Origin: Clostridiaceae bacterium HFYG-1003
GTDB taxonomy: Bacteria > Bacillota > Clostridia > Clostridiales > Clostridiaceae
DNA length: 64,000 nt
NCBI GenBank assembly: GCA_024579835.1
Contig: CP102060.1
Coordinates: 124,001 to 188,000, forward strand
Direction of reading: 5' to 3'
Position numbers and translations under genes: made by a program. Every line of letters starts with the position of its first letter. Position 1 is the stretch's first letter. Under the pieces are notes generated by a model. That model did not search any database. It saw nothing but the letters and a program-made list of their open reading frames with translations, and was not told the DNA's origin. Positions 1-64,000 of the stretch are shown in pieces.

Positions 1-986
1 TGTATCCTGCTCTGTATGCATCACTGTTTTCGCCAGTTTCTTCAGGTAGCTGAACCATAATAAATCTCCTGTTTCCAGCATCTTCAGAATTAAGTTGCAT
101 AACAGCATGGGCAGTAGTGGCAGAACCAGAGAAAAAGTCGAGAACTGTATATTCTTTGCCCATATGGAATAATAGTTTTTTGATTAGTGATATTGATTTT
201 ACAGTATCAAATCCAACAGGTGTCCTCATTATAGTATTTAACTCGTCTTTTCCTGTCTGTGCGGTTCCGTATTCTGAGGCACTGAACAATGACCAAAAAG
301 GTTTAAATTGTATTTTATCTAACTCATCTTCTGGGTATATAGCTTTTTTAACAATACCATCAACTATTTCTACTTTGCCTTCCTTTTCCAAAAGACGAGC
401 GGTATCTTCTCCGATCTGCCAGCGTTTGCCTTCTCTAGGATTTTGGCCTAGAATTTGGAATTTCATAGTAGGTCTATTATAGCTTCCAGCATCGGATTTC
501 TCTATTATTTCAAATCTACATGCACCATGTTTTCCAATGTGGGGATAGGATAAGTCACTATTAACTTCTTCTACATTAAAACCTGGCACGTTACTCTTGT
601 TTTTAGAATATATTAATATTGGCTCAGTTTTTTTCTGTAAACCGAACTTAGCTGAACCAGCATTTATCGGTTGTGTAGTAGATTCCCAAGTAATATCTCC
701 AAAATAATTAGCTTCATCAAAAATCTCATCGCATACTTTTTTTAGATTACTGTATTCATGTTCATCTATACTGATAAAGATTACTCCATCATCGGTCAAC
801 AAATCCTTCGCTACCCTTAATCGTGGATACATCATATTCAGCCAATTAGCATGGAAACGGTTAGATGATTTTGAGTTTTTTTGCAATGCGTTGCCAGATT
901 CATCACGAGAACCTTCTAGAATGTCACTTTCTTCTTTACTGATTTTAAACTTATCATTATAAACAAAATCACCATCAGTGTTGTAT
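1..986 (-). pseudogene. Type III DNA methyltransferase (Mod), C-terminal part, split by an IS and cut by the window edge
   Basis: The minus strand is open from 986 to the window edge. It continues the reading frame of the Mod N-terminus at 2409-2782: after DPPYNT the text reads DGDFVYNDKF. Near the left edge it carries the AdoMet-binding motif DFFSGSATTAHA. The order DPPY first and FxGS later is that of beta-class amino-methyltransferases such as type III Mod, which methylates adenine in the recognition site and directs the Res subunit. The N-terminal part lies on the other side of the IS256-type element at 987-2408, so the intact protein cannot be made. The true 3' end and any res gene lie outside the window. 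Confidence 0.85.
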
Positions 987-2408
987 AGTCAAGTCCATTT
1001 TAGTGTGTAAATTACCTCGGGTACATCAGATTCTATGTTAAACCAGGAAACCTGGTACAATATCTATTTCTAGAATTTCTTGCTTATGCCGCTTGCTGTT
1101 CATTATTGGAAGTGCCTGAGCAAGCCTGATGATAGGTATCCAGGTTCAGATAAATCCTACCAGAAGACCATTTTTCATCGTGCTCGATGAGGAGCGCTCC
1201 CATCAGTCGAATGGCTGATAATTCGTTGGGGAATATCCGGATTACCCGCTCCCGACGCCGGATTTCCTGATTCAGCCGCTCCACCCCATTGGTGGTCCTG
1301 AGACGCTTTCGTATGTTTAAAGGCAGACTCAGTACCGCAGTGATATCATCAAATGCCTGGTCAAGGAGATCCATCGCTTTGGGTGCGGCAGCTTCGTATT
1401 GCTGAATAATTCGTTGTTTTGCAGCTCTGGCACTCTCTTCATCCGTTGCTTCATAGATCTGGCGCAGGTCCTCCTTCAATGCAGGCTGCAGGGATTTAGG
1501 TGTTTTATCCAGAAGGTTCCTTGAGAAATGAGTTTGACATCGTTGCCAGCTGGATCCCTGGAAGTGTCTTCGTACGGCGGCCACAAGGCCAGCATGATTG
1601 TCAGAAGTGATCAGCCTCGGTTCTTTCAATCCCCTGGATTTCAACGATTGGAAGAATTCGCCCCAACTGGTTTCTGATTCGCTGTCTGCTAGATGGAAGC
1701 CGATGATTTCCCGCCCTCCGTCTTCGTTGACACCGACAGCGATGAGTAAACCCTTAGATCTTACACGATGATTTTCTCTCACCTTGATATAGATAGCATC
1801 CACAAGAAGAAAGGGATAATCCGTTTCCAAAGGGCGATTTCGAAACCCATCAACAACCGGATCCAGCCCTTTGCAAAGTTCGGAAACCATGGATTTAGAG
1901 AAGGATTTTCCACAAAGCTCTTCGGTGATATTCTCGATTTTCCTTGTAGAGACTCCATTGATGACCATTTCAATCATGGCAAGGACAAGGGCTTGCTCGC
2001 TTCGCTGATACCGCTCAAACATGGTCGTGCTGAAATTCCCATTCCGGTGCCTTGGGACCTTCAACGTGATGGTTCCGATGCGAGTGGTCAGCTCTCGCTC
2101 CCGAAATCCATTACGGTAAGCTGTACGGTCGCCAGAGCGTTCGTAAGGCTCCGCACCCAGTTGTTCTGTGGATTGAGCACTAAGGACCTGATTGAGAATC
2201 TCTTCAAGCAGTTTAGCAAAAGCATCATCTCGTTTATCTTTTGAAAAAAGTCCGTGCAAAAGTTCGGTTTCCAATGTAATATTTAATTGAGCCATATGTT
2301 CATCTCCTCGATTAGGTATTTGTTGTGGTAACAATATTTTAACCGAGGTTGAGCATTTTGGCTCGTTTTATTTGAAATTCCTTTTTACACCATTATACGG
2401 ACTTAATC
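987..2408 (-). mobile_element. IS256-family insertion sequence inside mod
   Basis: The element is bounded by imperfect terminal inverted repeats of about 26 bp: the left end has agtcaagtcc, and the right end read inward has gattaagtcc, with several mismatches further in. It is flanked by a 9-bp direct repeat, gtgttgtat, at 978-986 and 2409-2417. That fits the 8-9 bp target duplication known for IS256 elements. It carries one transposase gene on the minus strand. Deleting the element plus one repeat copy rejoins the mod reading frame exactly, which suggests a recent simple insertion. Confidence 0.88.
1084..2295 (-). CDS. IS256-family transposase
   Basis: This is a 403-aa mutator-type DDE transposase. 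The catalytic positions can be placed at the D of LLVDAIYIKV, the D of LITSDNHAGL and the E of NGVERLNQEIRRRE. The C-terminal half has the family pattern QRCQTHFSRNLL. The start at 2295 is chosen because GAGGAG lies eight bases upstream. An in-frame upstream ATG at 2334 would add 13 residues but lacks a good site. Length and motifs are complete, so the enzyme is probably functional. Confidence 0.93.
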   Translation of the reverse strand: MAQLNITLETELLHGLFSKDKRDDAFAKLLEEILNQVLSAQSTEQLGAEPYERSGDRTAYRNGFRERELTTRIGTITLKVPRHRNGNFSTTMFERYQRSEQALVLAMIEMVINGVSTRKIENITEELCGKSFSKSMVSELCKGLDPVVDGFRNRPLETDYPFLLVDAIYIKVRENHRVRSKGLLIAVGVNEDGGREIIGFHLADSESETSWGEFFQSLKSRGLKEPRLITSDNHAGLVAAVRRHFQGSSWQRCQTHFSRNLLDKTPKSLQPALKEDLRQIYEATDEESARAAKQRIIQQYEAAAPKAMDLLDQAFDDITAVLSLPLNIRKRLRTTNGVERLNQEIRRRERVIRIFPNELSAIRLMGALLIEHDEKWSSGRIYLNLDTYHQACSGTSNNEQQAA

Positions 2409-2782
2409 GTGTTGTATGGTGGATCAATATAAATCATTTTAATGGTGCCGTAATAGTTTTGACGAAGCAACTTTAGAACCTCAAGGTTATCGCCCTCAAT
2501 ATAGAGGTTTTCAGTAGTTTCAGGGTTCTTGCTATCTGATTCGATATAGTTAAGTGTTCTATTATAGACATCTTCTTGAGCTTTTTTCTTTGCGTCTTGC
2601 TTGCCAGCCCAAGTAAGCTCGTATTTTTCTTTGTCCACTTCTTCAAATTGCCCAAGCTCTTCTTTTAATGCTTCAAGGTCAACTTGTCCATCTTTAACAG
2701 CAGAGGGGAATAGCTGCGCGAGTAGCTTTACATTGTCGCCGACAATGTTGTTTATTTCCTGAGGTACTTTTGAGTAGTCCAT
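2409..2782 (-). pseudogene. Type III DNA methyltransferase (Mod), N-terminal part
   Basis: This is the first 124 codons of a Mod-type methyltransferase, starting MDYSKVPQ after a GGAGG site. It contains the usual N-terminal block (LYIEGDNLEVLKLL) followed by the catalytic motif IDPPYNT. The IS256 element interrupts it in the threonine codon, so a shortened protein ending a few residues into the IS would be made. It is the last gene visible in the minus-strand defence operon, 17 bp after the DUF4391 gene. Without Mod, a type III Res subunit has no sequence recognition, so that branch of the cluster is probably dead. Confidence 0.88.
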
Positions 2783-2799
2783 TTATTTTTCCTCCATGT

Positions 2800-3516
2800 T
2801 TATAGTTTGTCTAGTTCTGATATAGTTTGTCTTATTTCTTGATTCAGCTTCATTTTCTCACTATTAGTAATGGCCTTTTGTATCTTGTCTTTAGTGCTAG
2901 CGAGCGTGCTTAGTAGTGAATAAACGTTTTTCGCTTTACTAAAGCTGTACCATATTGGTTTAGATAAAAATGATTTTGAATCTGCGTACACCTTGTCATT
3001 TGTCAAAATATAGGCTCGTAGGAAAGATTCAAAATAAAAAGCACCTTTATTGTCATGGTTTTTAATATTTTCGTAGGCCAGCTCCCTAAGTAGTGTATTT
3101 TTATCTGAACTGGGTAGAGCAATGGGGTAAAAGGCTGTAAGAACCTTGTCTGTAACCACAATTTGCGTACTATCATTTTGATTCAATCTTTTTAGTGCGA
3201 AAGAGTATGCTTCGTTGTTGGCATCATGCAATTTGATCACACAAGGAGATTTGATAATCTCTTGGTACAAGTTCGCAATGAAGGCAGCCTTTTTGATATC
3301 AGTTAACTCAAAATCATAAAACTGAATCACTTGAAAATTGTATTCATCATTGACTAAAGAAGGGATGTCCTCTCCCATGATTTGATAGCGCAAGATCACA
3401 GCTTTGACACTTTCTTTGATTTTCTTTTTTACATCGGATTTATACTCTTTAGGGATCAAATCCTTCATGGGTATTTTTTTGCCGACTTTATATTTATCGG
3501 GTAAGTTAAACATCAT
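2800..3516 (-). CDS. DUF4391-family protein
   Basis: This 238-aa protein matches the DUF4391 pattern: an N-terminal LPDKYKVGKKIPMKDLIPK segment, a central IQFYDFELTD block, and a charged helical C-terminus (residues about 205-238). The family has no established biochemical role, but it recurs beside SNF2-type helicases and type III-like methyltransferases in defence islands. Here it lies between the UvrD-type helicase gene (38 bp gap) and mod (17 bp gap). A ribosome site AAGGTGG precedes the start. A role as an accessory subunit of the helicase/methyltransferase module is inference. Confidence 0.75.
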   Translation of the reverse strand: MMFNLPDKYKVGKKIPMKDLIPKEYKSDVKKKIKESVKAVILRYQIMGEDIPSLVNDEYNFQVIQFYDFELTDIKKAAFIANLYQEIIKSPCVIKLHDANNEAYSFALKRLNQNDSTQIVVTDKVLTAFYPIALPSSDKNTLLRELAYENIKNHDNKGAFYFESFLRAYILTNDKVYADSKSFLSKPIWYSFSKAKNVYSLLSTLASTKDKIQKAITNSEKMKLNQEIRQTISELDKL

Positions 3517-3554
3517 TCCACCACCTTGTAGTTAAAAGCAAACTCTAACATAAT

Positions 3555-5402
3555 CTAAGATTCAAGAATATCTATATCTTTCAAAAATCTTGACGGAGTT
3601 TGCCGTTTATTATCGCCCCAAGGCATTTTTTTGCTTCTAGGATAGGAAAGATAGCATAGACGTTTGGCTCTTGTTACGGCAACGTACATGTTATTCTTTT
3701 CTTGTTCCATTTCTGAACCACCGGCGCTAACTGCACGATAGTCTGGGAATGTGCCTTCAGATAGTCCAATAACGAAAACTACATCATACTGTAAACCTTT
3801 AGACATATGTGCGGTAAGCAAGGAAATTCCTTTGGAAGAAGAGGTGTCCTGAGTTTTCCCAAGGGATATATAATTTCTAAAAGAGAGTAGTGTTCTATTC
3901 TCACGCTGTACTTGGCCAGAGTACTTTTTCCAATGCTTATCCCATTGCTCAATATCGTTAATAATTAGATATCTCTCTTCATCCGACATGTTTGCAGGAA
4001 GTTGTTCTTTAAGTTGCAGTAAAACCTTAGAGAAATTAATTTCCTCTTTATTTAACGATTGAAAACAAGAGAGCAAGTCAGTGAATGCTGTATTTTCTAT
4101 AGCTTGTGTTAAGATTGCTATTGAATTATCATCACTAACAATTCCAGATGATTTTCGGTCAGTAATTTTGCACAATTCTCTTAAATGAACAATATCTTTC
4201 GGATTTAACAATATTCTGATTCCTAATTCAAATACTTTCATGTAGTCTGATTCGTTCTCAAGGCCATTTGAGCTTTTTTTATAAACAAATGGAATATTAA
4301 GTTCTGAAAAAATAGTTTCCAAAGGCGAGAGTACATATTTGTTTCGTGCAATAACTGAAAAAGAATCATAACTTAACCCATTTTCTATGTCAGGATGACC
4401 GCTGTATAGTAATTCCTTAATTCTATCTAATACAAATTGAGCTTCACATTTTTCATCCGAAAAAGAATATGCCTTTAATTCTCCTGAATAAACATAATTG
4501 GAGACGCTATCGTAATTTCCTAATTTATTCGCAAAATTTACAATCGTTTTTGCAGATCTATAGTTTTCATTCAACAAGTAAATAGTGGGCTTGAAGTCCT
4601 TAACAAACTTTTCAGACATTAAAGTGCTATCTGACCCATTGAACCCATATATCGACTGATTTTCGTCTCCTACAAGCATTATATTTTTGCACTTATCTCC
4701 ACAGAGTGCTTTGATAACTTGATATTGTGCAAAATTCAAATCCTGTGCTTCGTCTACACATACAAACTTATATAGCGAGGTATATAAATTCACAACGGAA
4801 GGGTTTTCTGTAAGAATTTTGTATGCAAAAAACAGTATGTCATCAAAATCTAAAGCATTTTGGCTCAATAAACGTTCATTATATTCACGATAGATTACTG
4901 GAAATGGTTCGTTCATTTCACACATTTCTGGCGAAATGAATTTCTTTTTTTGTTCGGAAATTAGAGACAAGCATTTTTGTAGAAAAGCGGTAGGCTTTTC
5001 TTTTGACTTTAATATTGTCATTAGTTGAGGATCGCTGGAGAAAACATCTCGCAATATTGAAAGCTGATCTGAATTGCTTTCAAAAATCATCAGTTCTTTT
5101 CCTAAGCCAATTAAGTTGCCTCTGCTTTGCACTAAATCTAAACAAAACGAATGGATAGTGCCTACGGTAACATTTTCAGCTAAATCACTGATTAAAGTAT
5201 CTTCCTTAAGTCTATTTTTCATTTCATCAGCAGCGAGGTTACTAAATGTAAGTGCTAAAATTTTACAACGTTTTTTGGATAGAAGAAGATGTTTAATCCT
5301 TTCTATGAGGACTCGTGTTTTTCCGCTTCCCGGTCCTGCTTTGACTAGAATAGCCCCTTCCACATGCTTAACAATTTGTTCTTGCTTATTCGATAACTTC
5401 AT
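3555..5402 (-). CDS. UvrD/Rep-type superfamily 1 helicase, GajB-like
   Basis: This 615-aa protein has the SF1A helicase motifs: Walker A AGPGSGKT at residues 22-29, motif II VDEAQD near 217, NYRS further on, motif V region GISLLTAHMSKGL near 520, and motif VI VAVTRAKRL near 572. Its start overlaps the end of the OLD-type nuclease gene by 17 bp, with AAGGAGG 12 bases upstream, so translation is probably coupled. An OLD-type nuclease followed by a UvrD helicase is the known Gabija gene pair (gajA, gajB). Characterised GajB proteins are shorter, roughly 500 residues, so this may be a divergent branch or a general helicase recruited to the operon. Confidence 0.85.
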   Translation of the reverse strand: MKLSNKQEQIVKHVEGAILVKAGPGSGKTRVLIERIKHLLLSKKRCKILALTFSNLAADEMKNRLKEDTLISDLAENVTVGTIHSFCLDLVQSRGNLIGLGKELMIFESNSDQLSILRDVFSSDPQLMTILKSKEKPTAFLQKCLSLISEQKKKFISPEMCEMNEPFPVIYREYNERLLSQNALDFDDILFFAYKILTENPSVVNLYTSLYKFVCVDEAQDLNFAQYQVIKALCGDKCKNIMLVGDENQSIYGFNGSDSTLMSEKFVKDFKPTIYLLNENYRSAKTIVNFANKLGNYDSVSNYVYSGELKAYSFSDEKCEAQFVLDRIKELLYSGHPDIENGLSYDSFSVIARNKYVLSPLETIFSELNIPFVYKKSSNGLENESDYMKVFELGIRILLNPKDIVHLRELCKITDRKSSGIVSDDNSIAILTQAIENTAFTDLLSCFQSLNKEEINFSKVLLQLKEQLPANMSDEERYLIINDIEQWDKHWKKYSGQVQRENRTLLSFRNYISLGKTQDTSSSKGISLLTAHMSKGLQYDVVFVIGLSEGTFPDYRAVSAGGSEMEQEKNNMYVAVTRAKRLCYLSYPRSKKMPWGDNKRQTPSRFLKDIDILES

Positions 5403-7281
5403 GAGTTCTGTAATCCTCCTTTTCTGTTAAATCTAAAAGACGCCCAATTTCTTTTAAAAGAGTATTAATTTTCGATGGAATTCGTTTGGTAACGTCTTGC
5501 TGTGACACTATTTTTTCAGCCACATATGTAGCATATTTCGCTTTCGCTTTTTTTCCGGTACAACAATCATATAATGCACGTTCCAATCCACCTTCACCAT
5601 CGAAATCCCTTAAAACGTCCTTATATATATGTTGCTGACAAGTACCACACGTAGGATCATTAGTACGTTCTCTACCCATAGATGTATGATTTTTAGTAAG
5701 AATATAGTTAGCAAAATATTCTTCATCATTTTCGCACTCATTTATTGCAGAAATAATAATGTCCCTATAACCGTCAGATATTAAATATTTTTCATAATCA
5801 TTTTCGTTGTCTAAAATAACAATGTTTGACATGCTGTTCAATTCTTCAATATTTTCAACGCCGACGGCTTTTTTAACAGTCTTTTTGGTTTCAGTTTCAC
5901 CATCGCTGAAAATAAACCAAGGGATATCAAGGTCTTTAATTAAATTTAGAAATGTTTTGTAATTCTGACCGCCAATTCCGATTATATTTATACCGCTACA
6001 AATTGCTTCAACTCCGAAGTATTCTTTGAAGTATATAGGTAAGGCTTGTTCTTCGGTTATACCTTCACATAGAACAATAGCATTAGAGAACAGCAATTCA
6101 CCTCTTGTATTGATAACTTCTCGCTCTATTCGATTCAATTCTTCCGGAGTAAATTGACCTACATTAAAACGCTTCACACTAGTTTTACCTTGCTGCTTAT
6201 TAATATAAATAATATCCCTTAGGTCTGCCTGAGCAAGAACGCTAGGAGAGTGAGTGCTAATAATTTTCTGCCCATCAAATTCACTTATTTGAAAGTACAG
6301 TTGACGTTGAGCTTGAGGGTGTAAATGCGCCTCGGGTTCTTCCATTGTCAACATTGTATAATTTTCAGCATCTTCATCATCTTGCTTAAGTTTTTCGTTG
6401 TGCCAATCTACATAAGCACCTAGTGTTAAAAAAGATATCCAACTTCGTGTTCCCATTCCGTGTTGTGATATGGAAAACTGAGCAGCTACGCCGTCTTTAT
6501 ATACAATGTCCATTCCTTTGTGCAAATCAGAAATTTTTCTAGCGAGGGGTTCAATTTCCACAGTACCTGTTGATGAACCCATTGTTTTACCTATAGAAGA
6601 CATTCTTCTATTTGTTTGTTGCAGCGCAGGTATATTTCGAACAATTTCTGAATTTATATAGTTTAGCTGTCCTTCTAATTCCGAAGTTAGCTGATCTGAT
6701 AAATCACTTTGAGACGTAGCTTTACCAAAAAATGATTTTCTGTTTTTGATATCTTCAACAGCATCACGATGAGCATCCATATAAAAAGATGTCAATGAAT
6801 CAACCATATCATTTCCAAAGCTTTTCTTTGCACCAACAACTGATGTTTCAATAGAATCATTCCATTCCTGAATAGGCTTTTTGACAATAATATAGTCATC
6901 TTTTCTTATATCGTATTGAAGGACAGTTCTAATTCCGACGTAATCTCCGTTGGTTTCGTCAGGTGTAATCCAAGAATCTGTAAATACACTTATCCAGAAA
7001 TCAGAAAATGTTTTTTGAAAAGTACCTTCTAAGTCTACTGGCTTCAATAAAATATCTATTGTTGCTGTTTTAGTGCTTGAAATTCTTTCCTCTGATGAAA
7101 TAAAAATATCAGATTCAGAAATATCTCGAACGTTACCAAAAGCAATATTTATTGCTTTGAGCAGGTTGGATTTTCCACAATTATTCTGTCCTATGATAAT
7201 ATTGGTTTTATTGATTGTTAAATCAATGTTTTCCAATGATCTGAAGTTATTCACTCTAATATTTGTTAAGGATATTGGCAT
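5386..7281 (-). CDS. OLD-family ATPase with TOPRIM nuclease, GajA-like
   Basis: This 631-aa protein starts with an SMC/RecF-type ATP-binding site (GQNNCGKSN, residues 31-39). A Walker B segment LTMEEPEAHLHP lies near 310 and STHSPSVL follows. The second half is a TOPRIM nuclease: the conserved glutamate is in VLCEGITEEQ near 405 and the acidic pair in FSDGE near 457. A Cys-containing stretch (TCGTCQQH) precedes the helical C-terminus. Such proteins cut DNA under nucleotide control; with a GajB helicase they form the Gabija anti-phage complex. AGGAGG lies 6 bases before the ATG. The gene sits 46 bp after the SNF2 helicase gene, so it belongs to the same transcript. Confidence 0.87.
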   Translation of the reverse strand: MPISLTNIRVNNFRSLENIDLTINKTNIIIGQNNCGKSNLLKAINIAFGNVRDISESDIFISSEERISSTKTATIDILLKPVDLEGTFQKTFSDFWISVFTDSWITPDETNGDYVGIRTVLQYDIRKDDYIIVKKPIQEWNDSIETSVVGAKKSFGNDMVDSLTSFYMDAHRDAVEDIKNRKSFFGKATSQSDLSDQLTSELEGQLNYINSEIVRNIPALQQTNRRMSSIGKTMGSSTGTVEIEPLARKISDLHKGMDIVYKDGVAAQFSISQHGMGTRSWISFLTLGAYVDWHNEKLKQDDEDAENYTMLTMEEPEAHLHPQAQRQLYFQISEFDGQKIISTHSPSVLAQADLRDIIYINKQQGKTSVKRFNVGQFTPEELNRIEREVINTRGELLFSNAIVLCEGITEEQALPIYFKEYFGVEAICSGINIIGIGGQNYKTFLNLIKDLDIPWFIFSDGETETKKTVKKAVGVENIEELNSMSNIVILDNENDYEKYLISDGYRDIIISAINECENDEEYFANYILTKNHTSMGRERTNDPTCGTCQQHIYKDVLRDFDGEGGLERALYDCCTGKKAKAKYATYVAEKIVSQQDVTKRIPSKINTLLKEIGRLLDLTEKEDYRTHEVIE

Positions 7282-7327
7282 TAGGTACCTCCTGATATTA
7301 CCGGTATTATTGGGAATTATGTGATAA

Positions 7328-10300
7328 TCATTCCACCACCAAAAATGAAATCAGCTCAAAGTCATCTGTCGTTTCTTCAGCAAAAGCATTGTTGAATCCG
7401 CCAAAGTCAAAGGTGGCTTGGAAGGCTTTTTCTTCTTCTTCACCCTTGATGGAATGTACCGCCTTGTTGAGAAGCTCGGAATAAATCTTCATATCCTTTG
7501 TATTGTTTGTTTTCTGAAAGAACTGGTCAAACAAGGGCTGAACAGGTAAGTTTTTTCCATAGCAGAGCTTTCTAAAGAGCTTAACCACTTCACGAGCCTT
7601 GCCATTCCCATAGAGCACTTCCCCGTTATTATCAAGGTAAAGCAAATAGTAGGGGTACAGAGAGCTGTCAGACTTAGGTTTTTGATCATCATTGCTATGC
7701 TTAAAGCAGAATAAAACACCTTGCTTTTCACCGTCTGTTACAGAATATAGCCCATTAGGCACACCTTTTATTGCCGGAGTGTTGTTCACGTAATCGGACA
7801 ATTCATACAGGTATTCGTTCATATTCAGGTCGGTAAGAGAGATATTCTCATTGGCATCTTCAATGTCAATGACTTCATCCTTCAAGCGTTCGAGTTGCCT
7901 CTTTCTAAAGTTGAAGTCGTTCATTTCAGGGGACAAGAAATCCTCATCGCCGGTGGAAACAATATTCAAGGTTGTCATCTTTCCTTTTACTCGCTGCTCC
8001 AAACCTAAGTATTCATTCAGCTCAAGGTTAGGGAAGAAGTTAATCATTTGAATACGTTCGTTGGTGCTGCCGATACGGTCAATTCGACCGAATCTTTGTA
8101 TTAAGGATACGGGATTCCACTGGATGTCAAAATTGATAACCGTATCGCAATCCTGCAAGTTTTGACCCTCCGAAATACAATCTGTACCAATAAGGATATC
8201 AATTTGCTTATCCGCCAGAATCTCCTTTTTCATTTTTGATTTTGGAGAGAAGGCGCAGAGCAGGGAATTAAAATCATTATCCACATGTTTGTTGTTTGTC
8301 TTTACGCCTTTGCCTGTCACACAGGCAGTGTGTAAGTGGATTTTCTTAAGCTCGTCTGCAATTTGCTGATATATGTATTCTGCTGTATCTGAGAAAGCAG
8401 TGAATACGATAATCTTCTTGTTGCCGCTGTTGTAAGGCATCTGCGTTACTTTTTTAACAATTTCGTCTTGTAGGGTGCGGATTTTCAAATCTCTATTTTC
8501 ATCTAAAATGCTCTTTGCATCATTGTATATTTTTTCAAGGATAATTTTATCGCCCTCTAAATCGTACAGATAATCCGCAACACGAAGGTGGGCAACTTCA
8601 ATTTCATATTTGCCTTCCAGGTATTCATATTCTTCATCGGCTGTGCCTGTTTCCTCGTCAACAAATCCGCCTCGATTAAGTATTTCCATGGTTCTATCAA
8701 TCTTTTCCATCAATCTTCTGATGGTTTCCGCAAAGGAATAGACCGAGCTTTCCAAGCGTTTAAAGAGATTGAAACGGTGCATGACAATCATACCCTTAGA
8801 CTGGGTTTGGAAGTCCATTTTTCCGCCACGTTTTCCCTTCAAGCTATATTTCTCAGCATATATTTTCTGGTATTCGCTTTTAATATATTTTGTAGGCGTG
8901 TACACCGACAATTCAAGGGATTCTAGCAATTCATTTGTATCAGCAAACTTTAGGAGTTCTTCATGAGTATCAATTTCAGGGCGTCTGGTTTCCGGCTTGT
9001 TTTTACTGGGAAATTTGCCAACGCTGCTGTTGCCGTAATAGCTGGTAATATGCTTTCTGCTTCTGGAAATAGTCATAAGCTCAAGGAGCTTATAAAAGTC
9101 CGAAGGAAGGCTGTCTAACAAATCATTTTTATTATGGTTGGGAGTAGTTTCCCATTGATTGATAACAGCAGAGGACTTCCTGAGAAGGTTCTCCACGCTG
9201 GAGATGCCTTCATCCTGAAAAGCGAAATCTCTATCGCCGGTTATGATGCTAATCTGGTTTTTAAGGTCTACCAAGCTATTGTTAACAGGAGTGGCAGAAA
9301 GGAGAAGCACCTTGGTATTGTTTTTGCCTCTTTTGATTACATCCTGCATAAGTCTGGCATACCTTGTCATAATCAATTGGTCGTTGTCATCGTAACGGTC
9401 ATTTCTGTTTCTGAAATTGTGTGATTCATCAATGACGACAAGGTCATAATTGCCCCAGTCGAATCGCTTTAGGTCTTGTCCAGATTGAGACATGCCTTTG
9501 TATCTGGACAAATCTGTGTGAAACATAATCCTGTAATTAAAAATCTCATTCAAAAAACTGTCCTTGTATGTACCACGGAATGAGTTCCAGTTGTCATAGA
9601 GCTTCGCAGGGGTGAGAACCAAAACATTATCCATCTTTATTTCAAAGTATTTTATAACAGCGAGGGCTTCAAAAGTTTTACCTAAACCAACTGAATCGGC
9701 TATGATGCAGCCTCTATATTTTTGCAGCTTTTGAATGGCAGATACAACACAGTCCTTCTGAAAATCATAAAGCGATTGCCATATTTCAGTCTTTTTGAAT
9801 CTTTCGCTGTCTCTTTCGAATCTTTCTATACCGCTATCTATTTGATATCCAAACAGTTCGTTGAGGGTATAATAGTACAGAAATTCAGGGGAATGTTCTT
9901 TATAAACAAAGGACAAACTCTGCAACAATTCTTCTTTGTAATCCGAAGAAACCTGATCGTTAAACCAGATTTGATTGAATATGTTTAATGCCGAAAGTAT
10001 TTGATCTTTGTCCATCGTGCCATTGAGCATCGTGTCAAAATTGATATTCCTGTAAGAGTTTTTGCTTTTCTTTGGAGATACCTCCAAGGAGGATGATCCT
10101 TGTATCATAAAATCATCATCAATAATGATGATATTTCCACCTATTTTGGTTTTAGGGTTTGCCCTTTTAACATTTACATTCGCCTTGATAAAATCGTGCA
10201 TAGCCTTTGCTTTTGCAAAGTGCTTCAATTTGTTTTTTTCGACAATATCATAGGAATTGTATAAGATATCCGTTGGAGCCATTTCAAACTCATGCGATAT

Positions 10301-10501
10301 TTCAGATTTCTCAGGGACAAACTTTGTATCTCTGATTACAAAGTTTATCTCCTTTACATTTTTAAGATTTTGTTCGAGTAATGCAAAAACTGACAGTGTC
10401 AGCTTGTCATTTACAATATTAACAACGGCATTCCTTTTTGATTTTAGAACATCGTTGATTTTTTCAATCATTTGCTCTGTTGAAGCGATTACGTTTCCCA
10501 T
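7328..10501 (-). CDS. SNF2-type superfamily 2 helicase with PLD-like N-terminus
   Basis: The 1057-aa protein has an N-terminal region (about residues 1-170) that resembles a phospholipase-D fold: IIIIDDDFMIQGSSSLE takes the place of the HxK...GSxN motif, but the histidine is absent, so it is probably not a nuclease. The SF2 ATPase follows: ADSVGLGKT near 265, VVIDESHNF near 355, LLSATPVNNS near 402, and the C-terminal helicase lobe with IGTDCISEGQNLQ and QRFGRIDRIGS near 805. The start at 10501 is preferred because AAAGGAG lies 8 bases upstream; a TTG at 10531 has none. It is the first large gene after the XRE regulator, so it probably anchors the operon. Confidence 0.87.
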   Translation of the reverse strand: MGNVIASTEQMIEKINDVLKSKRNAVVNIVNDKLTLSVFALLEQNLKNVKEINFVIRDTKFVPEKSEISHEFEMAPTDILYNSYDIVEKNKLKHFAKAKAMHDFIKANVNVKRANPKTKIGGNIIIIDDDFMIQGSSSLEVSPKKSKNSYRNINFDTMLNGTMDKDQILSALNIFNQIWFNDQVSSDYKEELLQSLSFVYKEHSPEFLYYYTLNELFGYQIDSGIERFERDSERFKKTEIWQSLYDFQKDCVVSAIQKLQKYRGCIIADSVGLGKTFEALAVIKYFEIKMDNVLVLTPAKLYDNWNSFRGTYKDSFLNEIFNYRIMFHTDLSRYKGMSQSGQDLKRFDWGNYDLVVIDESHNFRNRNDRYDDNDQLIMTRYARLMQDVIKRGKNNTKVLLLSATPVNNSLVDLKNQISIITGDRDFAFQDEGISSVENLLRKSSAVINQWETTPNHNKNDLLDSLPSDFYKLLELMTISRSRKHITSYYGNSSVGKFPSKNKPETRRPEIDTHEELLKFADTNELLESLELSVYTPTKYIKSEYQKIYAEKYSLKGKRGGKMDFQTQSKGMIVMHRFNLFKRLESSVYSFAETIRRLMEKIDRTMEILNRGGFVDEETGTADEEYEYLEGKYEIEVAHLRVADYLYDLEGDKIILEKIYNDAKSILDENRDLKIRTLQDEIVKKVTQMPYNSGNKKIIVFTAFSDTAEYIYQQIADELKKIHLHTACVTGKGVKTNNKHVDNDFNSLLCAFSPKSKMKKEILADKQIDILIGTDCISEGQNLQDCDTVINFDIQWNPVSLIQRFGRIDRIGSTNERIQMINFFPNLELNEYLGLEQRVKGKMTTLNIVSTGDEDFLSPEMNDFNFRKRQLERLKDEVIDIEDANENISLTDLNMNEYLYELSDYVNNTPAIKGVPNGLYSVTDGEKQGVLFCFKHSNDDQKPKSDSSLYPYYLLYLDNNGEVLYGNGKAREVVKLFRKLCYGKNLPVQPLFDQFFQKTNNTKDMKIYSELLNKAVHSIKGEEEEKAFQATFDFGGFNNAFAEETTDDFELISFLVVE

Positions 10502-10527
10502 GTGAACACTCCTTTCCGCTGAATACT

Positions 10528-10752
10528 TCAATTATTTTCTGTAACATTGCCATCTGAAACCGCTGAACAAATATCACCGATGTCACATTGTAAAACTTCA
10601 CAAATTGATAGCAATACGGCAACAGAAACAGGTTCGTTTTTATTCAGCTTTGTGATTGTTCCTGCCGATAATCCGGTTAGCTTTCTCAAATCACTTTTCT
10701 TGATATCTCGCTTGATAAGCTCAATCCATAATTTCTTATAACTGATATTCAT
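10528..10752 (-). CDS. XRE/Cro-type helix-turn-helix regulator of the defence operon
   Basis: This small 74-aa protein is essentially one Cro/CI-type DNA-binding domain: DIKKSDLRKLTGLSAGTITKLNKNEPVSV contains the helix-turn-helix and recognition helix. It ends 26 bp before the SNF2 gene and is read with it. Of two ATG codons, 10752 has AGAGGG at a normal 6-base spacing; 10758 is too close. By position it probably senses or limits expression of the defence genes behind it. A BrxR/CapW-type role is not indicated because no ligand-binding domain is present. Confidence 0.85.
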   Translation of the reverse strand: MNISYKKLWIELIKRDIKKSDLRKLTGLSAGTITKLNKNEPVSVAVLLSICEVLQCDIGDICSAVSDGNVTENN

Positions 10753-11116
10753 ATTCATCCCTCTTTTATCACCGACTTTTGCTTTGCGGGCATTGTAATC
10801 CGGGCATTATAATAACCATTACATTATAAACCAGATATCGTAAACTTACAAGAATTAATAGCAAATCAGTAAAGAAACTCACAACATTATGTGATAAATG
10901 ACTACAATTTAATGAAGTGGGATAAAAAGAGGCGTAGTTGAAGAGAAATTGTACTGTCTTAATGTCCTGTTTTTTCTGGAAACAATCGTGGCAAGCAGGG
11001 CAAGGTGGTACACACCTTGCAATTTTGCTTGTTGGGGAGCATCCCCAATCCCCACTGAACACACAATAAATTGTGTGGCTGCGCTCATTGCGTGAGCTGA
11101 AAAAGCATAGGCAATA
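10753..11116. promoter_or_regulatory. Gene-free interval with operon promoter region and two hairpins; candidate ICE oriT
   Basis: No convincing gene is visible here. The right half holds two clean hairpins: gcaaggtg/caccttgc (11000-11007 with 11013-11020) and ttgggga/tccccaa (11032-11038 with 11042-11048), joined by an AT-rich spacer. Paired short hairpins of this kind are common at transfer origins, and the interval lies next to the relaxase gene, so an oriT is a reasonable guess. The left, AT-rich half should contain the promoter for the minus-strand XRE-led operon, but I cannot place -35/-10 boxes with confidence. Confidence 0.4.
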
Positions 11117-12517
11117 CTATCGTTGATTCTGTGTCTTTTCGTTCTCTTTTGCAGGTGCTTCACTCTGTAAAAGCCGGTCTATATTTGCCTTTGCGGTCAA
11201 TACTTCCTGCATTTCTTTCTTTGCAGCGTGGTATGTCCCATAGGCTTGTTTCTTTTTGGAAAGCAGCTCGGCATACTCGGCTTGCAGAGACTTAACCGTT
11301 GGCAGTTTTTTCAGTTCAAGCTCATCGAAGGCCGCCTTAGACGCCTTGTGTAATAGAAGGTCGGCAGTATGTTCTTCATAGAATTTTTTGGAGTAGCCTG
11401 CTTTGCGGTAATCAGTATAAACATCACGGGTTTTTGCGTAATTGATGATGTGAGCTTTCAGTACCGCAATCTCTGCCATACGCTTTTCCGCAGCCTTGAT
11501 TTCCGTAGAAAGTTGATTGAAATTGTTGGTGGCGGTCTGTGATTTTTTCTCTAAATCCTCATAGGCAAGAAGCTTGTTTTCCGTTAAGAAGTTTATAGTC
11601 TGTGCCATCTGCTTGAGGTTAAAAATTTTAGCCCACTGTTCATAGCCTGCACCTTTGCCGGTCTGTAATTTCGCCTGTATATCCACAAGTAAATTGACAC
11701 GGGGCTGAGGCTTTTGGTGGAGGTCTTTCTTTGTAGCCTGAGCTTTCTCGCCACTGATAATTGCCTTGATTTCTTCTTCTGAATAATCATTACCGAGAGA
11801 ACGCAGGCGAATGAATTTCTTCTGATTTTCACCCTTGAAGGACAGGTGGTTTCCTTGTTTTATTTCATAGCCTGCCAGTTTCATTTCTTCCAAGAAGACT
11901 GTGAAATTCGTAGGCTTTTTTGTAAGGATTTCGTCAATAATCCGGCGTAGCTTTTCAGAGTGGGAGAGCGGCTTTTTATCGCCTAACCACTTGCCATAAT
12001 GATTCTTTCCACGCTTTGGATTTTCGATGATAGACAGACTGTTTTCTAAGCATAGGCGATCAGAAATTTTGCGGACTGCTTTCCCGGAGCCTAAAAAATC
12101 CCTGAACTTTTTTGTGCAGTCCAAGGAAGTTGAATTAAAGATAATATGATTGTGAATATGGGCTTTGTCAATGTGAGTTGCAACGATAAAGGCATGGTTT
12201 CCTTTTGTAAAGCTCATACCTAATTCATAGCCGATTTTGTTGGCAAGCTCAGGTGAAACCTCATCCGGCTTAAAGGACTGGCGTATCTGATAGGCTATCA
12301 CATCGCTCTCTTGCTGCCTGCCTGTAATATCAGAATACTGCCTTTTTGAAAGGAGAAATTCTCCCTGTATGGTTTTGGGGTCGCACTCATAAGAGCTGAT
12401 GTATTCGCCCTCGTTTGTCTTGTCTGGATTTTTCGCATAATCGGTACGATCTGCAAGGCAATCCGCAATGGATTTGCCTTTGTTTTGGTGCATAGAAATT
12501 AAACGTGTGGTAGCCAG
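11117..12517 (-). CDS. MobP-type relaxase (Tn1549-type)
   Basis: The protein nicks the transfer origin and stays bound to the DNA strand during conjugation. Its HUH metal-binding motif is visible as HIDKAHIHNHIIFNST in the N-terminal third, and the C-terminal third is a long charged helical region. The first ATG is at 12493, but the family N-terminus (ATTRLIS before MHQNKG) is encoded further upstream. That reading begins at a CTG (12517), seven bases after a perfect AGGAGG. I take CTG as the start (466 aa). Either a rare non-ATG start or an ATG-to-CTG mutation lowers its expression. Confidence 0.87.
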   Translation of the reverse strand: MATTRLISMHQNKGKSIADCLADRTDYAKNPDKTNEGEYISSYECDPKTIQGEFLLSKRQYSDITGRQQESDVIAYQIRQSFKPDEVSPELANKIGYELGMSFTKGNHAFIVATHIDKAHIHNHIIFNSTSLDCTKKFRDFLGSGKAVRKISDRLCLENSLSIIENPKRGKNHYGKWLGDKKPLSHSEKLRRIIDEILTKKPTNFTVFLEEMKLAGYEIKQGNHLSFKGENQKKFIRLRSLGNDYSEEEIKAIISGEKAQATKKDLHQKPQPRVNLLVDIQAKLQTGKGAGYEQWAKIFNLKQMAQTINFLTENKLLAYEDLEKKSQTATNNFNQLSTEIKAAEKRMAEIAVLKAHIINYAKTRDVYTDYRKAGYSKKFYEEHTADLLLHKASKAAFDELELKKLPTVKSLQAEYAELLSKKKQAYGTYHAAKKEMQEVLTAKANIDRLLQSEAPAKENEKTQNQR

Positions 12518-12612
12518 GATAACACCTCCTATATTAAAATCTAATGGCTGTCTTTAAGGCCTGCAATATGGTAAAATATTCTAATATAATACTTTACGGA
12601 AGGGGAATTATT

Positions 12613-14424
12613 ATGCTGTCAGAAAATGAAAAAGATATATGCAAAAACCTATATAGATACATAAAAATCGATTTATATGATTGTATTGATTCAGAAATAT
12701 TTCTTAAATCTACGGTTCAGGAGTTAGGTGAGTTTTATTTCAATAAAGCTGTTGAGAGTGTTGACGGTGCAAACAACAGACTGCTTAACACGGTCATTAA
12801 ATCTGTTCTAAAAATAGAAATTAGTACTCCAGATGATTTCTATGTATCTCTGTGCAACATGATTGGCATAAAAGAATTGCCAAAGGATAAGCTTATTATA
12901 ATTCAGGAAGAATACGACAAAATATTCGTTCAACTGTATAATTCGTTTTTACATAAGGTAAATACGAGAATCAATATTATTGATTCTCAACTTTTATCAA
13001 CAAAAGGCAGTATAGCATCTTTAGAATCAAAAACACCAAGTCTTTCTTTAATTAGGGATTTAGCTACCGAAGAAAATCTTTTACAAGAGTACCATAAAAA
13101 GTGTAATGAATTGAGAACACAGAAAGAAATGATATTATTCTCAAAACAACACGTGGAAAGGCAATTGAACCGTTTCTGTAATTTAAAAGAACCACAAAGT
13201 ATCAGCGAGACTCTTCAGGGCTTGGCCCTAAATCTGTCGAAGGATACTATGATTGATGCTGCCCTTGAATTTTCATTTTATAAAGAGGCTCTCGAAATTG
13301 CAGGTGATCATTTAGATAGACCGCACGCCTTGTTTTTCAAAGTGAAACTATATACTGCTATTGATGCTCTGCACAGGAATTGGCATCGTTCTATTCATAT
13401 TAAAAGTGATGAAGAACGAGTGAGTGATCTTAATCTTGCCAAAGAAAAAATTCCTTCTGTTGACGAACTTTATACACATAAAAATTCTAATTCTCAATTA
13501 TATCTAAATACATTAAGGCAATATGTACAGGATCACGATGTAATAAATGAATTATCTAACTTGATTGAATTAAGTGTTTGTCTAAGAGAAAGGAAAGAGG
13601 TATTACTTAAAAGTTTGACTCTGTTTAAATCCAATGACTTTATAATATTCAATCATATTATTCCGTTGCAAATAGAAGGGATGTTTGGGGATTTTTTGAA
13701 AGACGCTACTACGTTTAATCGGTTTACAAGTATGACAATTCACATAAACGATGTTCTAAAAGAAAAAATCCAACATTTACAAGATATACAGGTCGACATA
13801 TATCCTGAAGTAGTTGAATATTTCATGTACTATTTCAACAACATAATTCGCAATCGTATTGCGCATGGTAATTACAAAACTCTTTTCAATAATGGAATAT
13901 CGGCTGAGATATTTGCTTACGAGTTGCTGCTCGATCTAAGCATTTTAGTTCATATGCTATCACGTAAAAGTGAAACCGATAAAATGCATCGTTTTATATC
14001 AGATTATAAAGCACGGTATACTAAGTTAATTAAATCTGGGGAGCATCCACATTTTGGAGCAATGTTCAACGATATGATTGGAGATAAAATCATATCGGAC
14101 TATGACTCTATTGAGAAAAATCGTCCACTTCAAGTAGCATATTGGCTTGTAAATCCATATTATGAAAGAATCTTTGAGTCAACAGGTGATAAAACGGATT
14201 TAATGGAGCTAAGGACAGATTTTCTGAGCCAGGAATTTTGGGAATATGTTGTAGACTCATTGACCAAAAGGATTGAGAGCAATTTCGGATATGAATCAAT
14301 AAATATGGAGTTTCTAGCAGTTGTAAACGGACTTTTCAAATGCGATACAAGCCCAGAAGTAAAATCCTTACTTGGAAAAGCAAATGCTGCACTACAACAA
14401 ATTAAAAAAATGCAAAGAGAATAA
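12613..14424 (+). CDS. Unrecognised 603-aa protein with HEPN-like RNxxxH motif
   Basis: I do not recognise the family. The start at 12613 is chosen for its AAGGGG site; an upstream in-frame ATG at 12544 lacks one. A charged, coiled-coil-like stretch lies around residues 120-195. Near the C-terminal third is FNNIIRNRIAHGNY, with R413-N414-x3-H418 (13849-13866), the pattern of HEPN ribonucleases; the flanks look helical as HEPN requires. The gene is on the plus strand, AT-rich, and sits alone against the 5' end of the relaxase gene in an otherwise minus-strand backbone. An abortive-infection RNase carried as ICE cargo is inference; no toxin-antitoxin partner is seen. Confidence 0.6.
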   Translation: MLSENEKDICKNLYRYIKIDLYDCIDSEIFLKSTVQELGEFYFNKAVESVDGANNRLLNTVIKSVLKIEISTPDDFYVSLCNMIGIKELPKDKLIIIQEEYDKIFVQLYNSFLHKVNTRINIIDSQLLSTKGSIASLESKTPSLSLIRDLATEENLLQEYHKKCNELRTQKEMILFSKQHVERQLNRFCNLKEPQSISETLQGLALNLSKDTMIDAALEFSFYKEALEIAGDHLDRPHALFFKVKLYTAIDALHRNWHRSIHIKSDEERVSDLNLAKEKIPSVDELYTHKNSNSQLYLNTLRQYVQDHDVINELSNLIELSVCLRERKEVLLKSLTLFKSNDFIIFNHIIPLQIEGMFGDFLKDATTFNRFTSMTIHINDVLKEKIQHLQDIQVDIYPEVVEYFMYYFNNIIRNRIAHGNYKTLFNNGISAEIFAYELLLDLSILVHMLSRKSETDKMHRFISDYKARYTKLIKSGEHPHFGAMFNDMIGDKIISDYDSIEKNRPLQVAYWLVNPYYERIFESTGDKTDLMELRTDFLSQEFWEYVVDSLTKRIESNFGYESINMEFLAVVNGLFKCDTSPEVKSLLGKANAALQQIKKMQRE

Positions 14425-14427
14425 AAT

Positions 14428-14501
14428 AGCAGGAGCATAATAATCAAAACAAGAGTAAATAAACGGCTTTTGCGACTTTGTTTTATGAGAATGCTCCTGC
14501 T
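14428..14501. repeat. Interrupted inverted repeat after the HEPN-motif gene
   Basis: A perfect 11-bp inverted repeat, agcaggagcat (14428-14438) and atgctcctgct (14491-14501), starts 3 bp after the stop codon. Inner complementary segments aaaacaa and ttgtttt strengthen a long hairpin. It may end transcription of the plus-strand gene, or mark the end of the inserted cargo unit. Confidence 0.5.
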
Positions 14502-14553
14502 TTGCGTCATTTAAGGAAGAAATCCTAAAAATACTTTTGTCACCCTTATATCA

Positions 14554-14838
14554 TCAAATTGATTTTAGCCTTTCATTGATTCCACCCACTGTGCCGATGA
14601 GCCAAGCAGCGAGCATGGGGATTCCATAAGGGCTGATGAGAAAGGCAATGAATAATGCGCTTATGCCTTGTTTTGTTTCGCCCAGAATCAGCATTGTTGC
14701 CAGTCCAAGTGCGAAGAAGAAAAATGCTAAAATTGAAAGCAGCATCGAGCTAAATATACAGACAAACTGGCACACAAGTAAAACGACAGATATCATAAGG
14801 GTTACAGGGAACAACAATATTTTAAGCAGTATTCGCAT
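14554..14838 (-). CDS. CD1845-like small membrane protein
   Basis: This 94-aa protein has three hydrophobic helices (about residues 5-30, 33-53 and 60-85) and ends in a short basic tail (NERLKSI). The sequence pattern fits the CD1845 family found next to mobC in Tn1549-type elements; the function is not known. It lies 68 bp after mobC on the same strand. Its placement between the relaxase and mobC suggests a transfer-related role in the membrane, but that is inference. Confidence 0.7.
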   Translation of the reverse strand: MRILLKILLFPVTLMISVVLLVCQFVCIFSSMLLSILAFFFFALGLATMLILGETKQGISALFIAFLISPYGIPMLAAWLIGTVGGINERLKSI

Positions 14839-14906
14839 AAAAACCGACCTCCATTTCTATGAGATAAGCGTACCAAAGCTTTTTCTTTCTGTCCATGATA
14901 TGGAAT

Positions 14907-15242
14907 TTAAATTGTAGAAAGGCGGCAGAGTATTTCATCTGCCGTCTCCCAAAGCTTGTCATAGCTTACTCTTAATTCTTCAATGTCATCATCGTAGATA
15001 TTGCCTGTTTCATGCACTCGCTTGGTGAGTTGGTTTAAGCTATTGCTGGTTCGACGAAGGAGGCTTACCAGTTCCAGTATATCGGATAAATCAAGCTGTA
15101 TGACATAGCCATCCACCGCCATTTTGCGGAGATAGGCTCCTAAATTTTTTGTGCCGAGCTGTTCCATTTTTTCTGCTATAAAACTGCGTTCTTGTTCCGT
15201 CACCATAAAGTGAAGTTGAATATTTCGTATTCTTTTTGCCAT
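14907..15242 (-). CDS. mobC: MobC-type relaxosome accessory protein
   Basis: The 111-aa protein begins with a ribbon-helix-helix-like segment (RNIQLHFMVTEQERSFI) followed by LGAYLRKMAVDGYVI. This is the pattern of MobC/TraJ-like proteins that bind oriT and help the relaxase nick. The C-terminal half is helical, with NSLNQLTKRVHETG. Its start codon shares a base with the stop of the giant upstream gene (TAATG), so translation is probably coupled. The relaxase should be its partner, although the HEPN-motif gene and the CD1845-like gene now lie between them. Confidence 0.87.
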   Translation of the reverse strand: MAKRIRNIQLHFMVTEQERSFIAEKMEQLGTKNLGAYLRKMAVDGYVIQLDLSDILELVSLLRRTSNSLNQLTKRVHETGNIYDDDIEELRVSYDKLWETADEILCRLSTI

Positions 15243-18200
15243 TATCGTGCCTCCATTTCTTTCTCGTGCTTTACCTTTAGCTCCTTTCCAACTTTTGGCG
15301 GCTGTTTTAGGCTCTCTAAGATGGAGGGTCGGTCTTTTTTACATAGAGCATCGCTGGAAGGGGCATGGCCGCCTGCATCCATATTAAGCTCAGCATCGAG
15401 GGTAGAGAGTCGAACGGTTTTCTCCTTTAGCTCCTGCTCTTGAGGGAAGGGCTTGCCAAGCTCTGCCTTTGCAGCAGCTTGTTGATTGTAGAGATTGTCC
15501 AGCTGATTCGTGACTGCTTTTAAGCGTTCAGGCATTGCAGCAAGAGCATTGTCAATACGAATGAGATTGCCCCTTGCATCCATACCGAGCTTAGCAGGAT
15601 GGCTTATTGCACCCTTTAGTGTGAGTTGAAACTCCCTGTTAAAGCTGTCAAAGGATAGATGCATGGAAAAACCACGGTAGCTGCCAATCTCCACGGATTC
15701 ACTGCCTTTTACTTCTTTGCAGGCCTCCAAGAGTGCTGCGCCTGCGTTGTCCTTATCGGTTAAGGTATCGCTTTTAATGACCATCGGCATAAATTCACCG
15801 TCTTTTGGGATGTGCGCTTTCAGGGTCTGCAAATCCTGCTCGAAGCCTTTGATGTAGCCTTTATTTCTTTCTATGTTCTCTGGAAAATACTTCAGCAAAT
15901 TATCCTCAAGACGGTATTGGCTGCTTTGGTGGTTTGATTTTAAAAGCTTGAGCCTTGCCACATCAATATCCAAATCCATCTTTTCCTTTATTTTGGGGTT
16001 GCCCGCACAAAGAGCCTTGATTTCGGCATAGGAGAGAGCTGCCTCATCTACATCCTCGCAGGAACGGACAGGACTTTTGGAAGTCATAATTTGCGAGATG
16101 AATTTTTGCTTGTTTTCGACGGTCTGCCAGAGGTACGCATCAAAGGTCGCCTCAGTTACATAGCGGTAGATCCCGACTTCCTCATTGAGGTTGCCTTGCC
16201 GCTCTATTCTGCCTGAACGCTGGGTCAAATCTCCCGGACGCCATGGGCAGTCAAGGTCGTGGAGGGCTACAAGCCGATCTTGGATATTTGTGCCTGCGCC
16301 GCACTTTGCAGTACTGCCAAGCAGAACACGGACATCACCGCTGCGTACCTTTGCAAATAGTTCTTTTTTTCGCACTTCTGTATTTGCCTCATGGATAAAA
16401 GCCACCTGATGCTGGGGCATTCCCATTGATACCAGCTTGCTACGAATATCATCATAAACATTAAAACCAATCGTGCCAGTTTCAGCCACGCAATCAGCTA
16501 GGGTGTCCTCAAGTGCTGCAAGTTTAATACCGTTAATGGTTTGTGAACCTGCCTTTGCCGCCCGTTCGTCCTGAGACATAGCCCTTCCTTTAGGTGTGGA
16601 GATATCGCAAAATACAAGCTGTGTCAGCTTATCCGCAGAGCCTTCTTGCCATATGCGGTAGATGTTGTTGACACAGGCATTGACTTTACTTGCTTCATCG
16701 TCAGGAAGGAGGGGGTTAATGATACGTTGGTCAAGCCCAAGCTTTCGACCGTCGGAGGTGATTTTAAGCATATTATCAACGGAAGGATCAACCTTATTTG
16801 CATGGACTTCGGCAGCCCGTTTAGACAGTTCCTTTACCATATCTGATTGAATTTCTGTAGGCTTTACGGCAACAGTTTCATAGATTACTTTTGGGGTCGG
16901 CAAGTCCAACTGGTCTGCGGTTTTGATATCCGCTACTTCCTTGAACATCGACATCAGCTCAGGAAGATTAAAAAACTTGGAAAAACGTGTTCTTGCACGG
17001 TATCCGGTGCCTTCTGGGGCAAGCTCAATAGCCGTAACTGTTTCGCCGAAGGTGCTTGCCCAGCAATCAAAGTGGGTAAGCCCGTTTTTTTGTAACGTGT
17101 TGTACTGCAAATATCGCTGCATGGTATAAAGCTCCGTCATGGAGTTGGATATTGGTGTGCCGGTGGCAAAAACAATGCCTTTTCCGCCGGTCAGCTCGTC
17201 CATATAGCGGCATTTGAGAAACATATCACTGGATTTTTGAGCGTCAGAGGTGGAGAGTCCTGCCACGTTTCGCATTTTGGTATATAGGAACAGATTTTTA
17301 TAGCTGTGTGCTTCGTCAACGTAAAGCCTGTCAACACCAAGCTGCTCAAAGGTCACCACATCATCTTTGCGCTCCTGAGCCTCCAATTTCTTTAGCCGTT
17401 CCTCCAGTCCTTTTTTTGTGCGTTCAAGCTGTTTAACTGTAAAACGTTCACCACCGCTTGCCTTGATTTCTTCAATACCATCAATGATTTCATCAATCTG
17501 CTCACGGAGTAAGCGTTCCTGCCGTTCTATAGACATGGGGATACGCTCAAATTGGCTGTGACCAATGATGACTGCATCATATTCTCCGGTGGCGATCCTC
17601 GCACAGAATTTTTTGCGGTTTCTCGTTTCAAAGTCTTTCTTCGTAGCTACCAAGATATTTGAGGCGGGGTAAAGCCTTAGAAACTCGCTTGCCCATTGTT
17701 CGGTCAAGTGATTGGGTACTGCAAAGAGCGGCTTTTGACATAGCCCTAAGCGTTTGCTTTCCATTGCTGCGGCTACCATTTCAAAGGTCTTGCCTGCACC
17801 GACTTCATGGGCGAGCAGGGTGTTGTTGCCATAAAGAATATGAGCAATGGCATTGACCTGATGGGGTCTTAGGGCGATTTCGGGATTGATGCCGCCAAAT
17901 TTAATGTGCTGACCATCATATTCACGGGGACGGATGGAATTGAATTTTTCGTTGTACTGCCTGACAAGAGTTTGCCGTCTGTCTGCATCTTTGAAAATCC
18001 ATTCTTGAAAGGCGTCTTTTATAGTCTGCTGCTTTTGCTGTGCCAAGGTGGTGGCATCCTTGTTGAGCACTCTCCGTTCCTTTCCGTCGGGATCGGTTAC
18101 GGTGTCATAGATACGAATATCACGAAGATTTAAGGTGTCTTCTAAAATGCGGTAGGCATTGGCTCTGTCAGTGCCGTAGGTTACATAAGCAGCCACGTTG

Positions 18201-21200
18201 TTGTAGCCGATGCTGTTTTTATTGGTGATGCTCCATTCAGCAGTGAAAGGGGCGTATTTTACTTCAATATCTCCCTGATGCCGCCAAGGGGTATCAAACA
18301 GGTCATACATGAACTGCTCGATATAGCCTTTGTCTACCCAAGTTGCACCAAGACGGACATCAATTTCAGATGCTTCAAGGTCTTTTGGCTGCGCCGCCTC
18401 CAGTGCAGATACATTTGGTAAATAAATATCCGATAACCTTGCTGCCAGCTTTGCAGTGCGGAGCTTTTCACGGACATTTCCAGAGAGGTATTCATCGGCA
18501 GTCACATAGGCGGGCTTCTCTTCATTCTGGAGATCCGGCAGGCGAAAAACAACACCCGTCAATTCTTCGGCAAGCTGTTCTTCCGGTAAGCCTGTGAGCT
18601 TTGCCATGTATGCCATGTCCACTGTCGCCTTTTCTCCTATTGATACAGCTAATGCCTCACTCGCAGTATCAACGGAAGTAATGGCAGCTCTTTTTTTGAT
18701 GGTGCGCTTGGTGAACATATCGGCTTTGGCTTTCAAATTGCCGTTTTCGTCTACATCCTCAAGAGAGCAAAGAAGATAATAAGAATTGTCCTCGCTAAAG
18801 GCAAGACTGTTTCCACGACTGTTAATCAGTCCATAATTTGAGGTAAAACTGTCATAAAGTTGGTTTAGGTGAGCTTGTTCCTGCTTGATCGTATCATCGC
18901 CATAATCCTCAAGCTGATATCGGATAAGGTCATTGACACATTCTCTTAAGTTCACCAATCCTGCAATGCGCTCCTTTGCCGTTTGATTCAACTCAGGGCG
19001 CACCATGCGGCTGTTTTCACGGTAGTAGACTTCACCGTCTATGAGGGTATAGGAAAAGTTCTTTACTGTAGGATCTGCAGGAAGCGTAGTGGAGGAGCCT
19101 ACTTCTATATCAGGTAGCTCAGCTTCGGGGATATGACCATCGATGCTTGCCATAGCTGTCATTAGCTGTTCGGCTAGGTCAATATCGGGAATCGGTGAAC
19201 AGGTACTTTCCATGCCAAAGGGTCCGCTTTTCATTTCCATCGTTCCAAGGATCATTTCAGGATGGTCGGTAAAGTATCTGTTCAGGGTAATGTCATTTTC
19301 ATTTTTGTCGAGGTAAATCCAATCTCTATCTACATCAATGGGTCTATCACGCTTTTGCAGAAACAAAATATCACTGGTGACTTCCGTGCCTGCATTTTTC
19401 AAGAAAGCATTGTTCGGCAGCCTGACGGCTCCTAAAAGCTCAGCTCGCTGTGCAAGGTATCTGCGAACTTCAGGTGATTGCTTATCCATTGTGCCTTTCG
19501 AGGTAATAAAAGCAATAACACCGCCTGGGCGGACTTTATCAAGTGCCTTGGCAAAAAAATGGTCGTGAATGAGGAAGCCTTGGGTATTGTATCGCTTTTC
19601 GTTAAGCTTATAATTGCCAAAGGGAACGTTGCCGATTGCAAGGTCAAAAAAGCTGTCAGGCAGCTCTGCTTTTTCAAAGCCAGTTATGGCAATATTGGCA
19701 TTGGGATAAAGCTGTTTTGCAATCCTGCCGGTGATGCTGTCCAGCTCAATTCCATAGAGTCTTGAATCTGCCATACTTTCAGGGAGAAGGCCGAAAAAAT
19801 TGCCAGTGCCACAAGCGGGTTCCAAAATATTGCCTGTGCTAAAGCCCATGCGTTCAACGGCACTGTAGATTGCCTTGATTACGGTAGGACTGGTGTAGTG
19901 AGCGTTTAGCGTGGAGGCTCGTGCCATATCGTATTCGTCTTCAGACAAGGTTGCTTTAAGTTGATCAAATTCCACTGAGAAGCTGTTGTTATCCCTATCA
20001 AAGACTTCTGATAAGCCGCCCCAACCGATATACTTCGACATGATCGTTTGTTCCGCTTTAGTAGCGGGGCGGTTTTCCTTTTCAAGTACCTGCAAGGTAG
20101 TAATAGCAGCAAGATTTCTCTGGAATTTCTCGCGCTTGCTGCCTTCGCCTAAGTGTTCATCAGTAATGCGGAAATTATCAGCCTTTTCGTATTCGGGTTT
20201 GGGCTGCGGATAGCGCTCCAATAGCTGTAAGAAGCTTTCTCTGCTTTCTGCTCTAAGGATAGGATTGAAAAGTGAGGGGTCACGAAGGGTAACATCATGT
20301 TGTCCGATTTTTTCAATGATGAAGGCAGTATTACTTTCAAGATAGACCGTATCGCCGGGGGCATATGGAATGGGAGGGGGTTGCACCAGTTCACGTTCTT
20401 GCAGGGAGGTATCCAGTCCTGCAGAAGTTTTTTCACGGCTTTCAAGCTCGGTTTTTTCCTCAGCAGTTAAATAGCGGTCAGCCATAACCAAGGCACGAAG
20501 ATGTTTTTCGACATCTTCCCATTTTAAAGCCACCTTATTGTTGGAATGGTAGTGCTGTATCACCATGCCTCTTGAAGGTTGATAATCAACGAATCCACTT
20601 GTGCCATCGGTGAAGGTGTGGCTATGGCCATAAAATCCATATTCCTGTTTTAAAAAATCAATGGCAGTTTTGCGATCAGGCATTGCTTGGTAAAGCTGGT
20701 GGACACGGAATTTTCCATCCTGCGTGCCTGTGCCACGCAAAAGCTCGTGTTCTATCTCTGCCAAGGATAAAGAAAAAGCAGAGGGCATTTTGCTCTCTGC
20801 TATACGCTGGATTTGTTCTTCTTCTGTTGGGAAAAGAGTTAATTGTAGATTAACTCCGCCAGTATCAGTTCCTCGGCCTGCGATTTCAAGCTGTTCATGT
20901 ATCCCACCCATTCCATCTGATGGGTCATCTTGTCGGGAGGTGCCTGCGTTTTCTGTAGATCGGTCATAATCTGTTCCATCCGTCTGGTTGCTGTTTGGTC
21001 TATCTCCAACAGATGGGGATAGAGTTTCTCGCTCAGGATCAGGGAGTTGAACAAAGCTGACCGATGCTCCTGAAGGTAAGTTTTGCGCATCCTCCCATAT
21101 TTGCCGAGTGGCTGTTCCTGTGAGGCTATGCTCAGGTTTGGTATCTGATAATCTCCGTTCTTCTGATAAGTGATGTTGTTCATGTTCGCTGCTCCTTTCA

Positions 21201-21943
21201 CGCTCTGTTTTTGTAATGGTTATGGCTATTTGCCTGAATACCTTCTCGGACTGTTCGCTAACGGCTGTACCTAAAAGGCAAACGGCATCAGCTGTATTAA
21301 AATCGAAAATGGGGAGAAAATCCTCATGGCTGAAATATTCCTCTGTCTCAAGCCCGCATCGCTTCATCAAGGTATAGGCGGTGCTTACGGCGGCAGCATC
21401 TACAAAGGCAGATTGGAGGTTGTCCTCATCATATTCCTCTAAAAAGCTGTTTTCTGTCAGATACCGAATATCCTCCCTGTGATCCTCATAATACTCCTTA
21501 GAAAGATTTCGGGCAATGATGTCAAATGCCTCGAAAAGAGAACTTTCTTTTACATCAAATTTATCTGCAAGCATCTCAAGGATTGGCTCGTTGTGGTGGT
21601 CTTGCATCTCCCAAAGGAAAGGGCGGCGAGAATTTTCTCTGCCGCCCGTATCGGAAACATCAAATACATATTTAAGCCTTGGCTTGTCACCTGTGGAATC
21701 GAGAAGCGCAATGCCTGTTGAACCACGGCGAACATAACGGTTCATTTTATTGTTCCAAAGCTCATAATCAGCACAAGCCGTTGCATCAGGTCTTTGTGCG
21801 TAAATCATCAGCTGTTCATGGTAAGGGTATTTATACAGCCGCCCTGCGGTGGTAAGAAATCCAGTCCAGTTAGCGAGGCTGCTTGTCAGGTGCTCAGCGG
21901 TATACTCTGCAAGCTGTGCAAAGGATTGTGCTTTTGTTGGCAT
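15242..21943 (-). CDS. 2233-aa fusion of N6-DNA methylase and SNF2-like helicase, ICE-encoded
   Basis: This protein is typical of Tn1549-type elements. An N-terminal region of unknown role is followed by an N6-adenine methylase: EPACGTGNFFG near residue 705 and AIGNVPFG, replacing NPPF, near 772. A superfamily 2 helicase follows: AHEVGAGKT near 1377, DEAH near 1541, FATGTPISNS, and QRSGRIERQG near 1907. The tail is coiled-coil-rich. It probably methylates or remodels the element's DNA during transfer, possibly protecting it from host restriction; this is not proven for the family. GGAGG lies seven bases before the ATG. Many small open frames on the other strand are shadows. Confidence 0.88.
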   Translation of the reverse strand: MPTKAQSFAQLAEYTAEHLTSSLANWTGFLTTAGRLYKYPYHEQLMIYAQRPDATACADYELWNNKMNRYVRRGSTGIALLDSTGDKPRLKYVFDVSDTGGRENSRRPFLWEMQDHHNEPILEMLADKFDVKESSLFEAFDIIARNLSKEYYEDHREDIRYLTENSFLEEYDEDNLQSAFVDAAAVSTAYTLMKRCGLETEEYFSHEDFLPIFDFNTADAVCLLGTAVSEQSEKVFRQIAITITKTERERSSEHEQHHLSEERRLSDTKPEHSLTGTATRQIWEDAQNLPSGASVSFVQLPDPERETLSPSVGDRPNSNQTDGTDYDRSTENAGTSRQDDPSDGMGGIHEQLEIAGRGTDTGGVNLQLTLFPTEEEQIQRIAESKMPSAFSLSLAEIEHELLRGTGTQDGKFRVHQLYQAMPDRKTAIDFLKQEYGFYGHSHTFTDGTSGFVDYQPSRGMVIQHYHSNNKVALKWEDVEKHLRALVMADRYLTAEEKTELESREKTSAGLDTSLQERELVQPPPIPYAPGDTVYLESNTAFIIEKIGQHDVTLRDPSLFNPILRAESRESFLQLLERYPQPKPEYEKADNFRITDEHLGEGSKREKFQRNLAAITTLQVLEKENRPATKAEQTIMSKYIGWGGLSEVFDRDNNSFSVEFDQLKATLSEDEYDMARASTLNAHYTSPTVIKAIYSAVERMGFSTGNILEPACGTGNFFGLLPESMADSRLYGIELDSITGRIAKQLYPNANIAITGFEKAELPDSFFDLAIGNVPFGNYKLNEKRYNTQGFLIHDHFFAKALDKVRPGGVIAFITSKGTMDKQSPEVRRYLAQRAELLGAVRLPNNAFLKNAGTEVTSDILFLQKRDRPIDVDRDWIYLDKNENDITLNRYFTDHPEMILGTMEMKSGPFGMESTCSPIPDIDLAEQLMTAMASIDGHIPEAELPDIEVGSSTTLPADPTVKNFSYTLIDGEVYYRENSRMVRPELNQTAKERIAGLVNLRECVNDLIRYQLEDYGDDTIKQEQAHLNQLYDSFTSNYGLINSRGNSLAFSEDNSYYLLCSLEDVDENGNLKAKADMFTKRTIKKRAAITSVDTASEALAVSIGEKATVDMAYMAKLTGLPEEQLAEELTGVVFRLPDLQNEEKPAYVTADEYLSGNVREKLRTAKLAARLSDIYLPNVSALEAAQPKDLEASEIDVRLGATWVDKGYIEQFMYDLFDTPWRHQGDIEVKYAPFTAEWSITNKNSIGYNNVAAYVTYGTDRANAYRILEDTLNLRDIRIYDTVTDPDGKERRVLNKDATTLAQQKQQTIKDAFQEWIFKDADRRQTLVRQYNEKFNSIRPREYDGQHIKFGGINPEIALRPHQVNAIAHILYGNNTLLAHEVGAGKTFEMVAAAMESKRLGLCQKPLFAVPNHLTEQWASEFLRLYPASNILVATKKDFETRNRKKFCARIATGEYDAVIIGHSQFERIPMSIERQERLLREQIDEIIDGIEEIKASGGERFTVKQLERTKKGLEERLKKLEAQERKDDVVTFEQLGVDRLYVDEAHSYKNLFLYTKMRNVAGLSTSDAQKSSDMFLKCRYMDELTGGKGIVFATGTPISNSMTELYTMQRYLQYNTLQKNGLTHFDCWASTFGETVTAIELAPEGTGYRARTRFSKFFNLPELMSMFKEVADIKTADQLDLPTPKVIYETVAVKPTEIQSDMVKELSKRAAEVHANKVDPSVDNMLKITSDGRKLGLDQRIINPLLPDDEASKVNACVNNIYRIWQEGSADKLTQLVFCDISTPKGRAMSQDERAAKAGSQTINGIKLAALEDTLADCVAETGTIGFNVYDDIRSKLVSMGMPQHQVAFIHEANTEVRKKELFAKVRSGDVRVLLGSTAKCGAGTNIQDRLVALHDLDCPWRPGDLTQRSGRIERQGNLNEEVGIYRYVTEATFDAYLWQTVENKQKFISQIMTSKSPVRSCEDVDEAALSYAEIKALCAGNPKIKEKMDLDIDVARLKLLKSNHQSSQYRLEDNLLKYFPENIERNKGYIKGFEQDLQTLKAHIPKDGEFMPMVIKSDTLTDKDNAGAALLEACKEVKGSESVEIGSYRGFSMHLSFDSFNREFQLTLKGAISHPAKLGMDARGNLIRIDNALAAMPERLKAVTNQLDNLYNQQAAAKAELGKPFPQEQELKEKTVRLSTLDAELNMDAGGHAPSSDALCKKDRPSILESLKQPPKVGKELKVKHEKEMEAR

Positions 21944-21945
21944 CT

Positions 21946-22176
21946 TTAGCCCTCCTGTTCCTCAAAGTCAGGGATAAGCTCTACTGAAATACTTTCAAAC
22001 TCAGTGTCACTCATAGCTGATAGCTTATCCATAACCGTTTTGGTCAGGTCAAGCAGCTCGGTTTCGTCAGCTTCAAGGTGTTTCTGCATCTCAGAAAGCT
22101 CAGAGAGCAAATCTGCCCTTGAACCGATATTATAAATGCACATTAAATTGGTTTCCTCTACTGTAAATCTGCTCAT
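21946..22176 (-). CDS. TTRAP-family transposon-transfer-assisting protein
   Basis: This 76-aa acidic protein matches the TTRAP pattern found in Tn1549-type elements: SRFTVEETNLMCIYNIGSRA, then a helical segment, and an acidic end (IPDFEEQEG). The start at 22176 has GGAGAG at 7 bases; an ATG at 22182 overlaps the preceding stop codon as ATGA but sits too close to the ribosome site. The gene lies 2 bp before the giant methylase-helicase gene, so the two are co-translated. The molecular role is unknown. Confidence 0.8.
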   Translation of the reverse strand: MSRFTVEETNLMCIYNIGSRADLLSELSEMQKHLEADETELLDLTKTVMDKLSAMSDTEFESISVELIPDFEEQEG

Positions 22177-22178
22177 AA

Positions 22179-23978
22179 TCATCTCTCCATTTCTGCATCC
22201 ACGGAAGGTGCTTTTTTTGATTTTTCTTTCTCTTGTAACGGCTTGGTCTTTAACTGCTCAACTACGGAAGTGCGTTTTTCCCGCTTTTCTGCCTGCACAG
22301 CATTCGCAAGGTCTAAAATGGAGATTGTGCCTCCTGATTTTACGGTCGCTTCAAGCTCTGCCACAGTTGGTTGATTATTTAAGATGCCATCAATTTTATT
22401 GAAGTTTTGCTCCGTTGACATTTCAGCAGTGCGAAGGGGGTTGTCCTCGTTTCTAATGGCAAATGCACGTGTGCCGTTTCCCATGATGTGATGCTTGCCA
22501 TCATCGGAAGAATGGTGATAACCATAACCGGCTACCGACATCTGTTCCTTTGTCATGGAGTTCAAGGAGAAACTTCCCCGTGGCGTATCAATCCTTTCCC
22601 CGGTCAGGAAATGATCCGGCACAAGGGGGGTAGGCTCTAAAAATTGTGGCAGCTCCTGAAAGCCAAAGCTATCTACATAATGAGAGGATACATTATCATC
22701 TATCTTTAAGACAATGATGTCGCTGACGGACAGGGAATGTCCGGTGAATCCGGTAGGGTGGTTTATATTAAACTGTTCGTATAGCTGGTTCAAGGCACTG
22801 TTTACACTGCCATTAAAGTCAGCAATAGATGCCGTATAGATAAAATCATAATTTTCATGTGTTACCTCAAGTCCGGCATTTTGTAAACGCTCCAGTCCTT
22901 CAAAGCGATAATCACGATATTCTTCACCACTTTTTAGCTGATAAATGGCAAAGGCATCCTTTGTACTCTCCAAGAAGAGCTGTTCTTGTATTTCAGGGGA
23001 GAGCCTGCCATCACCTTTCAGCTCTTCATAGTCTTGAAGTGCAGTCCAGTCGTTTTTTTCAATGCCAAACAGTCCGCTATGGTTATCGATGTCCTCACGC
23101 TCAAAAGCCATGGCCTCGGTATCATCTTCATAAAGCATATATACGGTCAAATCTTGCTCAAATAGTTCAGCAGCTCGCTCTTGTGAGAGGGGAAGCATTT
23201 CATCGTTTAGGTAGCCATAGGAGTTGCGGTCTGCAATGCTTATGTCAGGGTCGGGTAGGGGATAATTATGCTCTTGCATGGGCACATTAAAAACAACACT
23301 TTGTTTATTAGTGGCCTTTTTAAAATTATAATCAGTTTCCCCATTAAGTACTGATTTCGCAGTATTATAAGTTTTTGGGGTTTCCAGTACACCATGAGTT
23401 TTAAAAGAATAGATTTCGCTCATGTTGATTCCGTTAATAATCAAATGGTCTAACACTGGAATCCCCAGAAGATTACCGGTCTCTTTTAGACGTTCTGTAA
23501 TGTTTATATCCTCTGCACTAGGAGTTAGATCTCCCGATGGATGATTATGACATAGAATTACGGAATTGGCTTTATTGATAATAGCATTTCTAAAAACTTC
23601 TCTAGGGTGCACGATAGAGCTGTTAATTGTTCCTACAGACACAACTTCGTGGTCGATAACACGGTTTTTGGTATTTAGAAAAGCTACGACAAATGCCTCT
23701 TTATCATAAATTTTATCCATCACAGAATGAAAGAAGTCAGATGCAGATTCCGGTGAGTTAATTATGGGATTTCTTGCATTGATACCGCTACTCATTCGGT
23801 ATAAATCAAGAAATGCTTGGTGCTTCTCTCGTTGAGCAGGTGTAGTAAGGAGCTGTGTGGCATTGTCTACTAAGGCGTTAAGCCCCTTTTTCTGAGTATA
23901 TTCTATAGCATCATCTTCCTTTACACCGATAATTCTTGAAAAGGCTTGAATATAGCGAAGTTCATCAGTATTTGCCAT
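22179..23978 (-). CDS. RadC/JAMM-YodL-DUF4316 fusion protein
   Basis: This 599-aa protein joins three parts. Residues about 60-200 form a RadC-type JAMM domain with the metal-binding signature HNHPSGDLTPSAED. The middle is a YodL-like domain (LTVYMLYEDDTEAMAFERE), and the C-terminal part is a DUF4316-like region (LSVSDIIVLKIDDNVSSHYVDSFGFQELP) ending in a lysine-rich tail. RadC domains are common in mobile elements, but their reaction is unproven. The start at 23978 has AGGAGG 9 bases upstream; the ATG at 23984 is too close. The gene overlaps its small upstream neighbour. Confidence 0.82.
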   Translation of the reverse strand: MANTDELRYIQAFSRIIGVKEDDAIEYTQKKGLNALVDNATQLLTTPAQREKHQAFLDLYRMSSGINARNPIINSPESASDFFHSVMDKIYDKEAFVVAFLNTKNRVIDHEVVSVGTINSSIVHPREVFRNAIINKANSVILCHNHPSGDLTPSAEDINITERLKETGNLLGIPVLDHLIINGINMSEIYSFKTHGVLETPKTYNTAKSVLNGETDYNFKKATNKQSVVFNVPMQEHNYPLPDPDISIADRNSYGYLNDEMLPLSQERAAELFEQDLTVYMLYEDDTEAMAFEREDIDNHSGLFGIEKNDWTALQDYEELKGDGRLSPEIQEQLFLESTKDAFAIYQLKSGEEYRDYRFEGLERLQNAGLEVTHENYDFIYTASIADFNGSVNSALNQLYEQFNINHPTGFTGHSLSVSDIIVLKIDDNVSSHYVDSFGFQELPQFLEPTPLVPDHFLTGERIDTPRGSFSLNSMTKEQMSVAGYGYHHSSDDGKHHIMGNGTRAFAIRNEDNPLRTAEMSTEQNFNKIDGILNNQPTVAELEATVKSGGTISILDLANAVQAEKREKRTSVVEQLKTKPLQEKEKSKKAPSVDAEMER

Positions 23979-24150
23979 ATTCATTCACCTCCTGACTTTT
24001 TGCTAAGTCAATGAGCAGAAATAAGTCTTGTAGCTTTTCAGCATCGTTTTCGTTAGTGACATATTCCTTGGGATTTTCTCTAAGTTTTAATATATCCTCA
24101 GCATTCACTTCAATATCTAAAAGTATTTTAATCAATTTTTTAATACTCAT
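23965..24150 (-). CDS. Small conserved-position protein, function unknown
   Basis: This 61-aa protein is helical and acidic (MSIKKLIKILLDIEVNAEDI... EVNEYGKY) with no recognised domain. A clear AGGAAGG site six bases upstream supports the start. Its end overlaps the start of the RadC fusion gene and it lies 17 bp after the topoisomerase gene, so it is part of the operon. It could be a small regulator or a structural partner; the sequence gives no more. Confidence 0.6.
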   Translation of the reverse strand: MSIKKLIKILLDIEVNAEDILKLRENPKEYVTNENDAEKLQDLFLLIDLAKSQEVNEYGKY

Positions 24151-24167
24151 AATCTACCTTCCTTTCC

Positions 24168-26240
24168 TTATCTGTTTGTTGGAAACTCCATTTTGAAGTT
24201 TACATACTTACTATCTGTATCATCAATTAGGACAATTGCATCATAGGTCTTGCCTGTCTTTTCGGAATAACAGCCTGAAAGTTTTGCTTTACCGTTTTTA
24301 AGCAGTTCAATAGCAATGGTCTTGGTGAGTTTCTTTTTCTTTGCGGTAAAAAATTTGTTTTCTTTCCAAAGTGCAAAGCCGCAAGTCTTGTTTAAGCAGC
24401 AAAACCCTTTCTTATTTTCTATTACATCATTGCCGCAACGAGGACATTTGCCGATGGCTTCCTGAGTAGAGGGAAATAGGACATCAGACCCCTTTATAAC
24501 TTCATAAGTCTTGATAAGGCTTTTGGTCATTTGCGAAATCTCCTGCAAAAAGCTATCGGGGGAGAGAATACCATGTTCGATTTGTTTTAATTTTTCCTCC
24601 CATTCGGCAGTAAGCTGTGGAGATTGGATCGCCTCCGGCAATACAGTAATCAGGGAAACACCCTTTTGGGTAGGCAGGAAGTGCTTCGTTTTTTTATCGC
24701 CTTTACGCTCTAAAAGCTCGGTTTTTATCAGCTTTTCTAAAATACCTGCACGGGTGGCAGGTGTGCCGATGCCTTTTCGCTCGCTATCCTCCAGTGCGTT
24801 ATTGGCGTTTTCCATTGCTGCAAGGATGGTATCATCAGTAAAATGCTTGGGTGGACTGGTCTTGCTCTCCTTAATCATTGCTTTGGCATCAAAGGTTTGA
24901 CCCGTTGTAATGGATGGAAGCACTTTTTCCTTTTCAACCGGTTGCTTATCCTTCTGCATGGCAAGGTAGCGTTTTTCAATGCCACGAAAACCTTCTGAAA
25001 GGATTGTTTTGCCCTTTGCGGTAAACTCCGCACCGCTGACAATAGCTGTGACAGTGGTTTCCTCATACTTGCAGCTCTCGCTCACGGCGCAGGCTAAACG
25101 CAGGGAAATGAGCAGCAAGACTTCACGCTCACCAAAGGGCAGTGAGTATAGGTCACAGTCTTGTATATTCATGGTTGGAATAATGGCATGGTGGTCGGAC
25201 ACCTTGCCGTTATCCGTCACTTGCTCCATAAATATGGAGGGTTCTAAGTTTTTGGGCATAAAAATCCCTGCTGCGGCTTTTGCCACGGCAGGGGTGCTTT
25301 CGGACATATCGAAAGTTAAATATCGGCTGTCTGTACGAGGATAGGTCACGAGCTTTTTCTCATACAGGCTTTGAGCATAAGACAAAGTTTGTTCAGCCGT
25401 AAAGCCAAGCTGTCTGTTTGCTTCCCTTTGCAAGGTGGTGAGGTCATAGAGCTTGGGGGGCTTTTCGGTTTTTTCTTTGCTTTCCACACTATGGATGGCA
25501 ATGGTTTGACCATCGCAGGCTTTGAGCAAGGCTTCTGCCGCCTGCCTATCCGTTAGCTTTTCGCATGAGAGTATAAAAGTGCCGCAATCAAGCTGAACCG
25601 TATAGAACGGTTCGGGCTTAAATGCTGAGATAGCTGCCTCACGCTCCACAATCATGGCAAGGGTGGGAGACATGACCCTGCCCACGTTCAAGGTTTGCCC
25701 ATAGAGAACGGAAAACAGTCTTGTGGCATTGATGCCCACAATCCAATCGGCTTTTGCCCTGCAAAGAGCAGCTTGATAGAGGGCATCATAATAGGTGCTG
25801 TCACGGAGGGCTTTGAAGCCCTCCGAAATGGCACTTTCCTCCATAGAGGAGATCCACAAGCGTTTTACAGGTTTTTTGCAGCCGATTTTTTCATAGACTA
25901 ACCGAAAGATCAGCTCGCCTTCACGCCCTGCATCTGTGGCAGATGTGATAACAGCCACATCCTTTCGATTCGCCAGCTCCTTTAATATTTTCACCTGTTT
26001 TTCCTTGCCCTTGGAAATGCTGTATTGCCAGTTTTCGGGAAGGATAGGTAAATCGGCATATTCCCACTTTGCATAGCGTTCATCATAGGTGTCGGCAGTG
26101 GCAAGCTCCACCAAGTGCCCAACACACCATGATACGATATAGCTGTTGCCCTCTAGGTATCCGTCCTGCCTTTTGGTTGCACCAAGAACGGCAGCAATGC
26201 TCTGCGCTACAGATGGTTTTTCTGCTATAACTAAATTCAT
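24168..26240 (-). CDS. topB: Type IA DNA topoisomerase III (TopB-like), ICE-encoded
   Basis: The 690-aa protein begins with a TOPRIM domain (NLVIAEKPSVAQSIA; acidic motif TDAGREGEL near 105). The catalytic tyrosine lies in LVTYPRTDSRY near residue 298. A zinc ribbon with two CxxC-type pairs (CPRCGN, CCLNKTC) is near 596-620. It passes single strands and is thought to resolve DNA during conjugation or replication of the element. Its start codon overlaps the stop of the 57-aa gene upstream (ATGA). It is full length for the Tn1549-type branch of the family. Confidence 0.92.
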   Translation of the reverse strand: MNLVIAEKPSVAQSIAAVLGATKRQDGYLEGNSYIVSWCVGHLVELATADTYDERYAKWEYADLPILPENWQYSISKGKEKQVKILKELANRKDVAVITSATDAGREGELIFRLVYEKIGCKKPVKRLWISSMEESAISEGFKALRDSTYYDALYQAALCRAKADWIVGINATRLFSVLYGQTLNVGRVMSPTLAMIVEREAAISAFKPEPFYTVQLDCGTFILSCEKLTDRQAAEALLKACDGQTIAIHSVESKEKTEKPPKLYDLTTLQREANRQLGFTAEQTLSYAQSLYEKKLVTYPRTDSRYLTFDMSESTPAVAKAAAGIFMPKNLEPSIFMEQVTDNGKVSDHHAIIPTMNIQDCDLYSLPFGEREVLLLISLRLACAVSESCKYEETTVTAIVSGAEFTAKGKTILSEGFRGIEKRYLAMQKDKQPVEKEKVLPSITTGQTFDAKAMIKESKTSPPKHFTDDTILAAMENANNALEDSERKGIGTPATRAGILEKLIKTELLERKGDKKTKHFLPTQKGVSLITVLPEAIQSPQLTAEWEEKLKQIEHGILSPDSFLQEISQMTKSLIKTYEVIKGSDVLFPSTQEAIGKCPRCGNDVIENKKGFCCLNKTCGFALWKENKFFTAKKKKLTKTIAIELLKNGKAKLSGCYSEKTGKTYDAIVLIDDTDSKYVNFKMEFPTNR

Positions 26241-26410
26241 TCGCTTGTTTTCCTTTCTTTCTGGAGGAATATGATTCCACGGTAATGCTGGGACTTATCC
26301 TCTTTTTTTAGATGCTTTTCAGCGGAAGGAGCAGGGGATTTATTTACCTGCCCGGATTGAGGCTTCTTATTTGTAGCTTTTTTATTGTCGCTTTCAGTAG
26401 ATGAACTCAC
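26237..26410 (-). CDS. 57-aa basic protein overlapping both neighbours
   Basis: This small frame starts at a GTG that overlaps the stop of the DUF4366 gene and ends at a TGA that overlaps the topoisomerase start, with 4 bp shared on each side. That exact tiling is typical of real, translationally coupled genes. A weak GAGG lies about 10 bases upstream. The product is very hydrophilic, rich in Lys, Ser and Pro (ESDNKKATNKKPQSGQ), and ends RGIIFLQKERKTSE. It has no recognised domain; it is probably disordered and may bind DNA or the topoisomerase. Confidence 0.6.
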   Translation of the reverse strand: MSSSTESDNKKATNKKPQSGQVNKSPAPSAEKHLKKEDKSQHYRGIIFLQKERKTSE

Positions 26411-27123
26411 TTTACATCATCCTCGCTTTCTGCATCATCTTCAGTTTCATATTCTTCATCGGTGGCATTGTTATCGTCCTCATCCTCATCTTCATCGTAG
26501 TCATAATCGAGAGGGTCGATATCACCCTTGGTTTTTTGTTTGTTCTTAAGCGTCTTGAAAAAGTAAAATGCGCCGCCCAAGCCACCTATAAGAAGCAGAA
26601 TAATAAGAAGACTGCCGGTGTTGCTCTTTTTCTCAGGTGCTATTTCAGCAGGCTCTGTTGCCTTGCCGACACATTGGTTTAGATCGTTTACGCAAACGGG
26701 GCAATCATTTTTTACAGTGCCGGTTTCGCATTTCTTGCTACAGGTACACACTTTGGGCGGCTCAGTCTTTTTGCCATTGTCTTCAATGAGTGCCATTAAA
26801 TCAGCTTCGTCTACAAGGTTAAGAAAATAGACGTTTTCTTTATCGCCTGCACGATCAATGACTAAGTAAAAGTAGTTGCCGTTTTTAGATTGTAGTGTTA
26901 CAAACTGTTTGTCGCTGGATTCTTCAACCTTGATATCATCCACAAGGGTCAGGTTTCCTTCAGGAGTTAAAGGAGCAGTGACAGTAATGGGCTTCTCAGG
27001 TGCTTTGGGAGGTACTGTCTCGATATTTTCACCACCACCTGCAAAAGCAGTGGCGGGGAATATGAAAATGCACATCATTACCATAAGCAGCACGGTAGAA
27101 AGCCTTGTTTTAATTTTATTCAT
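26407..27123 (-). CDS. DUF4366 membrane protein with Cys cluster and acidic tail
   Basis: This 238-aa protein has a signal peptide (hydrophobic core VLLMVMMCIFIF, then ATAFAGG). An extracellular domain with a Cys-rich stretch (CTCSKKCETG... CPVCVNDLNQC) follows, then one membrane helix near residues 172-192, and finally a very acidic cytoplasmic tail rich in Asp and Glu. The family is constant in Tn1549-type elements, probably as a surface part of the mating channel. Start 27123 has AGGAGG at 9 bases. The gene overlaps the DUF4315 gene before it and the 57-aa gene after it. Confidence 0.82.
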   Translation of the reverse strand: MNKIKTRLSTVLLMVMMCIFIFPATAFAGGGENIETVPPKAPEKPITVTAPLTPEGNLTLVDDIKVEESSDKQFVTLQSKNGNYFYLVIDRAGDKENVYFLNLVDEADLMALIEDNGKKTEPPKVCTCSKKCETGTVKNDCPVCVNDLNQCVGKATEPAEIAPEKKSNTGSLLIILLLIGGLGGAFYFFKTLKNKQKTKGDIDPLDYDYDEDEDEDDNNATDEEYETEDDAESEDDVK

Positions 27124-27364
27124 GGTCATTATCCTCCTGCGTTTCCGGCATTAAAATAGGCGCATCGTTTTTTCCTCGATACGCCTTTAGGAAGGTGGAA
27201 AGCTCGCTGGTATTCATCTTCATGCTGCGGACAAGCTCCACAATTTCAGTGTTCTCGATTTCCGTTTTTTGATGTTCCAGTTCACGAAGCTTTGTCTGCT
27301 GTTCTGATATTTTTTGCTTAATCTTGTCAATCTCCATTTGGAGTTTGGTAAGCTTGTTATTCAT
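27116..27364 (-). CDS. DUF4315 coiled-coil protein
   Basis: This 82-aa protein is mostly one coiled coil (NNKLTKLQMEIDKIKQKISE... LRELEHQKTEIEN), followed by a conserved VELVRSMKMNTSELSTFL segment. This matches DUF4315, a small protein of Tn1549-type transfer regions of unknown role. The start at 27364 is set by AAAGGAG seven bases upstream; an in-frame TTG further up is not used. It ends inside the start of the DUF4366 gene. Confidence 0.8.
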   Translation of the reverse strand: MNNKLTKLQMEIDKIKQKISEQQTKLRELEHQKTEIENTEIVELVRSMKMNTSELSTFLKAYRGKNDAPILMPETQEDNDHE

Positions 27365-27378
27365 AGCTGATCTCCTTT

Positions 27379-29175
27379 TCAATTCATTAATCCATAACCC
27401 ATGATGACTTTGCTGTTTAGGTCATAATCCCTGATGCGGCAGGAATCGCCGCTGTTGCCTTCCACGGTATAAACTCTCTTGCCGTCCGTTCCGATGACAA
27501 TGCCTACATGGTCTGCGCTGCCGTCACCTTCCCAATCAAAGAAAATCACATCGCCGGGAGCTAAATCCTTGTAGTTGCCGTTTGCCCACTGTCCATGATT
27601 ACGAAACCAAGGAACACCCTGAGAGTTGCAGGCGGCAAACTTTGGCTCACTGTAGCCCGCTTGATTTAAACACCATGACACAAAGCAGGCGCACCATTCT
27701 ACACGGCTGTTGAAGCCATACCACGACCAGTAGGGTTGACCGCCAACATTTCCAACCTGCGTTTTTGCGATGTTAACAATATTTTGATTGCCCACACGTG
27801 TGCCGTTTTGAAACTTAACACCGCTTAAATCGGTAGAAGGAGCAGAGTTGTCAGTGCCGCCACCAAAAATAAAGGGCTTGTTGCCTCTTGTTTCAAGGTA
27901 GACACTGTACATTTTAAGTTGTTCGTTGTTCAGCAGTCTGTTTGCGATTGCAGTGACAGTGAAATTATCAAGTTTTACATTTAGAATGTAGTAATTATAT
28001 GGAACTTGTACGGTATAAGTATCCCTGTGCTTATTTCCTTCCGCATCCGTCCAAGTGTCCGTTCTTGTTTCAGTACGGTAGCGAACCTCCACCACAGGGG
28101 TTAAGGTCAGCTTATACTGGGAATTAAAAACACGCTGCAATTCGCTTTGCACCTCGTTTGGCTTGTAGGTCTGGAGAAGTGCAGTTAGGTAGGCTGCCAG
28201 CTCATGGGGGTTATGCCCGATGGTATCAAGGTCATAGCGATACTCATCATAATCGGGATACTCACTTTCGATGTTGTCAATCCGCTGTTGCAGGGCATTT
28301 TCAAGGGCGGTGTATTTGTTGTCGGTGGCGACAATATCCGCATCCTCTGAGGTGTAGGAAGTACTGATAATACTGTTTAAGCCGCCCTGAAGCATGAGTG
28401 AACAGGAAGAAACCGTACTCATCAGCACGATGATAACAGCAGCAATGGCAAGCAGCATAAATACCACTTTCCGGTGACTGCCAATATACTGAATAAGTTT
28501 ATCTGCCGTCTCTGCTACGGTGGCGGCTGCCTTTTTGGTATGGGAAGCAGCCTGCTGCGAGGTCTTTGCTCCCTTGCCGTACCTTGCAGCGAGATATTCT
28601 TTTTTTATCATTTGCTTTTGCTGCCACCTTGAAAGCGGATTAGAGGCGAGCTGTGGACTGTCTTTCATACGCTTATGGTAAAGGTAGTTAATCTCTGCCT
28701 TTACTGTGCTTTTTTCTGCTTTTGAAAGCTGTAGGTACGGTTTGAGCTTATGGCTACGATAGGCACTTTGTAAGCGCCTTGTTACAAATTCAGCACCTTC
28801 CTCAGTTTTGTGTGCTGCTTCCACACCTACGTTGTCCTGCTCGCTTTTTCTAATTTCTTTATGGATTTGAGAAAGTAACTCCTTTTGAGGAACGGACTTG
28901 ATGCCATGGGCAAGCTTGGATGGTGGTTTTGGTTTATCGGTTTCTTCAAAATATAAACGCACCTCATTTTTGCCGGTGCTGGCATTTAGGGTGCGTTCTG
29001 TGACAAGGGTTTTCTTTATAGGGATTTTCTCATCGGATTTTTCTAATTTGTCAGCCGCCTTTTCTGCCTTTTTAAGGGGCTTTTCAAGGGTGACGTCAGC
29101 ACGATCTTCTTCCGTAAAGGTAAGGCGAGATACCTTATCCGCAGGTCTGAAAGGTTTCTGTCTCTTTTTGCTCAA
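27379..29175 (-). CDS. CHAP-domain peptidoglycan hydrolase of the transfer apparatus
   Basis: The 598-aa protein has a long basic cytoplasmic N-terminus, one membrane helix near residue 240-262 (VVFMLLAIAAVIIVLM), an extracellular domain, and a C-terminal CHAP-type amidase/endopeptidase domain. In that domain the catalytic cysteine lies in WCACFVSWC and the histidine in ADHVGIV. It would open the cell wall for the conjugation channel, the job VirB1/TcpG proteins do. The start is a TTG with AAGGAGG eight bases upstream. A terminator at 29197-29224 separates it from the BRO-type gene upstream. Confidence 0.87.
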   Translation of the reverse strand: MSKKRQKPFRPADKVSRLTFTEEDRADVTLEKPLKKAEKAADKLEKSDEKIPIKKTLVTERTLNASTGKNEVRLYFEETDKPKPPSKLAHGIKSVPQKELLSQIHKEIRKSEQDNVGVEAAHKTEEGAEFVTRRLQSAYRSHKLKPYLQLSKAEKSTVKAEINYLYHKRMKDSPQLASNPLSRWQQKQMIKKEYLAARYGKGAKTSQQAASHTKKAAATVAETADKLIQYIGSHRKVVFMLLAIAAVIIVLMSTVSSCSLMLQGGLNSIISTSYTSEDADIVATDNKYTALENALQQRIDNIESEYPDYDEYRYDLDTIGHNPHELAAYLTALLQTYKPNEVQSELQRVFNSQYKLTLTPVVEVRYRTETRTDTWTDAEGNKHRDTYTVQVPYNYYILNVKLDNFTVTAIANRLLNNEQLKMYSVYLETRGNKPFIFGGGTDNSAPSTDLSGVKFQNGTRVGNQNIVNIAKTQVGNVGGQPYWSWYGFNSRVEWCACFVSWCLNQAGYSEPKFAACNSQGVPWFRNHGQWANGNYKDLAPGDVIFFDWEGDGSADHVGIVIGTDGKRVYTVEGNSGDSCRIRDYDLNSKVIMGYGLMN

Positions 29176-29196
29176 ACAATGATCCTCCTTCCACGC

Positions 29197-29224
29197 AAAA
29201 AACCGCCTGTATCTCTACAAGCGG
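29197..29224 (-). terminator. Rho-independent terminator after the BRO-type gene
   Basis: Read on the minus strand, CCGCTTGTA and TACAGGCGG form a stem with a GAGA loop, followed by six T. It lies 65 bp downstream of the BRO-type gene and just before the CHAP-hydrolase ribosome site, so it insulates the inserted gene from the transfer operon. Confidence 0.8.
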
Positions 29225-29288
29225 CTTGCACGCAATCTTTTTTCAGTTTTGCGATTTTGCTAGGGTCAACAAAATCGTAGAAATGTGG

Positions 29289-30140
29289 CTATTCCTCATC
29301 TTCGTTATGGTCGGACGGCTGTGGCAATGATTGCAGGTCTTTTGCATTTTTGCTTGTCACAACACTTTTTCCAGTGGTTTCTTCAAGCTGTACCCGTGCA
29401 GCTTTGGCTACCTTGCCGCCTTTTCGTGCAACATTTTTGTTTTCTTCAAAGGTTTCAGGTTTTTCGTTTTGCGAAATTTCCGTAGTGGACGCCTCGGCGA
29501 GCATATTGAGGATAAGCTCCACATTGCTCATGTTGTCTCGCAGGTTTTCTTTCTTCAAGCCTTTCAGTGCCTTATACTGCTTGGTTGTTTTTCCAGACCA
29601 CGCCCGTGTGATTTCATCAGTTAAAATGGCATATTCCAATCCCTGTGTCACACCACGAGAGTCCCATTCGTCTGTCAACGCTTTGCGAACTTCAATTGTC
29701 TTTAAGCGTTGGTTGATCCAATCCTGAGAGTAGCCTTTTTTAAGATAGGTTTCGAGTGCCCGTTCTATAGTAAGCTCTGGATCAGCGGTTTCATCTATTC
29801 TTTCACTACCCACCTTTGCGAGCCACATTTTAAACGGCTCTGCTTTGGGTGATGGGATTGATTGAATAAGTCTTAAAATTTCTTCGGTGTCAGCAACATC
29901 TGTCAGTCGCATTTTTCCATCTTCAGCTTTCATTTTCAACTGTCCGATTTTTTCGGACAGTTGACTACCTTCTGATATAAGCTTTGCTTTCAGGTCACTC
30001 CAATATTTTCTTGGTCTATCAGTTCCGGTTAAAACTTCAACAATATCAATAATTGAAAAAAACCACTTTTCTTGTTCTTCATCCCAATGTGTCCGAATGT
30101 TTTTTTGTTCAAATAGCTTAATTGATTTATCTTTATCCAT
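29289..30140 (-). CDS. BRO-N-type (phage antirepressor-like) protein
   Basis: This 283-aa protein opens with a BRO-N-like domain: NIRTHWDEEQEKWFFSIIDI followed by VLTGTDRPRKYWSDLKAKL, the pattern of DNA-binding BRO/antirepressor proteins. The C-terminal part (KALKGLKKENLRDNMSN, EASTTEISQ, then a basic ARKGGKVAKAAR patch) is conserved in copies carried by ICEs. It lies between virB4 and the CHAP hydrolase, with its own terminator, as a self-contained regulator. Start 30140 has AAGAGG at normal spacing; two earlier ATG codons do not. What it regulates cannot be seen. Confidence 0.7.
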   Translation of the reverse strand: MDKDKSIKLFEQKNIRTHWDEEQEKWFFSIIDIVEVLTGTDRPRKYWSDLKAKLISEGSQLSEKIGQLKMKAEDGKMRLTDVADTEEILRLIQSIPSPKAEPFKMWLAKVGSERIDETADPELTIERALETYLKKGYSQDWINQRLKTIEVRKALTDEWDSRGVTQGLEYAILTDEITRAWSGKTTKQYKALKGLKKENLRDNMSNVELILNMLAEASTTEISQNEKPETFEENKNVARKGGKVAKAARVQLEETTGKSVVTSKNAKDLQSLPQPSDHNEDEE

Positions 30141-30221
30141 ATTCATAACCTCTTTTAAAATACTATTAAGACATTGTATCATAATTTCTGGTAATTATAA
30201 ATAGAACAAAACTGCCAATTC

Positions 30222-32624
30222 CTATTCCTTCAATGCTTCTGTAGGCTTGGTAGTCATAATTCGGTACAGCTCAGTATCCTTCGGATATTTATCTGCAAAG
30301 GGCAAAATCACGTTGCCATAAAAGAGCAGCCCTTCACCTTCGCCTGAATGGGTTACATAGGAAAGCTGATGTGGCGAAATATTGAGCTGCTTTGCAAGGA
30401 TTTGCCTATCGCCTGATGCCTGATTGAGCATATACACAAAGTCAGAGTTTTCAAAGATGTTTTCTACCTCACGAGAGGAAAGAAGGTCTTTGACGTTTTG
30501 GGTAATTCCGGTGGGTATGCCTCCCCACTTACGAAAGCGCTTCCAGATTTCCACGGAATAGGCGGCAGTCTGTTCTTCTTTTAAAAGCAAGTGGAATTCA
30601 TCCATATAGTAACGGGTGGAGCGTTTTTCTGAACGATTGATCGTTACTCTGTTCCAAACCTGATCCTGTACCACGAGCATACCCAGCTTCTTCAGCTGTT
30701 TGCCAAGTTCCTTAATATCAAAACAGACAAGCCGGTTTTTAATATCCACGTTGGTGTGGTGGTTGAATACATTAAGGGAGCCTGTAACATAGATTTCAAG
30801 AGCTGCCCTGATATGCTGTGCTTCTTTTTCATCCTGTTCCTTTAGGGCATTATACAAGTCCTCAAGAATCGGCATTTTCTCAGGGATTGGATCAGACAGG
30901 TAATCGGCGTAGATAAGACGGACACAGCGGTCGATGATGCTTTTTTCTACCGGCATAAGTCCTTCCTTTCCTCCAACAATCAGCTCACACAGGGAGAGAA
31001 TAAAGTCAGATTTCAAGGAAAGCGGACTTTCGTCCTCACTGTAATTCAAGTTGATATCCATGGGATTGACAAAGTCGGTGCTTGTTGGAGAAATTTTCAC
31101 CACCTGCCCGTTCAGGCGATTAACAAGGGGATAATACTCCGCCTCTGGATCGCAAATTATAATGTCATCTGTAGTAATGAGAAAGATGTTGGTAATCTCA
31201 CGTTTTGCTGAAAAACTCTTTCCGCTGCCGGGTGTTCCTAAAATCAAACCGTTTGGATTTTTTAGCCTTTTTCGGTCTACCATGATGAGGTTATTGGAAA
31301 GGGCATTCAGTCCATAATAAAGAGCCTCACCGCTTGACTGAAATAGCTCCTGCGTAGTAAAGGGAACGAAAATTGCCGTTGATGATGTCGTTAAGCTCCG
31401 CTGAATCACCGTTTGATTCAAGCCAAGTGGGAGGGAGGACATAAAGCCCTGCTCTTGTTGGTAATCCAGTCTTACCAGTGTGCAGTTGTGCTTCTGGGCG
31501 ATGCCGGATGCCTGAAACACTGTGTTTTCAAGTTGCTGTTTAGTCTCTGCTGTGTTCAGGATAAGAAAGGTCACAAGAAACATTCGTTCATTTCGGCTCT
31601 GCAAATCCGCAAGGAGTTTTTTTGCCTCGCCTCCGTAGGTGGCGAGATCAGAGGGGATAATATCCATGTCATAGCCACTGCGGACGGCTTTTTTCTGTTC
31701 CTCAATCTTCATCTTATCCAAATCGGTAATCTTTCGTTTGATTGTTTTGATTGCTTTGGTCTGATCTACTGATTGAATGTGCATGGTCACAAGGAGATTG
31801 CTTTCTATGTCGAGAAAGTCTGCTAAGATGCGGTCATTCAGTTCAGGGGCAAGTATCTGTAAAAAGGATACCGCCCCAAATTTACCACCTGTCCTGAATA
31901 CTCTTCCTTCACGAAACTCAAAAGACGATGGTGCGATGAAATCCTTTACCGATAGTCCAGAAGGCACAAGCCACTTCCAGTCAAAGTGAAATGGCTCATT
32001 GCCGTCCATTCTCAGAATGTTGTGGCAGAGCTTCAGCCTTTCCTTGCCGTCGAGAGAATCCACGGTTGCACCAAGCCGTTTAAAGCCGTTCCACAAATCA
32101 TTTTCAATACGCTCAAGCCGTGGCTTTGCTATCTTTATGTTTTCAGCTTCTATGCCAAAGGTTAAATACTTGGTTTTCATCAAGCCGTTATTTCCCTTAG
32201 AAAGCTGACTGTGAAGCATTTCTGTGTATTCGCTGCGGATACTGTCAAAGTCATCCTGCTGCGGATTGATGGAAATGCTACTTTCATAGTCATCGGCATT
32301 GGCGGTCATGTTGAGAAAGGAGAGCTGAAAGTGAATCGAACTGTCAAAGTAATTGAGGAAATCGCACCAGCTCTCAAAAATAGCGGTCTTGTCTTCGTTT
32401 TGGGCAAGCTGATAGTTGATGTCATGAAAGCGAATGGTCTTGGTATAGAGAATATCCGTCACACGGCAAATACCATCGGGGTACATCTTTTGAAAAGGGA
32501 TGGTATCTTGTGCAGTTTTCTCTTTTTTATTGTTCTTGTTTCTTGCCCTCAAAATGGCAGCGTTAATTTTCTGTCTTTCTGCCTTTGTTAGCTTTGGGCG
32601 AGATTGTTTTTCTACGTTCGACAA
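30222..32624 (-). CDS. virB4: VirB4-type conjugation ATPase
   Basis: The 800-aa cytoplasmic ATPase powers assembly of the type IV secretion channel. Walker A LGTPGSGKSFSAKREI is near residue 461 and Walker B YYMDEFHLLL near 671, followed by the VirB4-typical GGIPTGITQNVKDLLSS. The first 60 residues are basic and unusual for VirB4 but typical of this ICE family. The start is a TTG with GGAGG nine bases upstream, inside the end of the PrgI gene (62-bp overlap), so translation of the two is coupled. Confidence 0.92.
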   Translation of the reverse strand: MSNVEKQSRPKLTKAERQKINAAILRARNKNNKKEKTAQDTIPFQKMYPDGICRVTDILYTKTIRFHDINYQLAQNEDKTAIFESWCDFLNYFDSSIHFQLSFLNMTANADDYESSISINPQQDDFDSIRSEYTEMLHSQLSKGNNGLMKTKYLTFGIEAENIKIAKPRLERIENDLWNGFKRLGATVDSLDGKERLKLCHNILRMDGNEPFHFDWKWLVPSGLSVKDFIAPSSFEFREGRVFRTGGKFGAVSFLQILAPELNDRILADFLDIESNLLVTMHIQSVDQTKAIKTIKRKITDLDKMKIEEQKKAVRSGYDMDIIPSDLATYGGEAKKLLADLQSRNERMFLVTFLILNTAETKQQLENTVFQASGIAQKHNCTLVRLDYQQEQGFMSSLPLGLNQTVIQRSLTTSSTAIFVPFTTQELFQSSGEALYYGLNALSNNLIMVDRKRLKNPNGLILGTPGSGKSFSAKREITNIFLITTDDIIICDPEAEYYPLVNRLNGQVVKISPTSTDFVNPMDINLNYSEDESPLSLKSDFILSLCELIVGGKEGLMPVEKSIIDRCVRLIYADYLSDPIPEKMPILEDLYNALKEQDEKEAQHIRAALEIYVTGSLNVFNHHTNVDIKNRLVCFDIKELGKQLKKLGMLVVQDQVWNRVTINRSEKRSTRYYMDEFHLLLKEEQTAAYSVEIWKRFRKWGGIPTGITQNVKDLLSSREVENIFENSDFVYMLNQASGDRQILAKQLNISPHQLSYVTHSGEGEGLLFYGNVILPFADKYPKDTELYRIMTTKPTEALKE

Positions 32625-32976
32625 TGTGCTTTACCTCCTTATCCAATTTATCCTGTCGCATGAGTAGGGCATAAAAATTATCAGTTTTATAAGGGCGCTG
32701 TTTGGGTGTTAAGAACCGCACTTCAATATAGTGTTTTAGAATGACTTCCAGTGGCTGCCCGTGCTTCTCGTATATGGCTAACATAAAAAGAGGGAGCATG
32801 GTGAAAATCATCATAAGCGTTGAGCTGCTTGTACCGACGCTGTCCTTCGTGAGGAAAAACAGAGGCAATCCCACTGCAAGTGCGGCAGAAAAGCAGATGA
32901 GCTGTCGTTTAGTCAGGTTGAATACAACTTTTGTTTTAACTGTACTTAAATCTTTGGGTACGGATACATAGGCCAT
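32563..32976 (-). CDS. PrgI-family membrane protein (VirB3-like)
   Basis: This 137-aa protein has two membrane helices near residues 30-48 and 54-70, then a cytoplasmic HGQPLEVILKHYIEVRFLTPKQRPYKT segment. That segment is the signature of the PrgI family and matches the VirB3 position in type IV secretion. A GGAG site precedes the ATG. The gene is followed by virB4, which starts inside it, mirroring virB3-virB4 pairs and fusions elsewhere. Confidence 0.87.
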   Translation of the reverse strand: MAYVSVPKDLSTVKTKVVFNLTKRQLICFSAALAVGLPLFFLTKDSVGTSSSTLMMIFTMLPLFMLAIYEKHGQPLEVILKHYIEVRFLTPKQRPYKTDNFYALLMRQDKLDKEVKHIVERRKTISPKANKGRKTEN

Positions 32977-32994
32977 ATAAACTCCTTTCTGCCT

Positions 32995-33864
32995 TTAGTG
33001 GGCATTAAACAGGCTTTTCGCCATTGAGCTTGTCTTAAACAGGGTGAAGCAGAGCAGCACCGTATAGCCAACACAAGTCCATACTGCCTTGATAATATCT
33101 TCATCGATGGCAATGGACTGCACGAGTACAGCATAGATGCCTACGCAAACCATGATTAGAAAGGCCTGAAAGCCAAGGGCGAGCATGGCTCTTAGATAAT
33201 TTTGTCCCATACTGCCCCATTCACGATTCACCATTGTGGCAAAGGGGATTGCACCCATTGAGGTCATTAAATAGATTTCTATCATTCGACCATAGATGAT
33301 GACGAAAATGCAGATAGACAGGGCGTGCATGGTGAAGCCTATTAGAGTGCTTTGCAGCCACAAACCCAAAAGAGGGCCAAGCTCCATTTCTTTGAGCTTT
33401 TCTCCCATATTGGCGATGACAGCAGTGATGTCGATATTGGTATCGGTGATGATTACACCTGCGGCATTTGCTACAACGTGCTGTGATATATCAAAAATTC
33501 CCATGATGATGTTAAAGGTATTTGTAATAATCAGCACAGCCACAAAGGTTTTAAAAATCCATTTGAAAAACATAAAGGTTTCTATATCGTGGAGGTTATT
33601 TTTCTCAATGACCATTTGTATCAGCTCGTAGCACATCACAAAGGTAAGAATAATACCTGCAATGGGGATGATGACATTATCGGACAGGCTTTGGATCATG
33701 GAAAAGACACCACCGTTCCACGCCGATGGTGTCTTGCCAACTTCTCCTGCAATCTCGCCAACTTTGCTGTTGACGGTATCGAACATCCCCGCCAAATTCG
33801 AAGTAATGCCGCTGATAAGTAGTTCTTTGAGCCATTCAGTTATACTGTCGATGATGCTCTGCAT
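32995..33864 (-). CDS. VirB6/TrbL-like polytopic channel protein
   Basis: The 289-aa protein has about six membrane helices (clear ones near residues 60-82, 105-125, 175-195, 215-240 and 255-275). A long outside segment precedes the first, and the TM core YLMTSMGAIPFATMVNREWGSMGQNYLRAMLALGFQA is typical of the VirB6-like proteins of Tn1549-type elements. It should form the inner-membrane channel with PrgI and VirB4. No strong ribosome site precedes the ATG, so it may depend on coupling to the Maff2 gene 13 bp upstream. Confidence 0.82.
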   Translation of the reverse strand: MQSIIDSITEWLKELLISGITSNLAGMFDTVNSKVGEIAGEVGKTPSAWNGGVFSMIQSLSDNVIIPIAGIILTFVMCYELIQMVIEKNNLHDIETFMFFKWIFKTFVAVLIITNTFNIIMGIFDISQHVVANAAGVIITDTNIDITAVIANMGEKLKEMELGPLLGLWLQSTLIGFTMHALSICIFVIIYGRMIEIYLMTSMGAIPFATMVNREWGSMGQNYLRAMLALGFQAFLIMVCVGIYAVLVQSIAIDEDIIKAVWTCVGYTVLLCFTLFKTSSMAKSLFNAH

Positions 33865-33877
33865 AAAGTATTACCAA

Positions 33878-34093
33878 TTAACCGAACAAGCCGGAGAGCA
33901 GGGGAACAAGCGTCATGCCGATCAGTGCTACGCCACCACCTGCCATGAGTTGTTTCATCCCCTGAGATTTTGCACCGGGATTATCGTTACCGTAACCTTC
34001 GAGCAAATTGATAACGCCCCAAATTCCAAGACCTGCACCAAGGGCAATAACCAGTGTCTGTAAAACGTCTACTGCTTCATTAAAAAATTCCAT
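33878..34093 (-). CDS. Maff2-family small membrane protein
   Basis: This 71-aa protein has two hydrophobic helices (residues about 10-30 and 50-68) around a hydrophilic GYGNDNPGAKSQGMKQLMAGGG loop, which identifies the Maff2 family of Tn1549-type elements. It occupies the position of a pilin-like VirB2 subunit, and the double-helix hairpin shape fits, but the role is inferred. AGGAGG precedes the start. Confidence 0.85.
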   Translation of the reverse strand: MEFFNEAVDVLQTLVIALGAGLGIWGVINLLEGYGNDNPGAKSQGMKQLMAGGGVALIGMTLVPLLSGLFG

Positions 34094-34138
34094 AATTCAT
34101 ATCCTCCTAAATTTTTATTATTGTTTTTGAACAAAAAT

Positions 34139-34157
34139 AACCGCTCATTCAGCGGTT
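34139..34157 (-). terminator. Hairpin overlapping the virD4 stop codon
   Basis: On the minus strand AACCGCT and AGCGGTT pair around a five-base loop, and an A-then-T-rich run follows. It overlaps the last codons of virD4 and precedes Maff2. It may be a leaky terminator that lowers expression of the channel genes relative to virD4. Confidence 0.5.
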
Positions 34158-34974
34158 TCGGTTTCGTCTGTGATGTCGATTTCATAAACATCATAGACCT
34201 CATCAGGTTTTGGTTTCAGTTTTGTGGATAGATATTTTTCAATATTAAAGGTGTTTCTTTTGTCAAAATCGGATAGATATTTGTACTGCGGATGCTTTGT
34301 TATATCGTACTTTTCCGAGAGAAATGGGCGAACACCTCTAAGCTGTAAAATGCACTTGCCTCCATCCATTACGGCAAGCTCATCCATACTCATTAGCTCC
34401 TTTCCCAGCTTTTGATAATTAAGCCCATAACTCCTTTGCGTACCTCTGGTGTCGGAAGTATTGAACATATCAATGGTTTCCTTGCCAAGAGTTTCGGATA
34501 AATCCTTGAGGGTGGTTTTCTCTTTGCCACCAAGAAAAATCATGCTATCACAGTTGCCAATAATGGTATCGGCATTGTCCTTGTAGAGAGCTTTTAACTG
34601 GCTTTGTGCCTGCAATACAAGACAGGCAGAGATTTCACGGCTACGGATTGTTGCCATGAGTTTTTCCAGTTTGGGAATCTGACCGATATTTGCTGCCTCG
34701 TCAATCAAGCACCGCACATGAACAGGCAACCTGCCGCCATATACGTCATCAGCCTTATCACATAAGAGATTGAAAAGCTGTGTGTATGCCATGGATACCA
34801 AGAAGTTGAAGGTATCGTCAGTATCACTGATGATAATAAAGAGGGCGGTCTTCTTGTCTCCCAAGGTATCAAGCTCCATTTCATCGTAAGCGGTCAGCTC
34901 ACGCAGTTCCTGAATATCAAAGGGAGCAAGTCTTGCACCGCAACTGATCAGTATGCTCTTAGCTGTTTTGCCTG
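34145..34974 (-). pseudogene. virD4: VirD4-type coupling protein, C-terminal part (split by the 8.3-kb element)
   Basis: This part holds the second half of a VirD4/TraG coupling protein, which feeds relaxase-bound DNA into the channel. It includes the Walker B region PVHVRCLIDEAANIGQIPKLEKL and the following ATPase motif QAQSQLKALYKDNAD. The frame is open from the insertion point (GKTAKSILISCGARLAP) although the first ATG is at 34879. The N-terminal part is at 43288-44237. Joining the two at the shared CCTG gives an uninterrupted 591-codon gene, so the insertion is the only damage. A short C-terminal fragment alone would have no Walker A site. Confidence 0.9.
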
Positions 34975-35014
34975 AAACGAAATGTCAAGGACTTTTTCAT
35001 CACTCCAAAGATAT

Positions 35015-35036
35015 GCCCCGCAGTTTCCCACGGGGC
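35015..35036 (-). terminator. Hairpin downstream of tnpW
   Basis: GCCCCG and CGGGGC pair around a ten-base loop, 11 bp after the tnpW stop codon on the minus strand. No long T run follows, so it is a weak terminator or a 3' stabilising hairpin near the element's left end. Confidence 0.45.
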
Positions 35037-35046
35037 ACAGCTTCAC

Positions 35047-35229
35047 TCACTGCAAGGATTGCATATTGCTAATCTCGCTTTTGAGCATACGCACAATTTT
35101 GTCGCTCATGGTTTCCTTGCTCGTCTCGCTGAAATGAACCTTGACCTTGTAGGTGGTCTTGCCGATTTGCTTCACAAGGGCGGGTTGTTCGGCCTGCGTG
35201 GTCGTTGTAATGGTATTTTCAGTATTCAA
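35047..35229 (-). CDS. tnpW: TnpW-family transposon protein
   Basis: This 60-aa protein ends with GKTTYKVKVHFSETSKETMSDKIVRMLKSEI, the conserved TnpW core; the first 25 residues are low-complexity Thr/Gln. TnpW is always found in Tn4451-type elements. Its role is unknown and it is not strictly required for excision. It lies at the element's left end, 134 bp after the DUF3991-TOPRIM gene. Confidence 0.82.
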   Translation of the reverse strand: MNTENTITTTTQAEQPALVKQIGKTTYKVKVHFSETSKETMSDKIVRMLKSEISNMQSLQ

Positions 35230-35362
35230 TAGTCATTTTCCTTTCCGGGCTGTAAATGCCCTTAAAACGCGCAAAACCCAGTTTCGGGGGTGGGTAATAT
35301 AAAACCCTTACCACCTCAAAAACAGGGCTGAAAAACGTTGATACAACAGGCTTTTTGAGTGC

Positions 35363-36304
35363 CTAAATCGTGACATCCCGGTGTAACGATTTAGGTTGTT
35401 TTTCGGCTCGGATTTGCTTCACATGGGCTTGTAAATCCTCGTTGAAGTCTTTGCCCGCAGGGAGTATAATGCTTGTGTGGTAGCCTTTGTCGGCATATTT
35501 CCGCGCCATAAGCGCGGCAGCCTCTCGCCCTGCCGGGTCATTGTCAAGGCAGAATACGAGTTCACGAACGGTGGGATGCTGATTCAAAAAGAAAGGCAAG
35601 GCCGTGTCGCTCGTTCCTGCAAGCGACAAGCGGTTATGCTGTTCCCATGCCCCGGCATCGCCCACAGCGGCGTTTTCAAGGCTTGCGTGGCTCATGGCAT
35701 CAATGGGGCTTTCAAAGATATAAAGCCGCCCAGAGGGCGCACAGGCCGCCATGCTGAAGCTGTACCGTTTGTCGCTCCCCGCGCAGTCGCCACGGAACGG
35801 CGGGTCGCCATAAATGCCGCGCAGACTGGCAAACCGCGCCTTGCCGTGTTCGTCATGCCCGACAAACACAACATTGCCGCGCCTGTCCTCGTACAGCTTT
35901 TCTTTTTGAATAAGCGTATTTACAATATCGCTGTCAATGCCGCGCCGACCGCAGAGATAATCATACAGCCGCAATGAAATCCCCGCCTTTTCGGGCAGCA
36001 TAAGGGCTTTCGGCGGTTCTTCCCGCTGTGATGGTACTGTCGGCGGCGTAACGCCGGAAACGGCTTCTACCGCCTGACGAAAGGGCATATGCTCCATTTT
36101 CATCAGGTAATCAATTACACCGTGACCGCCTACGCCTCGGCTGTGCCAGAACCAAGAAAGACGGTCATTCTTCACGGCAAGGCTGGGGTGCTGCCGGCAA
36201 CGGTACGCGCCGCCCCGATGGGCGAAGGTGAAGCCGTGCCGCCGTTCTAAAAACGCGACAACATCGGCGTTTCTCGCCTGTTCTACTGTTTTTTCATCTA
36301 TCAT
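35363..36304 (-). CDS. DUF3991/TOPRIM primase-like protein
   Basis: The 313-aa protein starts with a DnaG/CHC2-like region (NADVVAFLERRHG... YRCRQHPSLAVKNDRLSWFW... GGHGVIDYLMKM). A TOPRIM domain follows, with IFESPIDAMS giving the glutamate and FCLDNDPAGREAA the acidic triad. Such proteins may prime the transferred strand after mobilization. Start 36304 lies six bases after AAGGAG. The gene overlaps neither neighbour but follows the relaxase gene by 10 bp, so it is in the mobilization operon. Confidence 0.82.
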   Translation of the reverse strand: MIDEKTVEQARNADVVAFLERRHGFTFAHRGGAYRCRQHPSLAVKNDRLSWFWHSRGVGGHGVIDYLMKMEHMPFRQAVEAVSGVTPPTVPSQREEPPKALMLPEKAGISLRLYDYLCGRRGIDSDIVNTLIQKEKLYEDRRGNVVFVGHDEHGKARFASLRGIYGDPPFRGDCAGSDKRYSFSMAACAPSGRLYIFESPIDAMSHASLENAAVGDAGAWEQHNRLSLAGTSDTALPFFLNQHPTVRELVFCLDNDPAGREAAALMARKYADKGYHTSIILPAGKDFNEDLQAHVKQIRAEKQPKSLHRDVTI

Positions 36305-36314
36305 CATAATCTCC

Positions 36315-37532
36315 TTAAATATCCAAGCCTTGACTACGCTTGCGCTCTGGCGCGGAGCGTTCCGGCTCTTGTTTTTCGGGCGGCTGGCGTAAAATGTCCT
36401 CAATGACCGCCATCAGCCGCTTCGGAGCGCGTTTCATCGCCGCCGTAAACTTGTCAAACCACGACAAATGCTGCTTGATTGACGGACGGGCTTTTTTCTC
36501 CGCTTCAACTTGCGTTTTCAGCACATCGCGCTCACTCTCGGCGGCGGTCAGCCTGCGCTTCATGTCAGCAACCTTTTCATCAGCCTTCACGGACTTTTTG
36601 GCGAGTGTTTTCAGCGTTTTCATCTCATCAGCCGATACGCTGAAACCGCCGAGCAGGGCGGGCTTGCCCATCGCTTCAATTTCGGAAACAGTAGCCGCCG
36701 CTTTGGTCTTGACGGCAATCTTTTCATCGAGCTTGCCAAGCCGAACTTCTTTTTTCTGAACATCCTTGCCGAGAGCGGCGGCGCGTTCCGTTTCCTGCTT
36801 GTTTTTGTACTCTAAAACATCCAAATGCTCGGCGGTGCTGCCGCGTTCCCCGCGCTCAAAATCAGTAAATCCCGCTGCCCTCATATGCTCATAGTAGCGG
36901 TCTTGAAGCAGGGAGTACGAGTAGACAAGGCGCTCCTTGCCGTTCTCGCCCATCACCTTTTCGGACTTCCACTTTTTACTGTTACTGACCTGTTTAATGA
37001 CTTCCTTGACCGTGCCCACGAGCGCAGGGTCTTTGCAACGCTTCGTCCACAAAACCTCTTTGTCCACAACTGGAATATATACAACGTGCAGATGGTAATG
37101 GTACACATCCCGCCCAAGCTGTTCGGAGAGAGCCTTGTTGCGCTCATCGGCGTGCATGACTGCCGACAAAACATATTCCTCGCCCCCGGCTTCCTTGACC
37201 GCCATGCGGTACGCTTCTTCAAAAAAGGATTTGGCATACTCGTACCCGCCACCTCGCTCAAAATAATCCGTGTTCACATCGAAAACCATTTCATCGATGA
37301 TTTTGGCATCCTTTTTCAGGCCGCGAGTGCTGATGGTTCCGCCCTCAATCAGCCTGTCAAATGCTTGCAGATAGCCGCCCTCGCATTTTTTGAAATGGAC
37401 ATTGAGGGCAGCGCGGTCAAGCTGAACATCGCCATTGCCGTAATGCTCATTTTTTCGCTCGTTGTGCCGTTCCATGTTGCCAACCTTTGCGCGAGTGTAG
37501 GCCACGTTTCGGACAACGCATTTATCGGCCAT
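36315..37532 (-). CDS. Mob/Pre (MobV) relaxase, TnpZ-like
   Basis: The 405-aa protein is a plasmid-recombination/mobilization enzyme. The N-terminus has the MobV pattern (NVAYTRAKVGNMERHNERKN), and the metal-binding HUH motif is YHYHLHVVYIPVV near residue 145. The C-terminal half is a long coiled coil (VADMKRRLTAAESERDVLKTQ) ending in a basic tail. It would nick the element's own oriT, probably the inverted repeat just upstream, and use a helper's channel. GGAAAGGAG precedes the start. Confidence 0.88.
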   Translation of the reverse strand: MADKCVVRNVAYTRAKVGNMERHNERKNEHYGNGDVQLDRAALNVHFKKCEGGYLQAFDRLIEGGTISTRGLKKDAKIIDEMVFDVNTDYFERGGGYEYAKSFFEEAYRMAVKEAGGEEYVLSAVMHADERNKALSEQLGRDVYHYHLHVVYIPVVDKEVLWTKRCKDPALVGTVKEVIKQVSNSKKWKSEKVMGENGKERLVYSYSLLQDRYYEHMRAAGFTDFERGERGSTAEHLDVLEYKNKQETERAAALGKDVQKKEVRLGKLDEKIAVKTKAAATVSEIEAMGKPALLGGFSVSADEMKTLKTLAKKSVKADEKVADMKRRLTAAESERDVLKTQVEAEKKARPSIKQHLSWFDKFTAAMKRAPKRLMAVIEDILRQPPEKQEPERSAPERKRSQGLDI

Positions 37533-37563
37533 AAGCAGCTCCTTTCCAAGTCTGCAAGAAAGG

Positions 37564-37617
37564 AAGGCTGCAAGATGCTAATAGTAGAGCCTTGCAGCCT
37601 TGAAATGTTGCAGCCTT
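37564..37617. other. Candidate oriT of the mobilizable element
   Basis: An 11-bp perfect inverted repeat, aaggctgcaag (37564-37574) and cttgcagcctt (37591-37601), lies immediately upstream of the Mob/Pre relaxase gene, with a third ttgcagcctt at 37608-37617. MobV relaxases typically nick beside an inverted repeat just upstream of their own gene. The nick position itself cannot be read from sequence. Confidence 0.5.
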
Positions 37618-37621
37618 AAAT

Positions 37622-38605
37622 CTACTCATTTTTTTGTTGTGGCAACGCGCCCCAAAACCATTTTTTGTCACGCTTGAATGATGGAATCGCAAGGGCTTGT
37701 TTTGCGCTGCGGAGCGTTCGCTCCTGTATTTCTTTTGAAGCGGCTTTTTCAAAAAGAAAAGCGGCGGCTTTCTCACCGTCCGCCAGTTCTGCTTTGAGAA
37801 AATCCACCGCGCGGTCATAGGTGCTATCGCGTTCCGGCATGATGCCGGACAGCAGTTCGTCAATTGTGACGGGGAGCGTTCCAATCCACCGAAAGCCTGT
37901 CGCCGGGTCGAGTTCAAAGCCGATGGCCGCGCCCTCCGGCGCAAGGTTGTTTTTGCCCTGCACGATGGCGCGGGTGTAAGGCTTGCCCTTGATGCGCCCA
38001 ACGGTCAAAACGCTTCGGGCGGCGGCTTGAATGTCGATGCTGCCAAGACCACGATACTGGCTCTTGTTCGCGCCTTTGTTGAGGTGGCCGATGACCACCA
38101 CGGCACAGCCTGTTTTCTCCGCAACCGCGCTGATGCGTTTGAGTACCGGGCGGATTTCATTTGCCCGATGCATATCCACATCCGCGCCGATATACGCTTG
38201 CAGCGGGTCGAGGATAAACAGCTTCGCGCCTGTCAGCGTGATGGCCTGTTCAATCCGAATGTCGGAAAGGGATAACTCTTTTTCGCTCTCGTCAATGACA
38301 ATCACGCGCTCACAATCCGCGCCGGACTGGACAAGGCGGGGCTTCACCGTATCGCCTAAACCGTCCTCGGCGGTCTGGAAAATAACGCTCATGGGTTCTG
38401 CGGCGGCCTTGCTTTCCGGCAGCGCTGCGCCTGTTGTCAGTGCGGCGGCGATTGCCAGTACACACGTTGTCTTTCCATCGCCGGGGTCGCCCTGAATGAC
38501 CGTGATTTTGCCGTATGGGATATACGGATACCACAGCCAATCAATTTCGGTGGCCTCCACCTCGTTCATGCGGATTAGCTTCAATGGTTCGTTCTGGTCT
38601 GCCAT
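37622..38605 (-). CDS. RepA-like AAA ATPase (hexameric helicase type)
   Basis: The 327-aa protein has a RecA-fold ATPase: Walker A QGDPGDGKTTCV near residue 40, Walker B AKLFILDPLQAYIG near 130, and VVIGHLNKGAN near 170, matching RepA/AAA_25 proteins. A C-terminal winged-helix-like region (TYDRAVDFLKAELADGEKAA) follows. It probably unwinds the element at its origin, which would let the circular form replicate. AAAGGAG is six bases or so from the ATG. It is the first gene of the minus-strand mobilization operon; a hairpin with T run (38644-38681) precedes it. Confidence 0.85.
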   Translation of the reverse strand: MADQNEPLKLIRMNEVEATEIDWLWYPYIPYGKITVIQGDPGDGKTTCVLAIAAALTTGAALPESKAAAEPMSVIFQTAEDGLGDTVKPRLVQSGADCERVIVIDESEKELSLSDIRIEQAITLTGAKLFILDPLQAYIGADVDMHRANEIRPVLKRISAVAEKTGCAVVVIGHLNKGANKSQYRGLGSIDIQAAARSVLTVGRIKGKPYTRAIVQGKNNLAPEGAAIGFELDPATGFRWIGTLPVTIDELLSGIMPERDSTYDRAVDFLKAELADGEKAAAFLFEKAASKEIQERTLRSAKQALAIPSFKRDKKWFWGALPQQKNE

Positions 38606-38643
38606 AAAATAATCTCCTTTGCTGTTTGGTTTGTATATATAAA

Positions 38644-38681
38644 AAGCCCCTCGGCGGCGACGTCCGACCGCAGAGAGGCTT
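38644..38681 (-). terminator. Terminator-like hairpin upstream of the RepA-like gene
   Basis: On the minus strand AAGCCTCTC pairs with GAGGGGCTT (one wobble), and T's follow. Because it lies between the probable promoter region and the ATPase gene, it may act as a leader attenuator for the mobilization operon and not as an ordinary 3' terminator. Confidence 0.6.
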
Positions 38682-38859
38682 ACAATATTTTGTGGGAATT
38701 ATCTCGATTTTATGATATACTATCGTTAGAATTGCATCCGGGTCGGAGAACGATTTACATACTTTTTCAAAGTATGTAACCCACTATGACACTTTCCCGC
38801 TTCGCGGGCAAAGTGCCGTGGGCGCTCCCGCGGGGGAACGTGCCGCCTGTGGGCGGCTC

Positions 38860-38910
38860 TGCGTTCTGCTGAAATGTTCTGCTCACGCAAACACATTTCA
38901 GCAGAACGCA
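38860..38910. repeat. Perfect 18-bp inverted repeat
   Basis: Arms tgcgttctgctgaaatgt (38860-38877) and its exact complement (38893-38910) flank a 15-base loop. No T run follows on either strand, so it is not a standard terminator. Position near the RepA-like gene suggests a replication or protein-binding site. Confidence 0.7.
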
Positions 38911-38993
38911 AAAATGCACAACATGCTCTTGCGCACATCAAAATCCTATGTTACAATAAAACAAGTTTTAATAAAGGGGCGTAGATACATCTC

Positions 38994-39023
38994 ATGGGTA
39001 TTTGTAATATTCGTATTCGTTAG
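38994..39023 (+). CDS. erm leader peptide MGICNIRIR
   Basis: A nine-codon frame encoding MGICNIRIR is followed by a hairpin that can be remade into alternative stems, which is the layout of macrolide-inducible erm leaders. The peptide ends with Arg-Ile-Arg, fitting the Arg/Lys-x-Arg/Lys motif at which macrolide-bound ribosomes are known to stall. AAAGGGG lies about 13 bases upstream. The IS insertion at 39096 now separates it from the erm gene. Confidence 0.7.
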   Translation: MGICNIRIR

Positions 39024-39027
39024 CATT

Positions 39028-39066
39028 GCGCAGCAAATCCGATAAAAAATCGGTCTTTTGTTGCGC
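39028..39066 (+). promoter_or_regulatory. erm attenuator hairpin
   Basis: gcgcagcaaa (39028-39037) pairs with tttgttgcgc, with an inner ccgat/atcgg stem, five bases after the leader stop. In intact erm genes such a stem and its alternatives control access to the ribosome site. Here the downstream half of the attenuator has been pushed 1.4 kb away by the ISL3 element. Confidence 0.65.
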
Positions 39067-39095
39067 CTTGTTATGTTTACGAATAAAACAAATGA

Positions 39096-40533
39096 GAGGC
39101 TTCGGTAGTTTGTGTGGGTAACTTAGCGGCCCGGGAGCGACAGTTGGACGCACGAACAGGACAGCATGACCATGGCGATCATGTTGTCGGTGTTGCGGAA
39201 GCCAAACGCAGTGCGAATAAGCAGTTTGATCTTGTTGTTAACAGCCTCCACCCGGGCGTTGGAGAGATGGTGTTTCGCAGCCGCTACAATGGCGTGGAAG
39301 TGCCGCTGAATCTTCAAGCGCAGGTCACGAAACACAGGGATTCTGCACCGCTGCGCCCAAGAAATCCACTTATTCAGGGCGGCGACAATCTCGTCCGGAC
39401 CCGCCTTGAGCGCCAGGCGAAGGTTTTCTTTCAGCAAGTAGGCGCGGTAGAGCCGAGGGTTCGCTTTCGTGAGGAAGTCAAGCTGCGCTTGCTGGTTCTC
39501 GGAGAGATGTTCTGGGTTCTTCAGTAACGCATAGCGGAGATTTTTGATACCCTTGGCCAGACTCTTTTCGGGGGCCGCTTCCTCGCCCTTGGCCGGGCGT
39601 CCCCGGCCTCGCTTCGGCGCTGTTTTGGCCGTTTCGTGAGCCTCAGCCCACGCTTGGCGGCGCACCTTGTCCAAAGCCTCGGTAGCCCATGAAACGACAT
39701 GGAACGGATCGACGCAGCGCTCCGCGTTGGGGCAGTATTTCTCCACGCAGGACGCAATCCACCGCGCTCCGTCCGCGCTGACGCACCGGATGGAGGCCCG
39801 TTGTTCCGGGCTTAACTGCTCAAAGAACAGGGAGAGAACTTCTTTCCCAAATCCCCTGCCGCACCAGACGACGGAAGCCGTGTCGTGGTTAACAACGACG
39901 GTCATGTACTTGTGGCCCTTCTTGTAACTGGTTTCGTCAATACCGATACTTACCAGCCCGTCAAAGCGTGATGTAGCCATGGCTTCCAGCTCTTTGTAGA
40001 CCCTGCCGCAGAGGTCACCCACTGTGTGCCATTCAATTCGCATGAGCTCCGAAACGACTGTTTTGGAAGCATGGACAGACAACCACGCCACGGTTTCCTC
40101 AAAGCTCTTGCAGAACCGGGAGCTGTGCCGGGCCCACGGAACAGAAGACGTGACGACGCCGTGCTTCTTGCAGCTTACGCGAGGCAATTGGGCCTCGACA
40201 TATACTTGGGCAGCTCCAAGGTCATTGCACCGCCATCGGCGCGTTTTGCACGTTCTGTCGTAGTACTTGGCCTTGCGCCCACAAATTCCGCATCGACCCT
40301 GCTCTCTTTTAGGCGGGCGGGCCAGAATCACGATTGCATTGGTCTCGGCTTCCGCAAAAACATCCCTGACAATGATTTTTTCGGTGCCGACTAATGGCTG
40401 AATGAGGCCTTTGGTACGCATTTGGAAGCCCTGCTTTCCTGATTTCATTTTTGTTAATAAAATCATAGCAGCATTTCCTTTGCTACCAAGGCTTTATTCA
40501 GTTTTTATTACCCACACAAACTACCGAAGAGCC
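39096..40533 (-). mobile_element. ISL3-family insertion sequence between erm leader and erm
   Basis: The 1438-bp element has 26-bp terminal inverted repeats that share ttcggtagtttgtgtgggta and differ only at outer positions 2-4. It is flanked by an 8-bp direct repeat acaaatga (39088-39095, 40534-40541), the normal ISL3 duplication. One transposase gene lies on the minus strand. The insertion is 20 bp upstream of the erm start, at the edge of its ribosome site. Confidence 0.93.
39123..40466 (-). CDS. ISL3-family transposase
   Basis: This 447-aa enzyme has the ISL3 layout: an N-terminal zinc finger (CGICGRKAKYYDRTC), a helix-turn-helix, and the DDE core with IGIDETSYKKGH, VSADGARW and the glutamate in NARVEAVNNKIK. 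A basic linker (KRGRGRPAKG) sits in the C-terminal half. The reading frame is intact. The start is uncertain: an internal ATG 15 codons in (near 40421) has a weak ribosome site, and the first ATG has none. It is GC-rich like the surrounding mobilizable element. Confidence 0.9.
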   Translation of the reverse strand: MILLTKMKSGKQGFQMRTKGLIQPLVGTEKIIVRDVFAEAETNAIVILARPPKREQGRCGICGRKAKYYDRTCKTRRWRCNDLGAAQVYVEAQLPRVSCKKHGVVTSSVPWARHSSRFCKSFEETVAWLSVHASKTVVSELMRIEWHTVGDLCGRVYKELEAMATSRFDGLVSIGIDETSYKKGHKYMTVVVNHDTASVVWCGRGFGKEVLSLFFEQLSPEQRASIRCVSADGARWIASCVEKYCPNAERCVDPFHVVSWATEALDKVRRQAWAEAHETAKTAPKRGRGRPAKGEEAAPEKSLAKGIKNLRYALLKNPEHLSENQQAQLDFLTKANPRLYRAYLLKENLRLALKAGPDEIVAALNKWISWAQRCRIPVFRDLRLKIQRHFHAIVAAAKHHLSNARVEAVNNKIKLLIRTAFGFRNTDNMIAMVMLSCSCVQLSLPGR

Positions 40534-40553
40534 ACAAATGAGGTGTATTTTTT

Positions 40554-41333
40554 ATGTCCAAAAAACATGGGCGAGCTGTGCCCATTTCTTTTTCGCAAAA
40601 CTTTTTAACTTCACAAAAAATAATAGAACGTCTTTTAAGGCTGACTAATATTGATAAACATGACACAGTGCTTGAAATCGGAGCAGGCAAGGGACATATT
40701 ACGAAAGCGTTGCTGCGTCGAAGCGGTCGGGTAATTGCTTCAGAACTTGATGAAAAACTGTATAATGCGCTTTGCATTAAATTTTGCGACAGTCAAAACC
40801 TCAATTTGTTCCACAGTGATTTTATGCAAAGTAATCTACCACAAGAAGAGTACAAGGTTTTTTCCAATATACCGTTTGCAATCACAACCGATATAGTTAG
40901 GAAACTGACACAAAGCAAAAACACCCCGCAAGACACATGGCTTGTAATGGAAAAAGGTGCCGCGAAACGCTTTTGCGGAAAGCCCAAGGACACGTTACAA
41001 TCCCTTTTGCTAAAACCATTTTTCAGCTTAAATATCGTTTACCATTTTCAACGTGAGGACTTTCATCCCGCGCCCCGTGTTGATGTGGTACTGTTGCATA
41101 TTTCAAAAAAAGCCATACCTGATCTTGCATGGTCAGAGCAAAGAACCTATGGTGAGTTTCTTTCTCATGGAATGAAATTTGGGTTGTTTGGGAAACGAGC
41201 CTTGCTTACAAATCGTCAAATATCTACTGCGCTTCGTTTGGAAAAGCTAAACCCTATTCAACCGGGTGGTGAAGTTTTGTATATCCAGTGGCTATGCCTT
41301 TTCCGATGTTGGTTAAGATATGGTCGAAGATAA
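40554..41333 (+). CDS. erm: Erm-family 23S rRNA adenine N6-methyltransferase
   Basis: The 259-aa protein dimethylates A2058 of 23S rRNA and so gives resistance to macrolides, lincosamides and streptogramin B. Visible motifs are the N-terminal FSQNFLTSQK, AdoMet motif I LEIGAGKGHITKAL, and motif IV NIPFAIT. I recognise the family but not the Erm class; it is clearly not ErmB. GAGGTG precedes the ATG. It is convergent with the serine recombinase, with 2 bp between the stops. Because an ISL3 element splits its leader from it, expression now depends on the IS or on outside promoters. Confidence 0.9.
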   Translation: MSKKHGRAVPISFSQNFLTSQKIIERLLRLTNIDKHDTVLEIGAGKGHITKALLRRSGRVIASELDEKLYNALCIKFCDSQNLNLFHSDFMQSNLPQEEYKVFSNIPFAITTDIVRKLTQSKNTPQDTWLVMEKGAAKRFCGKPKDTLQSLLLKPFFSLNIVYHFQREDFHPAPRVDVVLLHISKKAIPDLAWSEQRTYGEFLSHGMKFGLFGKRALLTNRQISTALRLEKLNPIQPGGEVLYIQWLCLFRCWLRYGRR

Positions 41334-41335
41334 TA

Positions 41336-43204
41336 TCACCCTATCCTCTCTACTACCGTGGGTTCGGATTTCGGCAAGGCACTCACCGGAACAAACACGC
41401 CTTTGGCAATATCCTCGGTGCGGATGGCCGCTTTTTTCGCGTCCATCTCGGCTTTTTTTGCCGCCTTAATTTTGTCCTCATATTCCTTTTGCTTGCCGTT
41501 TTCCTTGCGGCGCAGATAGTTTTGGTGAAGCCTGTCCTTGCGTTCCTCACGCTTGCGGATTTCTTCCAATTCCTCCGGGGTCAAGGTCACTTCCCCGAAG
41601 TGCGGGGGAATGTATCTGCCAACGAAATTGAAGAATATTTCAACCTCCTGCGTTGTTTCAATGCTGCCCTTGCGGTCACGCTCATGGACAAGGATTTTTT
41701 CCACAAACTCAAGCAGCATGGGCGTGGTCAGCGTGTCAAAGTTCTCGTATTTCTCAACGAGGGCGATAAACTTGTCGGTTGATTTCCGGCTTTGCTCATA
41801 GCCGTCTATGGCGGCTTCAAGCCCCTTGATTTCATCAGATAACGCGCCCTGCTCCTTTGCGTACTGTTCATCGAGGGCGGCGTATCTCGCTTCGGGCAGC
41901 TTGCCGAGAATGGAATCCTCATAGATTTTGCAGATGAGTTTTTCCAGTTCGGCGGCTCGTTTTTGCGCTACGACAAGCCGCTTTTTCTTTTTGACAATAT
42001 CGCTGCTGCGTTGTGTTTCCTGCGCTTCTGTGACCGCCTTGATAAACTGGGCGCGGTCATTTTTGGAATATTCCGCAATGGCCTTGAGCATATCCGCAAT
42101 CAGTGTTAAAATGACCTCGGCATTGATGCGATGCTGGGTGGAGCAGAGAACGCCGACAGGCACTTTTGAGTATTGGGAACAGGTATATTGCGCTATGCGC
42201 TTGCCGTTGTTGGTGCGGTGGACATACATTTTCCCGCCACAGTCGGCGCAGTACATAAGCCCAGTCAGTGGGTGCGCTTCACCCCATCCGTCTGGGTACC
42301 GCCGCACACTTCCGCGAATACGCTGAACATTATCAAAGGTGTCCTGGTCAATAATCGGCTCATGGGTATTCTCAAAAATCGTCCATTCGCTTTCATCGAC
42401 ATAGCGGCTCTTCTTGTCCTTGAAATGCTTGCGGGTCTTGAAGTTACAGGTATGACCAAGATACTCACGATTTTTGAGAATATGGACAACGGTGGACGAA
42501 CCCCAACCGTAAACGTCCTTGAAGGTCTTGTTTTTGTTCACGCCTTCATTATGCTTTGCTAAATGGGCGGCGGGGATTAAAACCTTTTGCTCCGAGAGCT
42601 TTTGCGATATTTGGTATGGGCCGAGGCCCTCCATCGTCATGCGGAAAATGCTTTTTACAACTTCGGCAGCTTCATCGTCCACAAGCCAATGCTCCCGCTT
42701 TTCATCCCACAGGTAGCCGTAAATAACCGTGCCAGTGCAATGCTTGCCGCTCATGCCTTTGGTTTTGAACGTGGATTTTATCTTCCGGCTGGTATCTCTG
42801 GCATAAAATTCATGCATGATATTCCGAAATGGAAGAAAATCGTCCTCGCCTTGCGCTGTGTCTATGCCGTCATTTACCGCGATTAGCCGTATACCTCTTT
42901 GCCGCAGCATCTCCATAATCTGCCCGACCTTGAGGTAATCCCGCCCCAAGCGGCTCATATCTTTAATTACGATACATTCAACATTCCCGGCTTCGACTTC
43001 CTCCATCATCGCCATAAAGCCGGGTCTGTCAAACCGAGTGCCCGAAATCCCATCATCAGTGAAATGGGTTGGATTGGGCAGCCCGTTGTTTTTCGCGTAT
43101 TGCTCCAACAGATTTTTTTGCGTGGATATACTGTTGCTTTCCTTGTCATCGCCGTCGTCACGGCTTAACCGCTCGTATAGCGGCGTGATTTTGGTTTCTC
43201 TCAT
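41336..43204 (-). CDS. Large serine recombinase (TnpX-like)
   Basis: The 622-aa enzyme excises and integrates the mobilizable element. Its N-terminal resolvase domain holds the catalytic serine in YERLSRDDGDD, with IVIKDMSRLGRDYLK and the arginine in EFYARDTSRKIKS. A recombinase domain and a zinc ribbon (CADCGGKMYV... CSQY) follow, then a long coiled coil (KKKKRLVVAQKRAAELEKL) and a C-terminal tail typical of TnpX proteins. GGAGG lies 8 bases before the ATG. It lies next to the element's right end, where its binding site should be. Confidence 0.92.
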   Translation of the reverse strand: MRETKITPLYERLSRDDGDDKESNSISTQKNLLEQYAKNNGLPNPTHFTDDGISGTRFDRPGFMAMMEEVEAGNVECIVIKDMSRLGRDYLKVGQIMEMLRQRGIRLIAVNDGIDTAQGEDDFLPFRNIMHEFYARDTSRKIKSTFKTKGMSGKHCTGTVIYGYLWDEKREHWLVDDEAAEVVKSIFRMTMEGLGPYQISQKLSEQKVLIPAAHLAKHNEGVNKNKTFKDVYGWGSSTVVHILKNREYLGHTCNFKTRKHFKDKKSRYVDESEWTIFENTHEPIIDQDTFDNVQRIRGSVRRYPDGWGEAHPLTGLMYCADCGGKMYVHRTNNGKRIAQYTCSQYSKVPVGVLCSTQHRINAEVILTLIADMLKAIAEYSKNDRAQFIKAVTEAQETQRSSDIVKKKKRLVVAQKRAAELEKLICKIYEDSILGKLPEARYAALDEQYAKEQGALSDEIKGLEAAIDGYEQSRKSTDKFIALVEKYENFDTLTTPMLLEFVEKILVHERDRKGSIETTQEVEIFFNFVGRYIPPHFGEVTLTPEELEEIRKREERKDRLHQNYLRRKENGKQKEYEDKIKAAKKAEMDAKKAAIRTEDIAKGVFVPVSALPKSEPTVVERIG

Positions 43205-43227
43205 TGCGCGTACCTCCGTATATAGAA

Positions 43228-43282
43228 TAAGCTGTAAAAGTATTATTCACCAAAACGTGATGAATAAGTCTTTTACAGCTTA
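43228..43282. repeat. Inverted repeat at the element's right end
   Basis: A perfect 13-bp inverted repeat (taagctgtaaaag at 43228-43240, cttttacagctta at 43270-43282) with an inner partial palindrome lies between the recombinase start and the crossover point. It probably contains the recombinase binding site and may overlap the recombinase promoter, so binding could repress the gene. Confidence 0.55.
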
Positions 43283-43287
43283 CAACT

Positions 43288-44237
43288 CCTGCGGCTAATT
43301 TGTACTTTTTGTATTGCCTTACAGCAAAATGTTGTGGATCTTTTTTTGCCAAGGCTTCAAACATGAGGTCAACGGGATTTTGAAAATCCTCATCATCCTC
43401 ACGCACCTCCGATGCGTTGATAAACTCGATTAGGGTGGAAAAGTTTTGCTCATTTTCTGGAGCCTCAAAGTAGATGTAGCCAATGAGTGCGGTATAGAGC
43501 AGGGTTTCAGCTTTGATCCAAAAATCATCGCCTGCCTTGCCCTCGCCTTTGGTGTTGGCAATCAGAGTCGTGACGAGTTTTAAGATATCCTTTTCGCTTC
43601 TCAGATATGCGAAGGGGTTATAGTGCATGGACTTCTTGAAATTGATGGTGTTTAAGATTTTGATTTTATAGCCGTTTCGAAGCAACATCTTTCCGCATTC
43701 CACTACAATGCTACCTTTTGGATCAGTGACCACATAAGAGCTATGGCACTGCATTAAATTTGGCTTTAACCAAAATCGTGTTTTACCTGAGCCAGAGCCG
43801 CCTACAATCAGCACATTTTTATTTCTTGCGTGTTTTGGGTTTTTAGGGCGGCTCGACATGGTGAGACTTTCTGTTTTTGTCAGGATTACATTGTTGCGAA
43901 ATAAAGGGTCTACAAAAGGGCGAATATCCTCAGTGTTGCCCCATCTTGCAGAGCCGTACTCGATGCCTTTTCGATATTTTTTAGCGCTCTTGCCTTTGAT
44001 ATAAACAATAAGGCGAAGAATTGCCCCAAATAGAAAGCCTATTAGCAGGTCTTGAGCGTGAAGGCTCGGCAAGGGATTTTCAAAGGCACTGGCAAATCCG
44101 CTTGTCAGGTTTAATAACTTACCGGCAAAGTCATAGCCTGCTGCAAGTCGCCATGCCTGCGATGCCTTTGTAAATAGCAGAGCTAACACAAGGTATGGAA
44201 TATTTAGAATAAGGAGCTTTTTTGTCTTTTCCTTCAT
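43288..44237 (-). pseudogene. virD4: VirD4-type coupling protein, N-terminal part
   Basis: This part has the two N-terminal membrane helices (residues about 8-28 and 62-82) and the Walker A site IVGGSGSGKTRFWLKPN near residue 148, followed by DPKGSIVVECGKML and the NPFAYLRSEKDILKLV block of the TraG/VirD4 family. The natural frame is interrupted after KYKLAAG by the mobilizable element; translation runs into the element's inverted repeat and on to 43158, adding a short unrelated tail. It starts four bases inside the PcfB gene (ATGA) with AAGGAG. Without its C-terminal ATPase half it cannot couple DNA to the channel. Confidence 0.9.
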
Positions 44238-44719
44238 CGACTTTGCTCCTTTTCCTTGTTCTTGATTCTGTCTGAAACCGTGTTTTTCACAAGCTCGGTA
44301 AACTTTTTAAGCTGCGTAAGCACTGAAGGACGGGCGGCTTTTTTAACAGCCGTGGCAGTAAATTCAGTAAAAGCAGCTGTGATGGCATCGGCATCTCTGC
44401 CCTTAAAAAATACGATATACTTTGGCGGTATTACACTCTTGTCTTTTTGGACTGCAAAATCCACACCATATTTTCTTGCCACACGCTCAAAGCTCTTGAT
44501 GTTCTTATCGGTTATTTCAATACTTGCCATGCCTTGATTTTGTTTGGCCAGGGATTTGACACTCTGCTTGCCGTGCGGGATTTCAGGACTGTCACGGCTT
44601 TTGCTTTTATTTTTCTGTGATTCTAAGTATTTGAGAATAGCAGCTCGCAGCTCCCTGACGGTTAGTTTAGTGGTGTTGATAGCCAATGCCACCGTCTTAT
44701 TTTCTACTTCTTCTTGCAT
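44234..44719 (-). CDS. PcfB-family relaxosome accessory protein
   Basis: The 161-aa protein matches the PcfB/DUF3801 family (SIEITDKNIKSFERVARKYGVDFAVQKDKS... YIVFFKGRDADAITAAF). PcfB proteins act in relaxosome formation and in contact with the VirD4 coupling protein. A basic C-terminal tail (DRIKNKEKEQSR) may bind DNA. It overlaps virD4 by 4 bp, as expected for a partner, and has GGAGG seven bases from its ATG. Confidence 0.87.
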   Translation of the reverse strand: MQEEVENKTVALAINTTKLTVRELRAAILKYLESQKNKSKSRDSPEIPHGKQSVKSLAKQNQGMASIEITDKNIKSFERVARKYGVDFAVQKDKSVIPPKYIVFFKGRDADAITAAFTEFTATAVKKAARPSVLTQLKKFTELVKNTVSDRIKNKEKEQSR

Positions 44720-44755
44720 GAAGTTGCCTCCTTTCTTGGTTTCATGAGATTACTT

Positions 44756-45682
44756 TTAAGGTCTGCCACCAAAATCGTGGTTCACCAGTGCCGAATAATA
44801 ATGGTCGATGGTCGAAGGGGCATTAAAAAGGGTAGCAAGAAGATACCGCCTGATATTTCGGATGTAAGTGGTGTTTTTATCGAGGCAGTGAAACACATAC
44901 TCGATATGCATACTGTTTATCCGCAGAAGCTTTTCTTTTACAAGATGTGCGGGATATTCATCGCCGGCAATGTTGATGGTGGGTTTGGTTGAACAGAGCG
45001 TTTCCACCATGAGATCAACAATTTCATCGAGCCGATCGTCCTTGTAGCGTTCCCTGATGCACTCGTATTCAAGGTTTTCAAAAACTAATTCTTTTACTTC
45101 TTGGATATTTTCACATCCTATCTCATCATATCCATTCAGATTTTGAGGGCTGCCCTTTATTGGATAAGGAATTGATTGATTAGGATTTGATACATCAATA
45201 TTTAATAAATCAGGATTTAATAAATTAGTTCTTGATGTATTAGTATTTAATTGGTGGGGTTTTACCAAGATAGGTTCACCCAGTTCAGGTTTTTCCAATA
45301 CAGGGTATTCCAGTGTTGGGTTATCCAAGATTGGGTTTTCCAAGATTGGGTTTTCCCGTTTAGGTTGAAATTCGCTTGTATCAAGGTGTTTCGGCTGCTC
45401 AAGGATTGTGTATTCTATGCTGGTGAGTTGTCCTTTTTCATTGCGTATTCGTTTGCGGACAACGTAGCCTTGTTCCTCAAGTTCTTTCACAGTGGCGTTA
45501 ATGCTATCAATACCGTCTTTGCAAATACAGGAAAGTCCCTTTGTGGTATAGTCCCAGTTTTCCGGCAGAGAAAGCATGAGGGAGAGCAGTCCTTTTGCCT
45601 TAAGGGAAAGCAGGGTATTTCGCAAATGATGATTAGCCATAACGGTATAATTCTTTGTCTTTTCTACTCTGAAAACTGCCAA
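44756..45682 (-). CDS. DUF6017/replication-initiator-like protein with NPxLE repeats
   Basis: The 308-aa protein starts with a winged-helix replication-initiator-like domain (FRVEKTKNYTVMANHHLRN, LSLKAKGLLSLMLSLPENWDYT). A linker of tandem five-residue units of the type NPILE follows, then a DUF6017-type C-terminal domain (CIRERYKDDRLDEIVDLMVETLCSTKPTI). Such proteins are thought to let the circular ICE replicate. The start is taken as TTG at 45682, eight bases after AAAGGAGG; the GTG at 45691 overlaps that site. It lies 31 bp after parB, in a replication/partition module. Confidence 0.82.
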   Translation of the reverse strand: MAVFRVEKTKNYTVMANHHLRNTLLSLKAKGLLSLMLSLPENWDYTTKGLSCICKDGIDSINATVKELEEQGYVVRKRIRNEKGQLTSIEYTILEQPKHLDTSEFQPKRENPILENPILDNPTLEYPVLEKPELGEPILVKPHQLNTNTSRTNLLNPDLLNIDVSNPNQSIPYPIKGSPQNLNGYDEIGCENIQEVKELVFENLEYECIRERYKDDRLDEIVDLMVETLCSTKPTINIAGDEYPAHLVKEKLLRINSMHIEYVFHCLDKNTTYIRNIRRYLLATLFNAPSTIDHYYSALVNHDFGGRP

Positions 45683-45712
45683 TCCGATCACCTCCTTTGT
45701 TTAACAGATTTT

Positions 45713-46639
45713 TCATCGTTCCTGATCTTGCGTGCGCTTTTTGTGCCACCCTTCAAGGAGCTTGATGATGGTAGCCTCCATTTGCTGTGGGGTATAGTTC
45801 TTAGGGAAATACTTCTTGATTTTATCGCCTGTCAACGTAACTTTATCCGGCTCACCTTTCTTTTCCTCGCTCATAATGGCGCACATTGCCTCAAGGGTGC
45901 AGTTGCCTTCTGCACTGAATTTTTTAAGCCGTTGAGCCTGTGAAAGGGAGGGGGTAGCCTGTTCTGTGTCCATTGCGTCAATCAAAAGGAGTTGCTCCTC
46001 TGATTTCAGATAGGACAGCTCCACGGCGGGATTAAAAGCTATTTTCTTTTCATCGACCATTGAAAGCAATTCGGGAATCAGCTCGGTCAGGCGGATATAG
46101 CGCTGTACCTGTACAGAGCTTGCACCTCCTTCTTTTGCTACCACTTCCCTTGCATTTAACTTCTGTCCAACTTGGACAGAAGTTAAATCTGTCCTTGAAC
46201 CTTGCCTCTTGATAGCCTCTAATTTCAACTTAAAAGCAAAGGCTCGTTCACTTGGCAGGATATTTTCACGCTGCAAATTGCTGTCAACCATAATGATAGT
46301 GGCAGCATCATCGTCAAGGTTACGGATTATGACAGGCATGGTTTCAAGCCCTGCCAGCTCGCAAGCTCTTTTACGGCGGTGTCCTGATACAAGCTCATAG
46401 CAGCCATCTTCACGGGGTCTTGCAATAGCAGGAACAAGCACACCATACTGTTTGATGCTTTCAGCAGTATCGAACATCGCTTCATTATCAATCACCTTAA
46501 AGGGATGATCTTTGAAGGGATGAAGTTCGGATAGGGGTATTTCAGCAATTTTTTCTCTTTGCTCATCGACACGGCTTTCTTCAGTGGAAAACAAATCATC
46601 TACCGATGTCAGACTTATTTTTTTGGCGGAGCTTTTCAA
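45713..46639 (-). CDS. parB: ParB/Spo0J-type partition protein
   Basis: The 308-aa protein has the ParB N-terminal nuclease-like fold (IPLSELHPFKDHPF, GVLVPAIARPREDGCYELVSGHRRKRACELAG) and a helix-turn-helix core (VQRYIRLTELIPELL). It would bind centromere-like sites and load with ParA to partition the circular ICE. The start is a TTG with AAGGAGG about nine bases upstream, inside the end of parA (44-bp overlap). A 35-bp palindrome at 46154-46188 is encoded in the middle of the gene. Confidence 0.9.
   Translation of the reverse strand: MKSSAKKISLTSVDDLFSTEESRVDEQREKIAEIPLSELHPFKDHPFKVIDNEAMFDTAESIKQYGVLVPAIARPREDGCYELVSGHRRKRACELAGLETMPVIIRNLDDDAATIIMVDSNLQRENILPSERAFAFKLKLEAIKRQGSRTDLTSVQVGQKLNAREVVAKEGGASSVQVQRYIRLTELIPELLSMVDEKKIAFNPAVELSYLKSEEQLLLIDAMDTEQATPSLSQAQRLKKFSAEGNCTLEAMCAIMSEEKKGEPDKVTLTGDKIKKYFPKNYTPQQMEATIIKLLEGWHKKRTQDQER
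46154..46188. promoter_or_regulatory. 35-bp near-perfect palindrome inside parB
   Basis: Two 17-bp arms with one central base (C46171) are exact complements; the core reads ttaacttctgtccaa. It encodes DLTSVQVGQKLN in the linker between the ParB nuclease fold and the DNA-binding core, where residue identity is flexible. A parS-like binding site or an operator in parB is plausible. The sequence does not resemble the B. subtilis-type parS. Confidence 0.6.
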
Positions 46640-47417
46640 TTTTTAACACCTCCTTCGTCAACTCTTTATAGCTTTCAGCAACTTTACCTTTTGGGTCATG
46701 GGAAAAAATGCTCTTGCCCTCCGCACTGGTTTCAGCAGCACGCACAGAATGGGATATTTCTGCCGAAAAAACCTTCATGCTGCCTCCGTAGGTTTCACGG
46801 AGCAAGGAGCCGATATCCTTAGCAAAATTGGTGCGGTTGTCTACCATTGTCAGCAGAACACCATCTATCTTTAATTTGGGATTTATCTGTTTGCGAACCT
46901 TATGAATAGTCTGTAAGAGCTGTTCCAATCCCTTAACAGGCAGATATTGAGCCTGTACAGGAATAATCACACTGTCAGCAGCTGCAAGGGCATTGACTGT
47001 CAGCATACCAAGGGAAGGCATACAGTCTAAAAGCACATAGTCATATTGCTTTCTTAAAGTGTCGATATATTGCTTTAAGACGGTTTCACGGCTCATGGCA
47101 TTGACGAGGGATACCTCCATGCCGGAAAGCTCAATGTTGGCAGGGAGTAAGTCTACACCCTCAGCATGTGTTAAGATGCCTTCTTTGTATTCAATAGGCT
47201 TATCCGTCAGCACCTTGCCCATGACAGTAGAGAGGGTGACAGGGAGTTTGTCTGGTTGCGGATATCCTAAGCTGATAGATAAGCTGCCTTGTGGATCGGT
47301 ATCTACCAGCAAGACTTTTTGGCTATTAAGAGCCAGTCCTATGCCTAAGTTGACACAGGTGGTCGTTTTTCCAACACCGCCTTTTTGGTTGGCGATGGCG
47401 ATTACTTTTGCGTTCAA
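46596..47417 (-). CDS. parA: ParA/Soj-type partition ATPase
   Basis: The 273-aa ATPase has the deviant Walker A motif NQKGGVGKTTTCVNLG near residue 10, the DTDPQGSLS segment, and DYVLLDCMPSLGMLTVNAL. It partitions or stabilises the circular ICE with ParB. The start is a TTG at 47417, seven bases after AAAGGAGG; the upstream in-frame ATG at 47501 would add residues unlike the family. It is the first gene of the ICE as read leftwards, with the probable rlmD remnant just upstream. Confidence 0.92.
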   Translation of the reverse strand: MNAKVIAIANQKGGVGKTTTCVNLGIGLALNSQKVLLVDTDPQGSLSISLGYPQPDKLPVTLSTVMGKVLTDKPIEYKEGILTHAEGVDLLPANIELSGMEVSLVNAMSRETVLKQYIDTLRKQYDYVLLDCMPSLGMLTVNALAAADSVIIPVQAQYLPVKGLEQLLQTIHKVRKQINPKLKIDGVLLTMVDNRTNFAKDIGSLLRETYGGSMKVFSAEISHSVRAAETSAEGKSIFSHDPKGKVAESYKELTKEVLKIEKLRQKNKSDIGR

Positions 47418-47474
47418 TTCTGTACCTCCTTTCGAGTTAGCGATAAAAAGACTGATATTAACTGATTTGTACAA

Positions 47475-47515
47475 ACAGAAATAGCCCTTTGCAAAATGCA
47501 AAAGGCAACTTCTGT
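47475..47515. terminator. Hairpin at the parA/rlmD-remnant junction
   Basis: acagaa/ttctgt, gcc/ggc and tttgca/tgcaaa pair around a short loop, making an interrupted stem that ends one base before the rlmD-remnant stop codon. It may end transcription of that gene, or be part of the ICE attachment end. Confidence 0.45.
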
Positions 47516-47516
47516 T

Positions 47517-47890
47517 CTAAATAACTTCAAAATGTACGAGAGCTTCTTTAATGGCGTTCACTTGAATAGGAGTAGGTTGTTTTCTTGGATGCTTTAATGT
47601 CTCCACTGCATTAGGTGCATCGTACATTGGCAGACCCAAACTGCGTTTGACTTCAGCGATGTATGCCGTATGTACATTGAAGCTATGTTTTTTAACGATA
47701 TATTCTTGTATCATTTTGTAAGTGGTTCGTGGTTTTGGCTTGTATGCTTCCGCTTTTGAGGCTATATTAGTAAGTAAGAGTTTATTGCGAAAAGCATCAA
47801 GGTTATCCAATGGAATCATCCCATCACCATTACCGAAGGCTACGGTTATATTGATGTAGCTGTCTGGAGCTCTGTGGTACTTTGGAGTAC
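47517..47890 (-). pseudogene. 3' remnant of an RlmD/RumA-type rRNA methyltransferase gene (probable)
   Basis: The last ~115 codons read RTTYKMIQEYIVKK... VHTAYIAEVKRSLGLPMYD and end KHPRKQPTPIQVNAIKEALVHFEVI. To my reading this is the C-terminal extension found on clostridial RumA/RlmD-like uracil-C5 methyltransferases. The catalytic domain is absent; upstream the frame passes into repeat A. The rum gene is a known integration site of some Tn1549-like ICEs, which would explain why its 3' end abuts parA. The family call rests on remembered similarity, so moderate confidence. Confidence 0.45.
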
Positions 47891-48140
47891 ATGTTGAAAC
47901 GGTAGTCTTGATCACAAGAGAAAACAAATAAAAGGTCCGGAAAGGCCTGATATCAGTGGTTTCCAGACATTCGGTAAAACCGACCGAACACTGGAAACCA
48001 TTTTTCATCATATCCATTGCCTCGGGGGATTTTTTACCTCAGGAGTCACAAAAGGGTAGGGTTGAGACTACAGATATGCTTTTTGGGGCTGGTGAGACTA
48101 CAGTCATGATGTGGGGGAGTGCTGAGGCTATGGGTGTGAT
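47890..48140. repeat. Dispersed repeat, copy A
   Basis: About 250 bp that recur, with scattered changes, at 56470-56720: gtcttgatcacaagagaaa, then ggtttccagacattcg and its inverted partner ctggaaaccattttt, then gagactacaga segments. Only the non-coding part is present here; the 57-aa gene found in copies B and C is missing. The inverted cagtggtttccag/ctggaaacc pair suggests a structured RNA or a transposon end. Confidence 0.7.
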
Positions 48141-48404
48141 GTCAAAGCAGGGCTATTTTATATGAATTTATAAACCGTTGATATCAAAGCATTACTTAAT
48201 ATTGCATATGAGTGTAGCAGATTCAGTTTGGAGAAAAAGTTAATATCATTATAATTAATACAGCAATGAGCATACATCTTGACAACAAATTAACAGTACA
48301 AGTAACAAAGAAAAAACCCAGATATAAATCTGAGCTTTTAAATGGTACAAAATGCTTTTTTGTTTAAAATTTATATGTTTAAAAAAAGATGTTCCATTAA
48401 GAAT
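48141..48404. other. Gene-free AT-rich stretch
   Basis: Apart from the minus-strand terminator at 48311-48334 I see no gene or clear signal here. Confidence 0.6.
48311..48334 (-). terminator. Rho-independent terminator of the truncated membrane-protein gene
   Basis: On the minus strand CTCAGAT pairs with ATCTGGG around a four-base loop and six T follow, about 70 bp after the stop of the gene at 48405. Confidence 0.75.
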
Positions 48405-48660
48405 TTACTTGTATTTTTTTGCAATGAAGTATTCAACCAAAGGGTATGTTATCATCGCAAAGCCTAACACAAGCAGCAAAAACAGATTAACTGTACCATT
48501 TACGATTTTATCAGCAAATACAGCCAACATCATGATGAATAATAAAATAGTATAACTTATTTTGGAACTTTTCTCTATTATTTTTTTTCCAAGTTCATCT
48601 TCTTGATATAGACCTTTTTTTTCTTCTTTGTCTCCCCAAGTGTTTATGCCGGAACCAATC
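48405..48660 (-). pseudogene. Small membrane protein, 5' end cut by an IS3-type remnant
   Basis: The remaining ~80 codons encode two membrane helices (YTILLFIMMLAVFADKIV and LFLLLVLGFAMITYPLVEYFI) after a charged segment (EEKKGLYQEDELGKKIIEKSS). This resembles DUF6442/DUF2178-type membrane proteins that follow XRE regulators in Firmicutes. The upstream part of the frame, beyond about 48660, is insertion-sequence DNA, so the natural start is lost. It may once have belonged with the XRE/membrane genes at 51536-51974. Confidence 0.6.
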
Positions 48661-48674
48661 GTCCTATAGGGGCA

Positions 48675-49248
48675 TGCGGACAAAAACTTGGACTATAAAT
48701 AATATCCAAGGAGGCCCGCATGTATTCATATGAGCAACGGTTAAAAGCAGTAGAGTTATTGATAAAGTACGACATGAGTTATGCTGCCGTTATTAGAGAA
48801 TTAGGATACCCCAATAGTCGTAGCTTACGGAGGTGGTATTACGAGTATAGGGATAAGGGTAACTTAAGCAAAGAGTTTCCTATAAGGGAACAGTTCTCTC
48901 CTGATCAGAAGCAGGCAGCAGTTGACTACTATCTTCAACATGGAAAGAATTTAAGTAGAACATGTCGGATACTAGGGTATCCCCATCGCGAAACATTAGA
49001 CAAATGGCTCAGGGAACTTGCTCCCGAAGAGAAAAAACTTTGTAGGGCCAGCCGGCCTGGTGTAAGATATACCCAAGATTATAAGGAGCAAGCCGTAATA
49101 GCCCTATGTAGCCGTGAAAAGACCGCTAAAGAGGTTGCGGCAGATTATGGGACAACCAGGGAGAACCTGTACAACTGGCATAATCAGCTCCTAATCAAGG
49201 AGCCGACGGTTGAAATGAAGCTTTCAAAAGCAAGGGCAAAGAAAAAGG
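48675..49248 (+). pseudogene. IS3-type transposase, N-terminal part, truncated
   Basis: From 48720 the frame encodes 176 codons of an IS3-type OrfA/transposase with two helix-turn-helix regions (YEQRLKAVELLIKYDMSY... RSLRRWYYEYRDKG and YTQDYKEQAVIALCS... TTRENLYNWHNQL). AAGGAGG lies a few bases upstream. The catalytic DDE half is missing because the gene runs into the two-gene transposon at about 49249. The IS left end is probably tgcggacaaaaacttgg at 48675. Confidence 0.72.
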
Positions 49249-49361
49249 TTGTCCGGATTTTAGTCAACAATCACCGATGGCCACATACCCAGTTGGCATA
49301 GGTGTCCACCGAGGAGTCCTCTAAAATCATGTCATCACTCGAAATTGAATGGAGGCATGGC

Positions 49362-50717
49362 ATGAAGGACAAGGAAAAAGCACAGGAAATAGCGACGCAA
49401 CGGGCGATTCTACTGGCGCCCCTTCTTTCCCATGACTTGGACAAGGGGCAGATCCGGGTGCTTAAGGAGCAGATCTGCCGCGAGGCTGGGATTTCCGAGC
49501 GGACCTTACGGCGATATCTGAATAGATATCAGCAGAAGGGATTTTCCGGACTGATACCGCAGGCGAGGGGATCGCAGGATTCAAGAGCCATCCCGGCGCT
49601 GGTGTTGGACGAAGCCGTGCGGCTGCGCAAAGAGATCCCGTCCAGAAGTGTGGCTGAGATCATTCGAATCATGGAATGGGAAGGCCTCACCGAAGCTGGC
49701 TCGATCAAGCGAAGCAGCCTGCAGGAGAAATTGCAGGAGAAGGGCTACAGCGGGAAGCATATGGCCATCTATGCCGCTGGCGGGGTAGCTACCCGCCGAT
49801 TTCAAAAACGCACCCGCAACAAACTGTGGCATTCGGATATCAAGTATGGCTGTTACCTGCCGATCGGTCCTGGAAACAAGCCGCAGCAGGTCTATCTGGT
49901 GGCGTTTTTGGACGACGCTACCCGGATGATCCTCCATGCCCAGTTCTACTCGAACCTGGAGCAGAGCATCGTTGAGGATTGCTTCCGCAAAGCCATCCTC
50001 AAGTGGGGAATTCCAGAGCAGGCATACTTCGATAACGGCCGCCAGTTTAAAAATAAGTGGATGTCCAGAGCCTGCGCAAAGCTTGGCATCCGGCTGATCT
50101 TCGCAAAGCCCTACTCTCCGGAAGGCACCGGAAAAATAGAAAAATTCAATCAGAATATCGATCGGTTTCTCGATGAGTATAAATTCGATAACTCGGAACG
50201 ATCCCTCGAGGTTATGAATGAGCGGTTCTGGATCTGGTTGGAAGAATGCTACCAGAACAAACCGCATACCGCACTCAATGGAACGACCCCGCATCAGGCG
50301 TATAATCTGGATCCCAGGCCCTTGAAATATCTGCCAGCGGAGAAGGTCGCCAACGCCTTTTTGCACGCTGAGACCAGAAAAGTCGATAAGAGTGGCTGCA
50401 TCAGCTTTGGCGGCGCGAAGTATGAAGTTGGGCTACCCTATGTGGCTCGCAGCGTGGAAGTGGTCTATGACCCCAGTAACACCGAGGAACTGAGCATTGA
50501 GTATCAGGATGACAAACCCTTTGTGGTGAGAAAGCTGGTCATTGGGGAGCGTGTGACGCCCAAGCCTCAGCTGCCGGAGTTCCTGACTCCAGTCAAGCCA
50601 ACCTCTTCCCGGTTACTCGATGGTGCCCAAAAGCAGAATCAGAAGCGAAAAGACAAACAGCAGTCTACGGCCATCTCTTTCAAAGACATAAGAAAAGGGG
50701 GTGGCAGTGATGTTTGA
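49362..50717 (+). CDS. rve-domain DDE transposase (IS481/TniA-like)
   Basis: The 451-aa protein has an N-terminal helix-turn-helix (CREAGISERTLRRYLNRYQQKG). An rve-type catalytic core follows, with the aspartates in WHSDIKYG and YFDNGRQFK and the glutamate in SPEGTGKIEKFNQNID. A C-terminal beta-rich domain (SFGGAKYEVGLPYVARSVEV) resembles the Mu/IS481 C-terminal barrel. The start at 49362 has GGAGG six bases upstream. Its stop overlaps the start of the ATPase gene by 8 bp, so the two act together like TniA/TniB or IstA/IstB. Confidence 0.87.
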   Translation: MKDKEKAQEIATQRAILLAPLLSHDLDKGQIRVLKEQICREAGISERTLRRYLNRYQQKGFSGLIPQARGSQDSRAIPALVLDEAVRLRKEIPSRSVAEIIRIMEWEGLTEAGSIKRSSLQEKLQEKGYSGKHMAIYAAGGVATRRFQKRTRNKLWHSDIKYGCYLPIGPGNKPQQVYLVAFLDDATRMILHAQFYSNLEQSIVEDCFRKAILKWGIPEQAYFDNGRQFKNKWMSRACAKLGIRLIFAKPYSPEGTGKIEKFNQNIDRFLDEYKFDNSERSLEVMNERFWIWLEECYQNKPHTALNGTTPHQAYNLDPRPLKYLPAEKVANAFLHAETRKVDKSGCISFGGAKYEVGLPYVARSVEVVYDPSNTEELSIEYQDDKPFVVRKLVIGERVTPKPQLPEFLTPVKPTSSRLLDGAQKQNQKRKDKQQSTAISFKDIRKGGGSDV

Positions 50718-51510
50718 AGCGTTTTATGGCTTCAAGAAAACTCCATTCTGTCGGGATCTGCCGACTACGGAACTATTCCCTTCCAATACGCTGGAGGAGT
50801 CCCTAAGCAGATTATCCTATGTCGCCGAACGGCAACTCTTCTGTGTACTCACCGGAGAGTGCGGCACTGGTAAGACGACCACCATTCGCCGATTCCGCGA
50901 TCAACTGGATGACACCAGATACACCCTGATCTATCTGGCAGACTCGAAAATGACGCCGAGAAATTTCTACAAAGGGATGCTGGATCAGTTAGGGGCCGAA
51001 TCAAGATTCTATCGAGGGGATGCCAAACGCCAGCTGCATAAAGAGATCGAGTTGATGAAAGGACTCCACAATAAGCGTCCGGTGGTCGTTGTCGATGAGG
51101 CGCATCTGCTGGATCGAGAAATGCTTGAAGAGGTACGTTTTCTCCTCAACTTCCGGATGGATGCCGTCAGTCCCATGGCACTGGTTCTGGTGGGCCAGGT
51201 CGAGCTATGGGAGAAACTCCAGATGCAGTCCTATACGGCGATCCGGCAACGGATCGACATCCAGTGCAAAATGCAATTGATGGACCACTCACAGGTGAAG
51301 GGATACATGAAACGCCACCTGGAATATGCCGGGATCGACCATGAGCTCTTCTCAGATGAGGCTACTGAGGCAATCTATCGATATTCCGGTGGATCCGCCA
51401 GGCTAGTCAACCAAGTGTGTACCAGCACCCTGATCTTTGGTTACCAAAGTGGAAAGCGAATCATTGACGACCACATGGTCAAACTGGTCATCAATGGGGA
51501 ACTGAGCTAA
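50710..51510 (+). CDS. ExeA/TnsC-like AAA ATPase of the transposon
   Basis: The 266-aa protein has Walker A LTGECGTGKTTTIRRF near residue 45, Walker B VVVVDEAHLLDREML near 120, sensor LVLVGQVELWEKL, and a C-terminal SGGSARLVNQVCTSTL lid. This is the ExeA/GspA-like family, here as a transposition regulator or target selector. Start 50710 lies within the end of the transposase gene, with AGGGGG eight bases upstream, so translation is coupled. Confidence 0.87.
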   Translation: MFEAFYGFKKTPFCRDLPTTELFPSNTLEESLSRLSYVAERQLFCVLTGECGTGKTTTIRRFRDQLDDTRYTLIYLADSKMTPRNFYKGMLDQLGAESRFYRGDAKRQLHKEIELMKGLHNKRPVVVVDEAHLLDREMLEEVRFLLNFRMDAVSPMALVLVGQVELWEKLQMQSYTAIRQRIDIQCKMQLMDHSQVKGYMKRHLEYAGIDHELFSDEATEAIYRYSGGSARLVNQVCTSTLIFGYQSGKRIIDDHMVKLVINGELS

Positions 51511-51514
51511 ACAA

Positions 51515-51548
51515 AATGGCAAGTTGAAATTTCTCTCAACTTGCCATT
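51515..51548. terminator. Bidirectional terminator
   Basis: A perfect 13-bp inverted repeat (aatggcaagttga and tcaacttgccatt) with an eight-base loop lies 5 bp after the ATPase stop and is followed by cttt. It ends the plus-strand transposon transcript and may also serve minus-strand readers. Confidence 0.7.
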
Positions 51549-51772
51549 CTTTCCAGCAATTCCCGGACAAGAAATACCATCAACTTCTGGACAAGGAACA
51601 ATAGCAGTAACACCCAAGTAATGGTAGCTACAAACATCATTACAAAAGTTCCCATTGCTAACACATCATACATTTCGATAGTTTTTCCTAATGCAATTTT
51701 ATAAATAATATTTGCTATCAGCACTAAAGTAGCAACACCAAATACACGCATTAGATTACGTCTTTTTATCAT
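51536..51772 (-). CDS. Small membrane protein next to an XRE regulator, probably 3'-truncated
   Basis: The 78-aa product has two membrane helices (VFGVATLVLIANIIYKIAL and MGTFVMMFVATITWVLLLLFLV). Start 51772 has GGAGAGG at 6 bases and overlaps the XRE gene. The last ~18 codons lie within the transposon's right end, so the natural C-terminus is probably lost. The pair XRE regulator plus small membrane proteins is common in Firmicutes; the signal it senses is unknown. Confidence 0.6.
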   Translation of the reverse strand: MIKRRNLMRVFGVATLVLIANIIYKIALGKTIEMYDVLAMGTFVMMFVATITWVLLLLFLVQKLMVFLVRELLERMAS

Positions 51773-51974
51773 CTTTTTCCTCTCCTTCATTTAAAAATAA
51801 GTAGTCTACTTTTACACCTAGTGTTGTTGCTATGTTAAATGCTAATTGTAAACTCGGATCATATTTGTTGTTTTCAATAGCGTTGATTGTCTGTCTACTT
51901 ACATTACATAAATCTGCCAACCCTCCTTGGGAAAGATTATTCTTTTCTCGATATTCTTTAATTTTATTTTGCAT
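51756..51974 (-). CDS. XRE-family helix-turn-helix regulator
   Basis: This 72-aa protein is a single Cro/CI domain (NKIKEYREKNNLSQGGLADLCNVSRQTINAIENNKYDPSLQLAFNIA), ending in a YLFLNEGEEKDD tail. It matches the YozG-like subgroup that controls adjacent membrane-protein genes. Start 51974 has AGGTGGG seven or so bases upstream; an earlier ATG at 52031 has none. It overlaps the membrane-protein gene, so they are co-expressed. Confidence 0.82.
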   Translation of the reverse strand: MQNKIKEYREKNNLSQGGLADLCNVSRQTINAIENNKYDPSLQLAFNIATTLGVKVDYLFLNEGEEKDDKKT

Positions 51975-52159
51975 ATGAATCCCACCTTTGAGATCATGTA
52001 AAACATCTTTTACACCTTTATTGTAAAACAAAATGGAATAGCTGTCAAATACTTTTTACACTCGTTCCATTTTTTTGAAACATAAAAAAATCTGCAACCC
52101 GCTCTGTTGAACGTTTTGCAGACCCTGAAATCATAATTTAGTTGATGCTAACTCCCAAA

Positions 52160-52539
52160 CTCAGGAGACTACAGATATGCTTTTTGGGGCCGGTGGGACT
52201 ACAGTCATGATGTAATGGGCTGGTGAGGCAATGGATGAGATGTTATTATTTTGCTCTGAAATTTATATTGAAAAGTCATAGTTTAAGAAACCCAAGGATT
52301 TCTTGTCCACCTTCAATGTTAGAATGTATGTACGATATTAAGGAGTAGACATCATGACAGAAAAACAGTTTTTAAGAGCAGCATTGGATCATTACTTTGA
52401 GACCGGAAATCGATTCTATCACAACGAGGGCAAGGCGGTCCTAGTGAGTCTTGAGACCGTGACAAAGTACAAGGCGCTTCCAGAGGACCCGACAGACTAT
52501 GAAGCTACCTCCATCTGCCCGGAGTGACGGACCTCCCTG
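52160..52539 (+). repeat. Dispersed repeat, copy B (contains a 57-aa gene)
   Basis: This copy shares about 380 bp with 56640-57015 at roughly 90 percent or more by eye, from gagactacaga through the 57-aa gene to tgacggacctccct, where the two sequences abruptly part. The left part of the unit (seen in copies A and C) is absent here. The sharp right breakpoint and the recombinase remnant that follows suggest recombination or element excision at this point. The gap 52032-52159 holds nothing else I can identify. Confidence 0.75.
52354..52527 (+). CDS. 57-aa repeat-borne protein, copy 1, function unknown
   Basis: The product starts [19 protein letters not shown] and ends [13 protein letters not shown]; a good AAGGAG site precedes it. 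It is identical to copy 2 at 56830 except for Asn-to-Glu at one position (YHNEGKA versus YHNKGKA). Many third-base differences separate the two copies, so the protein sequence has been conserved while the DNA drifted, a sign of a real gene. The only two Cys/Pro-rich features are at the end. No known family is recognised. Confidence 0.6.
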
Positions 52540-52972
52540 TAAGGAAGTGGTGATGGAGGCAATCAACGAAGCCTTCCGTGAGAAGGAAGTCATTTTACCG
52601 CTTTTACTAGAGAATATTGAAAGCAGTCTGGAAGAGAATACTTCCGTTCGCATTGCAGCGGTTGATGAACAGATAAAAGCACTCCAACACGAACTTTTAG
52701 CAACGGCTGGTGTTAAGAACTCAGGTGATGAACTTGGCATGGAGATTAGAAGGCTACGCGATGAGAAGCAGGCCATTCAGATGGAGGAAGCTTCCCGTCA
52801 GGAGTTGAAGACACGAATCGATGAACTGAAAGCCTTTCTCGAAGGCCTGTCATGCGAGCTTACCGAATACGATGAGCAGTTTGTAAAAACGCTCATAGAT
52901 AAGATAACTGTCTACGATGACTATTTCATAGTGGAATTCAAGTCAGGAATCGAAATACAAATTGATGAGTAA
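52540..52972 (+). pseudogene. Large serine recombinase, C-terminal remnant
   Basis: About 140 codons encode a coiled coil ([43 protein letters not shown]) and then the typical end [24 protein letters not shown] of large serine recombinases. The catalytic and DNA-binding domains are missing; the sequence begins at the break in repeat B. It marks a lost mobile element. Confidence 0.8.
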
Positions 52973-53084
52973 TCGATACAACTGAATTCCAATCTAGTGT
53001 TGAGATAGATATCAAATTTTATGAACAAAGTTAGGCCGTCGCCCTCGAAGGCTTTACATCTTTTTATAGTGCTCGATTGAGCAT

Positions 53085-53672
53085 TTAATACACACCCGAT
53101 ACCATGATTGCAGAATATAATAAAAATAAGGCCATTACTATATTTGCTGCTTTTTGGTGTTTCTGTAAAAAATCCTTAAATACACTGCCGAAAAGAACCC
53201 AAGTAATGAATGCCAAAAATCCAATAATCGTTATAATTAACACAAACAACAGTAACATTGGCGTGGATTTATAGTAAGGCAAAACAAAGCTTGGGATTAC
53301 AGTCATTGTAAAAAGTACGACTTTAGGATTTATGAATTGCATCAGGAAACCTGACATGAAAGATGAGGTCCCTGATTGCGTATCTGCCTGCTTTGATGGT
53401 TTTATTCTGAAGATTTGAAGTGCCAGATAAGCTATGTACAATCCTCCAAGGACCTGCATAACAGGGAGAATTGTTGGCAAAACAGACATGAGGGCCACAT
53501 TAAGCATAGCAGAGACAGAAAGCAATATTCCAAAGGCGATGGTTGCACCGTATGTGTATTCCATCGCCTTTTTGGCTCCTAAATTGTGGACTGTTGATAG
53601 AATCACCACGTTTGTGGGTCCTGGAGTAACAGTAACTAATACACAATATATTAAAAAAGATGTTAAATTCAT
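53085..53672 (-). CDS. LysE/RhtB-family exporter
   Basis: This 195-aa protein has about six membrane helices and the family signature VTVTPGPTNVVILSTVHN near residue 15, with a GFLMQFINPKVVLFTMTV segment in the middle. It should export an amino acid or related small molecule; the substrate is not shown. It lies 112 bp after the DUF2000 gene on the same strand and divergent from a LysR regulator, so that regulator probably controls it. Confidence 0.88.
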   Translation of the reverse strand: MNLTSFLIYCVLVTVTPGPTNVVILSTVHNLGAKKAMEYTYGATIAFGILLSVSAMLNVALMSVLPTILPVMQVLGGLYIAYLALQIFRIKPSKQADTQSGTSSFMSGFLMQFINPKVVLFTMTVIPSFVLPYYKSTPMLLLFVLIITIIGFLAFITWVLFGSVFKDFLQKHQKAANIVMALFLLYSAIMVSGVY

Positions 53673-53784
53673 ATTTGACCGCCTTACACCATATACTGGA
53701 TATTTATGAGAAATAATTTATTGAAAAAGGTGGCTTCAATAAGCCACCGAAAAAGAAAAAAAAATTCGATAGCGGAGATTTTAC

Positions 53785-54192
53785 CTACTTATGCAGTTCA
53801 AATCCCTTCAGCAGACGATCGACATGATTTTTTTTCCCTCTAATGCCAATCCCAACTAAATTTAATTCCTCTGTTGCAAATTGTGCGACCATTGCGCGGT
53901 TATCATCATCATTGTAGGTTTTGAATAACTCCTCGGTATATATCGAGAGTACAACATCCTTTGTCAAAGCCTTCTGTAACAGTTCTTTCAATTGCTCTCC
54001 AGTAGCAGAGTGAATAAGTATTGGTTGCTGCGACATAGGTAGATATTGAACATTATTCTTATCTTGATAAGGTTGACCGACGATATCTTGGGTTCCGGCA
54101 ATACCACTCATCAAGAAAGCGGTAACATTCAGTTCTTGCCATGGTTCGAGATCATTTCTTAAAACAATTTTTATCTTGGTATCAAATTCCAT
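53785..54192 (-). CDS. DUF2000-family protein
   Basis: This 135-aa protein matches DUF2000 (KIKIVLRNDLEPWQELNVTAFLMSGIAG... YLPMSQQPILIHSATGEQLKEL... VGIGIRGKKNHVDRLLKGF). The fold is related to peptidyl-tRNA hydrolase II, but the function is not known. It is the first gene of a minus-strand pair with the exporter and is divergent from lysR. GAGAAG precedes its ATG. Confidence 0.82.
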   Translation of the reverse strand: MEFDTKIKIVLRNDLEPWQELNVTAFLMSGIAGTQDIVGQPYQDKNNVQYLPMSQQPILIHSATGEQLKELLQKALTKDVVLSIYTEELFKTYNDDDNRAMVAQFATEELNLVGIGIRGKKNHVDRLLKGFELHK

Positions 54193-54310
54193 TAGTTCTT
54201 CTCCTTAATCTAATTTTTGTAAATGCGGAAAACTTGTATTTCAAAGACTTGTATTTCACATTTCTATATGATATTATATTTCAACTAATAAATTCAGTCA
54301 AATTGAAATG

Positions 54311-54329
54311 ATTGAATCACTGATTCAAT
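54311..54329. promoter_or_regulatory. Candidate LysR operator
   Basis: attgaatca and tgattcaat are perfect 9-bp inverted arms around one base, with a further half-site ttgaatca at 54335-54342. It lies 27 bp before lysR in the interval between divergent genes, as expected for LysR autoregulation and activation of the opposite operon. Confidence 0.6.
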
Positions 54330-54355
54330 TATTTTGAATCAAAGCGAGGTAATTA

Positions 54356-55270
54356 ATGGAACTAAAAAATCTGTTTACAGTCAAAAAAATAGTAGAAACC
54401 GGTAACTACCAAAACGCTGCAAGGGCGCTTAATTATGCGCAATCGACCATCACGTTTCAAATAAAACAGCTTGAAAGCGAATTGGGCATACAGATTTTTG
54501 AAAAGGATGGCACTCGAATGAAGCTGACGCAGGAAGGATTAGGCATTCTTCCAATCATCGATCGAATCCTGGGCGCAACGGAAGAGCTTTGTAGCTACAG
54601 AGACAACACCGGTGAGGTTCGGGGTACGCTCAAAGTTGCTTTGCCCGAGACACTGATCACATATCAAATTCAGCCGATACTTCGGGCTTTCAAGGAAAAA
54701 GCCCCCAACGTAAAATTATCGCTTCAGGTTATGAATTGCTATGCAATTCAGGAGCATTTACAAAATGGAGAAATAGATATTGCCATCCACTACGAAATTG
54801 GCAAATACCCTGGAAGCATTACAACTAACCCAATAAAAACTTATCCTCTTGTTTTGGTTGCATCACCGGCTTTAGATGAAGGTCAGCGTGATTTCATAAG
54901 TTCGGGTCAGAAGAAGTCCATATGTCATATTCAGAATGATCCTAATGCACTATATCTTAAAATCTTCCATCAATATTTGAAGGGAAAAGATATATGCTTA
55001 GATACAGGGCTTGAACTATGGAGCATAGAAACGATTAAACAGAGCGTAATGAGCAACTTGGGGATTGCCTATCTGCCACGTTTTACAGTGGAGACTGAGC
55101 TGCAACAGGGCAAGATGATCGAAATCGAAACGGAAATCCCAGATGGAGAGATCAAGGCAATTTATGCATATAATAAAATCAAATGGATGAGTCCAGCGAT
55201 GGATCTGTTTTTGCGAATATTAAACGAACATTTCAGTTCTTCCGGCACGGAAATCATAAAGAAGATGTGA
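54356..55270 (+). CDS. LysR-family transcriptional regulator
   Basis: The 304-aa protein has the LysR helix-turn-helix at the N-terminus (NYQNAARALNYAQSTITFQIKQLESELGIQIFEKDG) and a periplasmic-binding-protein-like effector domain (GTLKVALPETLITYQIQPILRAF... QEHLQNGEIDIAIHYE). It is divergent from the DUF2000/exporter pair and followed within 22 bp by the QueG-like gene, so it probably regulates both sides. The inducer cannot be told. Confidence 0.92.
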   Translation: MELKNLFTVKKIVETGNYQNAARALNYAQSTITFQIKQLESELGIQIFEKDGTRMKLTQEGLGILPIIDRILGATEELCSYRDNTGEVRGTLKVALPETLITYQIQPILRAFKEKAPNVKLSLQVMNCYAIQEHLQNGEIDIAIHYEIGKYPGSITTNPIKTYPLVLVASPALDEGQRDFISSGQKKSICHIQNDPNALYLKIFHQYLKGKDICLDTGLELWSIETIKQSVMSNLGIAYLPRFTVETELQQGKMIEIETEIPDGEIKAIYAYNKIKWMSPAMDLFLRILNEHFSSSGTEIIKKM

Positions 55271-55292
55271 TCTAAGCATATAGGGGGTAAAT

Positions 55293-56345
55293 ATGGATTC
55301 AAAAGAGATCAAGGAGTTTGGCTTGCAATTAGGATATAGCAAAGTAGGCATAACCTCAGCGGAGGGCTTTCCCGATTATGTAAAGGAGGTGGAGTCCAGA
55401 GGTGATGAATTCAGTATTCTGTCTTATACGACAACCAATCCTTTGAAAGATGCGCTTCCAAAAATAAAGATGTCCGACGCGAAATCTATAATTGTTTTGG
55501 TTTATGATTATTTCAAATACGATTACCCAGAAGAGCTTACAAAAATGATTGGCAAAGCTTATTTGGGGCGTTGTTATGGACCACAACCAGGAACAATAAA
55601 TTATGCAAGACTCCAATTGATGAAGGATTATTTGTCTGAAAATGGATGCAAAGTTGATTCATCGATCGGAGTACCTGCAAGGTGGGCGGGTGCACAGGCT
55701 GGTGTGACAACTTTCGGACGAAATAATTTTGCCTACGCAGAAGATTGTGGCTCTTATATAATCATCAGCACTATTGTTGTAGATAGAGAATTGGAATATG
55801 ATGAACCCACTATGGAATGTAAATGTCCTCCAAATTGCAGGATATGTATGGATGCTTGCCCAATGCAGGCTATCTATAAACCGTTCCATTTGAATCCAAA
55901 GAAATGTATTTCTTTCAACAACTGGATGACACAGGCGGGCAGAGAACCAATCTCACCCCATATTCCATATGAGTTACGGGAAAAAATGGGCTGTCATATC
56001 CATGGGTGTGATATTTGTCAGGATGTTTGTCCTCGGAATCATATAAAACGCCAGATGCCGAAAAAGATGGATCCTTTCATCGAAGCTATTGCAAAGGATA
56101 TTACACTGCCAAACATTCTGCACATGACGGAAGAGTTTTATAACAAAAGAATCAATCCTATCATGTATAATTACATCAAGGATAAACGCTATTTCCAGAG
56201 AAATGCAGCGATTGCCATGGGCAATCTGGAAGATATCGCATTCATTCCTGATTTAGAAATGGAACTAAATAACCCTGACGAGATGATTCAAGATGCGGTA
56301 GAGTGGGCGTTGCAGAAAATCAAAGCGAAGTACAAAATGTTTTGA
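55293..56345 (+). CDS. QueG-like iron-sulfur protein (epoxyqueuosine reductase family)
   Basis: The 350-aa protein has two 4Fe-4S clusters of the QueG/reductive-dehalogenase type, CPPNCRICMDACPMQAI near residue 180 and CDICQDVCPRN near 236. Before them is a cobalamin-binding-like N-terminal half (GVPARWAGAQAGVTTFGRNN), and HEAT-like helices follow (FQRNAAIAMGNLEDIAFI). True QueG reduces epoxyqueuosine in tRNA modification, but many paralogues in Clostridia have other, unknown substrates. AGGGGG lies five bases before the ATG. Co-transcription with lysR is likely. Confidence 0.8.
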   Translation: MDSKEIKEFGLQLGYSKVGITSAEGFPDYVKEVESRGDEFSILSYTTTNPLKDALPKIKMSDAKSIIVLVYDYFKYDYPEELTKMIGKAYLGRCYGPQPGTINYARLQLMKDYLSENGCKVDSSIGVPARWAGAQAGVTTFGRNNFAYAEDCGSYIIISTIVVDRELEYDEPTMECKCPPNCRICMDACPMQAIYKPFHLNPKKCISFNNWMTQAGREPISPHIPYELREKMGCHIHGCDICQDVCPRNHIKRQMPKKMDPFIEAIAKDITLPNILHMTEEFYNKRINPIMYNYIKDKRYFQRNAAIAMGNLEDIAFIPDLEMELNNPDEMIQDAVEWALQKIKAKYKMF

Positions 56346-56459
56346 TATGTTCCCGCAAACATCATAACCGTGGAACTGTTCACTCATACCTCGAAAGCGG
56401 TTGACATGTTCCCTCAAACGTAAAATTTGAGATTTGCCGTCTGACATCAGTTGGTCAAA

Positions 56460-57014
56460 CTCCCCCCACGTTGAGACAGTCGTCTTGATCACAAGAGAAA
56501 TGAAATAAAAGGTCCGCAAAGGACTGATATCAGTGGTTTCCAGACATTCGATAACTTCCCCTAGACGCTGGAAACCATTTTTTCATCCTATCCATTGTCT
56601 CGGGGCAAATTTGCCTAAAGACAGTCAAAAAAGATAGGGTTGAGACTACAGACACGCTTTTTGCTTTGGCGAGACTACAGACAAGATGTAATAGAGTGCT
56701 GAGGCAATGGATGAGATGTTATCATTTTGCTCTGAAATTTATATTGAAAAGTCATAGTTTAAGAAACCCAAGGATTTTTTGTCCACCTTCAATGGTAGAA
56801 TGTATGTACGATATTAAGGAGTGGACATCATGACAGAAAAACAGTTTTTGAGAGCAGCATTGGATCATTACTTTGAGACCGGAAATCGATTCTATCACAA
56901 CAAGGGCAAGGCTGTCCTGGTAAGCCTTGAGACCGTCACAAAGTATAAAGCTTTGCCTGAGGACCCGACAGACTATGAAGCTACCTCCATCTGCCCGGAG
57001 TGACGGACCTCCCT
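56460..57014 (+). repeat. Dispersed repeat, copy C (most complete)
   Basis: This copy joins the segments seen separately in A (gtcttgatcacaagag, the ggtttccag/ctggaaacc pair) and B (gagactacaga through the 57-aa gene to cggacctccct), so it best represents the parental unit, about 550 bp. After the shared end it continues into a short frame MRKIRDEIYWCLECKEMF. The gene-free interval 56346-56829 is filled by this repeat. Confidence 0.75.
56830..57003 (+). CDS. 57-aa repeat-borne protein, copy 2, function unknown
   Basis: This is the second copy of the gene at 52354. It reads [19 protein letters not shown] and has [19 protein letters not shown] in the middle. The upstream sequence, including AAGGAG and the promoter-like region, is shared as well. 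An in-frame GTG at 56821 would add three residues but lacks a ribosome site at good distance. The family is not recognised. Confidence 0.6.
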   Translation: MTEKQFLRAALDHYFETGNRFYHNKGKAVLVSLETVTKYKALPEDPTDYEATSICPE

Positions 57015-57080
57015 GATGAGAAAGATCCGGGACGAGATCTATTGGTGCCTGGAGTGCAAAGAGATGTTTGATATGACTGG

Positions 57081-57103
57081 GGAGCCTGTTTAGGGCTCCT
57101 TTT
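57081..57103 (+). terminator. Rho-independent terminator
   Basis: ggagcc (57081-57086) and ggctcc (57094-57099) form a stem with tttt behind it. It closes the transcript of the repeat-borne gene before the restriction operon. The remaining interval to 57320 is AT-rich; TATAAT at 57242-57247 is a possible -10 box for hsdR, without a clear -35. Confidence 0.6.
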
Positions 57104-57320
57104 CGTATCTTGCAGCAATTTCCTACTTAATAAAACCGCTCAAGATTTTTGAAGACTTTCTCGCTGAATGTTCGGGGAAATTGATATTATGACTGGATCA
57201 AATCAATGTATCGTTTTCAGGCTGATGTCTCATTAACATGTTATAATTTACGAAGATAGTTTAATTTATTGGTTTATATTACATTTATCTAGTGGTTTAG
57301 TCTTCGAAAGGATGGGGCTT

Positions 57321-59669
57321 GTGGGTAAGAGTATATTATCAGAGGAAGATATCAAGTTAAGATACATCACTCCGGCAATACTAGGAGCTGGATGGGACCG
57401 AAATACGCAAGTTCGTATGGAATACACTTTTACTGCCGGACGTATCATTTTGCGAGGAAACATCACGGCTCGAGGAAGAAAAAAGAGTGCTGATTATCTT
57501 TTATCCTACAAAAGGAATTTTCCATTAGCGATTGTGGAAGCCAAGGACAATAAGCACTCGGTTGGAGCTGGACTTCAGCAAGCTATCGAGTATGCAAAGG
57601 CTTTAGATGTTCCCTATGTGTATGCTTCCAACGGTGATGGATTTGTTGAGCAAAACCTGATTTCTGGCGAAGTTAGAGATTTAAAACTCGATGAATTTCC
57701 GTCCCCTGAAGAGTTATATCAAAGGTTTAAAGTCGACAAGGGAATAGATACGGCTGCAGAAAAAGTGATTCTGGAGCCATATTATTACGTTCCAAATTAT
57801 AAGACACCTCGCTATTATCAGCGAGTGGCTATTAATCGCGCTGTTGATACTGTGGCAAAAGGCCAAAATCGCGTGCTTCTCGTTAGTGCCACTGGAACTG
57901 GAAAAACCTATATGACCTTTCAAATCATTTATCGGTTATGGAAATCTGGTTTAAAGAAGAAAATTCTTTTCCTTGCAGACCGTAACATTCTTATTGATCA
58001 AACAATTTCGGGAGACTTTAAACCGTTCAGTGGTAAGCTGACAAAAGTACAGGATAGAAAATTAGACAGTTCCTATGAAATTTATACAGCACTTTATCAT
58101 CAGCTGGCCGGGGATGAAGGAGTAGAAGCATTTCGTCAATTTCAGCCAAACTTCTTTGATCTTATTGTCATAGATGAGTGCCATAGGGGAAGCGCCAAAG
58201 AAGAATCGGCATGGAGGAGAATTTTAGACTATTTTTCTGAAGCAACCCATATCGGCTGCACAGCTACTCCGATCGAAACGAAAGAAGCGTCTAGTTATAA
58301 ATATTTTGGCGAACCTATTTATGAGTACTCCTTAAAGCAAGGAATTGATGACGGTTTCCTTGCGCCATATAAAGTTATTCGCATTGGCTTAGACAAGGAC
58401 CTGGAAGGATATCGCCCGGAAGCAGGAAAACTGGATAAGAATGGATTCGAGATCGAAGATCGAGAATATAACGTAAAGGATTTTGATCGGAAAATCGTCA
58501 TAGACGACCGAACCCGTGTTGTAGCCTCTAAGATTACTGAGTTTCTGCAAAAGACGGATCGCTTTAGTAAGACGATTGTCTTTTGCATCGATGTTGAGCA
58601 TGCCGAAAGGATGCGCCAGGCACTCATCAATGAAAACAATGATCTTTATGCAGTAAATGATCGCTATATAATGCGCATAACTGGAGACAATGAAATCGGA
58701 AAGGCGCAGCTTGAAAACTTTATTGATGAAGAAAGTGTCTATCCAGTTATTGCTGTGACCAGTAGGCTCATGACTACCGGTGTTGATGCAAAAATGTGTA
58801 AGCTGATAGTCCTTGAGAACAACATCAACAGTATGACTGAGTTTAAGCAGATCATTGGGCGGGGCACTAGACTGCTTGAAGAATACGGGAAAACGTATTT
58901 TACGATTATGGATTTCAGAAATGCCAGCAGACTTTTTGCGGATCCTGCTTTTGATGGACTACCGGAAGTCGTTATTGACCTTGATGAAGATGATCCAGTT
59001 TTTGATCCACCAGTAGATCCAGACAATTCAAATGGTGAGGGAGATGACGAAAATCCCCCAGATGATGGTGAAGGAGGTAGTGGCGATGATGAGTGGGATG
59101 ATAAACCGAAAAAGTATTATGTAGGTGATGTGACTGTTCGAGTCCTGTCTGAGAGAGTTCAATACCTCGATAAGGATGGAAAACTCATCACAGAAAGCCT
59201 GATCGATTACACTAGGAAAAATATCCTTCAGCAGTATTCCAGGCTGGATGATTTCCTGCGCACTTGGACTGAAGCTGAAAAAAAGCAGGCTATCATCGAA
59301 GAACTCAAGGACGATGGTGTCTTGTTAGAGGCTGTAAGAGAAGAACTGGGCAAGTCGGAGCTGGATGACTTTGACCTTATTTGCCACATTGCCTATGACA
59401 AAGCACCCTTAACTAAAAAGGAACGGGCGGAAAATGTTAAGAAGAGACATTATCTTTACAAATATTCGGACGTTGCTCAGCAAGTAATTGAAACGCTCCT
59501 TGATAAGTATGCCAATGATGGCATTAAAGAGATTGAGGATACAAAAATACTTCAGTTAAACGAGTTTGCCCAAATAGGCAGTCCAATGAAAATTGTAAAA
59601 GCATTTGGTGGAAAAGAAAAATATTTAAAAGCAGTTCAAGAACTAGAGAATGAAATTTATTATGCATAA
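57321..59669 (+). CDS. hsdR: Type I restriction enzyme R subunit
   Basis: The 782-aa motor-nuclease cuts unmodified DNA after translocation. Its endonuclease core is near the N-terminus: SADYLLSYKRNFPLAIVEAKD gives D, E and K of the PD-ExK site. The SF2 motor has VSATGTGKTYM near residue 195, VIDECHRG near 285, GCTATP, and GRGTRLLEEYG in motif VI. An acidic, Pro/Gly-rich linker (GEGDDENPPDDGEGGSGDDE) and an EcoEI-type C-terminal domain follow. GTG at 57321 is preferred, eight bases after AAAGGA; the ATG at 57312 touches that site. It heads an hsdRMS operon. Confidence 0.92.
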   Translation: MGKSILSEEDIKLRYITPAILGAGWDRNTQVRMEYTFTAGRIILRGNITARGRKKSADYLLSYKRNFPLAIVEAKDNKHSVGAGLQQAIEYAKALDVPYVYASNGDGFVEQNLISGEVRDLKLDEFPSPEELYQRFKVDKGIDTAAEKVILEPYYYVPNYKTPRYYQRVAINRAVDTVAKGQNRVLLVSATGTGKTYMTFQIIYRLWKSGLKKKILFLADRNILIDQTISGDFKPFSGKLTKVQDRKLDSSYEIYTALYHQLAGDEGVEAFRQFQPNFFDLIVIDECHRGSAKEESAWRRILDYFSEATHIGCTATPIETKEASSYKYFGEPIYEYSLKQGIDDGFLAPYKVIRIGLDKDLEGYRPEAGKLDKNGFEIEDREYNVKDFDRKIVIDDRTRVVASKITEFLQKTDRFSKTIVFCIDVEHAERMRQALINENNDLYAVNDRYIMRITGDNEIGKAQLENFIDEESVYPVIAVTSRLMTTGVDAKMCKLIVLENNINSMTEFKQIIGRGTRLLEEYGKTYFTIMDFRNASRLFADPAFDGLPEVVIDLDEDDPVFDPPVDPDNSNGEGDDENPPDDGEGGSGDDEWDDKPKKYYVGDVTVRVLSERVQYLDKDGKLITESLIDYTRKNILQQYSRLDDFLRTWTEAEKKQAIIEELKDDGVLLEAVREELGKSELDDFDLICHIAYDKAPLTKKERAENVKKRHYLYKYSDVAQQVIETLLDKYANDGIKEIEDTKILQLNEFAQIGSPMKIVKAFGGKEKYLKAVQELENEIYYA

Positions 59670-59686
59670 GAAAGTAGGTACATTTA

Positions 59687-61156
59687 ATGGCAATTGGTAA
59701 CTTTGTGAAAAGAATTCAGGATGTAATGCGCAATGACTCTGGCGTTAATGGTGATGCACAGAGAATTGAGCAAATGGTTTGGATTCTTTTTTTGAAAATA
59801 TATGATGCAAAAGAAGAAACCTGGGAGCTTCTGAATGATAACTACAAATCCATCATCCCAGCTGGATTAAAATGGCGCGACTGGGCGGTGGATCATAGGG
59901 ATGGGGAAGCACTCACTGGAGAAGCACTCCTTACCTTTGTAAACACTACTCTTTTCCCAACCCTTAAGAACCTTGAAATCGATGAAGAAACTCCAATGAG
60001 CCAAGTCATCGTTCGCTACGCTTTTGAAGACGCTAATAATTACCAGAAAGACGGAGTTCTGCTAAGACAGGTCATCAACATCATCGATGAAATTGATTTT
60101 ACCGAATATAAAGAGCGGCATGCCTTTGGAGGGATCTACGAATCGTTCCTAAAAGACCTTCAAAGCGCAGGAAATGCTGGAGAATTTTATACTCCTCGGG
60201 CTGTTACTGATTTTATGGTCAAAGTAGTGAAGCCGGTATTGGGAGAAAAGATAGCTGATTTCGCCTGCGGCACAGGGGGATTTTTGACTTCAACTCTGAA
60301 AGAACTGGAAAGGCAAGTCGGAAGCTCATTGGAGAATCGTAGGATCTACAATGATTCAGTTTATGGAGTTGAGAAAAAAGGGCTTCCCCACATGCTATGC
60401 GTCACCAATATGCTCATCCACGATATTGATGACCCCAATATCCTACATGGAAATGCTCTCGAAATTGACTACAAAGAGATGAGAAAACTCGAGCCATTTG
60501 ATGTGATCCTGATGAATCCACCATATGGTGGCAGCGAGAAGGACAGCGTGAAGTCCAACTTTCCGATGGAGCTGAGAAGTTCAGAGACTGCAGATCTCTT
60601 TATGAATGTGATTATGTATCGACTTAAGAAAAATGGTCGAACTGGGGTCATAATACCAGATGGATTTTTGTTTGGTACAGATAATGCAAAGTCTAATATT
60701 AAGAAAAAACTATTCAGTGAATTTAATGTTCACACAGTGGTAAGAATGCCGCATAGTGTCTTTGCACCTTACACATCGATTAGAACCAACATCTTATTTT
60801 TTGATAATACAGAACCAACCAAAGAAACCTGGTTCTATCGTGTAGATATGCCGGAAGGGTATAAGAACTTCTCCAAGACGAGACCAATGAGATTTGAGCA
60901 TTTCAATGAGGCCCTCAACTGGTGGAATAACCGAGAAGAGATCGAAGTAGATGGATTCCCTAAAGCAAAGAGGTATACGATCGATGAAATTGTGGAAAGA
61001 AGCTACAACATTGATCTTTGCGGATTCCCCCACGAAGAGGAAGTGATTCTTGAACCGATGGACTTGATTCAAGAATACCAGGAGAAGCGGGCGTCACTAA
61101 ATGCAGAAATTGATCACGTATTAGAACAGATTACTTCTATGCTTGGAGGTAATTAA
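59687..61156 (+). CDS. hsdM: Type I DNA methyltransferase M subunit
   Basis: The 489-aa N6-adenine methylase has an N-terminal HsdM helical domain, motif I ADFACGTGGFLTS near residue 192 and catalytic NPPYGGS near 277. It modifies the site chosen by HsdS, and with HsdS and HsdR restricts foreign DNA. It lies 17 bp after hsdR and abuts hsdS (stop TAA directly followed by ATG), so it is part of one operon. Confidence 0.95.
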   Translation: MAIGNFVKRIQDVMRNDSGVNGDAQRIEQMVWILFLKIYDAKEETWELLNDNYKSIIPAGLKWRDWAVDHRDGEALTGEALLTFVNTTLFPTLKNLEIDEETPMSQVIVRYAFEDANNYQKDGVLLRQVINIIDEIDFTEYKERHAFGGIYESFLKDLQSAGNAGEFYTPRAVTDFMVKVVKPVLGEKIADFACGTGGFLTSTLKELERQVGSSLENRRIYNDSVYGVEKKGLPHMLCVTNMLIHDIDDPNILHGNALEIDYKEMRKLEPFDVILMNPPYGGSEKDSVKSNFPMELRSSETADLFMNVIMYRLKKNGRTGVIIPDGFLFGTDNAKSNIKKKLFSEFNVHTVVRMPHSVFAPYTSIRTNILFFDNTEPTKETWFYRVDMPEGYKNFSKTRPMRFEHFNEALNWWNNREEIEVDGFPKAKRYTIDEIVERSYNIDLCGFPHEEEVILEPMDLIQEYQEKRASLNAEIDHVLEQITSMLGGN

Positions 61157-62599
61157 ATGAATGCACAGGACTTAAAGAACAGTATTCTTCAACTCGCCAT
61201 ACAGGGAAAACTTGTAGAACAGCGGGAAGAGGAAGGTACTGCAAAAGAATTATTAGTAAAGATTGAAGCTGAGAAGAAACAGCTGATTAAAGAAGGTATA
61301 ATCAAAAAACAAAAGACACTACCGGAAATCAAAGCTGATGAGATTTCATTTGATATCCCTGAGAGCTGGGAATGGGTTAGATTATCCGAAATAATAGATG
61401 TTCGTGATGGAACGCATGATACACCAAAGTATGTTGTACAGGGTGTTCCTTTAGTCACAAGCAAGAATTTGAAGCAAGGTAAGATTGACTTCGATAACGT
61501 CAAGTTTATTTCTGTAGAAGATTCCGAAAAAATCAATATGAGATCTGGTGTTGACGATGGTGATATTCTGTTTGCAATGATTGGCTCAATTGGAAACCCT
61601 GTACTTGTTAATAAAACTAGAGACTTTTCTATTAAAAACATGGCGTTATTTAAACCTATAAAAAACACAATATTCAACATGGAGTATCTACTTAATTATT
61701 TACAGCTTGAACAAGAAAACATGAAAAGTAAAGCTGCTGGTGGTGTGCAGTCATTTGTTTCACTAACGTTTTTAAGAAAATACCTAGTCCCCTTCCCCCC
61801 ACTTGAAGAACAAAAGCGCATCGTAGCAAAGATCGAAGAACTGATGCCATATGTCGATAAATACGATGCAGCCTATTCCGAAGTGGAGGAGCTCAATAAA
61901 AAGTTCCCGGAAGATATGCAAAATTCCATTTTGCAATATGCCATCCAAGGCAAGCTCGTAGAACAGCGAGAAGAAGAGGGAACGGCTGAAGAACTTTATA
62001 AGAAAATCCAGGAAGAGAAGAAGAAACTGATTAAGGAAGGCAAGATTAAAAAGACCAAGGCGCTTCCAGAGATTACAGAAGATGAGATCCCATTCGATAT
62101 CCCGGAGAATTGGAAGTGGGTTAGGTTGGGTGATGTAATCCATTTGACATCTGGTCAGGACATGACTCCAAATAAGTATAATGATATTTCTAAAGGTATC
62201 CCTTATCTAACAGGTGCGAGTAACATTCAAGATGGAGAAATTTTGATTAATAGATGGACAGAAGAACCTAAAGCAATAGCTCTTAAAGGCGATGTTTTGT
62301 TGACTTGTAAAGGTACAGTTGGCAAAACAACAATCCTTGAACAGGATGAAGTACATATTGCTAGACAAATTATGTCAATTAGAACTATAGTTGTCGATGC
62401 TGAGTTTATACGGTACTTTCTTAAGAGCTATGTTAATATTTTGAAATCGCTGGCAAAGAGTATGATTCCTGGGATAGAAAGGAAAAATGTTCTAGAAGCT
62501 CCTTTCCCCCTTCCTCCGCTTGCAGAACAAAAACGTATTGTGGAGAAGATAGAAGAACTTCTACCATATACAAACCAACTGGTAAAGAAGGTAGACTAA
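61157..62599 (+). CDS. hsdS: Type I specificity subunit S
   Basis: The 480-aa protein has two target-recognition domains (about residues 70-215 and 315-465), each followed by a conserved helix (PLEEQKRIVAKIEELMPYVDKY and PLAEQKRIVEKIEELLPYTNQL). The segment before each domain is a near copy: NSILQ, AIQGKLVEQREEEGTA, and PFDIPE/SFDIPE with WEWVRL/WKWVRL. That repeat allows recombination to swap recognition domains. It follows hsdM without a gap. Confidence 0.93.
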   Translation: MNAQDLKNSILQLAIQGKLVEQREEEGTAKELLVKIEAEKKQLIKEGIIKKQKTLPEIKADEISFDIPESWEWVRLSEIIDVRDGTHDTPKYVVQGVPLVTSKNLKQGKIDFDNVKFISVEDSEKINMRSGVDDGDILFAMIGSIGNPVLVNKTRDFSIKNMALFKPIKNTIFNMEYLLNYLQLEQENMKSKAAGGVQSFVSLTFLRKYLVPFPPLEEQKRIVAKIEELMPYVDKYDAAYSEVEELNKKFPEDMQNSILQYAIQGKLVEQREEEGTAEELYKKIQEEKKKLIKEGKIKKTKALPEITEDEIPFDIPENWKWVRLGDVIHLTSGQDMTPNKYNDISKGIPYLTGASNIQDGEILINRWTEEPKAIALKGDVLLTCKGTVGKTTILEQDEVHIARQIMSIRTIVVDAEFIRYFLKSYVNILKSLAKSMIPGIERKNVLEAPFPLPPLAEQKRIVEKIEELLPYTNQLVKKVD

Positions 62600-62637
62600 T
62601 TAGCCCAGAGATGCTCTAATCTCTAAAAGATCTCAAA

Positions 62638-63990
62638 ATGGTAACTGCGTCAGGGTCTTGCTATATTCACATAGGAACGTCCAGGGTGAAAGCGACAAAA
62701 TTTAGAGACCATGAAGATATGAGGGACAGTATGATAGTATATAAGCCGGAATCCTTAGAAATAGAAATTGAGGATTGCATCAAATTTTTAAAACAAAAAC
62801 AAACGGGTGATAAGGGGATAATTGTAGATTTGATACCTGAAATGGACAAAACCCTACGGGAGGATGTCCAGTTAAATGAATACTCCGAAATCGCCATAAC
62901 CTTAGACAATTGTCCTAAAACACCGATTACAATTAGGGCATTAATCGATATGGTTAAAGAAGCACAAGGTATTAGAATTCACAATAAATCAATGTGTCTC
63001 TCAAATAAAACTGCGTTAGTGAGAGTGGCAGACTGTTCATATAATGATAATGGAGTGGCTAGGGAGTTACTGTGCACTGAGCAAAGTATATTTGAAACAA
63101 CAGCATTTATCAACAATAAGCACGTTTCCTTGTCTATGGCAGGAGGACTTACTCTATTCGCTTTGATAAACCATTTCAAAGAATTTTACGGTGGTCTTTT
63201 TGAATCATTTACTGAGTTGGACTATTTTGTCAAAATCGGTTTCGAAGAAGAGTTAAGCGTAGAAGAAGTATATGAGTTGGTATATGCCTATTTATTTGAA
63301 CTTAGTTCAAGTCATAATCAGAATTATAAATTAAAAGATTTTTATTTCGAGGAATTTTTTGAGGAGCCAGAGCTCGAACTTTTAGACGATTTTTTACTAA
63401 GGCCCTTATTGATTGGGAAGGGAATGGATAACGTAATCAGGTTATTTTATTCTGCGAATTCAGTTGTTGATAATGCTGACTTTTCAATTATTCAATTTAC
63501 CAAGATCTTGGAGTATATTTCTCGAACGGCTGTGCGAGCGGAAATTAATGAAAAGACACTAAATAAATTGCAAAGTAAAAGAGCGCTAAAACCAGACGCA
63601 AACTATATTAGGGAGCTTGAAAAATTCTTTATTGAAACTGGGAAAAAGTTTGAAGATGACAGAGAAGCAATTGCTGTGACAATCAAAGCATGTTGTGACC
63701 TTGCTGAAATATCAGCTTTTGTGCCGAGGTACTTAGGTAAAGTAAAAAATATAAATAATATTGATCCGAAAGCTAATAGAGAAAAAATTATAGAGGCTGC
63801 TTTCGATCAGCTATCAAGTGCTATTTCCGATACACGGAACTATCTCTCTCATGCAAAAAGTAACTACAGGATGAAGGGAATGGAATGCCCGTTGGATCAA
63901 TTAGGGAGCTTTGCTGTTATGATGAAACTCACATCAATACAAGCTATTAGATGGTTTGGAAACGTCTCTGATGCTAACAGAGTAACATAA
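62638..63990 (+). CDS. Unrecognised protein with a C-terminal HEPN-like RNxxxH motif, beside type I restriction genes
   Basis: I do not recognise the family (450 aa from the first ATG; a start at 62731 with AGGG upstream is also possible). The N-terminal 200 residues are mixed alpha/beta; then an acidic stretch (FYFEEFFEEPELELLDDFLL) and a helical C-terminal domain. There DTRNYLSHAK gives R400-N401-x3-H405 (63835-63852), the active-site pattern of HEPN RNases, with ACCDLAEISAFVP helices before it. The layout recalls ApeA- and PrrC-like proteins that guard or back up restriction systems. It follows hsdS by 38 bp on the same strand, so it is likely co-transcribed. A role in abortive defence is inference. 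Confidence 0.62.
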   Translation: MVTASGSCYIHIGTSRVKATKFRDHEDMRDSMIVYKPESLEIEIEDCIKFLKQKQTGDKGIIVDLIPEMDKTLREDVQLNEYSEIAITLDNCPKTPITIRALIDMVKEAQGIRIHNKSMCLSNKTALVRVADCSYNDNGVARELLCTEQSIFETTAFINNKHVSLSMAGGLTLFALINHFKEFYGGLFESFTELDYFVKIGFEEELSVEEVYELVYAYLFELSSSHNQNYKLKDFYFEEFFEEPELELLDDFLLRPLLIGKGMDNVIRLFYSANSVVDNADFSIIQFTKILEYISRTAVRAEINEKTLNKLQSKRALKPDANYIRELEKFFIETGKKFEDDREAIAVTIKACCDLAEISAFVPRYLGKVKNINNIDPKANREKIIEAAFDQLSSAISDTRNYLSHAKSNYRMKGMECPLDQLGSFAVMMKLTSIQAIRWFGNVSDANRVT

Positions 63991-64000
63991 AAAAATCGTC

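Follow-up and report, generated by a model that had tools for sequence, protein, structure and literature searches.

Is a Gabija-type nuclease-helicase pair that lies among the genes of a restriction operon part of one composite defence machine, or is it a module that the operon has acquired? The question is raised by a 64,000-nt stretch of DNA from Clostridiaceae bacterium HFYG-1003 (the window, in what follows), where ORF analysis places genes for an XRE regulator, an SNF2 helicase, GajA, GajB, a DUF4391 protein and a type III methyltransferase (mod) in one direction on the minus strand. The features of the locus, in the order of its reading, are:

10823..10851, minus strand: candidate operon promoter, TTGTAA-17-TATAAT, upstream of XRE (consensus scan, 10/12 matches)
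10528..10758, minus strand: XRE/Cro-C1-type HTH regulator, 76 aa (HTH_26; Pfam PF13443, E 3.6e-18)
7328..10501, minus strand: SNF2-family helicase, 1057 aa, with a degenerate PLD/HKD-like N-terminus, core gene 1 (PADLOC PDLC01075 'HKD+Snf2', 735.8 bits)
7327..7340, minus strand: 14-nt direct repeat GGTGGTGGAATGAT, copy 1, at the SNF2 stop, left edge of the GajAB insert
5386..7281, minus strand: GajA, OLD-family ATPase and TOPRIM nuclease, 631 aa (PADLOC PDLC00067, 699.8 bits, 7.3e-211; PF13175, PF20469)
3555..5402, minus strand: GajB, UvrD/PcrA-like SF1 helicase, 615 aa, overlapping gajA by 17 nt (PADLOC PDLC00132, 783.1 bits, residues 1-610)
3512..3525, minus strand: 14-nt direct repeat, copy 2, at the DUF4391 start, right edge of the GajAB insert
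2800..3516, minus strand: DUF4391 protein, 238 aa, core gene 2 (PF14335, E 1.3e-47)
2408..2782, minus strand: N-terminal piece of mod (type III methyltransferase), core gene 3, interrupted (PADLOC MTase_III, 152 bits)
990..2407, minus strand: IS256-family insertion in mod, transposase ORF 2334-1084 (NF033543, 402.5 bits; PF00872)
1..989, minus strand, running out of the window (ORF to G000:C1:123435): rest of mod (PF01555)
G000:C1:123421-120338, beyond the window: res, type III, intact, 1027 aa (PF04851 and PF19778)

A sequence-only reading had described five intact genes plus mod on one strand. The ORFs of the five, from XRE to DUF4391, are indeed all open and co-directional, and PADLOC or Pfam identified each of them; an intact mod had to be rejected, however, as the IS256-family element splits the gene. 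The operon limits also shifted: position 2409, where the operon had been taken to begin, is the IS junction, and the operon goes on past the window into res. The ATG at 10501 is most likely the start of SNF2, since a ribosome-binding site (AAAGGAGTG) lies ahead of it and homologues begin there. On the same grounds the proposed overlap between XRE and SNF2 was discarded: with this start the two genes are 26 nt apart, and the 17 nt shared by GajA and GajB are the sole overlap in the operon. The candidate promoter carries little weight, since 35 promoter-like sites occur across the region against 38.2 expected in shuffles. That the arrangement is more than chance is indicated by a genome of another genus (G048, locus L040), where the seven-gene order is repeated with an intact mod; between this copy and that of the window, dN/dS lies at 0.03-0.08 in the six large genes and at 0.26 in XRE. 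The L040 regulator is 90.8% identical to that of the window, which also matches the NCBIfam model VanU at a score under the cut-off of that model.

The SNF2 protein has the helicase motifs Walker A, DESH, SAT and motif VI. The earlier description of its PLD-like N-terminus as degenerate held up, the HxK...GSxN signature being kept in 4 of 58 homologues and missing from the window protein. Its predicted structure has a mean pLDDT of 70.6, too weak for statements on the N-terminal domain; the 50 structure matches listed for the model are SNF2/RapA- and RIG-I-like motors. Two known systems with related helicases were considered and rejected. SNF2 cross-matches DrmD and DrmA weakly in PADLOC, yet its score with the NCBIfam DrmD model is 144.8, where the cut-off lies at 610; neither DrmA nor DrmB is the best PADLOC match of any operon protein among the matches listed, up to 25 families (Res lying outside the PADLOC run), and the locus was not assigned to DISARM. 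The Type-2 BREX-related (BR) helicases resemble the window SNF2 in joining an HKD domain to SNF2; unlike in those loci, a Mod-type methyltransferase is paired here with Res, and the HKD signature is lost. A Type-2 BR locus was rejected because the intact HKD nuclease motif is absent from SNF2 and because Pfam searches of the operon proteins, Res and the mod pieces gave no DUF499 ATPase or DUF3780 at E <= 0.01.

The downstream part of the operon resembles a type III restriction-modification system. Mod of L040, which is intact, is an N6/N4 methyltransferase with DPPY, and Res combines a ResIII helicase with a nuclease domain next to mod, in which a PDW...ETK motif is seen. It differs from such systems in that SNF2 and DUF4391 precede Mod-Res in the sampled loci and in that the window mod is interrupted. 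The stub left by the insertion is an ORF of 129 aa (2782-2393) that stops just past DPPYNT; the boundary of the mod piece and the outer ends of the element were both set by reference to the L040 gene. The element is present in a single copy in the genome and is flanked by a direct repeat, GTGTTGTAT, at 978 and 2409. Since mod is split, the Mod/Res half is probably off in the source genome; SNF2, GajA, GajB and DUF4391 remain intact all the same.

That SNF2, DUF4391 and Mod form a recurring set had been suggested previously. The set proved to be, more exactly, SNF2-DUF4391-Mod-Res: of the 135 SNF2 loci sampled, 88 have the four genes in this order on one strand. Apart from the window's own locus, the sample took in all 28 places found in the order (E <= 1.4e-44, with the two SNF2 pieces of a broken gene treated as a single place), 31 of the 32 found in the phylum, and 76 loci kept from a scan of IMG/VR. 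As the loci were found through SNF2, the precedence of SNF2 and DUF4391 over Mod-Res is partly a matter of design. Removal of four duplicates left 84 distinct complete cores, in which the distance between SNF2 and DUF4391, taken like all core-gene distances between the ends of profile matches, has a median of 9 bp; L040 and L250 are the only cores in which it is greater than 300 bp. Between DUF4391 and Mod, distances of 250-350 bp may reflect a short match rather than an insert, so that the count of 35 at this junction is an upper figure. The native unit is thus SNF2-DUF4391-Mod-Res, for which a limited literature search found no description as a host cassette. DUF4391 itself occurs in one of the papers searched, PMC7784981. 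Its AlphaFold2 model (mean pLDDT 90.9) shows an alpha/beta domain followed by C-terminal helices; against the PDB, Foldseek gave no match at E <= 0.001 and VIA-align none at Z >= 5. We therefore give it no function, although the absence of a match does not demonstrate a new fold.

The pair between SNF2 and DUF4391 was correctly recognized as Gabija-like, both proteins being identified by their PADLOC models at the scores listed above. As in the system of B. cereus VD045, an OLD ATPase with a TOPRIM nuclease is followed by an adjacent SF1 UvrD-like helicase. E406, E410, D460 and E462 of the window GajA align with E379, E383, D432 and D434 of a solved B. cereus GajA chain (PDB), acidic TOPRIM residues that we take to be catalytic; for the C-terminal D/K residues no alignment with that chain was obtained. 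GajB carries the SF1 motifs. Whether it would group outside GajB had been left to comparison, and the answer is mixed: PADLOC calls it GajB, whereas in sequence the 615-aa protein is closer to PcrA/UvrD, which it matches over its whole length (PcrA, 7e-130 over 5-625), than to the B. cereus GajB chains, which it matches in part (4.9e-30 in two stretches, the best 12-69). Transfer of the known Gabija mechanism to the window pair is uncertain on this account. A further difference is that the window pair is nested within a restriction-modification operon and the characterised one stands alone. Few genomes of the order encode a GajA like that of the window: at E <= 1e-30, 2 of 194 do, counting the source genome.

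Since the SNF2|DUF4391 junction is normally closed, GajAB is the insert. The 14-nt direct repeat at its two edges recurs at both insert edges in L040 (8942 and 12760); repeats of at least 14 nt occurred in 2 of 19,486 random pairs and in 4 of 5,769 start-region pairs, and the repeat looks like an insertion scar. Such a scar is not general. At eleven other inserts, of Gabija or of other modules (L169, L167, L177, L098, L096, L082, L094, L097, L108, L113 and L114), the longest stretch shared by the edges was 5-11 nt, a raw figure taken from segments of unequal length. Among the sampled loci GajAB lies between SNF2 and DUF4391 only in the window and in the G048 element, whose contig is apparently identical to an IMG/VR record.

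Recurrence of the gene order in unrelated strains, one of the points on which the merger was to be judged, thus came out both ways: the exact embedded order is that of a single lineage, and Gabija joins the cassette in several unrelated ones. Nor are Gabija and the SNF2 set always separate elsewhere, since three PADLOC Gabija families besides the window's adjoin the cassette or lie within it. The family pair of the window (PDLC00067/00132) is found also in L098; the others are 00090/00103 in L042, 00085/00107 in L164 and 00078/00120 in L169. GajA and GajB together lie inside the core or at most 6 kb away on the same strand in 4 of the 84 distinct complete cores; two further traces behind Res, a GajB fragment in L043 and a lone GajA-like ATPase in L183, are not part of this count. 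On the SNF2 tree the Gabija label requires 6 changes, the labels taking in L098, L148 (where the contig edge comes directly after GajA) and L100, all found through GajA; the SNF2-based samples alone yield Gabija in L040, L042, L164 and L169. Other cores have received SIR2 with HerA, AAA_13, Schlafen, AbiJ or RhuM.

We put at about even the chance that a type III-like SNF2-DUF4391-Mod-Res operon on an integrative element captured a complete Gabija module, and that GajAB serves it as a second nuclease layer. Conservation of the core, the normally closed junction, the edge repeats and the repeated captures of other modules all support such a capture. The reading also draws on the clade-biased linkage of GajA to modification operons, on a GajAB module shared by two different host operons (L096 and L098; both points are set out below), on dN/dS below 0.3 for each gene, and on the backup role proposed for OLD/TOPRIM modules in BREX (PMC12839542). 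The GajA nuclease and GajB helicase would have entered at the SNF2|DUF4391 junction of an operon in which Mod marks self DNA and Res, together with SNF2 and with DUF4391 as a putative adaptor, attacks unmarked DNA; GajAB, transcribed with the core, would then act on linear or damaged phage DNA. The target ends could outlast restriction if the phage shields them from the end-processing enzymes of the host, and specific protein contact between the Gabija half and the restriction half would be unnecessary. PMC12407980 proposes linear DNA ends without RecBCD activity as the target of Gabija, and states that an end-acting phage system was also needed, so that the ends left by Res might by themselves be insufficient. 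The most likely role of GajAB is that of a co-transcribed second layer, and functional merger is a conjecture. The same slots also hold unrelated modules, an argument against specific coupling between Gabija and the core. Further points against the main reading are that the exact embedded order is that of a single lineage and that most cassettes are without Gabija.

How closely GajA is tied to modification operons was scored with iterated HMMs built for this analysis (with hand labels from Pfam for L086, L096, L100, L103, L114 and L124). Leaving aside rows that had entered the set on account of their linkage, 21 of 45 scorable loci are linked in the clade of the window GajA and 2 of 25 in the other group (Fisher p 0.0011). 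One deep branch separates the two groups, so that shared ancestry contributes to the contrast along with repeated events. The tree was made by a quick method and has long branches for L169 and L042; L042 lies outside both groups, L100 and L105 (both linked) were left out for length, and L132, which aligns with L114, was for that reason given the linked label by hand. With all scorable rows of the window's clade, 23 are linked, to type I RM, BREX or SNF2-Mod-Res operons, and 24 of the 47 are without a modification-gene link.

It is possible, though we rate it below the capture with a second layer, that GajAB is simply cargo, a harmless insertion with a useful promoter, and that the two systems work independently and share transcription and mobility. 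The 24 unlinked rows would be expected on such an account, as would the four different Gabija family pairs at the cassette, the many unrelated kinds of insert in one core, and the persistence of the window operon with a broken mod. The clade-biased linkage fits it poorly, however, and so do the many tight positions internal to operons, for instance in L094, L108, L112 and L122, where GajA overlaps HsdS by 4 nt (GajA start minus HsdS stop of -3, with mechanical ORF starts).

A bolder reading, which we regard as doubtful, would make the Gabija subtype with a full-length UvrD/PcrA-like helicase a mobile, functionally coupled plug-in for modification operons, and SNF2-DUF4391-Mod-Res an unnamed, widespread carrier with slots dedicated to cargo. 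The module would move as one cassette between type I RM, BREX and SNF2-DUF4391-Mod-Res hosts, and coupling might come about, for instance, through DNA ends produced by the restriction enzyme of the host. L096 and L098 carry the same GajAB module (GajA 89.6% and GajB 86.3% identical; 82.6% DNA identity over 3570 nt) between unrelated flanks: the host operon is SNF2-DUF4391-Mod-Res in L098 and type I-like in L096, with HsdM and HsdR homologues and no HsdS found. In L103 and L114, Gabija-type modules adjoin PglX-like and BrxL genes and lie, like the window pair, inside modification-based operons.

GajAB might also stand guard, kept silent while the restriction half works and firing once a phage blocks or escapes it, say by means of a DNA mimic, in the manner of PARIS sensing Ocr; this we judge improbable. 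PrrC likewise guards its host system, and the DUF4391|Mod slot of L172 holds a protein of AAA_13, the PrrC-type family. The preference of the window's GajA clade for modification operons would also suit a guard, whereas the clade has about as many unlinked copies as linked ones (24 vs 23), and an intact gajAB beside a disrupted mod would be hard to tolerate under a strict guard arrangement. Activation of Gabija by the anti-restriction protein Ocr is stated, citing others, in PMC12255303; later work (PMC12407980) ties the licensing of Gabija to RecBCD antagonism instead. That SNF2 and DUF4391 physically join GajA and GajB, with a common sensor or shared loading onto DNA, is very improbable: the genes are adjacent and closely spaced in one operon, yet sister cassettes without GajAB keep the same core, and the positions and families of Gabija vary between cassettes.

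Modules embedded in defence operons are a principle already known; a preprint by Payne et al. reportedly speaks of 'guilt by embedding' of defence modules. In type I RM, DarTG2 sits between hsdS and hsdR, according to PMC12255303. As in the window, a complete defence module lies between core genes with a small regulator at the head; unlike in the window, both the module and the type of host operon are others. BREX and BR systems carry auxiliary OLD/TOPRIM modules, proposed in PMC12839542 to be backup effectors. The repeated, similar captures in other bacteria suggest that restriction operons carry exchangeable second-line weapons. What appeared to be a one-off operon becomes a testable pattern of four fixed restriction genes with exchangeable second-line modules, and roughly half the scorable loci of one Gabija clade lie in modification operons. 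Coupling, if real, would account for the joint travel of restriction genes and end-sensing nucleases. Natural experiments are at hand in the GajAB module shared by the two unrelated host operons of L096 and L098, and in L040, the relative with an intact mod. In plasmids the window DUF4391 protein, a single divergent query, gave no match, and the SNF2 query matched 503 records, with at least 80% of the query covered in 93.

The operon lies in a genome of 3.43 Mb assembled as a single contig, of which the window covers bases 124001-188000. Its genes are transcribed in the order below, from XRE onward:

10758-10528, minus strand, XRE-type regulator
10501-7328, minus strand, SNF2 helicase
7281-5386, minus strand, GajA (OLD ATPase with TOPRIM nuclease)
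5402-3555, minus strand, GajB (UvrD/PcrA-like SF1 helicase)
3516-2800, minus strand, DUF4391 protein
from 2782, minus strand, mod

Open reading frames and Pfam/PADLOC assignments confirm the one-strand run proposed by the sequence-only reading. Spacing is tight as proposed, with successive gaps of 26, 46, -17, 38 and 17 nt; of the suggested overlaps, that of GajA with GajB (17 nt) stands, but XRE and SNF2 are 26 nt apart, the SNF2 start having been set at 10501 because a ribosome-binding site lies there and homologues begin there. A promoter-like site precedes XRE; such sites are no commoner in the region than in shuffled sequence. The mod frame ends at 2393, directly past the DPPYNT motif, at an IS256-family element with GTGTTGTAT repeats at either side; its own genome contains no second copy of this element. 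The remainder of mod runs on past the window edge, where an intact res (1027 aa) comes next.

A relaxase gene is found 5' of the operon (12493-11117) and, farther upstream, genes for a RadC/YodL protein and a topoisomerase. Past res, a large serine recombinase gene (L009:5824-8783, that is, G000:C1:115824-118783 in the source genome) overlaps convergently with the end of a uracil-methyltransferase gene, which is likely to be the element's integration site. The carrier of the operon thus reads as an integrative element, probably conjugative. Elsewhere in the window lies a second restriction system, of type I (HsdR-HsdM-HsdS, 57312-62599, plus strand), followed by a 450-aa ORF (62638-63990) with no Pfam match at E <= 1e-5.

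Sampling of SNF2 homologues ignored Gabija and covered 194 genomes of the order, 398 of the phylum and IMG/VR. SNF2, DUF4391, Mod and Res occur in order on one strand at 88 of 135 examined loci, as expected from the earlier suggestion of a recurring SNF2/DUF4391/Mod set, here with Res included. Mod was undetected at 28 of the loci, Res at 13 and DUF4391 at 6, partly owing to contig ends. DUF4391 relatives beyond the closest were found with an iterated profile at 11-21% identity, so single assignments may be wrong; the alignment yields a confident predicted fold. The window SNF2 retains its helicase motifs. The HKD nuclease signature is absent, in line with the degenerate PLD-like N-terminus first noted, and is missing from 54 of 58 SNF2 rows, the window included (among the 54, L183 lacks the N-terminus and L062 is truncated); therefore, the nuclease of the cassette is probably Res. 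One of the four homologues with an intact signature belongs to an otherwise ordinary SNF2-DUF4391-Mod-Res set (L163) and may represent the ancestral state.

Removal of duplicates (L187, L193, L217 and L261) left 84 complete cores. Measured between profile-match ends, the distance between SNF2 and DUF4391 is 9 bp at the median and more than 300 bp in two cores (L040 and L250), as against 35 for DUF4391/Mod and 18 for Mod/Res. Recurrence of the window's gene order, raised in the sequence-only reading, is borne out once, by L040, and by no other of these cores. This locus, from a genome of another genus (G048), has the identical seven-gene order with mod intact and proteins 83-97% identical; IMG/VR lists apparently the same contig as a putative virus. 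Between the window and L040, dN/dS is 0.026-0.084 across SNF2, GajA, GajB, DUF4391, ModC and Res; the short XRE gene has a value of 0.255. Values of dS vary (SNF2 0.86, GajA 0.48, GajB 0.36, DUF4391 1.19, ModC 0.53, XRE 0.16), a weak hint that blocks may have been exchanged separately, low dS being found in ModC and XRE too. L250 and L199 each carry two Mod-like genes with a short ORF in between, an arrangement that resembles a methylase gene duplication.

GajA and GajB were found inside, or at most 6 kb from, four of the 84 cores: between SNF2 and DUF4391 (L040), between DUF4391 and Mod (L169), after Res (L042) and before SNF2 (L164). Gabija and the SNF2 set are thus not always separate elsewhere. 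Together with the window, these loci represent four PADLOC Gabija family pairs. A GajA-based scan added GajAB after Res (L098), a GajA-like gene after DUF4391 and before a contig end (L148), and an SNF2, Eco57I-type methylase, RmuC, GajAB array (L100). With these three and the window there are 8 rows, over which the SNF2 tree requires 6 changes of the Gabija label.

We favour the reading that GajAB was captured at the SNF2/DUF4391 junction. In the window and L040, GGTGGTGGAATGAT is present at both edges of the GajAB block, and the junction is closed in relatives; deleting one copy makes the SNF2 stop overlap the DUF4391 start. Among random segment pairs, 2 of 19,486 shared an exact match of at least 14 nt; among start-region pairs, 4 of 5,769 did. 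Since GGTGGTGGAATGAT includes the GGTGG of a ribosome-binding site, shared function accounts for part of the repeat. At eleven other inserts, the longest stretch common to both edges was 5-11 nt.

The GajA alignment scan kept the best 80 of 459 relatives; five plasmid loci brought the set to 85, and each was scored for modification genes within one co-directional run. Such linkage was found at 24 and not at 48, 13 being undecidable at contig ends. Modification genes flank GajAB on both sides at 8 loci, or nine with L114 (6603-18116), where a PglX-like gene precedes it and BrxL, paired with a PglZ-like gene that scores below cut-off, follows; from its neighbours, this GajAB is placed inside a BREX operon. 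L132, from another proteobacterium, aligns with L114 on either side of GajAB. In a GajA tree made by a quick method, with SH-aLRT as sole support, well-supported branches divide two sets of rows: the 60-row clade to which the window belongs has 23 linked, 24 unlinked and 13 undecided rows, and a 26-row group has 3 linked and 23 unlinked ones (Fisher p 0.0019). Without the window, L040 and L169, which had been added for being linked, the contrast is 21/45 versus 2/25 (p 0.0011). The tree requires 17 changes of the linkage label, and 2 of 500 shuffles gave so low a number; this indicates many gains or losses with some clustering. The clearest transfer between operons involves L096 (Alkalitalea), where GajAB lies between HsdM and HsdR homologues (HsdS was not found at this locus), and L098 (Sphingobacterium), where it stands behind SNF2-DUF4391-Mod-Res: the GajAB blocks share 82.6% DNA identity over 3570 nt and the flanks are unalignable.

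The main rival explanation is that GajAB is mere cargo, because unrelated modules occupy the same cassette slots. A few inserts out of many were identified:

L167 8233-11756, SIR2-like and HerA genes, between DUF4391 and Mod
L177 5171-6553, SIR2-like gene with a 719-aa neighbour, between DUF4391 and Mod
L172, AAA_13 with DUF4145
L176, Schlafen
L057, AbiJ
L172 and L173, RhuM
L180, trypsin-like protein
L169, Gabija with a KilA-N protein

In the favoured view, Mod would protect self DNA, Res together with SNF2 would cut unmarked DNA, and co-transcribed GajAB would catch phages surviving restriction via protected cut ends. This proposal draws on reports of Pseudomonas Gabija acting on linear DNA with ends shielded from RecBCD, and not on injected ends per se (PMC12407980; review PMC12904381), and on a report of Gabija activation by Ocr (PMC12255303). 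Modules embedded in restriction operons are already known: PMC12255303 describes DarTG2 in type I RM and cites Septu in Hma and "guilt by embedding", and Rakesh and Krishnan present TOPRIM-OLD modules, Gabija included, as backup effectors of BREX and related loci (PMC12839542). A limited literature search found no description of SNF2-DUF4391-Mod-Res; hence, the principle is known, and what is new is the apparently undescribed carrier, together with the enrichment of one Gabija clade in carriers of this kind.

The window GajB retains the SF1 motifs. It matches PcrA from end to end, and does so much more strongly than it matches the structurally solved GajB of B. cereus; PADLOC nonetheless assigns it to GajB, in line with the initial GajB-like label. 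GajA retains the Walker A and TOPRIM residues. Its C-terminal region (within 5386-5950) also carries a CxxCxQxI motif, a possible metal site; counting this one, 12 of 87 GajA proteins have the motif.
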